Below are positions 1 to 35,247 of a DNA stretch of 35,247 nucleotides, piece after piece; the first letter of the stretch is position 1, and each line of letters opens with the position of its first letter. The position numbers were made by a program, and so were the translations under genes. The stretch is from NCBI GenBank assembly GCA_016874175.1, contig VGUP01000011.1, forward strand, positions 1-35,247. Direction: 5' to 3'. The notes under the pieces were generated by a model. That model saw only the letters and a list, made by a program, of their open reading frames with translations. It did no database searches and had not been told where the DNA came from. The DNA is from Gammaproteobacteria bacterium. GTDB lineage: Bacteria; Pseudomonadota; Gammaproteobacteria; Steroidobacterales; Steroidobacteraceae.

Positions 1-660
1 TTTCCGCTCGCGCTACTGGGTATCCCGACGAAGATCTTCATCGTGGTGGCGCTGATCGATCTGCTCTATCAGTATTGGGTACACACGCAACTCGTCGGTC
101 GCTTGGGAATCTTCGAGCGTTTCATGGTCACGCCCTCGAACCATCGGGTGCATCATGGCCAGAACGACTACTGCATCGACAAGAACTACGGCGGCATCTT
201 CAGTATCTGGGATCAACTCTTCGGCACTTACGCTGACGAGCGCTCCGATGAAAAAGTCATCTATGGCGTGCGTAAGCCGCTACGTAGTTGGGATCCCGTC
301 TGGGCCAACATTCAGCATTACCTCGTGATCGCGCGATTCGTGGGCGCGGCTCGTTCATGGCGAGAGAAATTTGGGCACGTGTTTGGGCCACCTCGCGGGC
401 CGCTGCACTTACAGGCCGTCGGTGAGCCGCCCTTCAGGGCGACGGAGTTCGTCCCGTTCGCAACGCCTTATTCGCCGACGATGAAGATCGTTGGTGCTAT
501 TTCTACAGTGATCGGCACCGTGATGCTGATGACGCTATACGTGCTGGAGCCGCAACTCTCCCTCGTGGAGAATATGGCGTACGCTGCTGCGATGCTGATC
601 TTCTTCAGTTTCATCGGTCGCCTGTGGTTGCACCCGAAGATGATGGGAACGACTCGTTAA
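1..660 (+). CDS. Sterol desaturase / fatty acid hydroxylase family protein, C-terminal part (5' end outside window)
   Basis: The reading frame is open from base 1 and ends in TAA at 658-660, so only the C-terminal part is present. The segment HRVHHGQN followed by DKNYGGIFSIWDQLFGTY is the last histidine cluster and downstream signature of the membrane-bound di-iron fatty acid hydroxylase superfamily (ERG3/sterol C5-desaturase type). These enzymes oxidise lipid substrates in the membrane. After the catalytic part there is an extension of about 120 residues ending in two hydrophobic stretches (roughly MKIVGAISTVIGTVMLM and MAYAAAMLIFFSFIG), as seen in longer bacterial members. The next gene follows closely on the same strand. 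The family call is secure; the substrate is unknown. Confidence 0.85.
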   Translation, partial: FPLALLGIPTKIFIVVALIDLLYQYWVHTQLVGRLGIFERFMVTPSNHRVHHGQNDYCIDKNYGGIFSIWDQLFGTYADERSDEKVIYGVRKPLRSWDPVWANIQHYLVIARFVGAARSWREKFGHVFGPPRGPLHLQAVGEPPFRATEFVPFATPYSPTMKIVGAISTVIGTVMLMTLYVLEPQLSLVENMAYAAAMLIFFSFIGRLWLHPKMMGTTR

Positions 661-694
661 TTCCCTTGCGATCACCGATACGATCCTTGGCCTC

Positions 695-1204
695 GTGACG
701 CTCGTTATCGCTTCGCGGTCGGCGTCGCCGCCGCTGATGCGACTTTCGGCATGTTTGGTCTCCGCCGCTGCCTGGCTGGGCGTGCTTCGGTTTTCTGGGC
801 TCTACGCCGACACTGCTCCGCATATGTTCGTCTCGATGGTGGCAGGGGTATCGGCGTTTCCGGCGCTCGCTGCAGCGGTCGTGATACCAAAAGCGTGTAT
901 CGTGACGGAAGAGCGCCTCGCGCTCGTCGTTGTGATCCTCGCCGCCGTTACCGGTGCTGCGATCATCATTGCAAGTGGTTCGCGGCTCTATCTCAACCTG
1001 ACGTCGCTCAGCGCCATCCTGCTCATCGCGTTCGCCTCTTTCAGGACGCGCGACACGATCAGCGGCGTCTCTGCACTCGTCATGCTCGCAGGCTCGTTGT
1101 GCTTTGCGATGCAGTTCTCGCCGACCCTGATGCTTCAGCCCGCTGATGTTCTACATCTCGCTCTAGCAGCGGGGTGGTCGGGTGTCGCGGCGCGTTACCG
1201 ATAG
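695..1204 (+). CDS. Small multi-spanning membrane protein of unknown function
   Basis: About 169 residues, almost entirely hydrophobic, with four or five likely membrane segments and no charged soluble domain. I do not recognise a named family. The start is uncertain. The frame is open from base 644, and the upstream codons read NSLAITDTILGLVTLVIA, which looks like the true beginning of the first membrane helix, but no ATG, GTG or TTG lies there. GTG at 695 is the first standard start and would trim that helix. It sits directly behind the hydroxylase-family gene in the same direction and may be co-transcribed with it. Confidence 0.55.
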   Translation: MTLVIASRSASPPLMRLSACLVSAAAWLGVLRFSGLYADTAPHMFVSMVAGVSAFPALAAAVVIPKACIVTEERLALVVVILAAVTGAAIIIASGSRLYLNLTSLSAILLIAFASFRTRDTISGVSALVMLAGSLCFAMQFSPTLMLQPADVLHLALAAGWSGVAARYR

Positions 1205-1232
1205 ATTCATCGGCGGTATATCGTCGGCCGAG

Positions 1233-1374
1233 TGACCTGACCCGGTACTTTCCGCACAGGTTTATCATTGCATAAGAGAGGCAGGAGACGTGGACGATGG
1301 CGAAGCAGAGATATACGTCCGAGGAGATCATCCATAGTTTGCGGTCGATCGTACGTCCGTCAATTGTCGTTTAA
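1233..1374 (+). mobile_element. Remnant of the left end of an IS3-family insertion sequence with truncated orfA
   Basis: TGACCTGACCCGGTACTTTC at 1233 looks like an IS3-family terminal inverted repeat. It is followed by a leader with a good ribosome binding site (AGGAGAC at 1283-1289) and an ATG at 1297. The first 16 codons give MAKQRYTSEEIIHSLR, the conserved start of the IS3-type OrfA transposase N-terminus. Sequence similarity then breaks off and the frame stops at 1374 after 25 codons, so the element is cut inside orfA. No right end is visible in the window. This is a dead fragment marking an old insertion and deletion. Confidence 0.65.
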
Positions 1375-1747
1375 ATGACAGCGAGCTCTCGTTCAGTCCC
1401 TACATGACCGTACCAAAATAAAACTTTGACTATCGCCCCACTTACTTTATGGGTTGACTACGTTCTGTGTGTGAAAGTGTTTTCGCAGACGAAATCACCT
1501 TTCAAAAACACGATATTTACTTACACATTCGCTTACACACAGCTTAGTGACACGTGTAAGTTATTGAAGGCCAACAGGGATCACGAACTCCAGTCTTCTC
1601 ATAATCCCTAGCACTGACGAAATATCCGAGCAGATCCATCAGCTTGGCGTCGGGATAGCCGATACACCCCGATTGCACACCCGATAAACTAAGAGGGGCT
1701 GTGCCTTCAGACCCTGGGCCGATTGCTGCAAGGCCGCAGATCGCTGG
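1375..1747. other. AT-rich gap without a convincing gene
   Basis: Bases about 1375-1560 are clearly more AT-rich than the surroundings. They contain a 7-bp inverted repeat, CTTACAC at 1532-1538 against GTGTAAG at 1554-1560. From about 1600 rightwards the composition returns to that of coding DNA. A minus-strand frame running 1544-2053 has plausible codon use over about 1600-1880 but matches no family I recognise. I see no confident gene, RNA or promoter here. Together with the adjacent IS remnant it looks like a rearrangement scar. Confidence 0.4.
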
Positions 1748-1832
1748 ATGGTTTTCAGCGATCGCGATCAGCTGCGTGATGGCGTCATCAAAGAAAAAGT
1801 CGACTTGCTGACGGCTCGCTACACCCGCCGAT

Positions 1833-2942
1833 TTGTCACCGATGAGCCCGAGCAGCAGATCCGCGAGATCGCCGCGCGTTGGGGGGGAGTACGACAACCA
1901 TCTGCAGGTCCGCAGCAACCGGGAGCGGGGCGGTGCGCAGGGGCTCGAGTTGTCACTCGAGCGTCGCGAGATGAAAGTGGTACGGCTGGATGCACCACAG
2001 CTCGGAAAGACCGTGCTGTTCTTCGAAGAATACCGCGCTGCAAGTCCGGGCAAGGCCCATCGGCAGCGAGTGGTATCGCTCGAGTGGGATGCGAAACGCG
2101 GGCAGGTCCGCGCTCGTCAGCTTTTCTTCAGGGGCGCACGCTACGATCGTGAGGCTCTCGATCCGGCACGGGTCGCGAAGATGACCTGCGATGAGTTCAA
2201 TCTCGCACGGCCCTTCTGCGATCTTTGGTTCACCTGGGAGCGTGAGTACGATCGCTACCGTGGCGCGATGCAGCCTCGAACTTGTGTTTCGGAACACGAG
2301 ACTGACGGCATGGTTACTGCCGAATTCGAGATGCTACTCTATGGCTCAGAACTTTGGTATCGCGACCGCAGCATCAAGGTCGACGGCACCATCCGCGGCG
2401 AAATCGACGGCTTCAGCTGGCTGCTGTTCACGCGCCGTGGCACGCCGCACATCGCCAAGCAAGCAGGGGTTTGGCGCGGTACGTTTCGTCGGGTCGAGGC
2501 TGACGGGCGCTTGGCCGAGGAGTTTCCGGCTGAGATCATCATACGCGTGATCCCGGGCGACGGTCAGTTGCGATACCACCAAACCAATATTTATCGACCC
2601 GCCAACAAACCTGTCGAGACGCTCGAAAACTACGGCGAGGTACGTGACGGTAAGATTCATTTCGTTAATAGCAGACTCGATGCCTGGAAGATGGATGTCC
2701 CGGGCGACACCACGGGACGCAGCGCGGTGCTGCTCACGGACTATAAAGATAGTTCGGGCACGTACATGCACCAGATCGTCTCGCTCACTGACGATGGTCG
2801 CTTCCGTTCGCGTACCGCCCAGTATCTGGTCAAAGGAAAGATCGTGCGCCGCACGCTCATCGACGAAGAGAAAATCACCGACGATTGGCGGGCCTACGAC
2901 GCGGCAACCGACCGTCTGGCATCTATGGGTATGCCGCTCTAA
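1833..2942 (+). CDS. CpeT/CpcT-like domain protein with C-terminal lipocalin-like half; probable frameshift near the 5' end
   Basis: Coding character starts at EYDNHLQVRSN (from base 1887). It continues through ERREMKVVRLDAP, VLFFEEYR, RQRVVSLEWD and CDLWFTW to MQPRTCVSEHETDG and ELWYRDRSIKVDG, the order of conserved blocks seen in CpeT/CpcT chromophore-lyase-like proteins. A second beta-rich half follows (WRGTFRRVEADG to DDWRAYD). The first 16 codons of this continuous frame (MSPMSPSSRSARSPRV) look non-coding. In the next frame, an ORF starting at ATG 1748 ends in EQQIREIAARWG just at a run of seven G (1881-1887). Six G would join the frames as RWGEYDN. The gene is therefore likely 1748-2942 with a one-base insertion, real or a sequencing error. 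No signal peptide is visible. Function outside phycobilisomes is unknown. Confidence 0.6.
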   Translation: MSPMSPSSRSARSPRVGGEYDNHLQVRSNRERGGAQGLELSLERREMKVVRLDAPQLGKTVLFFEEYRAASPGKAHRQRVVSLEWDAKRGQVRARQLFFRGARYDREALDPARVAKMTCDEFNLARPFCDLWFTWEREYDRYRGAMQPRTCVSEHETDGMVTAEFEMLLYGSELWYRDRSIKVDGTIRGEIDGFSWLLFTRRGTPHIAKQAGVWRGTFRRVEADGRLAEEFPAEIIIRVIPGDGQLRYHQTNIYRPANKPVETLENYGEVRDGKIHFVNSRLDAWKMDVPGDTTGRSAVLLTDYKDSSGTYMHQIVSLTDDGRFRSRTAQYLVKGKIVRRTLIDEEKITDDWRAYDAATDRLASMGMPL

Positions 2943-2977
2943 CTACGCTACGCCTTCGAGACGCGGACGCTTCGCGG

Positions 2978-3907
2978 CTATTTCCCGGCAAGATGCCCTA
3001 GGACCCGTCGCGCGATCAGCTCGCTCACGCGGACGTTGGATTCTGCGGTGACACCCGCAATATGCGGGGTCAGCAGCAGGTTGGGGGTTTCTGCGAAGTG
3101 CGCTCCGCGTACGGCATCGAGGGGTTCGGTATCGAACACGTCGAGGGCGGCACCGCCGAGATGTCCGCTGCGCAACGACTCGACGACTGCATCTTCATCG
3201 AGTACGCCACCGCGGGCCGCGTTGATGATGATGCTGCCGCGACGCATCATCGCCAGTTGCTCGCGCCTGATCATGTTTTTGGTGGAGGGTAGCAGCGGCA
3301 CATGCAAGCTCACGACGTCAGTCACTTGCAGCAATTCTTTGAGAGAGCAGGGTTTCGCAAGTTGCCAAGCCGCATGATCCGCTGGCAGAAGAGGATCGAA
3401 GGCCACGATCTGCATGCCGAGAGCCTGGGCACGCGTTGCGGTTTCGCGGGCGATATTACCGAGTCCGATGAGTCCGAGGGTCTTGCCCGAGATCTCGCGC
3501 CCGATCGTGGTCATGCGCGGCCACTTTCCGGCGGTGACTTCGAGCGTCGCCGTCCATGCGCGGCGCAACAACACGAGCGCCGCAGTGATCACGTATTCGG
3601 CGACTGATAAATCATTGGCGCCGGTTGCGGGGTGTACGGCAATGCCGCTCGCCTTGCAGGCCTCGACATCGATGTTGTCGAGCCCGACGCCGAGTCGACC
3701 GACGACTTCGAGCTTGCCTGCAGCCGCGAGCAGAGCGCCGCGAACCTGGGTGCGATTGCGCACGATCAAGGCGCGCGCATCGCCTAGCTGTGCAAGCAGG
3801 TCATTGGGACGATCGACGAGTTTGGGATCGTAAAGCACGTCACGACCCGCCAGTATTTCGCGGATGGCGGCTTCGTCCATGAATTCGGTAATGACGATCT
3901 CGGGCAT
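2978..3907 (-). CDS. slcC: D-isomer-specific 2-hydroxyacid dehydrogenase, probable (S)-sulfolactate dehydrogenase
   Basis: The 309-residue protein has a full NAD-dependent 2-hydroxyacid dehydrogenase fold. The Rossmann motif GLGNIA lies at 148-153. The catalytic triad is Arg232 (INAARGG), Glu261 (DTEPL) and His282 (LTPHIAG). It is the last gene of a minus-strand set suyA-suyB-comC-slcC, with only 5 bases after the upstream gene. In the known pathway of Chromohalobacter, SlcC oxidises (S)-sulfolactate to sulfopyruvate, and ComC reduces this to (R)-sulfolactate, the form cleaved by SuyAB. The family is seen directly; the sulfolactate specificity rests on the neighbours. It could act on another 2-hydroxyacid. 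Confidence 0.75.
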   Translation of the reverse strand: MPEIVITEFMDEAAIREILAGRDVLYDPKLVDRPNDLLAQLGDARALIVRNRTQVRGALLAAAGKLEVVGRLGVGLDNIDVEACKASGIAVHPATGANDLSVAEYVITAALVLLRRAWTATLEVTAGKWPRMTTIGREISGKTLGLIGLGNIARETATRAQALGMQIVAFDPLLPADHAAWQLAKPCSLKELLQVTDVVSLHVPLLPSTKNMIRREQLAMMRRGSIIINAARGGVLDEDAVVESLRSGHLGGAALDVFDTEPLDAVRGAHFAETPNLLLTPHIAGVTAESNVRVSELIARRVLGHLAGK

Positions 3908-3912
3908 CTTGT

Positions 3913-4935
3913 TTAGTTCCGGAGGTAGTTGCAGAGCGCGGTGATTTCGGTGTGCAGCGCGGCCGGAATACGTACGCCCTGCTCGCGAGCGGCAGAGCGC
4001 GCCGCAAGACGTCTGATGCCGGGTAGACGAACCTCCGGTTCGGCGGCCATGGCGTCGAGCAGCGCCGACATGCGCCCAGCGAAGCCTTGGCCCGATACCG
4101 GGCCTGGATCGATGGCAATGAAAAGATGCCCCATATTCGGCGGTGTCCCCTCGGCATCAAAGAAAGACGACGCCTCCCAGCCAAACGCCCCAGTGGTGAG
4201 TGCGGCTCCCAAGATTTCGACCATCAAGGCGAGGGCGCCACCTTTGGGGCCGCCGATCGGCGACAAAGTTCCGGCGAGCGCTGCGCTCGGGTCCGTGGTC
4301 GGCTGACCGGTGGCATCGACGGCCCAGCCTTCGGGAATAGCCATGCCGGCTTTTTGCGCAGCGACGATTTTGCCGCGCGCCGCGACTGAGAGCGCCAGAT
4401 CGATGACCAGCGGATCGCGCGCACCGGGCAGCGGCGCTGCGAAAGCGAGTGGATTGGTGCCGAGCATGGCGCGTCGTCCACCATGAAACGCCATCGCTTT
4501 CGGCGTGTTGCCAAAGACGAGGGCGATCAGGCCTTGCAGCGCGAGTTTTTCCGCGTGGGCACCCACCTGACCAAAATGATGCGAGTGGTGGATTGCTGCG
4601 AGCGCGATGCCCTGCGATTTGGCAAGCGGCGCCAAGCTCGACAGCGCGAGGTCGATGGCCGGATAGGCAAAGCCGAGTCCGGCATCCACCCGCAGCACGC
4701 CCGGCGCAGGCTGCATCAGTTTGGGTACGGCCTCGCCATGCACCTTGCCCGAGCGTGCCTGCAAGGCATAGGCAGGCACGCGGCTTAAGCCGTGCGCCGC
4801 TTGACCGTCAGCCTCGGCAGCAATCAGAGCGCTCGCTGTCGCAAGCGCCGCAGCTGCCGAGGCGCGATTGGCACGCAGTGCCGCACTCGCAAGCGACTCG
4901 GCTTTCGCCAGAGTCAGGCAGATGGTTCCTTCCAC
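3913..4935 (-). CDS. comC: Malate/L-lactate dehydrogenase family oxidoreductase, probable (R)-sulfolactate dehydrogenase
   Basis: The 340-residue protein belongs to the Ldh_2 family (malate/lactate/ureidoglycolate dehydrogenases), which is unrelated to classical lactate dehydrogenases. Diagnostic segments are DGQAAHGLSRVPAYA near residue 45, the catalytic-histidine region AIHHSHHFGQVGAHAEKLA, GTNPLAFAAP, and GPKGGALALMVEILGAALT. In sulfolactate degraders this family supplies ComC, an NADP-dependent (R)-3-sulfolactate dehydrogenase that interconverts sulfopyruvate and (R)-sulfolactate. It lies 9 bases behind suyB and 5 bases before slcC, which is the expected partnership for converting both sulfolactate enantiomers to the SuyAB substrate. 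Specificity is inferred from context. Confidence 0.78.
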   Translation of the reverse strand: MEGTICLTLAKAESLASAALRANRASAAAALATASALIAAEADGQAAHGLSRVPAYALQARSGKVHGEAVPKLMQPAPGVLRVDAGLGFAYPAIDLALSSLAPLAKSQGIALAAIHHSHHFGQVGAHAEKLALQGLIALVFGNTPKAMAFHGGRRAMLGTNPLAFAAPLPGARDPLVIDLALSVAARGKIVAAQKAGMAIPEGWAVDATGQPTTDPSAALAGTLSPIGGPKGGALALMVEILGAALTTGAFGWEASSFFDAEGTPPNMGHLFIAIDPGPVSGQGFAGRMSALLDAMAAEPEVRLPGIRRLAARSAAREQGVRIPAALHTEITALCNYLRN

Positions 4936-4944
4936 GCGCGTGAC

Positions 4945-6120
4945 TCAGGCGCTGCGATAGAGCTTGGTCATCACGAACTCGACGTGACCGAGCGCCTCCG
5001 CTGCGGTGAGCCGACCGTTGGCCGTCTGTGCGATGCAGTCGATCAGCCAATCGCCGGCTTGATCGATGGTCATCTCGCGGCGCACTACGCCCGACACATC
5101 GACATCGATGTGCTCGGGCATCAGACGCACGGTACGCGGATTTCCGGTGACTTTGATGACCGGCATGATTGGATTACCGATCACGTTGCCCTGACCGGTC
5201 GGAAAGATGTGGATCACGTAGCCCGCCGCCGCCTGCAGCGTGCAGCACTCGGCCGCTGCAGAAGAGGTGTCCATGAAATAAAGACCAGGTCCGCGCGCGG
5301 GCGCTTCGGCGGGTTCGAGCACGTCAATGAATTTGACCTTCTTGCCGATCTTTTCGAGGTTGCCTAGAGCCTTTTCTTCGATGGTGGTGAGACCGCCGGC
5401 GATATTGCCCTTGGTGGGTTGGCTCTCGGAGAGGTCGGAGGTTTTGTGTGCCTCGATGACTTCATCCTGATAGGCCTGCCAAGTCTTCATGAACTTGTCG
5501 TGAATCTCCGGCGACACCGCGCGCGCCGCCGCGAGGTGCTCGGCGCCGGTGAGTTCGGAAGTTTCGCCGAAGCAGCCATAGAGGCCTGCAGGCACCAACT
5601 TGTCGTACATGTTGCCGACGGTGGGGCATGAGGCGAGGCCAGTGGTGGTATCGCTCTCGCCGCATTTGGCAGCCACCCACAACTCGGCGATGTCGCACTC
5701 GACACGCACTTGGGCTGAAGTCATATGCACGAATTCTTTGGCCTTGCGCGATGCGGCGGCAACCGTTGCGATGTCGCCATTGCCTTCGATCCAGAAGCCG
5801 GCGACGGGCTTGCCGGTCTTGGCAATGCCGTCGACGATGCGCTGCGTCCAGCCGGGCTCGATGCCGATCACGATGCAGGCGGCAACGTTCGGGTTCGCAC
5901 CCGTACCGATCATGGTGCGGAAATGCAGGTCGAGGTCCGCACCAAACTGCAAACGTCCGTAGGCATGGGGCAGGGCGATGGTGCCCTTGATGTTGTTGGC
6001 GACGGCTTCGCAGGCCGCGTTCGAGATGTCATCGACCGGCAGGATGGCGACGTAGTTGCGCACACCAACGCGGCCGTTCTCTCGGCGATAGCCCCAGATT
6101 TTGCGATCATTTTGAGTCAT
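4945..6120 (-). CDS. suyB: (2R)-sulfolactate sulfo-lyase, beta (large) subunit
   Basis: The 391-residue protein is of the UxaA/altronate-hydrolase C-terminal family and begins with [20 protein letters not shown], the characteristic opening of SuyB. Further blocks include [51 protein letters not shown] and [20 protein letters not shown]. SuyB with SuyA eliminates sulfite from (R)-sulfolactate, giving pyruvate. Length matches SuyB, and the separate small SAF-domain gene immediately upstream matches SuyA. Altronate or galactarate dehydratases share the fold, but their usual companions (UxaB, UxaC, GarL) are absent, while both sulfolactate dehydrogenases follow directly. The protein is cytoplasmic with no signal peptide. 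Confidence 0.87.
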
Positions 6121-6129
6121 CGTCGGTTC

Positions 6130-6417
6130 CTACCAGCGCTTGGTCTTGAGATTGTGGACATGCACGTGTTCGCCGCGCGCAACGCGCGCGACGATCTTGC
6201 CGATGTCCTGTCCGTATTTGGTGACGGTGTCGCCGACCTTGAGATCGGCGAGGGCCACTTTGTGACCGATTGGTACGTCGTGACGCACCGTCAGTCGGAA
6301 ATCGGAATTATCTTCGGTAACGACGCACAGCATGTCGGTGCCGGCCTTGAGATTCTCGACCACGACGACGCCGACATTGTCCTTGCGATCGTGCACGAGC
6401 AATTGGGGAACGCTCAC
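6130..6417 (-). CDS. suyA: (2R)-sulfolactate sulfo-lyase, alpha (small) subunit
   Basis: This 95-residue SAF-domain protein ends in GEHVHVHNLKTKRW, the typical end of the UxaA N-terminal/SuyA module. It is the small partner of SuyB in the desulfonating lyase. The start is GTG at 6417, with a strong AAGGAG ribosome binding site about 9 bases upstream on the minus strand. It is the first gene of the minus-strand operon, 9 bases before suyB. It is transcribed divergently from the GntR regulator across a 60-base gap that carries a palindromic motif. Confidence 0.87.
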   Translation of the reverse strand: MSVPQLLVHDRKDNVGVVVVENLKAGTDMLCVVTEDNSDFRLTVRHDVPIGHKVALADLKVGDTVTKYGQDIGKIVARVARGEHVHVHNLKTKRW

Positions 6418-6449
6418 TCCTCGGACTCCTTAGGGGTTCGCTTGCGGAC

Positions 6450-6467
6450 TGCAAGTCTTATATAAGA
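6450..6467. promoter_or_regulatory. Putative GntR operator between suyA and the regulator gene
   Basis: A perfect 12-bp palindrome TCTTATATAAGA occupies 6456-6467 in the 60-base divergent gap. Read on the minus strand, the 15 bases TATATAAGACTTGCA (6464 down to 6450) match 13 of 15 with TATATAAGAGTTGTA at 12723-12737 in front of the TonB receptor gene. Its position next to a GntR gene, 10 bases before that gene's first ATG and 32 bases before suyA, fits an autoregulatory operator covering both promoters. The motif is seen in the sequence; its use by this regulator is inferred. Confidence 0.6.
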
Positions 6468-6477
6468 TACTAAACAC

Positions 6478-7260
6478 ATGACACCTATGGCTGCAAGCGG
6501 CGCGCTACCATCGGCTCTGGCCAGCAATTCTCCACCAAAAATGGATAGCGCCCCGCAATATCGCCCGCTTTACAGCCAAGTCTACGAGGCACTCATCAAG
6601 CGCATTGCCAACGGCGAATGGAAAGCCGGGCAGTCGCTGCCTAGCGAGCAGGCACTGGCCGCACAGCTCGGCGTAAGCCAAGGCACCGTGCGCAAAGCGC
6701 TCGATGCGCTCGCCCTCGACAAGGTCATCGATCGCCGTCAGGGCAAAGGCACCTTCGTTGCGGAACTCACGCAGGAGCGTTCGCTATTCCGTTTCTTCAG
6801 GCTGACGCGTGCCGATGATCAGCGCGCCGTGCCCACAAGTGGCGATGAGTCGATACGGCGCCGCAAAATTCGCGCCCCCGAGGCGCGCGCCTTGGCATTG
6901 CCCGATACCGCCGAGGTGTTCGAGATCGTGCGTACGCGGTTCGTCGACGAACAGCCGATCGCCGTCGAGCGCATCGTCTTGCCGGAAGCGCTTTACCCAC
7001 AACTCGATGCGCACTCACTGCTGCCCAATGCGCTCTATGCGCTCTATCAGCGCGAGTACGGCATCAATATTGTTTCGATCCACGAAAAACTGCGTGCTGA
7101 CGTCGCGCGTCGCGACGACGAACGGCGACTCGGTGTGTCGCAGGGTACGCCCTTGTTGCAGGTGGAGCGGGTGGCGTACTCCGTCGATGGCAAGCGTGTG
7201 GAGTGGCGTCTCAGCCGTTGCGACACGAGCACTCTCGTTTACGACATCACCCTGACATGA
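6478..7260 (+). CDS. GntR-family (HutC/UTRA type) transcriptional regulator of the sulfosugar genes
   Basis: The protein has up to 260 residues. The N-terminal winged helix-turn-helix includes PLYSQVYEALIKRIANGEW, SLPSEQALAAQLGVSQGTVR and DRRQGKGTFVA, classic GntR motifs. The C-terminal UTRA effector domain contains FEIVRTRFVDEQPIAVERI and LLQVERVAYSVDGKRVEWR. HutC-type regulators usually bind a pathway sugar or sugar phosphate. The first ATG (6478) lacks a ribosome binding site. A second in-frame ATG at 6541, just before APQYRPLYSQV, is a reasonable alternative start. The gene overlaps the kinase gene by ATGA at 7257-7260, so the regulator is co-transcribed with the catabolic genes. It likely controls both divergent operons through the palindrome upstream. 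The effector is unknown; sulfofructose or its phosphate would fit. Confidence 0.88.
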   Translation: MTPMAASGALPSALASNSPPKMDSAPQYRPLYSQVYEALIKRIANGEWKAGQSLPSEQALAAQLGVSQGTVRKALDALALDKVIDRRQGKGTFVAELTQERSLFRFFRLTRADDQRAVPTSGDESIRRRKIRAPEARALALPDTAEVFEIVRTRFVDEQPIAVERIVLPEALYPQLDAHSLLPNALYALYQREYGINIVSIHEKLRADVARRDDERRLGVSQGTPLLQVERVAYSVDGKRVEWRLSRCDTSTLVYDITLT

Positions 7261-8180
7261 AGCGAGTGCTGTGCGTCGGTCATGCCGTGCAGGACTTCAT
7301 CTTCCGCACGCCGCAGTTACCGCATGGCGCCGAGAAGCATCGCGCCATCGGCTACTCGGAGGCAGGAGGTGGTCCCGCCGCGACGGCTGCCGTTGCCGTC
7401 GTGCGTTTGGGTGGCGCGGCTAGTTTGGTGGCGCGCGTGGGTGATGATTCGGTGGCGAGCACCATCCGCGTCGAGCTTGAACGCTATGGCGTCGATTGCC
7501 GGCACTTGCGGCGATTCGCGGGACATCAATCTTCGGTCTCGGCAGTTTTTGTTGACGATGCGGGCGAGCGGCTCATCGTCAACCACACGGATCCTGCCTT
7601 GCCCGCCGATCCGGCGTGGCTTGATGAAGTATCGCTCGATGAGGTAGCAGCGGTGCTCACCGACACGCGCTGGCCTCTCGGGGCCGAACTGATGTTGCGG
7701 CGTGCGACGGCTGCAGGCCTGCCGGCGGTGCTCGATGCCGATGTGCCTGTGCCCAAACAGGGATCCTTGCTCGATGCCGCCACACACATCGCTTTTTCTT
7801 TGGCCGGTCTGCGTGATTTTTCGGCCTGCAGCGATGACGCTGCAGCGGTCAGTGAAGCCTTGCGCACGATCGCCGAGAGTCGAGCGCGTTGGTGCTGCGT
7901 CACGCAGGGCGGCGGCGGCGTGCTGATCGCCGATGGTCGCGAGCCCGGTCGTGCCCCCGTTATGCAGCATGTGCCGGCGTTCCGCGTAACGGCGGTAGAC
8001 ACATTGGGTGCGGGCGATGTGTGGCATGGCGCTTTTGCGCTCGCACTGGCCGAGGGTGAGCGTGAAGCAACGGCTGTGCGCGCGGCGTCTGCAGCCGCCG
8101 CAATCAAGGTCACGCGCGCGGGCGGCCAAGCAGGCGCGCCCACGCGCCACGAAAGAGATGCATTACTGGAGAGATCATGA
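7257..8180 (+). CDS. yihV: PfkB-family kinase, probable 6-deoxy-6-sulfofructose kinase (YihV type)
   Basis: The 307-residue ribokinase-family protein has the PfkB signature VDTLGAGDVWHGAF, with catalytic Asp254. It resembles E. coli YihV closely over the N-terminal half (YSEAGGGPAATAAVAVVRLG, RVGDDSVAS). From memory, the sulfonate pocket of the E. coli enzyme uses K27, N109 and R138; this protein has Lys27, Asn109 (RLIVNH) and Arg138 (TDTRW) at exactly those positions. The reaction would be ATP-dependent phosphorylation of 6-deoxy-6-sulfofructose to its 1-phosphate. The start ATG overlaps the regulator stop, and the stop overlaps the aldolase start by four bases. Specificity is supported by both residues and neighbours. 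Confidence 0.85.
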   Translation: MKRVLCVGHAVQDFIFRTPQLPHGAEKHRAIGYSEAGGGPAATAAVAVVRLGGAASLVARVGDDSVASTIRVELERYGVDCRHLRRFAGHQSSVSAVFVDDAGERLIVNHTDPALPADPAWLDEVSLDEVAAVLTDTRWPLGAELMLRRATAAGLPAVLDADVPVPKQGSLLDAATHIAFSLAGLRDFSACSDDAAAVSEALRTIAESRARWCCVTQGGGGVLIADGREPGRAPVMQHVPAFRVTAVDTLGAGDVWHGAFALALAEGEREATAVRAASAAAAIKVTRAGGQAGAPTRHERDALLERS

Positions 8181-9223
8181 AATTTTCGGCAGGAAAATTT
8201 TGGGGCATGCGCCGCATGGCCGATCCGTCCGGCCGCTTCAAGATGACGGCAGTCGATCAGCGGCCGCCCATCAAAAATCCGATCAAGGCCAAGCGTGGTA
8301 CCAGCGAAGCGCCTTGGGAGGATGTGGCGTCATTCAAAGAGATGCTGATCGAAGAGCTGCAGGGCGAGTCCTCGGCAATGCTGCTAGATCCGCACTATGC
8401 CTATCCGCGCGGCGTCACCAAATTGCAGGCATCGCGAGGTTTGATCGTCACGCTCGAAGATTCCCTTTTCCGCGAGACGCCCGCTGGGCGATTTTCATCG
8501 GCGATCGATGACTGGTCGGTAGAGAAGATCAAGCGTATTGGTGGTGATGCGGTGAAGGTGCTTACTTGGTATCGCCCCGATGCCGACCCCGCCGTGTGTC
8601 AGGCACAGCAAGATTTCACGCAGCGTATCGGCGAAGCCTGCGCACGCTACGACATCCCATTCGTCTTCGAACTTCTGGTTTATCCGCTCGCCGCCGATCA
8701 GGAGCAGACGCGCGATTACGTCGAGATGAAGAGTAAGCATCCGCAGTTGGTGTTGGACAGCGTACGCACGTTTGCCGAGCCGAAATTCGGTGTCGATCTC
8801 TTCAAGCTCGAGAGTCCGCTCGCCGCGGCCGATGTGCCCGGTGTGGGCGCGCCCGGTTGGGAAGAGGCGCAGCGCTGGTTCGACGCTTTGGGTGCAGCCG
8901 CAGGCAGGCCGTGGGTGATGTTGTCGGCGGGTGCCGGCATGGATGAGTTCCATCGTATTCTCACTCATGCCTATCGCGCAGGAGCTTCGGGGTATCTCGC
9001 TGGCAGAGCGATTTGGTCCAAGGCCTTCGCACATTTTCCCGATTGGGAGGCGATCCGCGGTGGTCTGCGCGGCGAGGCCTGCGATTACATGCGTGCACTC
9101 AACGCGCTGACTGATTCGTCAGCCTCATCATGGTCCGCGCACTCGTGCTACGGCCCGGCTGGCGCCAGGGTTGAACCGGCGGATGCAAGCTTCCGTCATG
9201 TTTATCAAGGATTCGGAGACTGA
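8177..9223 (+). CDS. LacD/YihT-like class I aldolase, probable 6-deoxy-6-sulfofructose-1-phosphate aldolase
   Basis: The 348-residue (alpha/beta)8 aldolase of the tagatose-1,6-bisphosphate aldolase (LacD) family includes FKMTAVDQRP near residue 21, SAMLLDPHYAYP near 66 and the Schiff-base motif GVDLFKLESPL with Lys210. LSAGAGMDEF and ASGYLAGRAIW match the phosphate-binding end also seen in YihT. It is longer than E. coli YihT (292 residues), mainly through N- and C-terminal additions. In this operon it should split sulfofructose-1-phosphate into dihydroxyacetone phosphate and sulfolactaldehyde. The gene overlaps the kinase by ATGA and ends two bases before the isomerase start. A role in ordinary tagatose metabolism is possible but less likely beside SuyAB. 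Confidence 0.83.
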   Translation: MKFSAGKFWGMRRMADPSGRFKMTAVDQRPPIKNPIKAKRGTSEAPWEDVASFKEMLIEELQGESSAMLLDPHYAYPRGVTKLQASRGLIVTLEDSLFRETPAGRFSSAIDDWSVEKIKRIGGDAVKVLTWYRPDADPAVCQAQQDFTQRIGEACARYDIPFVFELLVYPLAADQEQTRDYVEMKSKHPQLVLDSVRTFAEPKFGVDLFKLESPLAAADVPGVGAPGWEEAQRWFDALGAAAGRPWVMLSAGAGMDEFHRILTHAYRAGASGYLAGRAIWSKAFAHFPDWEAIRGGLRGEACDYMRALNALTDSSASSWSAHSCYGPAGARVEPADASFRHVYQGFGD

Positions 9224-9225
9224 AT

Positions 9226-10653
9226 ATGTTGACCTACGGCGTTGCGGCGCTGGCGCGCCCTACTTTTGATGTTCCGTTTGCAGAAGACATGAAAAATCGT
9301 GCATTCGCCGCGCTCGAGGCTGCGGGTATTCGTACCGTGGGCCCACGTACGCTGCTTTTTGATCGCGATGCGGCCGAACGCGCGATAGCCGAGATCAACG
9401 CCGCAGGGCCCATCGATCTGCTGCTGATTTTGCAGGTAACGTTCACCGATGCGACCATGACGGTGAAGCTCGCGCGTGAGGCGCGTACACCGCTCGCGAT
9501 CTGGGCGGTGCCCGAGCCGCGTATCGGTGGGCGTTTGCGCCTCAACGCCTACTGCGGGCTCAACCTCGCAGCACACGCCCTCGGCCGAGCGGGGGTAGCG
9601 CACGGTTCGCTCTATGCCGATCCGTCTGCGCCGCAGCTTGCGGATTCTCTGCGCGCCTTGGCGCGATCCTATTCGTTGCCTGCATCGTCGCTGCAGGAAT
9701 CAGCATCAGCCTTGGCAGATTTCGATATCGATCGCCGCCGCAGTGCGGAGCAGGCTGCGGAGCGCGTGCTCGGTGGTCTCGCCGATTCGCGTATCACGGT
9801 GGTCGGCAAGCATCCAGATGGTTTTGATACCTGCGAATTCGATCCCGAGCTTCTCGCCCGACTAGCGCGTATCAAGGTGGACCATGTGACGCTGAACGAG
9901 CTCTTCGATCGTGCGCGGGCGACCGATGCGGGTCGAGTCGCGGCGGTCAAAGATCGCACCGAGGCGCAAGTTGCGGGTCTCGGCGAAGTCGATCCCGAAC
10001 AGCTCGATCGATCTTTCCGTGTGTTTTGTGCGCTCGAAGATGTTCATCGCGATACCGGCGCTCGCGGGCTGGCGGTGCGCTGCTGGCCAGAGATGTTCAC
10101 CGAATATGGTTGTGCAGCCTGTGGGCCGATGGCGATGATGAACCAAAAGAAAGTGCCGTCGGCTTGCGAGGCCGACGTGAATGGTTCGGTCACGCAACTC
10201 ATGTTGCAGGAACTTGCCGGCGAGCCCGCATGGATGGCGGACCTCGTCGACATCACGGCCGCCGACGATACGGCGGTGCTTTGGCATTGTGGACTCGCAC
10301 CGCTATCGATGTGTGATCCCGAGTTCAAACCTGAGGCCACCATCCACACCAATCGTCGGATGCCGCTGCTTCATCAGTTTCCGATCAAGCCGGGTCGTAT
10401 CACCCTTGCACGTCTGTCACGCTCGCGCAACGAGCTCAAGCTGGTGATCGCAGGCGCGGAAGTGGTACGCGCACCGATGGCGTTCACCGGTTGCTCGGGT
10501 ACGGTGCGCTTCGATCGTTCGGCAGCCGAGGTGAGCGCGCGCATTCTCGATGAGGCTTTGGAGCATCATTTTGCGCTGGCCTATGGTGATTATCGCGATG
10601 CGCTGCGCGCGCTGGCCGCACGCTGGAACGTGCCGGTGCTCGAACTCGCATGA
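9226..10653 (+). CDS. L-fucose/L-arabinose isomerase-fold protein, probable sulfoquinovose isomerase
   Basis: The 475-residue protein has the two-part organisation of fucose/arabinose isomerases. An N-terminal alpha/beta region contains LLLILQVTFTDATM and IWAVPEPRIGGRL. The C-terminal metal-binding part contains CWPEMFTEYGCAACGPMAMM (Glu289) and ACEADVNGSVTQLM (Glu315, Asp317). His354 (LWHCGLAP) and His383 (LLHQFPIKPG) are possible further ligands. It sits between aldolase and GH31 in a fully overlapping operon. An aldose-ketose isomerase is exactly the step missing between SQ and sulfofructose. E. coli uses the unrelated YihS (AGE fold); fucose-isomerase-type SQ isomerases (SqvD) have been described in Firmicutes. 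Substrate is inferred, fold is seen. Confidence 0.75.
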   Translation: MLTYGVAALARPTFDVPFAEDMKNRAFAALEAAGIRTVGPRTLLFDRDAAERAIAEINAAGPIDLLLILQVTFTDATMTVKLAREARTPLAIWAVPEPRIGGRLRLNAYCGLNLAAHALGRAGVAHGSLYADPSAPQLADSLRALARSYSLPASSLQESASALADFDIDRRRSAEQAAERVLGGLADSRITVVGKHPDGFDTCEFDPELLARLARIKVDHVTLNELFDRARATDAGRVAAVKDRTEAQVAGLGEVDPEQLDRSFRVFCALEDVHRDTGARGLAVRCWPEMFTEYGCAACGPMAMMNQKKVPSACEADVNGSVTQLMLQELAGEPAWMADLVDITAADDTAVLWHCGLAPLSMCDPEFKPEATIHTNRRMPLLHQFPIKPGRITLARLSRSRNELKLVIAGAEVVRAPMAFTGCSGTVRFDRSAAEVSARILDEALEHHFALAYGDYRDALRALAARWNVPVLELA

Positions 10654-12680
10654 GCTCGGCACTCGATCCATACGTTCCCAATTGGGGGCGCATGGCCGCA
10701 GCGCAAGTCGCTGGCGAACTCGTTTTGCAAGACAACGTGCTGCACCTGCCGACCTCGCTCGGCAGTTTGCGACTGTCATTGCACGAGTTCGGTTTGCGCT
10801 TGCGCAGTGGCGGCGATGTTCGCGACTACGGAATTCTTTGTGGAGATCTTGAGCCGCTGCCGCTCACGCTGGACTTTCTCGGCAGCGGCGACCAATCCCA
10901 ATCGAGACTGCACGCGCGAACGGCGACGGGTGAAGAGCTGCTCGTCAGCATCGGCCATGCGCCGTTCAGTTTCGCGCTGTACCGTAATGGTCGTTGCGTG
11001 CAGGAGTCTCCGCGCGATGGGCACTTCGTGCGGCATTTTCGTTTGCCGCCGCTCGCGCGTCACGATGATCGCTGGCTGTTGACGCTGGAGCTCGGTCCGT
11101 CGACGCCGGTGTATGGTCTCGGCGAAAAATCGGGCCGCCTCGACAAGCGTGGCCAATTGCTGCGGTCCTACAATCGGGACGCACTCGGTCTCAATGCCGA
11201 GTCGAGCTACAAAAACATTCCCTACGCCTGGAGCCCAGATGGTTGGGGCGCTTTTGTCCACACCCCCGCGCCGGTGACGCATGGGGTGGGCTATGGTCCG
11301 TGGTCGCAGCGAGCCTATGTACTCGTCATCGAAGATCCCGAGCTCGACGTATTTCTTTTGACGGCTGCAGACGGTGCTGCACAACTCGCGCAATACACGA
11401 CACTTACCGGACGGGCGCCGGTACCTCCCGCATGGAGTCTGGGCGTCATTCTGTCGAAGGCCTACTACAAAGATTCTGCGGAGATTCTCGCGGTGGCTCG
11501 CGAAGTATGCGAGCGCGGCATGCCTTGCGAGGTCATCACCTTTGACGGCCGCGCCTGGCAGGACACTGACACGCGCTTTGCCTTCGAGTGGTGCCCCAAG
11601 CGCTATCCCGATCCGCGCCCCACCGTGGAGGCCCTGCGGGCGATGGGGTTGCGGATTTGCGTATGGGAGTACCCGCTGATCTCGGTGAAGAACCCCTTGT
11701 TCGCGGAGCTCGCGAGCAAGGGTTGGTTGCTGCGGGACGCACGCACCGGTGAGGCGTATCGCTATGCCTGGGATCCGGAACCCTTCGGCGCCGTGCTCAC
11801 CCAGTTGCCCGAGTCGGGCCTGCTCGATTTCACTCATCCCGAAGCCTATGCGTGGTGGCGCGATCAGCACCGTGCGCTCTTCGAGCTTGGCGTCGACATG
11901 ATCAAAGCCGACTTCGGTGAACAGATCGAAGAGCACATGTTGGCGAGCGACGGCTCGCGGGGCGATGCGCTGCACAATATCTATGCGCTGCTCTACAACC
12001 GCTGCGTCTACGAGGCTGCTCAAAGATTTGCACGTGATGGGGCATTTTTGTTCAGTCGGGCGGGTTGGTCGGGCTCGCAGCGCTATCCGTCGCAGTGGGG
12101 CGGCGATCCACAGGCCGACTGGGGCGGTTTGGCAGGCAATCTGCGCAGTGGGCTCTCTTGGGGGCTGACGGGCGCGCCGTTTTATGCGACTGATGTCGGC
12201 GGCTTCTACGGTGATCAGCGCGATCCAGTGCTTTATGTGCGCTGGCTGCAGGCGGCTATTTTTTCAGCGCATTTGCGGCTGCACGGCATTGGCCCGCGCG
12301 AACCTTGGAGTTACGGTCCCGAGGCTGAGCGGCTGGCGATGCAGGCCTTGGCGTTACGTGAGCGTCTTCGACCCTACCTGCAGGGCGTCGTCGAAGAATC
12401 GAGTCGCAACGGTCTGCCGGTGCAGCGCCCGATGGTACTGGCCTGCCCCGAGGATCGCTCAGCCTGGGCCTTCGAGGATCAGTTTTTCTTTGGCGAGCGG
12501 CTGCTGGTCGCCCCCTGCCTCGAGCCCTCGGGCCAAGTCACGGTCTATTTGCCGGCGGGCGAGTGGGTCTGGCTCGATAACGGCCAGCGAATCGAGGGTG
12601 GGCGCAGTCATACGCTCACCCTGCCGCTCGACCGGATCGCCGTGTTCACGCGTTCGGGCAACGGTATCCCGGGGTTCTGA
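10650..12680 (+). CDS. GH31 family alpha-glycosidase, probable sulfoquinovosidase
   Basis: The 676-residue protein has an N-terminal beta-sandwich (GPSTPVYGLGEKSGRLDKRG, residues about 150-170) and a GH31 (beta/alpha)8 barrel. The nucleophile is Asp421 in DMIKADFGEQ and the acid/base is Asp486 in SQWGGDPQADW. The C-terminal beta domains end in FTRSGNGIPGF. Overall order resembles the YicI alpha-xylosidase branch. However, the subsite loop at 299-310 reads DGRAWQDTDTRF, whereas YicI-type xylosidases have an FDCFWMKEF-like sequence there, so the -1 pocket differs and gains Arg301. No signal peptide, so it acts on imported glycosides in the cytoplasm. The start overlaps the isomerase stop (ATGA). 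In context it should release SQ from sulfoquinovosylglycerol; an alpha-xylosidase or alpha-glucosidase cannot be excluded. Confidence 0.78.
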   Translation: MSSALDPYVPNWGRMAAAQVAGELVLQDNVLHLPTSLGSLRLSLHEFGLRLRSGGDVRDYGILCGDLEPLPLTLDFLGSGDQSQSRLHARTATGEELLVSIGHAPFSFALYRNGRCVQESPRDGHFVRHFRLPPLARHDDRWLLTLELGPSTPVYGLGEKSGRLDKRGQLLRSYNRDALGLNAESSYKNIPYAWSPDGWGAFVHTPAPVTHGVGYGPWSQRAYVLVIEDPELDVFLLTAADGAAQLAQYTTLTGRAPVPPAWSLGVILSKAYYKDSAEILAVAREVCERGMPCEVITFDGRAWQDTDTRFAFEWCPKRYPDPRPTVEALRAMGLRICVWEYPLISVKNPLFAELASKGWLLRDARTGEAYRYAWDPEPFGAVLTQLPESGLLDFTHPEAYAWWRDQHRALFELGVDMIKADFGEQIEEHMLASDGSRGDALHNIYALLYNRCVYEAAQRFARDGAFLFSRAGWSGSQRYPSQWGGDPQADWGGLAGNLRSGLSWGLTGAPFYATDVGGFYGDQRDPVLYVRWLQAAIFSAHLRLHGIGPREPWSYGPEAERLAMQALALRERLRPYLQGVVEESSRNGLPVQRPMVLACPEDRSAWAFEDQFFFGERLLVAPCLEPSGQVTVYLPAGEWVWLDNGQRIEGGRSHTLTLPLDRIAVFTRSGNGIPGF

Positions 12681-12718
12681 GGCCGCTGGCTGTTGCGCCG
12701 GCGCGTCAGTCTTTTAAG

Positions 12719-12737
12719 GTTGTATATAAGAGTTGTA
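12719..12737 (+). promoter_or_regulatory. Second copy of the putative GntR operator, upstream of the TonB receptor gene
   Basis: Bases 12723-12737 read TATATAAGAGTTGTA, matching 13 of 15 positions of the minus-strand motif in the suyA-gntR gap. The palindrome is imperfect here (TTGTATATAAGA against TCTTATATAAGA, 10 of 12). It lies 58 bases before the receptor ATG in the 114-base gap after the GH31 gene. Its presence suggests that receptor and transporter genes have their own promoter under the same regulator. Confidence 0.55.
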
Positions 12738-12794
12738 AGACATATTTAGGTTTGTTAGCGTCATCTCACTGACCGAATAAAAGGGGACTGAAAG

Positions 12795-15092
12795 ATGTCG
12801 ATGAGCAAGAAAATCGTCGCAAGTGCCGTGGCTGCCGCCTGTGTCGCCATGGTCCCGCAGGCCGTCGTCGCACAAGACTCGGGCGAGGGCCGCCTCGATG
12901 AAATCGTCGTGACCGCGCAGAAGCGCGAACAGCGATTGCAGGATGTGCCTATTGCCGTTTCCGTGGTCAGCGGCGCACTCGCCGAGGCCTCGGGCAGCTT
13001 CAATATCGAAGCGCTGAAGACGCTCGTGCCCTCGCTGAACATCCGCAAGACCAATACCTCGCTCAACCAATCCTTGTTCTTGCGCGGCGTGGGCACCATC
13101 AACTTCGCGATCGCCGCTCAGCCGAGCGTGGCTACGGTGCTTGATGGTGTGGTGTTGTCGTCAGCGGGTGAAGCCTTCGGCGATCTCTACGACATCGAGC
13201 GCATCGAAGTGTTGCGTGGCCCCCAGGGCACGCTGTTCGGCAAGAATGCTTCCGCCGGCGTGGTCAACATTGTGTCCAAGCGCCCCGGCGATACCACGGG
13301 CGGCTACATCGATGTCGGCTGGTACGAAGACAACGAGTTGCGCGTGAAGGGCGCGATCGACATGCCGATCTCTGACACGGTCCGTTCGCGCACCACCGTG
13401 ACCTACGGCAAATTCGACGGCTATATCAGCAATATCTCGACCACTGCCGCGGGTGGCGACCTGAACGGCTATGACCGCAAGGGTATCCGCACGGTGTGGG
13501 AAATCGGCAGTGAAGGAAATCTTTGGACCTTCAGTGGCGACTATCGCAAGTCGGACGACAACTGCTGCGTCGAGATCATCGGCAATGCGCCGACTGGCGC
13601 AAACGCCGCAGCCTACACCTCGCTCTATAGCGGTATCGTGCTGCAGGGTGACAAGACGCGGCAGGTCAAGCAGGACCTGCAGATGCGCTCGACCGAAGAG
13701 GCCTGGGGTCTCTCGTTGCAGGGAGATATCGATACCGCCTTGGGATCTTTGACCAGCATCACGGCGTATCGCACCTGGGATGCGACCGAATATCGCGAAG
13801 GCGACTGGATCGATCAGGCGGCGCCCTATGTCGGTAATGCCTTCGCGCAGCTGCATGACTTCGGGCCGCAGACCACCAAGACTTTCTCGCAGGAGCTCCG
13901 TCTTGCCTCGAGTGGCGATGGCGCATTCAATTATGTTGCGGGTGTTTATTACTCCAACACCGAGTCAGAGCGTTTCTTCCAGCGCAACATCTTCAACTGC
14001 ACTGCGAGCACGTTGGCGATCGACGCCACCGGACAGCGCCCGTGCCGCGCGGGCTCATCGACCTACGTCAGCACCTTCTCGAACGCGACCTTCGGTGCAG
14101 ACTTCAAAAATACTGCGGTCTTTGCCGACGGTACCTGGAACGTCACCGACAGTCTGCGTTTGATCGGCGGTGCGCGCTGGACGCAGGACAAGCTGAGCTA
14201 CTTCCACAACCGCGTACCCACACCGTTCGCGGGCCAGCCCGGCATTCGTACCGACCTCTCGGGCTTCAAGGGCAGCAACGACTCCGACAATGTGTCGGGT
14301 CGCGCGGGGCTGCAGTACGACCTCAATGACGACGTGATGGTCTATGCCTCTTATGCGCGTGGCTACAAGGGTCCGGCGTACAACGTGTTTTTCAACATGA
14401 CCGTGAACAACACGCCAGTCATCGAGGCCGAGACGGCGGATTCGTACGAGCTGGGTCTGAAGAGCACGCTGCTCGATGGTCGTATGCTCGTCAACGCCGC
14501 GGTATTCGACGCCAAGTACGACGACTTCCAAGCCAACAATTTCCTGTTTCTCAACGGCACGCTGATCACCACACTCACCAACGCGGGTAAGGTCTCATCG
14601 AAGGGCTTCGAGCTCGACGTTCAGGCGCGTCCCAACGACATGCTGACGTTTGGTGCAGGCGTTGCCTACACGGACGCAAAGGTCGACAACTTCTTCACGC
14701 CGCCCGGTCAGAACTCGACCGTTCGCGCGGGGACTTCGCTGCCGCTTGCGCCGGAGTGGAAGGCTTCGCTCAATGGCGATCTGAATATTCCGATGGGCTC
14801 GTACACGGTGGTGCCGAGCATGGTGATGTCGTACCAAGGTACGAGCTTCGCCGATCTCAACGAGCCGGCGGCACTGCGCATCCCTGGTTACACCACGGTC
14901 GATCTCACGATCGCTGTGCGTGACGAGAGCGATCGCTTCCGTATTGCGCTAGTCGGGCGCAATCTTGCAGACAAGTCGTTCACGGTTCTCAAGACCGGTG
15001 GTGGCCCCGGTGGTGCGCCGCGTCTGCAGATCCCGCGCGATGCCGAGCGCTACTTCGGAATTCAGGCGCGCTTCAATTTCGGAGCAAAGTAA
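12795..15092 (+). CDS. TonB-dependent outer-membrane receptor
   Basis: The 765-residue protein starts with a Sec signal peptide (SKKIVASAVAAACVAM, cleavage after about VVAQ). A TonB box/plug entry DEIVVTAQKREQRLQDVPIA and plug core VLRGPQGTLFGKNASAGVVN follow. The remainder is a beta-barrel ending in YFGIQARFNFGAK. Such receptors take up substrates too large or too rare for porins, using energy from TonB-ExbBD (not in the window). It stands between the SQ operon and TRAP transporter genes and carries the same operator-like motif upstream. A sulfolipid-derived glycoside such as sulfoquinovosylglycerol is the inferred cargo. A GGGACTGAAAG region precedes the start ATG. Family certain, substrate inferred. 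Confidence 0.9.
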   Translation: MSMSKKIVASAVAAACVAMVPQAVVAQDSGEGRLDEIVVTAQKREQRLQDVPIAVSVVSGALAEASGSFNIEALKTLVPSLNIRKTNTSLNQSLFLRGVGTINFAIAAQPSVATVLDGVVLSSAGEAFGDLYDIERIEVLRGPQGTLFGKNASAGVVNIVSKRPGDTTGGYIDVGWYEDNELRVKGAIDMPISDTVRSRTTVTYGKFDGYISNISTTAAGGDLNGYDRKGIRTVWEIGSEGNLWTFSGDYRKSDDNCCVEIIGNAPTGANAAAYTSLYSGIVLQGDKTRQVKQDLQMRSTEEAWGLSLQGDIDTALGSLTSITAYRTWDATEYREGDWIDQAAPYVGNAFAQLHDFGPQTTKTFSQELRLASSGDGAFNYVAGVYYSNTESERFFQRNIFNCTASTLAIDATGQRPCRAGSSTYVSTFSNATFGADFKNTAVFADGTWNVTDSLRLIGGARWTQDKLSYFHNRVPTPFAGQPGIRTDLSGFKGSNDSDNVSGRAGLQYDLNDDVMVYASYARGYKGPAYNVFFNMTVNNTPVIEAETADSYELGLKSTLLDGRMLVNAAVFDAKYDDFQANNFLFLNGTLITTLTNAGKVSSKGFELDVQARPNDMLTFGAGVAYTDAKVDNFFTPPGQNSTVRAGTSLPLAPEWKASLNGDLNIPMGSYTVVPSMVMSYQGTSFADLNEPAALRIPGYTTVDLTIAVRDESDRFRIALVGRNLADKSFTVLKTGGGPGGAPRLQIPRDAERYFGIQARFNFGAK

Positions 15093-15101
15093 ACTCGGCG
15101 C

Positions 15102-15665
15102 GTGATCGACGCCCTCTCCGCCGCGCTGCGCGGCTTGGCCAAAGTGAATGCCCCCATCGCAAGATGGGGGCTTTCCTTTTCTGCGATCCTGCTCGCTTTG
15201 ATGCTGACGGTCGCGCTCGCGCAAATTCTCTCGCGCGTGCTCTTCAACCATACGCTCGATTGGGCTGAAGAGGCGGTGCGCATGGCGCTGGTGTGGTCGG
15301 CGCTGCTCGCTGCACCGATCGGTTATCGCGCGGCGGGTCATGTGGCGATCACCGCCTTCATCGAGGGTCTTTCGATGCGTACGCTCTGCGTCACGGGCGT
15401 CATCGTCAATTCATTGGTTGCCTGGATCTGCAGCGTATTCCTGCTCGAGAGCTTCGATTTCGTTGCGCGGGGCAGCACGATCGTGTCGACCGGACTCGGT
15501 ATCCAAATGGCGTTCGTTTATTTGATTGTGCCGGTGGCGCTACTCGCTTTGCTGCTGGTGGCGAGCGAGGCGATCCTTCGCCTGCTGCGCGCGCTGTGCG
15601 CTGACGACCCGGAGCTGCTGTTGGTGGGCGTCGTCCCTGTTTTGCAGCGCGACGACCAAACCTGA
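15102..15665 (+). CDS. dctQ: TRAP transporter small membrane subunit (DctQ type)
   Basis: The 187-residue protein has four hydrophobic helices and the DctQ landmarks LSRVLFNHTLDWAEEAVRMA, LVWSALLAAPIGYRAAGHVA and a C-terminal charged tail. DctQ pairs with DctM to form the membrane part of a sodium-driven importer. The start is GTG at 15102, nine bases after the receptor stop. Starting further downstream would remove the first helix. The first 25 codons contain a terminator-like hairpin (15150-15171), which may reduce transcription into the TRAP genes relative to the receptor. The stop is 16 bases before the dctM start. Confidence 0.85.
   Translation: MIDALSAALRGLAKVNAPIARWGLSFSAILLALMLTVALAQILSRVLFNHTLDWAEEAVRMALVWSALLAAPIGYRAAGHVAITAFIEGLSMRTLCVTGVIVNSLVAWICSVFLLESFDFVARGSTIVSTGLGIQMAFVYLIVPVALLALLLVASEAILRLLRALCADDPELLLVGVVPVLQRDDQT
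15150..15182 (+). terminator. Terminator-like hairpin inside the start of dctQ (possible attenuator)
   Basis: GCCCCCATC (15150-15158), the tetraloop GCAA and GATGGGGGC (15163-15171) form a perfect 9-bp GC-rich stem. A T-rich run TTTCCTTTT follows. This is the full signature of an intrinsic terminator, 58 bases after the TonB receptor stop but within the dctQ coding frame. Partial termination here would give more receptor than TRAP mRNA; ribosomes translating dctQ would oppose folding. Confidence 0.6.
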
Positions 15666-15681
15666 GTCAGGAAAGCCCAGC

Positions 15682-16968
15682 ATGTCGATCGCATTTTTCT
15701 GGATTCTGGTTTTGCTGATGACTTTTGGTACACCGGTGGTCTTCGCTTTGCTGCTGGGGCCGGGTCTAAGCCTTTTGTTCGATGGCGAAATGCGCTACGT
15801 CCCCGCGCTGCTTGCCCGTTTCTATAACGGCATCGACAGCTTTCCGCTGCTCGCCGTGCCGTTTTTCATTCTGGCCGGCGAAATCATGAACGCCGGTGGC
15901 ATCACGACCTTGATCGTGCGCTTTGCGCAATCTTTGGTTGGCCACGTCCGCGGTGGGCTCGCGCAAGTGAATGTGCTGTCATCGATGATCTTTGCCGGGA
16001 TCTCGGGCTCTGCCGTCGCCGATGCCTCAGCGATCGGCAAGATGCTGATTCCCGCGATGGAGCGCGAAGGTTATCCGCGCCCATTTGCCTCGGCTGTGAC
16101 TGCGGCAGCTGCGGTGATTGGTCCGGTGATTCCGCCGTCGGGAATCATGGTGCTCTACGGCTTCGTGATGAACGTCTCGGTGGGCGCGCTGTTTGCAGCG
16201 GGGGTGGTGCCTGGGGTGATCATTGGTCTTGGGTTGATGGGTACGATCCGCTTGCTCGCCAAGCGCTATAACCTGCCGGCGGCGAAACCGCGTGCGACCT
16301 GGGGTGAGCGCGCGACGGCATTTCGTAGCGCATGGCTTGCGATGATGCTGCCGGTGATTTTGCTCGGCGGCATGCTGAGCGGCGTGTTCACGGCTACGGA
16401 GGCGGCCTGCATGGCGGTGGCCTATGCGCTCTTCGTCACCATCTTCGTGACCCGCAACGTACGCCGGCCCGAGCTCGTTGCCATCTTCAAAAATACTGCA
16501 CTGCAGTCCGGCGTGATCCTGTTGCTCGTGGGGGCGGCAGTCACCCTCGGTTGGTTGGTCTCGGTGTCGGGGCTCGCGAAGGGGATTGCCGATGCCATGC
16601 TGCTGCTCACCGATGATGTGTCGACCTTGCTCTTTCTGGTGAACGTGCTGCTGCTCATCGTCGGCATGTTTCTCGATGCCGGTCCGGCGATCCTGATTCT
16701 TGGGCCTGTGTTATCGCCGGTATTCATCGGGCTCGGTGTCGATCCGGTACATTTTGCGATCATCACCTGCGTGAATCTGACCATCGGGCTTGCCACGCCG
16801 CCGATGGGCTTGCTGCTTTTCGTCACCGCTTCGGTGGCCCGCGAAAAAGTTGAGAACATCGTGCGCGCACTGCTGCCGTTTTTGACGGTCGAGATTCTGG
16901 TGATTTTTGTCATCACGTATTTTCCGTCGCTGGTGCTCACCTTGCCGCGTGCCTTGGGTTTGATGTGA
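15682..16968 (+). CDS. dctM: TRAP transporter large membrane subunit (DctM type)
   Basis: The 428-residue protein from ATG 15682, preceded by AGGAAAG, has about a dozen membrane helices. DctM signatures include PLLAVPFFILAGEIMNAGGI, MIFAGISGSAVADASAIGK, VIGPVIPPSGIMVLYG, FTATEAACMAVAYAL and NLTIGLATPPMGLLLFV. It forms the transport channel with DctQ and receives substrate from the periplasmic DctP protein. An upstream in-frame extension to 15526 overlaps dctQ in another frame and looks non-coding. Imported compounds of TRAP systems are usually anionic (carboxylates, sialic acid, some sulfonates), which would fit a sulfosugar. Confidence 0.92.
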   Translation: MSIAFFWILVLLMTFGTPVVFALLLGPGLSLLFDGEMRYVPALLARFYNGIDSFPLLAVPFFILAGEIMNAGGITTLIVRFAQSLVGHVRGGLAQVNVLSSMIFAGISGSAVADASAIGKMLIPAMEREGYPRPFASAVTAAAAVIGPVIPPSGIMVLYGFVMNVSVGALFAAGVVPGVIIGLGLMGTIRLLAKRYNLPAAKPRATWGERATAFRSAWLAMMLPVILLGGMLSGVFTATEAACMAVAYALFVTIFVTRNVRRPELVAIFKNTALQSGVILLLVGAAVTLGWLVSVSGLAKGIADAMLLLTDDVSTLLFLVNVLLLIVGMFLDAGPAILILGPVLSPVFIGLGVDPVHFAIITCVNLTIGLATPPMGLLLFVTASVAREKVENIVRALLPFLTVEILVIFVITYFPSLVLTLPRALGLM

Positions 16969-16978
16969 GTCTTCGGCG

Positions 16979-18016
16979 ATGAGCGCCCGACTTCGAAATA
17001 CGCTGCTGGTGCTGATCACGATCATCTGCATCATCGGCATTTTTTCGTCGCGTGCTGAACAAGCAGAGTTCACCATTCGCGTGGCCTTTCTAGCCTCGCA
17101 AGACGACGAGGATTACATCGGTGCCGTAGCTTTCCGCGACTCGCTCCGCCGGCAGCTTGGCAAGCGTGTCGAGGTGCAGATCTATCCGTCCGGCCAGTTC
17201 TGCGGCAACGAGCGCGAGTGCATCGAGGCGCTGCAGAGTGGCATCCTCGAAGTACATCAAACGACGATCGGTGGTCTCGCGGGTCTCTACGGACCCGCAC
17301 AAGTGCTCGATCTCCCGTATCTGTTTGCCGACGACGCCGTCGCTGAATGCGTGATGGATGGCAGTGTGCCGCAGGTGATGGGTGAGGCGATCCTGCAAGC
17401 GGGCTTGGGCTTGCGCCTGATGGCGGTCGGCAATACGGGTGGCTGGCGCAGTTTTGCCATGGTCGATCGACGCATCAAAAATGTGGCTGATCTTGCAGGA
17501 CTGCGGGTCCGTACGTTGCCCTCGGCACTGGAACAGGAAATGGTCCGCGAGCTCGGGGCAAGTCCGATGGCGCTGCCGTTTTCCGAGATCTATACAGCGC
17601 TGGGTGCCGGCATGCTCACGGGTACCAAGAACAGTATTCAGGATGTGATGGGCATGAAGTTCGACGACCACATCCGTCACATGTTCGTCGATCGGCATAG
17701 TTACATGGCGGCGATCTGGTGGTATTCGGCCAAAGGCTGGGAGCGACTGCCTGCCGATGTACAGGACGCGGTCAAGATCGCCTTTCGTGAGCTTGCTGCG
17801 GCGACGCGACGCGCTGCCAAAGAAAGAGAAACACCAGCCATCGAGCGTTTTTTGGCGGGCGGGGGAACGGTCGACTACGTGACGAGCGAGCAGCGCGCGG
17901 AATTTCGCGCGGCGACTCGACCGCTACGCAAGTGGTATCAAGACAAATATGGCGGCGACTGGCTACCGCGGGTCGATGCGGCCATCGCCGAGTGTGAGCG
18001 AGGAGGTTCGAAGTGA
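16979..18016 (+). CDS. dctP: TRAP transporter periplasmic solute-binding protein (DctP family)
   Basis: The 345-residue protein has an N-terminal membrane/signal segment (NTLLVLITIICIIGIFSS). The DctP fold follows, with VADLAGLRVRTLPSALEQEM and LPFSEIYTALGAGMLTG; the Arg in LRVRT is at the position that usually binds the acidic group of the ligand. CGNERECIEALQSG near residue 80 holds two Cys that may form a disulfide. The gene starts ten bases after dctM and overlaps the phosphatase-like gene by four bases (GTGA). Ligand is unknown; the neighbouring SQ genes point to a sulfonated sugar. Confidence 0.87.
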   Translation: MSARLRNTLLVLITIICIIGIFSSRAEQAEFTIRVAFLASQDDEDYIGAVAFRDSLRRQLGKRVEVQIYPSGQFCGNERECIEALQSGILEVHQTTIGGLAGLYGPAQVLDLPYLFADDAVAECVMDGSVPQVMGEAILQAGLGLRLMAVGNTGGWRSFAMVDRRIKNVADLAGLRVRTLPSALEQEMVRELGASPMALPFSEIYTALGAGMLTGTKNSIQDVMGMKFDDHIRHMFVDRHSYMAAIWWYSAKGWERLPADVQDAVKIAFRELAAATRRAAKERETPAIERFLAGGGTVDYVTSEQRAEFRAATRPLRKWYQDKYGGDWLPRVDAAIAECERGGSK

Positions 18017-18444
18017 AGGTTTTGTTCGTGGATGCCGGAAATTATTGTCGCTCGCCGGCTGCCGAGATCGTGGCACGCACGCTTGCTGCAAGCGAGGGCG
18101 CTTCGGAGTGGCAGTTCGGCTCGGCGGGGCTCAAAGATAAGCACGTCGGTGACACCGCCGACCCGCGCTCGATCGCCGCATGCGCCGAGTGTGGCTATGA
18201 TCTTTCGGCGTTTCGCTGTCGGCAGATCGGTGACGCAGACTTTCAAATCTTTGACCTGATTCTCGCCATGGATCGTGACAACCTGGCGCAGCTCGAGACG
18301 CGTCGTCCGGCGGGCGCCGGTGTGCCCATCAGGCTGTTCCTCGGCGATCGTGAGGTGCCCGATCCTTATTACGGTGAGGCAGACGGTTTCGCGAGCATGA
18401 TGTCGCAGATCGAGCAAGGCGTACGGCGCTTGCTCGCAGGCTGA
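18013..18444 (+). CDS. Low-molecular-weight protein-tyrosine-phosphatase homologue lacking the catalytic cysteine
   Basis: The 143-residue protein has the LMW-PTP fold. The family P-loop is C-x5-R-S, normally VCxGNxCRSP; here it reads VDAGNYCRSPAAE, so the nucleophilic Cys is Asp7, while Cys12, Arg13 and Ser14 remain. The general-acid loop is present (Asp117 in VPDPYYG). The codon GAT is unambiguous in the given sequence. It is translationally coupled to dctP (GTGA overlap), an unusual partner for this family. It may be catalytically dead and act as a phosphate or anion binder, or use Asp differently. ArsC-type arsenate reductases share the fold but also need this Cys. Confidence 0.8.
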   Translation: MKVLFVDAGNYCRSPAAEIVARTLAASEGASEWQFGSAGLKDKHVGDTADPRSIAACAECGYDLSAFRCRQIGDADFQIFDLILAMDRDNLAQLETRRPAGAGVPIRLFLGDREVPDPYYGEADGFASMMSQIEQGVRRLLAG

Positions 18445-18497
18445 GGCGCTATAGGCTCAGGCGCTATAAGCCGAGGCGCTATGAACTCAGGCGCTAC
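18441..18497. repeat. 15-bp tandem repeat, four copies, at the convergent 3' ends
   Basis: The core AGGCGCTA recurs at 18444, 18459, 18474 and 18489, with a strict 15-base period and units resembling GCTCAGGCGCTATAA. The array fills the gap between two convergent genes and contains both stop codons. The units differ at a few positions, so it is an ageing minisatellite. Confidence 0.85.
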
Positions 18498-19450
18498 TTG
18501 CGCACCAGCTCGATGACTTCGGACGCGCTCAGGGTACTTGCGCGATCACGAATTGCGGGCAGGTACTGCTGCTGCATCGACTTCGCCGATCCCAGTGTTT
18601 CCTGGAAGGTTCTGCGCAGCAGTTCGGTGCTCATCACCCGACCACCCGCGTAGTAGCGCTTGGCCACTTGCCCGAGTGCGTAGGTCGTTGCAAACGAGAA
18701 CGCCATGCCGGTCGCGGCGCCTGAGAGACCACCCAGCAGACGCCCTGCCGCGGCGCCGACGAGTCCGCCGACGAGTTTACGGCCGATTTGCTCGACATAT
18801 TGTGAGGTCAGACCGACACCGATGGTGGCGATGAATTCTTTGATATGACCCTGGTCCATTTCGATACCGTGGGCTTTGCCGATCTTGTACACCATGCGCA
18901 CCTGCAAGGGGATGATTGCCATCGACGCCCAGGACTGCGGCAGCAGTTCGAGTGCACCGTTCAGGATGGAGTAGTTGAGAATGCTTTTATCGAGTTCGGC
19001 CTCGCGGACCGTAGGTGTGACCGACGCGGGAGCAGCAGCAACCGCCGCGGCGCCACCTGCGGTAGCAGCAGCGGCAGCGATCGAGTCCACCTCTGCAGCA
19101 CTGCGCATGGCCGGGTCATCGGCCGCGAGCCCTAGCACGTTACGTACCGAGGCGAGGAACTCGCGCTCTGCGGGGCTCTGCACGCCATCGGCATCGCAGA
19201 CGCAAACGGCCATTTCGTAGGCGAGCTGACGGTGCTCGAGCGCCTTCAGGCTGCTGATCGCTTGTTGGAGCGGAACGCGTCTCAGCAAGACGTCTTGGTA
19301 TACGCCGGCGAGCGCGGCGCCACCCGCTTGACCGACGAGGGACTCGGCAACGTCACGGATGGCGTTGCGCTCGCTTTCTGACTTCTGCCCGTCCACGAGG
19401 GCGGCGTGGATCATCACATTGAGAATGGCGCGCTGCGTTGAAGAGTCCAT
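18494..19450 (-). CDS. TerB-like / DUF697-like membrane-associated protein
   Basis: The 318-residue protein has an N-terminal helical TerB-type domain (AALVDGQKSESERNAIRDVA; then VCVCDADGVQSPAEREFLAS near residue 85, both with acidic Asp-x-Glu repeats typical of TerB). An Ala-rich linker spans about 125-150. A C-terminal region resembles DUF697 (ALELLPQSWASMAIIPLQVR, MVYKIGKAHGIEM, and the Gly/Ala-rich amphipathic stretch GGLVGAAAGRLLGGLSGAA). Function of such proteins is poorly known; some are linked to tellurite or envelope stress. It converges on the phosphatase-like gene and shows no link to the sugar pathway. Confidence 0.7.
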   Translation of the reverse strand: MDSSTQRAILNVMIHAALVDGQKSESERNAIRDVAESLVGQAGGAALAGVYQDVLLRRVPLQQAISSLKALEHRQLAYEMAVCVCDADGVQSPAEREFLASVRNVLGLAADDPAMRSAAEVDSIAAAAATAGGAAAVAAAPASVTPTVREAELDKSILNYSILNGALELLPQSWASMAIIPLQVRMVYKIGKAHGIEMDQGHIKEFIATIGVGLTSQYVEQIGRKLVGGLVGAAAGRLLGGLSGAATGMAFSFATTYALGQVAKRYYAGGRVMSTELLRRTFQETLGSAKSMQQQYLPAIRDRASTLSASEVIELVRK

Positions 19451-19594
19451 GGTCGTCTCCCGGGGGTGATGGCGGGGTTTTGGCGCTTCGGACTGGACCT
19501 CGTCGTGGCTGCAAAGTTCCGTGATGACTGTGCGAACCCAGTGATTCGCGTTACCTTTGGTTATCTGATCGTAGAGTCACTCGGGGAGGGGGTC

Positions 19595-20971
19595 ATGGCC
19601 AAGTCATCCACCAACGAATTAAGTCGCTCATTGCGACCGCGGCATATGTTCATGATCACGATCGGCGGCATCATCGGCGCCGGGCTGTTCGTGGGCAGCA
19701 GCGCGGCGATTGCCGCGGCGGGCCCCGCCATCGTCTTGACCTATATTTTGACGGGTACGCTGCTGCTGTTCGTCATGCGCATGCTCGGCGAGATGGCGGT
19801 CGCCAATCCCGGCACGAAATCGTTCACCGAGTTCGTGCGGCTGGGGCTGGGTAACTGGGCCGGATTCTCGGTCGGCTGGCTATATTGGTTTTTTTGGGTG
19901 GTGGTGATCCCGATCGAGGTGATTGCCGCCGTGAATATTTTGCAGGAACTCGGCTTCACCATGCCCGGTTGGCAGATGGGCACGCTGCTGATGGTGGCGA
20001 TGACGCTGGTGAATCTGACCTCGGCACGCTCCTTCGGTGAATTCGAGTTCTGGTTTTCTTCGATCAAGGTAGGCGCCATCGTCGCTTTCATTTTGGTGGC
20101 CGCAGCGTATGTCGGCAGCTTTCATGGCGAGGGCTCACAGGGGCTCGCCAACCTGACCGCGCATGGTGGCTTTGCACCGAATGGCGCGCTGGTGATCGTG
20201 GCGGCCGTCACGACGGTGATTTTTTCGATGATGGGCACGGAGATCGTCACTATCGCGGCGGCAGAATCGACTGAGCCCGCAAAGTCGGTGGCGCGGATGA
20301 CTTCCTCGATCGTTGGCCGCATTCTGCTTTTTTACGTGGGTTCGTTGATTATGATCGTTGCGATCGTGCCGTGGAACACGATCGTTCCTGGGCAGTCGCC
20401 GTTCACGGCCGCGCTCGATGCGATGGGTGTTCCGCTTGCAACCACCATCATGAATTTCGTGATTCTCACGGCGGTGCTGTCCTGCCTCAATTCTTGCTAC
20501 TACATTTGTTCGCGAGTGCTGTTCGTACTCGCCGAGAAAGGCGATGCACCGAATTGGTTGATCAAACTCAATCCGCGTCGAGTGCCCTCACGCTCGGTCA
20601 TTCTGGGTAGTGTCGCCGGACTTTTCGGAGTAGTGGCGCAGACGATCTCGCCGAATGGCGTCTTTGCATTTTTGGTGAATGCCTCGGGAGCACTCATCCT
20701 TTTGATCTACCTTACTATGGCGGTTGCGCAGATCAGACTCCGTCAACAGGCGTTACGCGAAAATCGCGACACACCCTTGAAGATGTGGTTCTTCCCCTGG
20801 CTCAGCTATCTCACGGCTGCAGCGATTACTGGAGTACTGTTGGCTATGGCGCTGACGCCGAGTTTGCAGTCGCAGTTCTGGAGCAGCATGATGTCGGTGG
20901 CGGTGGCGCTCGCGATCTATGCATGGATTGCAGCACGGCGAGCCCGTAGTTCAGCACAGCAACCGGCCTGA
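19595..20971 (+). CDS. Amino acid permease of the APC superfamily (GABA/aromatic permease type)
   Basis: The 458-residue protein has 12 predicted helices. The first carries ITIGGIIGAGLFVGSSAAIA, the consensus of amino acid/proton symporters. SFTEFVRLGLGNWAGFSVGW and TEIVTIAAAESTEPAKSVAR follow, as in the GabP/AroP/ProY group. I chose ATG 19595, with GGGGAGGGGG just upstream, because the extension back to 19466 is hydrophilic and unlike the family. Substrate cannot be told. It is alone on this strand after the divergent TerB-like gene and is followed closely by a DUF1838 gene. Confidence 0.9.
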   Translation: MAKSSTNELSRSLRPRHMFMITIGGIIGAGLFVGSSAAIAAAGPAIVLTYILTGTLLLFVMRMLGEMAVANPGTKSFTEFVRLGLGNWAGFSVGWLYWFFWVVVIPIEVIAAVNILQELGFTMPGWQMGTLLMVAMTLVNLTSARSFGEFEFWFSSIKVGAIVAFILVAAAYVGSFHGEGSQGLANLTAHGGFAPNGALVIVAAVTTVIFSMMGTEIVTIAAAESTEPAKSVARMTSSIVGRILLFYVGSLIMIVAIVPWNTIVPGQSPFTAALDAMGVPLATTIMNFVILTAVLSCLNSCYYICSRVLFVLAEKGDAPNWLIKLNPRRVPSRSVILGSVAGLFGVVAQTISPNGVFAFLVNASGALILLIYLTMAVAQIRLRQQALRENRDTPLKMWFFPWLSYLTAAAITGVLLAMALTPSLQSQFWSSMMSVAVALAIYAWIAARRARSSAQQPA

Positions 20972-20988
20972 TTAACGGATAAAACCTC

Positions 20989-21912
20989 ATGCGACACACG
21001 CGACGAGGAGTCATCGGACTCTCAGCTGCAGGCTTGCTTGCCACGTCCGCTTACGCGGCTGTGAAATCGACGAGTCGTCCGCGACAGCCGATCGATCTTT
21101 CATCTCCGGCAGGTAATGTCACTGCCTATCTGAAACTGCGTGCAAGCACTGAAACGCGTGATGTGTTGATGTGGTTTACAGGTCGACTGGATCTCGTCAT
21201 CCCCGGGATGTCCGTGCAACCCATCATCGATGTTGAGAGTCTGATTTTGCGGCGTACCGAAAGGCTGGGCGAACTCTCCTGGACCGTCACCGACTGGGAG
21301 GCTGCTCTCTATCGCCCGTTCGGCGAGTCGCGCTATCTCGAGCCAGGTGAGACCGTGCGAAATCCGCGCACGGGGACCGAGGTGACGCCATACCACTACA
21401 CCGAAGGACCGGTGCGTTTCAGGTTCAGTGATCGTGAACCGCGTATCGTGGGATCACGCGATATCCTGCCGAATACGGGTAAGCCGTTCTCTTATCCGTG
21501 GCGCGTCGTCAACGACGATTTGTGGATGACGAAGTCGAGTTACATCCGTGCGCCACATTGGCTGTCGCCAGAAGAATTTCCGCAAGAGTCGTCTGGCAAA
21601 GAATTGGTGGTCGCCACCCACTCTTCGCTGCGCGGTTCGCTGGCCGAGATCGAGGATCCCCAGGTCACTGCCGTGCGCAGCGACTTTGCTTACTCGGCCA
21701 CTTCGAGTTGGCTGCCTTGGATGAAGATGGGACAGACGCCGGGCATGGTTTCTTGGGCCGAGGCGGGACGAAAGCTGCTCGACTTGGGTGAGGCGCCTGC
21801 GGCACAAATCGAGATGATTCGGCGCGTGCATCCGCAGTGGTTTGCACGGCCCGAGCCGTGGCCTGAGTTCACCAACATGTATCTGCAACACAAGGCGCGC
21901 ACCGCGCGTTGA
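20989..21912 (+). CDS. DUF1838 family protein with twin-arginine signal
   Basis: The 307-residue protein opens with MRHTRRGVIGLSAAGLLATS, a likely Tat or Sec leader for periplasmic export. The rest shows DUF1838 features: YLKLRASTETRDVLMWFTG, the NPRTGTEVTPYHYTEGP block and WLPWMKMGQTPGMVSW near the C-terminus. No biochemical role is established for the family. It follows the permease by 17 bases. A second, distant DUF1838 protein is encoded at 32378-33256, so the genome holds at least two. Confidence 0.8.
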   Translation: MRHTRRGVIGLSAAGLLATSAYAAVKSTSRPRQPIDLSSPAGNVTAYLKLRASTETRDVLMWFTGRLDLVIPGMSVQPIIDVESLILRRTERLGELSWTVTDWEAALYRPFGESRYLEPGETVRNPRTGTEVTPYHYTEGPVRFRFSDREPRIVGSRDILPNTGKPFSYPWRVVNDDLWMTKSSYIRAPHWLSPEEFPQESSGKELVVATHSSLRGSLAEIEDPQVTAVRSDFAYSATSSWLPWMKMGQTPGMVSWAEAGRKLLDLGEAPAAQIEMIRRVHPQWFARPEPWPEFTNMYLQHKARTAR

Positions 21913-21941
21913 CTCGCGGCGCGCGCCCAGCGGCCGTGTGC

Positions 21942-22316
21942 TTACATGCGGTGCAGTGCGCAGATCTTGTGACCGTCGGGATCGCGCAAATAAGCAAGGT
22001 ACAGCTTCATGCCTTTGCCTTCGCGAATTCCCGGCGGATCTTCGATCGCCGTACCGCCCGCCGCCAGACCGGCCGCATGCCAAGCCTGAACCTGTTCGGG
22101 AGACGTCGCCGCAAAGCCCAAGGTCTCACCGTTGCCAGCGCTGGCGGGCTGCCCATCGATCGGCTGCGTCACCGAGAAAAGTCCGGTCGGCGAGCGGTAA
22201 AAAATGCGGTGACCGTCGATGACTGCGGGTTTTATGCCGAGCGTGCCGAGCAAAGCGTCGTAAAACTTCTTGGCACGCTCAAGGTCATTGGTGCCGATCA
22301 TGATGTGCGAAAACAT
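21942..22316 (-). CDS. VOC family (glyoxalase/dioxygenase fold) protein
   Basis: The 124-residue protein from ATG 22316 begins MFSHIMIGTNDLERAKKFYD, the standard opening of vicinal-oxygen-chelate proteins. It ends with LYLAYLRDPDGHKICALHR, the closing metal-ligand strand. The longer frame to 22376 adds non-homologous residues. Members include glyoxalases, dioxygenases and antibiotic-binding proteins; this short single-module type has no assigned substrate. It converges with the DUF1838 gene. Confidence 0.85.
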   Translation of the reverse strand: MFSHIMIGTNDLERAKKFYDALLGTLGIKPAVIDGHRIFYRSPTGLFSVTQPIDGQPASAGNGETLGFAATSPEQVQAWHAAGLAAGGTAIEDPPGIREGKGMKLYLAYLRDPDGHKICALHRM

Positions 22317-22423
22317 ATGGCGAGTCTCCCTAGAGAATCTGTATCGCAGTACACAGCTTCGCGTACGCAAGGTCAAGATTTTCTTAAAGAATGCAATTAC
22401 CGATATCCAGTGAGGAAGTTTCG

Positions 22424-22589
22424 ATGAAGCGTCGTAGTTTTTTTACACGCGGCGGGCGACGGTCTCGTTGCTGCAACTCTTCCCGGATTTGATATGACGG
22501 TACTGGCTGTAACGCCAGCAAGACCGCTACGGCTACCAATTCTCGGTGGCACGCGTTTCATGGGGTTACGCAGCATTTCGACGCCTTAA
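22424..22589 (+). pseudogene. Fragment of a leader-bearing NAD-dependent epimerase/dehydratase, frameshifted and truncated
   Basis: After a ribosome binding site (GAGGAAG at 22412-22418), ATG 22424 gives MKRRSFFTRGG, a Tat-like start. The frame then goes wrong within 22440-22460. The next frame continues VAATLPGFDMTVLAV and ARPLRLPILGGTRFMGL, the Rossmann beta1-loop (GGTxFxG) of the extended SDR/epimerase family. It stops at TAA 22587-22589. Only about 55 codons of a protein normally over 300 residues remain. Confidence 0.6.
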
Positions 22590-22591
22590 GA

Positions 22592-22957
22592 GCGAGCGTT
22601 GCCGATCGCGGTCTGGACTCCCATCCGGGTCATGAGTTGTGCGCTCGGCTCTGTAATCCGGGTTACGGTACCGGCGGATTGCGTACCGTCGATTTTGGAA
22701 CCGCGAAGCGCGCGTTGCATTTCATGGAGCACCTGTAATACATCTAAGACTGCGACTACATGACCGTGAGTTTCGGCTTCAGCGATACGCTGCTAACCGC
22801 CAGCGCCTCGAGTATTTCGAGTGAACTCGATGAGTTATCGCTCGTAGCTGCCGGCGGTAGCCTGGGACTCGTTCGTTTGTCTGTGGGGTACACCGGGCAT
22901 ATCGATCACCGGCTCGTACAAGTCGAGCGCGGTTATGCCGTTGCTACGAGTGTCTGA
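22592..22957 (+). pseudogene. C-terminal fragment of a Cys/Met-metabolism PLP enzyme with internal stops
   Basis: One frame reads LDSHPGHELCARL, GTGGLRTVDFGTAKRALHF and MEHL, then TAA, YI, TAA, then DCDYMTVSFGFSDTLLTAS and GLVRLSVGYTGHIDHRLVQV before a final stop. This order matches the C-terminal third of cystathionine gamma-synthase/methionine gamma-lyase type enzymes, where GLVRLSVG is the closing signature. The two in-frame stops (22737-22751 region) and the missing N-terminal two thirds, including the PLP lysine, show it is dead. Its end overlaps the convergent galK stop. Confidence 0.6.
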
Positions 22958-24123
22958 TCCGTTGTCAGTACAAGCGGCTTTGCGACTCGACTCGAAAGAT
23001 AGCGCCGAAGCTCCGCCTCAACGGCGCTTGCCGCGCTACTTTTGACGATGACAACCACGCAGCCGCCAAAGCCACCGCCGGTCATCCGTGCGCCACCGCA
23101 GCCGTTCGCCTCGTGATCGATGGTGTGATTGAGGTGTTCCACCAGTGCGTCGACTTGCGGAACACTGACCTCGAAGTCGTATCGTAGCGAGTCGTGTGAT
23201 TCGCGTAGACAGCGACCAAGCTCGAAAGGGTCCTCATTTTCGATTGCTTTGACTGCGCGAGCGACGCGCGTGCCCTCTGTCAGTACATGACGTGCGCGTC
23301 GAAGATCCAACTCTGACATATCGTTTGCGCGCGTTGACAACAGAGCGATATCGATGTCGCGCAAGGATGTCTTCCCGAGCCTTTGCGCCACCATCGTGCA
23401 TTGCTGCCGGCGCAGGTTGTATTCACTCGTGGCAAGCTTCCGCTCCACACCCGAGTGCGCAACGAGAATCGTGATCGCTGGCGGTACTCGGATCTGTCGA
23501 GACTCGAGTGACCGGCAATCGAGCAGCATCGCCTCCCCGGGTGAGGCTGCAGCGGCTGCCATCTGATCCATCAGGCCGCACTGGCAATCTGCAAAATGAT
23601 GCTCGCTCCATTGCGCCCATCTGGCGATCTGCTGCGCCGTGATGCGCGATGACTGCGATGAGCGGCCCATAGCAAGCATTGCGCGGATAATAGCCACCGT
23701 GAGCGAGGCGGAGGAGGAAAGGCCCACCCCTTGCGGAATATCTCCAACAATCGCGATATCCGCACCCGGAAACCGGAGGCCGGATTGCTGCATAGCAACG
23801 ATCACACCTCGAAGATAATTACCCCAAAAATCTTTGCTCTGGCGATCGATGGGTCGATCTATGGCGAACTTATCGCGCAGCAGTCCCGACGCCGCGACGT
23901 GGCGACTAACGGTATGGATTATATGGTCGCTACGCGGTTTGATGGCGACTGCTGTACCGATCGCGAGTGCGCAGGGGAGTACGAAGCCATCGTTATAGTC
24001 AGTGTGTTCACCGATCAGATTGACCCGGCCCGGCGCGAAAACGGCTGTACTTTGCGCGTCTTGGGTCGAGCCGTGGGTATTGCTCAGTAGCGCGCGAGCT
24101 TGCGCGATCAGTGTGTCGCTCAT
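22933..24123 (-). CDS. galK: Galactokinase
   Basis: The 396-residue GHMP kinase has all three motifs. The galactokinase signature is PGRVNLIGEHTDYNDGFVLP (from residue 31). The ATP-binding loop is GVGLSSSASLTVA. Motif 3 is MTGGGFGGCVVV near residue 350. It phosphorylates galactose to galactose-1-phosphate, the entry step of the Leloir pathway. It is the last gene of a minus-strand set (symporter, galT, galK), three bases behind galT. Length and motifs are normal. Confidence 0.95.
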   Translation of the reverse strand: MSDTLIAQARALLSNTHGSTQDAQSTAVFAPGRVNLIGEHTDYNDGFVLPCALAIGTAVAIKPRSDHIIHTVSRHVAASGLLRDKFAIDRPIDRQSKDFWGNYLRGVIVAMQQSGLRFPGADIAIVGDIPQGVGLSSSASLTVAIIRAMLAMGRSSQSSRITAQQIARWAQWSEHHFADCQCGLMDQMAAAAASPGEAMLLDCRSLESRQIRVPPAITILVAHSGVERKLATSEYNLRRQQCTMVAQRLGKTSLRDIDIALLSTRANDMSELDLRRARHVLTEGTRVARAVKAIENEDPFELGRCLRESHDSLRYDFEVSVPQVDALVEHLNHTIDHEANGCGGARMTGGGFGGCVVVIVKSSAASAVEAELRRYLSSRVAKPLVLTTDQTLVATA

Positions 24124-24126
24124 CGA

Positions 24127-25191
24127 CTACCTAGCGCTGGTCGTGAGTTCGCGAAGGCGCGCCGCCGCTTGCTCTGGGGTAAGGTCACGTTGCGGTTCGG
24201 CGAGCATTTCATAGCCGACCATGAATTTGCGCACTGTCGCAGAGCGCAACAAAGGCGGGTAGAAATGCGCGTGTAGTTGCCAGTGGAGCGCAGGTTCACC
24301 GCCCTGGTGCTCGTCGTCATAAGGAGCACCGTGCCAACCCATTGAGTAAGGAAATTCGCAATCGAAGAGTTGGTCATAGCACCGCGTGAGATCGCCGAGC
24401 GCACTCGCGAGCGCCGGACGTGCCGATGCCGGAATTTCATTGAGGCGTTGTACGGAGAATCTCGGCAATAGCAGGGTCTCGAAGGGCCAGGTCGCCCAAT
24501 ACGGCACGATCACCAGCCAACGCTCGTTAGCCAGCACCTGTCGCGGGCCCTCGAATTCGTGATCAGCGATCTCTTGCAGCATGGCGCGGCCTCGTGTGCG
24601 CCAATGAGTCCGTTGCCGCTCATCTTCGATGTGCAGTTCATCGGGTAGATGATCGGTTGCCCAGATTTGTCCGTGCGGGTGCGGGTTCGAGCAGCCCATC
24701 ATCTCGCCCTTGTTTTCGAACACCTGCACCCAGCGATGCCGTGCACCGAGCGCACGTGCTTCGTCGGCCCAGCAATCGATGACATGTGCGATTTCATAAT
24801 CGGTCAAACGGCTCATCGGCCGATCATGATCTGGTGAATAGCAGATAACGCGGCAGGTGCCGCTGACCGGCTGCGCGGCGAAGAGACTGGGGTTGGCAGA
24901 TTCCGCGGGAGCGCCGGCGCTCGGCTGACCCCGCACGGCAGGAAAATCGTTATCGAATACATGCACCGAGGTATAGGCAGGGTTGCGCTCGCCGGTGGCG
25001 CGCTGCGCACCGGGGCAGAGATGGCAGGCAGGATCATGCCGCGGCTTCGGCGTTGGGCTCGAGCGGTGGACTTCGCCGCGCCACGGGCGGGCATTTCGCT
25101 GCGGTGAGACGAGTACCCAGCGACCTGTCAGAGGGTTGCGACGGCGATGGGTGCGCTCATGCAAAGTCGGATCACCCAAAGAATACGTCAT
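24127..25191 (-). CDS. galT: Galactose-1-phosphate uridylyltransferase
   Basis: The 354-residue HIT-superfamily enzyme carries the active-site triad His-Pro-His at 171-173 (GCSNPHPHGQIWA). The zinc site begins with CHLCPG (Cys56, Cys59). The typical opening RRNPLTGRWVLVSPQRNARP is present. It transfers UMP from UDP-glucose to galactose-1-phosphate. Its start overlaps the symporter stop (ATGA), so the two are translationally coupled. No galE or galM is present in the window. Confidence 0.95.
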   Translation of the reverse strand: MTYSLGDPTLHERTHRRRNPLTGRWVLVSPQRNARPWRGEVHRSSPTPKPRHDPACHLCPGAQRATGERNPAYTSVHVFDNDFPAVRGQPSAGAPAESANPSLFAAQPVSGTCRVICYSPDHDRPMSRLTDYEIAHVIDCWADEARALGARHRWVQVFENKGEMMGCSNPHPHGQIWATDHLPDELHIEDERQRTHWRTRGRAMLQEIADHEFEGPRQVLANERWLVIVPYWATWPFETLLLPRFSVQRLNEIPASARPALASALGDLTRCYDQLFDCEFPYSMGWHGAPYDDEHQGGEPALHWQLHAHFYPPLLRSATVRKFMVGYEMLAEPQRDLTPEQAAARLRELTTSAR

Positions 25192-26672
25192 GGTGTCTGA
25201 GTTTCGCGACGCAGTACGGTAAGACCAATGTATTCGGCGCGGCGCGACAGTGCGAGTCGGTTGAATACGAGCGCGGCGATCACCGAGCTTGCCAGCACGA
25301 ACACCATAAAATGAATATAGTGCAGGGTAATAATTCCATCAGGATTCCAGTCAAAAGTGTAGAGGGCATAAATGATGAAACCCCAAAGTACACCAAATAT
25401 TGCTGCTGATGCGCCGACGTTCCGGAACAGCAGACCTACCACGAACGCCGATAGAATCGGCATTGAGAACAAGCCGTTCAGTTGCTGCAGAAGATTGATG
25501 ATGCTGTCCGCGTTCTGAAAAACCGGTACCAAAAAAATAGCGATAACAGTAACGATCACGGAGACCATCGCGGCGAGTCGCCAGTGGTTATCGACGTTGC
25601 CGATGAACTTGTCGTGAAAATCGACTGAGTAGAGAGCGACTGTGCTATTGAGCACGGCGCTGAAGGTGGTGATCACTGCGGCAGCGACCATCGCCGCAAA
25701 CGCACCCGCCAGCCAACCGGGCAACACTTCGGCGACTAGTCTGCCGTAGGCCGCATCGCCGATGTCGCCGAACAGCTTGTAGGCCACGACTCCCGGAATC
25801 ACGACGATCGGTGGCACGATGAGGATACGGATGATTGCTGCCACGAGTACGCCTTTACGAGCTTCTTCCACCGAGGGCGCAGCCATCGCTTTTTGTGTAA
25901 TGTTCTGATTCGTCGACCAATAAAATATTTGGATGAACACCATGCCAGTGAGCAAGGTGTGCCAGGGAATAGGCGAATCATCCCCGCCGATCATCGACAG
26001 GCGCTCTACCGGCACGCCCGAGACGATATCGAAATCGACGGCAGCGAGCGCGAGTACTACGATCAGCAGCGCGAGTCCGAGTACGCCGATGCCTGAAAAA
26101 GTGTCCATCACTGCCACGGCTCGCAAGCCACCGAGCATGGTGTACGCCGCACCGATGATAGCGAGCACTGTGGCAAACACCAAAATGGGTACCTTGCCGC
26201 CGAACAGCGACTGCATGAAGAGTCCGCCACTGTAGATCGACGCCGGCAAATAAATCATCACATTGCCGAACAGAAAGAGTCCGGAAATCAATGTACGGAT
26301 ACTGGTACTACCGTAACGACGCTCGAGCAGCTCGGTGACGGTGGTACAGCGATATCGGTAATAGAGCGGTATAAAAACATACGCGAGAATCAGCAGGCCA
26401 AAAAATCCGGCGATTTCCCACCACGCCAGCAGCAGCATCTGATTGCCATTCATACCGACGAGTTGATCGGTCGAAAGGTTGGTGAGCGTGATCGAGCCGG
26501 CGACGAACAGCCAGGACAGACCACCACCTGCCAGGAAGACATCTTTCCCTGAACCGTCATGGCTCGGGCGCGACCTGCGGACTTTCCACCACGTGGTGAG
26601 GGCCACCAGCACGGTGAGAGCGACGAATATGGCGATTTGCATGAAGCCGTCGGTCAACAGATTGGCCGGCAT
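25188..26672 (-). CDS. Sodium:solute symporter (SSS/SGLT family), probable galactose or galactoside importer
   Basis: The 494-residue protein has about 14 helices. GSITLTNLSTDQLVGMNGNQ and GLRAVAVMDTFSGIGVLGLA are characteristic of SGLT-type sugar symporters such as vSGLT, and FIQIFYWSTNQNITQKAMAA belongs to the substrate/sodium region. I chose ATG 26672, preceded on the minus strand by GGGGAGAAAG; the 83-residue extension upstream is low-complexity and overlaps the divergent GH36 gene. Placement directly ahead of galT and galK suggests galactose uptake. Intact galactosides are possible since the two galactosidases nearby are cytoplasmic. Confidence 0.9.
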   Translation of the reverse strand: MPANLLTDGFMQIAIFVALTVLVALTTWWKVRRSRPSHDGSGKDVFLAGGGLSWLFVAGSITLTNLSTDQLVGMNGNQMLLLAWWEIAGFFGLLILAYVFIPLYYRYRCTTVTELLERRYGSTSIRTLISGLFLFGNVMIYLPASIYSGGLFMQSLFGGKVPILVFATVLAIIGAAYTMLGGLRAVAVMDTFSGIGVLGLALLIVVLALAAVDFDIVSGVPVERLSMIGGDDSPIPWHTLLTGMVFIQIFYWSTNQNITQKAMAAPSVEEARKGVLVAAIIRILIVPPIVVIPGVVAYKLFGDIGDAAYGRLVAEVLPGWLAGAFAAMVAAAVITTFSAVLNSTVALYSVDFHDKFIGNVDNHWRLAAMVSVIVTVIAIFLVPVFQNADSIINLLQQLNGLFSMPILSAFVVGLLFRNVGASAAIFGVLWGFIIYALYTFDWNPDGIITLHYIHFMVFVLASSVIAALVFNRLALSRRAEYIGLTVLRRETQTP

Positions 26673-26733
26673 GACTTTCTCCCCGGAGCACGCTGCTCGG
26701 CGATGGTCAATAATACGGAGACTAGGAGGATCC

Positions 26734-28869
26734 GTGCCAACGACTTCGTCGATACGCCGTCTCGATGCCGGGGCTGCGACGCTGCTGTTCGACCTGCGGC
26801 GAGGGTATGCCGAGTTGGTGGCGTTCGGCCCGCGGCTACCAGCCAATGAAGATTGCGAGGCGCTCTGCGACGCCGCTCGACGGGCGCCGCATGAGTCCGA
26901 GCCCGACTTTATTGTGCCCAATTCCGTTCTGCCGCTGTGCGGGAGCGGCTATGCCGGCACATCGGCGGTGGAGCTCTGCCGAGCTGGGCGGGAATTGCCG
27001 CCGGTTGCAGCGCCGCTTGAGTGTGTGAGCAATGCGGCGTTGGCGGCAGCAACCGATGTTCGCTTCAGTTTGCGTGACGAGCACCGGCAGATTTCCATCG
27101 CGAGTCATTGGTGGACGCTCTTGAGTGGTGTGATCGTGGTTGAATCGACGGTAACCAACACCGCAGCGGCGGCACTTCAGGTTGCGCGTTGTGCATCGTT
27201 GGTATTGCCGCTGCCCCGCTGGGCAAAGACGGTCGTGCACTACGACGGTCGGTGGTCTGCGGAGATGCACGAGTCCCGCACAGCCCTTCGTTCTGCACTG
27301 CGCATCGGCGGCAGTTCTGCAGGAGGCCGGCCGGGCTTCACGGCGGGTCAGTGGCTCAGCTTCGAAGCTGCCGACACCAGCGAGTACCATGGTTGCTGTT
27401 TCGCAGTGCATCTCGAGTGGAGTGGCGATCACGAGTGGCAGCTCGAAACCGATGCCAACGGTGATGCCGTACTCGCGATCGGTACCCCTTTGAGCCCCGG
27501 TGAAATAGAGCTCGCCCAAGGTGAGAGCTTTGTCGCGCCGCGAGCCCTGATCGCCTTGGGCACGCAAGGCAGAGCCTCATTGAGAAATCTTTGGCATCGG
27601 CATGTGCGAGATCTGGTACTGCCACGATCATCGCGTACACAGCCGCGTAAGGTACACCTCAATACTTGGGAGGCCTGCGGCTTTGCGCTGACTCTGCCAC
27701 GACTCGAGCAGCTCGCGGCTGATGCCGCAGCGCTCGGTGTAGAGCGTTTCGTGCTCGATGACGGTTGGTTTTCGGGTCGACGCGACGATCGCACGAGCCT
27801 CGGCGATTGGTGGCCTTCACCACAGATTTTTCCGCAAGGTCTTGCCCCGCTGATCAAAAAAATCCAGGCGCTCGGCATGGACTTTGGTCTGTGGGTAGAG
27901 CCCGAAATGTTGAGCCCCAACTCTGAACTGTATCGAGCACACCCGGACTGGTGCATTCATGTCGAGGGCCAGGCGCGACCTACCCAGCGCCATCAGTTGG
28001 TGCTCGATCTCGCGCGGCCAGAGGTTGAGGCGTATCTGCTGGCAATGCTCGATGATTTGCTCAACAAATACGCCATCGCTTATTTGAAGTGGGACCATAA
28101 TCGCGAGTTGTTTCCGAGTGGCGGGCGCCGAGTGGCGCAAGTGAGAGCGCTTTATCGTCTGCTCGATGCCTTGCGTGCCCGGCACCCGCAGGTGGAAATC
28201 GAGACCTGCGCGAGCGGGGGTGGCCGAGTTGATTTTGCGATGCTCGCCCGCTGCGCGCGCTTCTGGGCGAGTGACAACAACGATTCGCTCGAACGTATTC
28301 GTCTCAATCGTGCGTGGTGGCAGTTTTTGCCGCTCGGCAGTTGCGGTAACCATGTGGGGCCGGACCCCAACCCCATTACGGGACGTAGTTTGCCCATGGA
28401 CTATCGCGCAAAGATTGCGCTGTTCGGCCATATGGGGATCGAGGCTGACCCTGCGCGCATGAGTGATGACGATCGGCGTGTTTTGGCCGCGCATGTGGCG
28501 CTGTACAAAACGTGGCGTGCCGTCCTGCACGAGGGCGAATTGTACGAGATCGTTCACGATGAGACCGGTGTCTTCGGCTGGCTGAGCGTGACCCACGCGC
28601 GCGCCTTGGCACTCGTCGTTCAACAAGAGTTCACGCGCTATTTCGAGACGGCTCCGGTGCAACTTGGCGGGCTCGATCGGAGCCGACGTTATCGCGTGAA
28701 GTTGCTGGAGCCTTGGCCTTCTTTGGCAGCGCGCTATCTGCTCGACGCCGCGCGTTGGCGCGAGGGCGTGGTGCTCTCTGGCGAGGCGCTTGCAACCCAA
28801 GGTCTGCGTTTGCCGCTGCGACATCCGGCGACCGCTTGGCTCATCTCACTGGAGCTCACTGGAGACTGA
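26734..28869 (+). CDS. GH36 alpha-galactosidase
   Basis: Starting at GTG 26734 behind a consensus AGGAGG (26724-26729), the protein has 711 residues, normal for GH36. The N-terminal beta-supersandwich is followed by a barrel with RFVLDDGWFSGRRDD and GLWVEPEMLSPNSELY. The nucleophile is Asp454 in YLKWDHNREL and the acid/base is Asp514 in FWASDNNDS, with CASGGGRVDF between. It releases terminal alpha-galactose, for example from melibiose, raffinose-type sugars or digalactosylglycerol. There is no signal peptide. It is transcribed divergently from the symporter and is followed immediately by the GH42 gene. Confidence 0.92.
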   Translation: MPTTSSIRRLDAGAATLLFDLRRGYAELVAFGPRLPANEDCEALCDAARRAPHESEPDFIVPNSVLPLCGSGYAGTSAVELCRAGRELPPVAAPLECVSNAALAAATDVRFSLRDEHRQISIASHWWTLLSGVIVVESTVTNTAAAALQVARCASLVLPLPRWAKTVVHYDGRWSAEMHESRTALRSALRIGGSSAGGRPGFTAGQWLSFEAADTSEYHGCCFAVHLEWSGDHEWQLETDANGDAVLAIGTPLSPGEIELAQGESFVAPRALIALGTQGRASLRNLWHRHVRDLVLPRSSRTQPRKVHLNTWEACGFALTLPRLEQLAADAAALGVERFVLDDGWFSGRRDDRTSLGDWWPSPQIFPQGLAPLIKKIQALGMDFGLWVEPEMLSPNSELYRAHPDWCIHVEGQARPTQRHQLVLDLARPEVEAYLLAMLDDLLNKYAIAYLKWDHNRELFPSGGRRVAQVRALYRLLDALRARHPQVEIETCASGGGRVDFAMLARCARFWASDNNDSLERIRLNRAWWQFLPLGSCGNHVGPDPNPITGRSLPMDYRAKIALFGHMGIEADPARMSDDDRRVLAAHVALYKTWRAVLHEGELYEIVHDETGVFGWLSVTHARALALVVQQEFTRYFETAPVQLGGLDRSRRYRVKLLEPWPSLAARYLLDAARWREGVVLSGEALATQGLRLPLRHPATAWLISLELTGD

Positions 28870-30837
28870 ATGACGCTCACCTCGAAAAAACCTCGTCTCG
28901 GCGTCTGTTACTACCCTGAGCACTGGCCGCGTGAGTGGTGGGCTGACGATGCGGCGCGGATGAGCGCCATGGGGCTTGCGCAGGTGCGCATCGGTGAATT
29001 TGCCTGGAGCCGTATCGAACCCGAGCGTGGCCAATTCGATTGGGCGTGGCTCGATGACGCGATCGAGACGCTGCATCGTGCAGGGCTCGCTGTGGTCATG
29101 TGCACGCCGACCGCGACACCGCCCAAATGGCTGGTCGATAGCATGCCGGACATGATCGCAATCGACTCCGCTGGCAAGCCGCGGCGATTCGGTTCGCGTC
29201 GTCACTATTGTTTCTCGCACGAGGGATATCGCCGAGAATCACAGCGCATCACGCGGGCAGTAGCCGAGCGATATGGCCGTCATCCGGCGGTCATCGCCTG
29301 GCAAACCGACAACGAATATGGCTGTCACGACACCGTTCTCAGTTGGTCGCCTGCGGCGCTCGTGGCGTTTCGTCGCTGGCTGGCTGAACGCTATGTGGAT
29401 ATCGAGGCGTTGAACAGCGCGTGGGGGAATGTTTTTTGGAGCATGGAGTATCGGTCTTTCGATGCGATTGACTTGCCCAATCTCACGGTCACCGAGGCCA
29501 ATCCGGCACACCTGCTCGACTTCCGGCGATTCTCGTCGCAGCAAGTCAAAGAATTCAACCGCGAGCAGTGCCTGATCCTGCGCGAGTTATCGCCGGGGTG
29601 TGATCTCACCCATAATTTCATGGGGTTCGTCACCGACTTCGATCATCATGACCTCGCCCAAGATCTCGATGTTGCTGCGTGGGACAGCTACCCCTTGGGT
29701 TTCCTCGAGCAGTTTTGGTTCAGTGCCGACGAAAAAATTCGTTACGCGCGACAGGGTCATCCCGACGTGTCGGCTTTCCATCATGATCTTTATCGCGGTG
29801 TGGGGTGTGGGCGCTGGTGGGTGATGGAGCAGCAGCCGGGACCGGTGAATTGGGCTCGGTACAACCCTGCGCCGCTGCCGGGCATGGTGCGCTTCTGGAG
29901 CTTGGAGGCCATTGCGCACGGCGCTGAAGTCGTCTCATATTTTCGCTGGCGACAGGCTCCATTCGCGCAAGAGCAGATGCATGCGGGTTTGCTGCGCCCC
30001 GATCGCGTGGACGACGTCGCAGCAGAAGAAGTGCGCGAGACAGCTGCTGTTTTGGCCCGCCTCGACGGACACTCATCGGTAAAGGCTGACGTCGCCTTGA
30101 TCTTTGACTACCAGGCGGAGTGGATGACGGCGATTCAGCCCCATGGCGCAGGATTCTCTGCGCTGCGAGTCTGCTTCGAGTGGTATTCGGCGCTGCGCCA
30201 GTTGGGCCTCGATATCGATATTCTGCCGCCCTCGGCAGAGTTGTCCGGATACCGCATGGTCGTCATTCCCTGCCTGCCGGTGTTGTCACAGACGTTCGTT
30301 GATCAACTGCGTACTGTCGAAGCTTCCGTCATTTATGGGCCACGCACCGGCAGCAAGACCATGCATTTTTCGATCCCTGAAAATCTGCCGCCGGGCCCGC
30401 TGCAGTCCTTGCTGCCGATCAAAGTGGTGCGTGTCGAGTCACTGCGCGAAGGTTTGCTCGAGTCGGAAGCCGATTTTTCAGTGAGTGGCTGGCTCGAGCA
30501 TGTCGAGTCCGCTTTGCAGCCCGAGCTTCGGCTGCACGATGGGCGAGGCGTTTTGTTTCATCATGCGCGACATCGCTATCTTGCGGGTTTGGTCGATTCC
30601 GCAACGCTGCAAGGAATATTCCGGCAGATGGCGAGCGAGGGCGGTATCAGTGTTCGCTCGCTGCCTGAAGGAATACGCACGCGCCGTCATGGCAACGTAC
30701 ACTTCGTGTTCAATCATTGCGCCGAGACGCGCTCGGTCGCTGCGCTCTTGCCGGGCACTGACGCTCTGCTGATGGGTGCGCGCGAACTTCCTCCCGCGGG
30801 TGTTGCTGCATGGGTCGGTGACGGGGTGCGCAAGTGA
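28870..30837 (+). CDS. GH42 beta-galactosidase
   Basis: The 655-residue enzyme starts with GVCYYPEHWPREWWADDAAR, the GH42 opening. The acid/base is Glu149 in WQTDNEYGCH and the nucleophile Glu320 in WVMEQQPGPVNW. The trimerisation and C-terminal domains follow. The ATG is adjacent to the GH36 stop, so the two galactosidases are one translational unit. Together they can take apart alpha-galactosyl-beta-galactosides completely in the cytoplasm, feeding galK and galT on the other strand. No signal peptide. Substrate could be plant galactan fragments, or galactosylglycerols from thylakoid lipids. Confidence 0.93.
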   Translation: MTLTSKKPRLGVCYYPEHWPREWWADDAARMSAMGLAQVRIGEFAWSRIEPERGQFDWAWLDDAIETLHRAGLAVVMCTPTATPPKWLVDSMPDMIAIDSAGKPRRFGSRRHYCFSHEGYRRESQRITRAVAERYGRHPAVIAWQTDNEYGCHDTVLSWSPAALVAFRRWLAERYVDIEALNSAWGNVFWSMEYRSFDAIDLPNLTVTEANPAHLLDFRRFSSQQVKEFNREQCLILRELSPGCDLTHNFMGFVTDFDHHDLAQDLDVAAWDSYPLGFLEQFWFSADEKIRYARQGHPDVSAFHHDLYRGVGCGRWWVMEQQPGPVNWARYNPAPLPGMVRFWSLEAIAHGAEVVSYFRWRQAPFAQEQMHAGLLRPDRVDDVAAEEVRETAAVLARLDGHSSVKADVALIFDYQAEWMTAIQPHGAGFSALRVCFEWYSALRQLGLDIDILPPSAELSGYRMVVIPCLPVLSQTFVDQLRTVEASVIYGPRTGSKTMHFSIPENLPPGPLQSLLPIKVVRVESLREGLLESEADFSVSGWLEHVESALQPELRLHDGRGVLFHHARHRYLAGLVDSATLQGIFRQMASEGGISVRSLPEGIRTRRHGNVHFVFNHCAETRSVAALLPGTDALLMGARELPPAGVAAWVGDGVRK

Positions 30838-30863
30838 ACACCCGGTCGGCGCAGCTGCGGTAG

Positions 30864-31814
30864 ATTGTCGGCGCACTTCATTTCTATCTGCGATTTCTGC
30901 TGAGTTTCACGCAAATCGGCTTCGTCGCGCGACGTCTGTTTTGGCCCGCCTTCAAGGCGGACTTTCGCGGTCAGCATTGGCTGGTGACGGGCGGCTCCGG
31001 GGGCTTGGGCAGGGCCGTGGTTTATGCGGCGCTGCGCGGCGGCGCGACGGTCACCGTGGCCGCGCGCAGTGCCCAAAAATTGTCAGCGCTGAGCGCCGAG
31101 CTTGCTGCGGCGGGGCTCAAAGGGGCTGATACCGAATGCTGCGACTTTACGCTCGTCGCCGATACCGATGCTCTGCTCGCGCGTCTCGCTGCGCAAGGTA
31201 AACCGACCGACGTGCTCGTCAATAATGTTGGCGCGCTCAACGACGAGTTGCTCGTGACTCGTGAGGGACTCGCAGCGTCGTTCGTGAGCAATTTGCTCTC
31301 TCATTACCAACTCACCGAAGGTCTGATCGCCCGAGAATTGCTGCGGGCGCGTAGCGTGGTCGTCAACGTCACGTCCGGTGGCGGCTACCATTTTCCTTTG
31401 CTGGCAGCGATGCTGAACGTTACCGACCCGGCTCGCCACAGTGGCGTCGCCGCCTACGGTTTTCACAAGCGGGCCCAGATGGTGCTGAACCAATACTGGA
31501 ACACCATCCACCATGACCGCGGCATCGACTTTTACGTGATGCATCCCGGCTGGGCAGATACCGCGGGCGTGCAACGTTCGTTGCCACGCTTTCGTGAATT
31601 GCCGAACTCGATTTCGCGCGATGCCGAGGCTGGGATGGACACGATCACCTGGCTCGTAGCCCATCGACCCGCGCAGCCCGCTGGCGAGTTAGTCTGGTTC
31701 GATCGAAAAATCCGTCCTGCCCACGTGTACGCGCATACGCGGCACACGACCGAGAGCGGTCAAAGTCTGGCCAAGACTTTGCAGCAATATTTGCTGGACC
31801 ATAAAAAATCATGA
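30864..31814 (+). CDS. Short-chain dehydrogenase/reductase (DHRS12-like), start codon unclear
   Basis: The Rossmann motif is LVTGGSGGLGRAV, the NNVG block is VLVNNVGALND, the catalytic Ser is in VNVTSGGGYH, and the YxxxK is Tyr-Gly-Phe-His-Lys in AAYGFHKRAQ. The frame opens after TAG 30861-30863 and the upstream part (FTQIGFVARRLFWPAF) resembles the N-terminal segment of DHRS12-type proteins. No ATG, GTG or TTG exists before GTG 30984, which lies inside the NAD-binding strand. The likely start is a rare codon (ATT 30864 or a CTG at 30888), so the 5' boundary given is an outer limit. It ends with an ATGA overlap into the lipocalin-like gene. Substrate unknown. Confidence 0.8.
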   Translation: MVGALHFYLRFLLSFTQIGFVARRLFWPAFKADFRGQHWLVTGGSGGLGRAVVYAALRGGATVTVAARSAQKLSALSAELAAAGLKGADTECCDFTLVADTDALLARLAAQGKPTDVLVNNVGALNDELLVTREGLAASFVSNLLSHYQLTEGLIARELLRARSVVVNVTSGGGYHFPLLAAMLNVTDPARHSGVAAYGFHKRAQMVLNQYWNTIHHDRGIDFYVMHPGWADTAGVQRSLPRFRELPNSISRDAEAGMDTITWLVAHRPAQPAGELVWFDRKIRPAHVYAHTRHTTESGQSLAKTLQQYLLDHKKS

Positions 31815-32275
31815 CTACTCCAGCCCGAATGTCAGCAAAGAAAAAGCTCGCGGCAGCACTTGTTGGTGCCTGGAAATGTCATCGCTGGAGCATTCGTTAC
31901 GCAGACGGGCAGGTGGCTCGACCCTTCGGACTGCGTCCGCAAGAGTTCATTCTTTACACCGCCGACGGCTTCATGTCGGCAACCATCATGGCGGCGGGTC
32001 GCAAGGCTTTCCGGGCAAAAAATCCGCGCGATGCGAGTGAGGCGGAGCGCGCCCAAGCGTTTGCCGGTTACTTCAGTTATGCGGGTCGCTGGCGTTTGAG
32101 TCGCGGTCGCATCGAACATGAGGTATCGGTTGCGCTCAATCCGGGTCTGGTCGGCACCAGCCAGTGGCGCGAGGTACGGCTCGAGGGCTCTCGGCTGACC
32201 TTGGCGGCCGTCGAGAAAACCGCAACGGGTTTACGGCGCCACGAGATCGAGTGGCGTCGACCCGCGCGACGCTAG
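31811..32275 (+). CDS. Lipocalin-like domain protein
   Basis: The 154-residue protein matches the small lipocalin-like family in which LVGAWKCHRWSIRYADGQV opens the barrel. EFILYTADGFMSATIM and a repeated beta-strand pattern to the end (SQWREVRLEGSRLTLAAV) follow. No signal peptide is visible. It is translationally coupled to the SDR gene (ATGA at 31811-31814), which suggests joint work on a small hydrophobic substrate, but the function is unknown. Confidence 0.7.
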   Translation: MTTPARMSAKKKLAAALVGAWKCHRWSIRYADGQVARPFGLRPQEFILYTADGFMSATIMAAGRKAFRAKNPRDASEAERAQAFAGYFSYAGRWRLSRGRIEHEVSVALNPGLVGTSQWREVRLEGSRLTLAAVEKTATGLRRHEIEWRRPARR

Positions 32276-32317
32276 CTGCGCCGCGGCCGGGTCGCCATTT
32301 CAGGCTTCTGGCCCAGA

Positions 32318-32382
32318 CTTCGGGCTCAGACTTCGGGCTCAGGCTTCGGGCTCAGGCTTCGGGCTCAGGCTTCGGGCTCAGG
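32318..32382. repeat. 13-bp tandem repeat, five copies, at convergent 3' ends
   Basis: CTTCGGGCTCAGR recurs at 32318, 32331, 32344, 32357 and 32370 with an exact 13-base period; the last copy runs into the stop codon of the minus-strand DUF1838 gene. Imperfect half-copies precede it (CTTCTGGCCCAGA at 32305). The unit is not a multiple of three and lies outside coding sequence. There are no spacers, so this is not a CRISPR. Confidence 0.9.
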
Positions 32383-33256
32383 CCGCTGGCGCGGGAGTCT
32401 GCTGTCGCGAGTAGAGCTCGAGACTCGAGTGACTCGGGCCATAGTCCTCGGTCGGTGCCGACAACATGTGTGGACAGTTTTTCTCGGCGTACTCGCGAAC
32501 ATGCTTGGGCAGCCCGGAGGCATCGGCGACTGTGGTCATCGTCGATATGTACATGCAGTGTCCCGGTGCTTGGCCCATCAGCAGCCATGGCAGCCACGGC
32601 GTCACGCGCTGCCAGGTGCCCACGTAGGGCACCGCAGATAGATCGGGATTCTCCAGATCTTTTCTTTTGACGAAGTAGCGCATCATCTCCGACACTTGCG
32701 CCTTCGGGCCAGCAGATTCCCGTGGCCATTTGTCGGGTTGTAGCGGATTCTTGTAGTTCAAATGCATGTCGGTGGCGAGTACCAGCGTCTCGCTGTCGAG
32801 CTCCTGCCACGGGAATATCAATGGCAGTTTGATCAACTTGCTCGGATCGCTGCCGAAATCTTCGGGCGCAAGAATGAGCGTTTCGCTGATCGTGTAGTTG
32901 AAAGGATCGTTGATCGCATGGACGACGCGTACCGTTTCTTTCGTGAACGGATTGACGAAGCTGTCGATGATCTCGCCAGGCTGACCACCGCGAGTGAGGT
33001 TGGTGTAGAAGATGACTTCTTTGTTGACGCGACGGATGTTGCCATCGGGTAATGGCAACAAACGGGTACAAAGAAAAGTCTGAAAGCCGAGGAAGGGCTT
33101 GAGCGCTTCGCCGGGACGCACCGCGAGGATGGTGCCGCTGCAGTGGATGGTACGCTGCTTGCTGCTATCCATATCCGCCTGAATGCGCGCCCAGGCATCG
33201 CGGTTCCAGCGTGAGCTCATGAAATCGATCTTGGTGACGTAGGGAATGACGGACAT
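32378..33256 (-). CDS. DUF1838 family protein (no signal peptide)
   Basis: The 292-residue protein is read from ATG 33256, chosen because GGAG lies 7 bases upstream on the minus strand. DUF1838 blocks include SFVNPFTKETVRVVHAINDP, RRVNKEVIFYTNLTRGG and WLPWLLMGQAPGHCMYIS. The last corresponds to WLPWMKMGQTPG in the DUF1838 protein at 20989-21912. Unlike that one, it lacks a leader peptide and should be cytoplasmic. The C-terminal tail is Pro/Ala-rich and stops at the edge of a 13-bp tandem repeat. Function unknown. Confidence 0.78.
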   Translation of the reverse strand: MSVIPYVTKIDFMSSRWNRDAWARIQADMDSSKQRTIHCSGTILAVRPGEALKPFLGFQTFLCTRLLPLPDGNIRRVNKEVIFYTNLTRGGQPGEIIDSFVNPFTKETVRVVHAINDPFNYTISETLILAPEDFGSDPSKLIKLPLIFPWQELDSETLVLATDMHLNYKNPLQPDKWPRESAGPKAQVSEMMRYFVKRKDLENPDLSAVPYVGTWQRVTPWLPWLLMGQAPGHCMYISTMTTVADASGLPKHVREYAEKNCPHMLSAPTEDYGPSHSSLELYSRQQTPAPAA

Positions 33257-33421
33257 GTGTTTCTCCTCGGGCATTGCGACGCCTCGTTACGACAAGAGTA
33301 GTCCGAGCCCTGTCCGCGGCAGGTATGTCGCCGTTCGCCCCGACCATGCAGTGAGCGCTCTCTAGGCTTCAGGCGGTCGTCGCTTGTACACTCCAGCAAG
33401 GGGTTGCATCAGGAGGCTCGC

Positions 33422-33880
33422 ATGTCACGACAGGGTCGCTGGATTTCGCTTTGGGTTGTGCTGTGCATGGCGGCCGTAGCCGGTTGCACCTCGCAGCGTT
33501 CGTTGTCCGATACCGATGCCGATACTCAGGGTGCGGCCAGCGATGACGGCAAGACCGGCGTCAAGCTGGTGCAGATCACCGACGTGCCGCTGCCTCGCGA
33601 CTCAAAGATTGATGAACAGGAATCTTTCATCATCGGCGGCGGCAGTCGCTGGGTTGGGCGGTTGGTGGTCAAGGTGCGTACCGATGCGGCCGAAACCTAC
33701 AGCTATTACTTCAACGGCATGCCGCGACTCGGCTGGACACGTGTGACGGCTATGCAGGGCAAGGTGAGCAGTCTGACCTTCACCAACGGTGATCGTGTCG
33801 CCAATCTGCAAATTACTGGCGGCATGGGCGGCGCTACCGTGACCGTCTTCGTTTCGAACCGCGAAATCGAGGGTGGCTGA
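33422..33880 (+). CDS. Small outer-membrane-type lipoprotein of unknown function
   Basis: The 152-residue protein from ATG 33422 has AGGAGG at 33411-33416. The leader ends in a lipobox (AAVAGC, with the Cys near residue 22), followed by an acidic linker. A soluble beta-rich part (LVQITDVPLPRDSKIDEQES, GRLVVKVRTDAAETYSYYFN, MQGKVSSLTFTNGDRVANLQ) shows no family I can name, although the linear-code resembles small lipoproteins that present a single ferredoxin-like domain. Ser follows the lipobox region rather than Asp at +2 (Thr at +2), so outer-membrane sorting is expected. It overlaps the next gene by eight bases. Confidence 0.75.
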   Translation: MSRQGRWISLWVVLCMAAVAGCTSQRSLSDTDADTQGAASDDGKTGVKLVQITDVPLPRDSKIDEQESFIIGGGSRWVGRLVVKVRTDAAETYSYYFNGMPRLGWTRVTAMQGKVSSLTFTNGDRVANLQITGGMGGATVTVFVSNREIEGG

Positions 33881-35247
33881 TCGCTTCCATGTCTGGTTTG
33901 CCGTAGTCGGCATCTGGTCGTTGTCGGTACTGCCGCCGATTTCGGCACCCGCTGCGGACCTCGAGCCGACCCAAAACGGCGCGGTGTTTCGCGACTGTCC
34001 TGAATGTCCCGAGCTGGTGGTTATTCCGGCGGGGCGCTTCCTGATGGGCACGACTCGCGAGCTGCAGATTCCCACCGAAGTTCCGGCTGAGCTGTCGCCC
34101 ACGGCCGTGGTCATCGAGCGTCCGTTCGCGCTCGGTCGTTATGAAGTCACGCGCGGTGAGTATTCAGTATTCGCTAAAGCTACGGGTCGCGCTGCAACGC
34201 GGGTGCGTTGTCGGACTTGGGTCGAAGAAAAGCAGGGTTTTCGCGATCTCGATATTCCCTGGGATAAACCCAAGGTGCCGGCGCAACCGACTGATCGGCA
34301 TCCGGCCTCTTGCATCGATTGGCATGACGCGGCGGCTTATGCCGCTTGGTTGAGCGAGCGCACCGGTGCGCGCTATCGCTTGCCTAGCGAAGCCGAGTGG
34401 GAATACGCGGCAAAGGCTGGTACCCGCAGCCTTTGGCCTTGGGGTAACGATCCCAACCAAGCGTGTCGCGAGGTCAACGCAAATGACCGCAGTACACAGC
34501 ATCGTTATCCGCTCGGTTGGAGTGCCGTGAGTTGCGATGATGGTCATGCGGACGTCGCCCCGGTCGGCAGTTTGCGGGCAAATGCCTTCGATGTGCACGA
34601 CATGCTCGGCAATGTTTGGGAGTGGACCGAGGACTGCGCGTCTCTCGATTACACGGGTCGTCCGGTTGACGCGCGCGCCTGGGTTTGGGAGGGCGGTTGT
34701 CGTCGACGCATTCAGCGCGGGGGTGGTTGGTCCACCGGTCCGGAACGCTCACGCCCAGGATTCCACGGCGATGGCAGCGCTGACGATCGCGCGGATTTCG
34801 CTGGCTTTCGCGTCGTACGCGAGCTTGGACCGGCGGGTCCTGCGCGGGCCAAGGCAGTGCCCGATGACGCCGCTTCGCTGTCGTCTCTGAGCAGCGCCAC
34901 GCCCACGGGTGCGCCGCTGCCGACTCAGGCGTCTGCGCCCGCACCGGTGCCACTACGCGACTGCGCCGAGTGCCCCGAGTTGCTGCAACTGCCCGCTGGT
35001 GAGTTTTTGATGGGCAGCTCTGCCGACGACTACGAGCACGATCTGCGTTCGGGTGAAACACCGGCGCTGCGTGTACGAATTCGTCAGGCGTTCGCGTTGG
35101 GTTCGCACGAAGTGACCAACAAAGAATTCCGCGCCTTCTTGGCTGCAACTCGGCAGCAGCCCAAATATTCGTGCGCCACACAGGGTGTCGACGATGAGCC
35201 CGTACGGTGCGTGACGCCCCAGGACGCTGAACGCTATCTGTTGTGGC
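33873..35247 (+). CDS. Exported protein with tandem SUMF1/formylglycine-generating-enzyme-like domains (3' end outside window)
   Basis: Starting at GTG 33873, overlapping the lipoprotein stop, the frame is open to the window end. A hydrophobic leader (FAVVGIWSLSVLPPISAPA) is followed by domain 1 from FRDCPECPELVVIPAGRFLM. It contains ALGRYEVTRGEY, YRLPSEAEWEYAAKAGT, DMLGNVWEWTEDC and FAGFRVVRE. After a Pro/Ala/Ser-rich linker (about 34831-34950), domain 2 restarts with LRDCAECPELLQLPAGEFLM and ALGSHEVTNKEFRAFL. The region of the catalytic Cys of true formylglycine-generating enzymes (RGGSYLC-like) reads RGGGWSTG in domain 1, so that domain should not generate formylglycine. Role unknown; such proteins include PvdO- and peptidoglycan-associated types. 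Confidence 0.82.
   Translation, partial: MADRFHVWFAVVGIWSLSVLPPISAPAADLEPTQNGAVFRDCPECPELVVIPAGRFLMGTTRELQIPTEVPAELSPTAVVIERPFALGRYEVTRGEYSVFAKATGRAATRVRCRTWVEEKQGFRDLDIPWDKPKVPAQPTDRHPASCIDWHDAAAYAAWLSERTGARYRLPSEAEWEYAAKAGTRSLWPWGNDPNQACREVNANDRSTQHRYPLGWSAVSCDDGHADVAPVGSLRANAFDVHDMLGNVWEWTEDCASLDYTGRPVDARAWVWEGGCRRRIQRGGGWSTGPERSRPGFHGDGSADDRADFAGFRVVRELGPAGPARAKAVPDDAASLSSLSSATPTGAPLPTQASAPAPVPLRDCAECPELLQLPAGEFLMGSSADDYEHDLRSGETPALRVRIRQAFALGSHEVTNKEFRAFLAATRQQPKYSCATQGVDDEPVRCVTPQDAERYLLW

Follow-up and report, generated by a model that had tools for sequence, protein, structure and literature searches.

A divergent locus apparently placing sulfoquinovose breakdown and sulfolactate desulfonation back to back under one predicted switch in a freshwater-type gammaproteobacterium

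The window, the whole 35,247-nucleotide stretch of gammaproteobacterial DNA analysed here, contains two gene series that diverge from a common promoter region, SlcC-ComC-SuyB-SuyA on one side and GntR-kinase-aldolase-isomerase-GH31 on the other, with a start-to-start gap of exactly 60 bases between SuyA and GntR. An earlier note had described a divergent sulfoglycolysis and SuyAB/two-dehydrogenase locus with a 60-base gap and one GntR regulator, and every gene was indeed found, with an open frame at the coordinates it had given (Table 1). Four-base overlaps join GntR to kinase, kinase to aldolase and isomerase to GH31, the aldolase and isomerase genes are 2 bases apart and the four minus-strand genes are separated by spacers of 5, 9 and 9 bases; because of these overlaps and short spacers, the locus has the appearance of two tight divergent operons. 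The kinase start at 7257 was chosen to fit YihV (the mechanical ORF start is 7203). Since the same arrangement recurs in other genomes, it is not a product of chance. The span proposed in the earlier note, 2978-12680, does hold this gene set but ends too early: TonB receptor and TRAP transporter genes follow 3' of GH31, up to 18016, and co-occur with the locus in relatives.

Table 1. Features of the locus, in window coordinates.
Feature	Coordinates	Strand	Evidence
SlcC-like (S)-sulfolactate dehydrogenase, D-2-hydroxyacid dehydrogenase family	2978..3907	-	PF02826 180 bits
ComC-like (R)-sulfolactate dehydrogenase, Ldh_2 family	3913..4935	-	NF040650 top NCBIfam match
SuyB, (R)-sulfolactate sulfolyase large subunit	4945..6120	-	identity to plasmid SuyBs
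SuyA, small SAF-domain subunit, 95 aa, GTG start	6130..6417	-	SAF 23.8 bits
Putative operator TCTTATATAAGA, shared promoter	6456..6467		unique in genome at 0-1 mismatch; kept at homologous promoters
GntR/UTRA regulator, upper operon gene 1	6478..7260	+	PF00392 and PF07702
Sulfofructose kinase, YihV-like, PfkB family	7257..8180	+	top solved match YihV 7ag6
Class I (LacD/DeoC-fold) aldolase, proposed sulfofructose-1-phosphate aldolase	8177..9223	+	PRK12858 340.8 bits
Sulfoquinovose-sulfofructose isomerase, SftI/SqvD type, FucI/AraI fold	9226..10653	+	NF048012 SftI 257 bits
GH31 glycosidase, DGRAW-motif clade, proposed second-type GH31 sulfoquinovosidase	10650..12680	+	PF01055
TonB-dependent receptor, probable outer-membrane import	12795..15092	+	PF00593/PF07715; adjoins locus in relatives; own operator in some
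TRAP transporter DctQ	15102..15665	+	PF04290; conserved
TRAP transporter DctM	15670..16968	+	PF06808 385 bits; conserved
TRAP solute-binding protein DctP	16979..18016	+	NF037995 156 bits, cutoff 50; conserved

By sequence comparison, the minus-strand genes look like a sulfolactate desulfonation module. SuyB is 79% identical to SuyB of Sinorhizobium mexicanum, 75% to that of Paracoccus versutus and 67% to that of Cupriavidus pinatubonensis, the latter beside hpsN/hpsO; among its best 40 matches in 314 plasmid records, 13 lie at 60-80% identity and the others, altronate-type relatives included, at no more than 39%. The plasmid relatives have nearby either hpsN/hpsO or genes for a sulfate exporter and for a sulfite oxidase. 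SuyA matches the SAF domain just above the cutoff (23.8 vs 21 bits) and is 76%, 72% and 49% identical to the SuyAs adjoining SuyB on three plasmids, so that the two-subunit SAF and GD_AH protein groups with SuyAB of sulfolactate/DHPS degraders. The top NCBIfam model of SlcC is PGDH (276 bits, under the cutoff of 454) and that of ComC is L-sulfolactate dehydrogenase (NF040650, 183.7 bits, under the cutoff of 500); SlcC is 62% identical to a suyAB-adjacent gene of S. mexicanum and ComC 49% identical to a gene adjoining suyAB/slcC in the same organism. The two dehydrogenase families of a putative SlcC/ComC sulfolactate racemase pair thus lie next to suyAB, as judged by family models and the S. 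mexicanum genes. The gene families and the gap in SuyB identity support the proposed lower half, SuyAB with two sulfolactate dehydrogenases.

On the plus strand, the kinase is 42% identical to E. coli YihV, which is also its best solved structure (7ag6, 208.7 bits vs 157 for the next, the sugar kinase 2rbc, and 94.6 for ribokinase). The earlier note had placed Lys27, Asn109 and Arg138 at the sulfonate pocket, correctly as far as the alignment goes: K27, N109 and R138 align with identical residues in the retrieved E. coli YihV sequence, residues that we take to bind the sulfonate. Among 70 kinases from named loci, K27 and R138 are kept in all 70 and N109 in 60; no paper naming YihV Arg138 together with sulfofructose was found in the open-licence library searched. 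The cluster therefore has a predicted sulfofructose kinase of the YihV family with the presumed sulfonate-site residues of sulfo-EMP. It also has a proposed class I sulfofructose-1-phosphate aldolase with a catalytic-lysine position: the aldolase, of the tagatose-1,6-bisphosphate aldolase group (PRK12858, 340.8 bits vs a cutoff of 184), is only 27% identical to YihT, but its K210, one of the residues that at least 95% of 66 aldolases retain, aligns with YihT K193, presumably the catalytic lysine. The sole NCBIfam match of the isomerase is SftI (NF048012, 257 bits, under the cutoff of 700); its best PDB sequence match was not meaningful (E 0.64), and its predicted structure (pLDDT 93.4) matches AraI/FucI in Foldseek at a TM of about 0.5-0.57. 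A YihS-type isomerase was ruled out, the enzyme being of SftI/FucI type, and no ORF in 80 loci had YihS as best reference above 50 bits. Sulfo-EMP2, which uses the PfkA-type kinase SqiK and the class II aldolase SqiA, was likewise rejected, the families here being PfkB and DeoC/LacD. Judging from these comparisons, the upper half represents a hybrid form of sulfo-EMP rather than the classical one, with a YihV-like kinase, an SftI/SqvD-type isomerase and a LacD-like class I aldolase, and the earlier claim of an upper sulfoglycolysis acting on sulfoquinovose is likely right.

The GH31 gene, which the earlier note listed within upper sulfoglycolysis, does not by itself indicate a sulfoquinovosidase: the protein is nearer the alpha-xylosidase YicI than the sulfoquinovosidase YihQ, and it lacks YihQ R301, W304 and Y508, which we take to be sulfonate-site residues, the corresponding columns holding D307, F310 and F519 in a loop whose alignment is uncertain. 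A YihQ-subfamily sulfoquinovosidase was thus rejected in favour of a distinct clade marked by a DGRAW motif, which in a second family accompanies dioxygenase/AKR genes. In the alignment, D421 and D486 fall opposite YihQ D405/D472 and YicI D416/D482, presumably the catalytic Asp pairs. With the predicted structure (pLDDT 84.3, residues 176-187 poor), YicI is the top match and the sulfoquinovosidases 5oht and 8r56 come from rank 37, a ranking that does not settle the substrate. The enzyme is probably cytoplasmic since no signal peptide was seen by eye. GH31 and GH188-like genes are nearly mutually exclusive in relatives, GH188-like genes occurring where GH31 is absent. The one alphaproteobacterial GH188-like protein tested scored 428 bits to the solved SqgA (next family, 68), and HR-x-PF-[LY]-x-K, which spans sulfonate contacts in GH188 according to PMC10755693, is kept in 40 of 47 such proteins; the tight motif is absent from five proteins of Woeseiaceae type.

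The palindrome TCTTATATAAGA in the shared promoter is the only site at 0-1 mismatch in the 2.56 Mb genome, and both Alpha- and Gammaproteobacteria carry it again at promoters of suy, gntR and kinase genes. Its core was found at 56 sites in 1.39 Mb vs 0-2 for each of seven control patterns, and it lies at most 400 bases from the annotated start of 31 out of 34 GntR genes (the loci of the other three are without it). In another genome (G157), the four exact sites fall at two GntR-suy promoters, an aldolase (68%) and a TonB receptor/TRAP junction, the operator thereby pointing to an aldolase gene located away from the kinase and isomerase. GntR is 42% and 40% identical to the suyAB-adjacent GntR of S. 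mexicanum and P. versutus; the suyAB-slcC-comC-gntR genes of S. mexicanum carry the same operator without sulfoglycolysis in the stretch compared, and the same GntR/operator pair also occurs with dioxygenase-type genes. Because this single predicted site stands in the promoter shared by both halves, is unique in the genome and recurs across homologous promoters, one GntR probably controls both, which strengthens the single-regulator proposal of the earlier note.

In 80 named loci, we counted kinase 69 times, aldolase 68, GH188-like 47, SlcC 41, SuyB 28, GH31 26, ComC 24, CsqR-like 23, glpD 11 and glpK 8, the last two often adjoining the loci of relatives; presence/absence counts were used, the ORF caller extending starts into neighbours and so blurring an immediate-neighbour tally. 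SuyB is absent from 25 of 46 wide loci within the stretch examined, and one locus (L041) has SlcC-kinase-isomerase without SuyAB. Among the named strains with loci of this type are Exilibacterium tricleocarpae R142 (L056) and Aliihoeflea sp. (L094, L107). The possibility that a galactoside cluster at 22933-30837 belongs to a thylakoid-lipid island with this locus was weighed and set aside: the cluster is absent from the 1.5 kb past the TRAP/phosphatase genes in another genome (G187), a weak test.

Sulfo-EMP clusters would also contain a sulfolactaldehyde (SLA) reductase or SLA dehydrogenase, and this one does not: none of the 14 PF00171 matches that a profile search found in the genome lies on the window's contig, and no YihU-type reductase family appeared among the locus ORFs scanned. 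A GabD-like enzyme encoded elsewhere (G000:C22), the genome match nearest the aldehyde dehydrogenases of 17 relative loci, is only a candidate SLA dehydrogenase: its score is 730 bits against E. coli GabD vs 615 against the characterised enzyme 8c54, its gene is without the operator and, by eye, it has Arg at both positions proposed in PMC10599462, a trait that ordinary GabD enzymes can share. In five loci (L053-L056 and L080), suyAB and an aldehyde dehydrogenase occur together. The idea that one cell could turn sulfoquinovose into DHAP, pyruvate and sulfite thus stands as far as both halves are in the locus, but the gene for the step from sulfolactaldehyde to sulfolactate is absent from the contig.

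We consider it quite probable that the locus serves the breakdown of sulfoquinovose and its glycosides (e.g. sulfoquinovosyl glycerol from plant/algal sulfolipid) through C-S cleavage in one cell. This reading is built on the gene families, their arrangement and conservation and the uniqueness and recurrence of the operator, from which we infer all activities and substrates as well as the repression and its inducer. Glycosides would enter through the TonB receptor and TRAP transporter and release sulfoquinovose by the action of GH31. The SftI-type isomerase would convert it into sulfofructose, the YihV-like kinase would phosphorylate the latter and the class I aldolase would cleave the product into DHAP and (S)-sulfolactaldehyde. 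The aldehyde may then be oxidised to (S)-sulfolactate by a dehydrogenase whose gene lies outside the locus; SlcC and ComC would convert this via sulfopyruvate into (R)-sulfolactate, and SuyAB would split the latter into pyruvate and sulfite. GntR, from the first gene of the upper operon, would repress both operons through the one palindromic operator. A freshwater-type bacterium would apparently carry its genes for sulfoquinovose breakdown and sulfur removal back to back, under one switch.

Three other readings were weighed. That the sugar is sulfofucose (6-deoxy-6-sulfogalactose), converted by the FucI-type isomerase into sulfotagatose whose phosphate a tagatose-bisphosphate-type aldolase would cleave, fits the aldolase group, the FucI/AraI fold predicted for the isomerase and the degradation of sulfofucose in tandem with SuyAB by Paracoccus wurundjeri, as given in PMC12421959. 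According to the same source, however, P. wurundjeri does not raise its EMP-type kinase and aldolase on sulfofucose; moreover, the sole NCBIfam match of the isomerase is a sulfoquinovose isomerase, putative sulfoquinovosidase genes of GH188 type occur in 47/80 loci, and CsqR-like and YihR-like genes are recurrent in relatives, making sulfofucose a distinctly unlikely substrate.

It is also unlikely, if slightly less so, that the two modules have nothing in common but their promoter, with the upper half excreting a C3 sulfonate and the lower half serving imported sulfolactate or a cysteate-derived sulfonate. The missing SLA dehydrogenase and the S. mexicanum arrangement would agree with this, but the single predicted operator serves both operons, the locus ORFs scanned include no YihU-type family, five other loci join suyAB to an aldehyde dehydrogenase, and the Arg pair of the GabD-like enzyme, shared though it can be by ordinary GabD, also argues for a connected route. 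An ordinary sugar or sugar acid, with SuyAB as an altronate/galactarate-type dehydratase and a ribokinase-type kinase, is suggested by the generic Pfam families and appears very improbable given the SuyB identity gap, the ranking of YihV first and the residues of the kinase, and the GH188-like genes in relatives.

Sulfoquinovose breakdown and desulfonation are usually described in different microbes, and pathways that cleave a C-C bond are commonly pictured as excreting C3 sulfonates on which other organisms then live. The earlier statement that the halves are split between organisms matches this usual description but has printed exceptions, joined halves having been published as a prediction in 2022 (PMC9594981), in actinobacterial clusters in 2024 (PMC11465081) and in a sulfofucose tandem in 2025 (PMC12421959). 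With sulfo-EMP of E. coli (yih) and Arthrobacter (oxidative, making sulfolactate according to PMC8873060), the locus shares a PfkB-family sulfofructose kinase, a class I aldolase and the proposed intermediates, but it has an SftI/SqvD (FucI) isomerase instead of YihS, a LacD-like aldolase distant from YihT (27%), SuyAB in addition and no SLA reductase/dehydrogenase. The extended sulfo-TAL clusters of Thermotogae/Chloroflexi also combine SuyAB with an SqvD-type isomerase route and are predicted to allow complete carbon use, but through a transaldolase rather than a kinase and aldolase (PMC9594981). The actinobacterial Y160 GH188 cluster (PMC11465081) has in common a fucose isomerase, sulfofructose kinase, sulfofructose-1-phosphate aldolase, PGDH-like gene and sulfolactate sulfolyase subunits; it has GH188, an ABC transporter and an SLA dehydrogenase where our locus has GH31, TonB/TRAP and ComC without SLA dehydrogenase. 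In P. wurundjeri, the SlcC-ComC-SuyAB lower half is the same and an SLA dehydrogenase is likewise not assigned, whereas the upper half is of Entner-Doudoroff type, for sulfofucose (PMC12421959). The SlcC, ComC and SuyAB module for sulfolactate racemisation and desulfonation in Chromohalobacter and Paracoccus (as related in PMC9594981) is here joined to sulfoglycolysis under one predicted operator.

Taken jointly, the data incline us, with less assurance, towards a GntR/TCTTATATAAGA regulon of Alpha- and Gammaproteobacteria that would govern the import of sulfosugars, the hybrid sulfo-EMP, the desulfonation of sulfolactate and, apparently, a desulfonation of dioxygenase type in one family, together with an independent second lineage of GH31 sulfoquinovosidases, nearest to alpha-xylosidases, in which a DGRAW...R loop would replace the YihQ sulfonate site. 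No published account of this operator/regulon or of the DGRAW clade was found in the open-licence literature (subscription papers may differ). Members of the clade would otherwise be labelled alpha-xylosidases, and the operator motif offers a simple finder for scattered pathway genes. PMC10755693 puts sulfoquinovose at an estimated 10 billion tons a year; if our reading is true, loci of this kind would enable a single bacterium to set the sulfur free on its own, and metagenomes would have to be interpreted differently with regard to sulfolipid turnover. The same genome also encodes a SorA-like sulfite dehydrogenase (426 bits vs a cutoff of 600) and a YeiH-family exporter.

The locus consists of two divergent operons separated by a gap of 60 bases, in a host genome of 2.56 Mb that is 96% complete and of which the window is contig C11. 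Between adjacent genes of the plus-strand operon there is either a 4-base overlap or a 2-base spacer.

Features of the sulfosugar locus and of its surroundings in the window
Feature	Position	Strand	Remark
CpeT/CpcT-family protein	1833-2942		PF06206, 42 bits (cutoff 21)
SlcC-like	2978-3907	minus	
ComC-like	3913-4935	minus	
SuyB	4945-6120	minus	
SuyA	6130-6417	minus	
Operator TCTTATATAAGA	6456-6467		inside the 60-base gap
GntR	6478-7260	plus	
Kinase	7257-8180	plus	
Aldolase	8177-9223	plus	
Isomerase	9226-10653	plus	
GH31	10650-12680	plus	
TonB receptor and three TRAP genes	downstream of GH31, to 18016		
Low-molecular-weight phosphotyrosine phosphatase	18013-18444		after the TRAP genes
DUF1838 protein	20989-21912		65 bits (cutoff 25)
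Galactoside cluster	22933-30837		adjoins the locus

Judged by its sequences, the upper half is a predicted hybrid sulfo-EMP pathway. Among solved structures the kinase is closest to YihV (208.7 bits, vs 157 for the sugar kinase 2rbc and 94.6 for ribokinase), and alignment bears out the earlier note, which had placed K27, N109 and R138 at the sulfonate-pocket positions of YihV: the three coincide with the same YihV residues and are kept in 70/70, 60/70 and 70/70 of the kinase sequences from the loci. The only NCBIfam match of the isomerase is the sulfoquinovose isomerase SftI, at 257 bits and below the cutoff of 700; its structural model (pLDDT 93.4) resembles the isomerases of L-arabinose and L-fucose (TM-scores roughly 0.5-0.57), and E289, D317, H447 and H448, which we take to be the FucI-type metal site, are kept in the window and in 37/37 relatives. 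With 340.8 bits (cutoff 184) the aldolase is assigned to the LacD/PRK12858 group; 8tnf, the solved structure nearest to it, has no name beyond that of a DUF2090 protein. The aldolase scores 68 bits against YihT, with K210 aligned to YihT K193. Hybrid sulfoglycolysis pathways are mentioned in PMC9594981 and PMC12890257.

For the lower half, SlcC and ComC have been proposed as a sulfolactate-racemising pair feeding SuyAB (PMC9594981). SuyB has 314 matches among plasmid records; in the best 40 of these, 13 lie at 60-80% identity and the next value is 39.4%. The top records include Cupriavidus pinatubonensis, where the SuyB relative adjoins annotated hpsN and hpsO, Methylobacterium, Sinorhizobium mexicanum (with GntR-, SlcC- and ComC-like genes) and Paracoccus versutus. 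In P. versutus the neighbourhood includes a GntR gene and a putative exporter of sulfate, with a sulfite oxidase some 8 kb further along. A gene like sulfopyruvate decarboxylase alpha, assigned by clustering with one member scanned, lies beside the sulfoglycolysis genes in seven relative loci (L082, L087, L103, L105, L108, L109 and L120), all of Rhodobacterales families by their isomerase tree labels, which suggests a second, other lower route there. In the relative locus L032 (17009-19899) and similar close-relative loci, glpD and glpK directly follow slcC, which fits glycerol release from sulfoquinovosyl glycerol.

No aldehyde dehydrogenase was found on the window's contig, and Paracoccus wurundjeri has the same sulfolactaldehyde dehydrogenase gap (PMC12421959). 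Seventeen relative loci each hold one aldehyde dehydrogenase that is 52-58% identical to a GabD-like gene lying elsewhere in the window's genome (L124:8981-10459), vs at most 40% for the next own-genome gene; in L113 a second, different gene matches the GabD-like gene at 35%. The GabD-like product scores higher against E. coli GabD (730 bits) than against the characterised sulfolactaldehyde dehydrogenase 8c54 (615). By eye it carries W-N-F with one Arg 9 positions downstream of the W and another 6 positions ahead of the catalytic Cys, which matches how W162, R171, R289 and C295 are spaced in PMC10599462, a pattern that can also occur in succinate semialdehyde dehydrogenases.

The joining of the two halves has precedents. 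An extended sulfo-TAL pathway with SuyAB is in print (PMC9594981), actinobacterial clusters have nearly the gene list of this locus (PMC11465081), SQ degraders have been screened for SuyAB, SlcC and ComC (PMC13372026), and a sulfofucose tandem has been described (PMC12421959), whose authors regard coexistence within a single bacterium as unusual and point to a Klebsiella strain as well. The one-cell tandem is therefore a variant of a known arrangement. The kinase and aldolase families of the Paracoccus cluster in the last source were not raised on sulfofucose; they may be the same module as the window's. What is not in print, as far as we found, is the operator with its regulon and the GH31 clade, rather than the joining of halves: the open-licence literature searched yielded no printed account of either.

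The exact operator is the sole site in its own genome at up to one mismatch, and the pattern read backwards has none there. Across 80 isomerase-bearing loci of named genomes (1.39 Mb), TCTTNTANAAGA occurs 56 times, vs 0-2 times for each of seven control patterns. Genes starting within 400 bases downstream are GntR (28), SuyA (23), kinase (17), ABC ATPase (4), TonB receptor (3) and single cases of others; one site (L050:19771) lies within a receptor gene, and several tally as intragenic because ORF starts were placed too far upstream, so that the tally is an approximate count of promoter sites. Of 34 GntR genes, 31 have an operator within 400 bases (the exceptions are L053-L055), and many alphaproteobacterial loci carry a second site before the kinase. 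Exact sites were present in 6 of 10 relatives searched; the four in genome G157 mark two GntR-suy promoters, a TonB receptor/TRAP junction and a 68% aldolase that is not on the kinase/isomerase contig. The same core precedes suyA in S. mexicanum, as does TCTTGTATAAGA in P. versutus, both in stretches without sulfoglycolysis genes. We infer that control of the sulfosugar genes passed to a suy-type GntR repressor, with both the repression and an inducer presumed.

Three lines of evidence suggest the window's GH31 as a candidate sulfoquinovosidase. The protein is nearer YicI (315 bits) than YihQ (156 bits); the columns of YihQ R301, W304 and Y508 hold D307, F310 and F519, in an uncertain loop alignment, and 24/25 aligned relatives instead share R309 and the clade-defining motif DGRAW (the exception, L075, is 37% identical). 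The candidacy is argued because, firstly, GH31 and GH188-like genes nearly exclude each other. In 73 loci the sequence continues for at least 1.5 kb past the isomerase; 70 of these have at least one of the two somewhere in the locus, and directly after the isomerase stand a GH188-like gene in at least 23 and GH31 in at least 19, both undercounted through extended ORF starts; only 1/80 has both (L091, with a 24% GH188-like match). On the isomerase tree, which comprises 79 loci and the window (80 rows in all, the fragment L088 being excluded for its length), four changes account for the GH31 labels and four for the GH188 labels, vs about 21 in shuffles. Secondly, close GH31 relatives in the order mostly sit in genomes with the isomerase locus: a search of 296 genomes (E up to 1e-30) gave five full-length matches of at least 56% identity (that of the window among them), a 48% fragment and otherwise at most 38%; DGRAW marks the same five among 30 fetched GH31 loci, and four of the five genomes carry the isomerase locus. 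The third line is the fifth genome, G040, where a DGRAW GH31 comes after a GntR gene of 43% identity that has the same operator, in a sulfosugar-like cluster.

That cluster (L163, G040:C13, 1219-11503), with L164 (G028:C151), is of a different kind and belongs to another family of the order. In G040 a TauD-family dioxygenase, an aldo/keto reductase and a YeiH-type exporter face GntR and GH31, and the GH31 side of the cluster also holds an SSS symporter and a TonB receptor; on visual inspection the gene order in G028 is the same as far as the GH31, which the contig end truncates. The isomerase search gave no match in either genome. By gene types, rather than direct SqoD comparison, the cluster resembles the sulfo-ASDO pathway (SqoD, SquF; PMC12890257).

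As for the GH188-like proteins, one from an alphaproteobacterium scores 428 bits against solved SqgA, and one from genome G006 scores 212 bits against 8zn9 and 190-197 against SqgA entries. SqgA contacts the sulfonate through R166, L170 and K172 (PMC10755693); the fitting motif HR-x-PF-[LY]-x-K is present in 40/47 proteins and the loose R-x3-L-x-K in 46/47, five of the seven without the tight motif lying in the Woeseiaceae branch of the isomerase tree.

An isomerase match occurs in 15 of the 296 genomes of the order: it is weak in four, and in the other 11 it is full-length with at least 60% identity. SuyB is present in seven of ten fetched regions; in L035 and L038 the contig ends before its position, and in the L041 region SlcC is present and SuyAB was not found. 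Within the window's genus, the isomerase occurs in 3 of 9 examined genomes, and the locus is therefore accessory. Among named records the closest is a gammaproteobacterial MAG (isomerase 97% identical), with MAGs labelled as Steroidobacteraceae and as Nevskiaceae among the near kin. Named genomes gave 197 encoded isomerase relatives; the best 80, many on short stretches, hold kinase (69), aldolase (68), GH188-like (47), SlcC (41), SuyA (29), SuyB (28), GH31 (26), ComC (24), CsqR-like (23), aldehyde dehydrogenase (17), GlpD (11) and GlpK (8) genes. For the 46 whose flanks reach 9 kb or more in both directions, the counts are 21 with SuyB, 19 with all four lower genes and 13 with neither SuyB nor SlcC.

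Around the locus, the phosphatase has a homologue in 10/80 relative loci, and the DUF1838 gene follows a GABA-permease-like gene. The CpeT/CpcT family, familiar from phycobiliprotein lyases, is here found in a non-cyanobacterium. The galactoside cluster comprises GalK, GalT, an SSS symporter and ORFs of 796 and 655 aa, named by eye as GH36-like and GH42-like.
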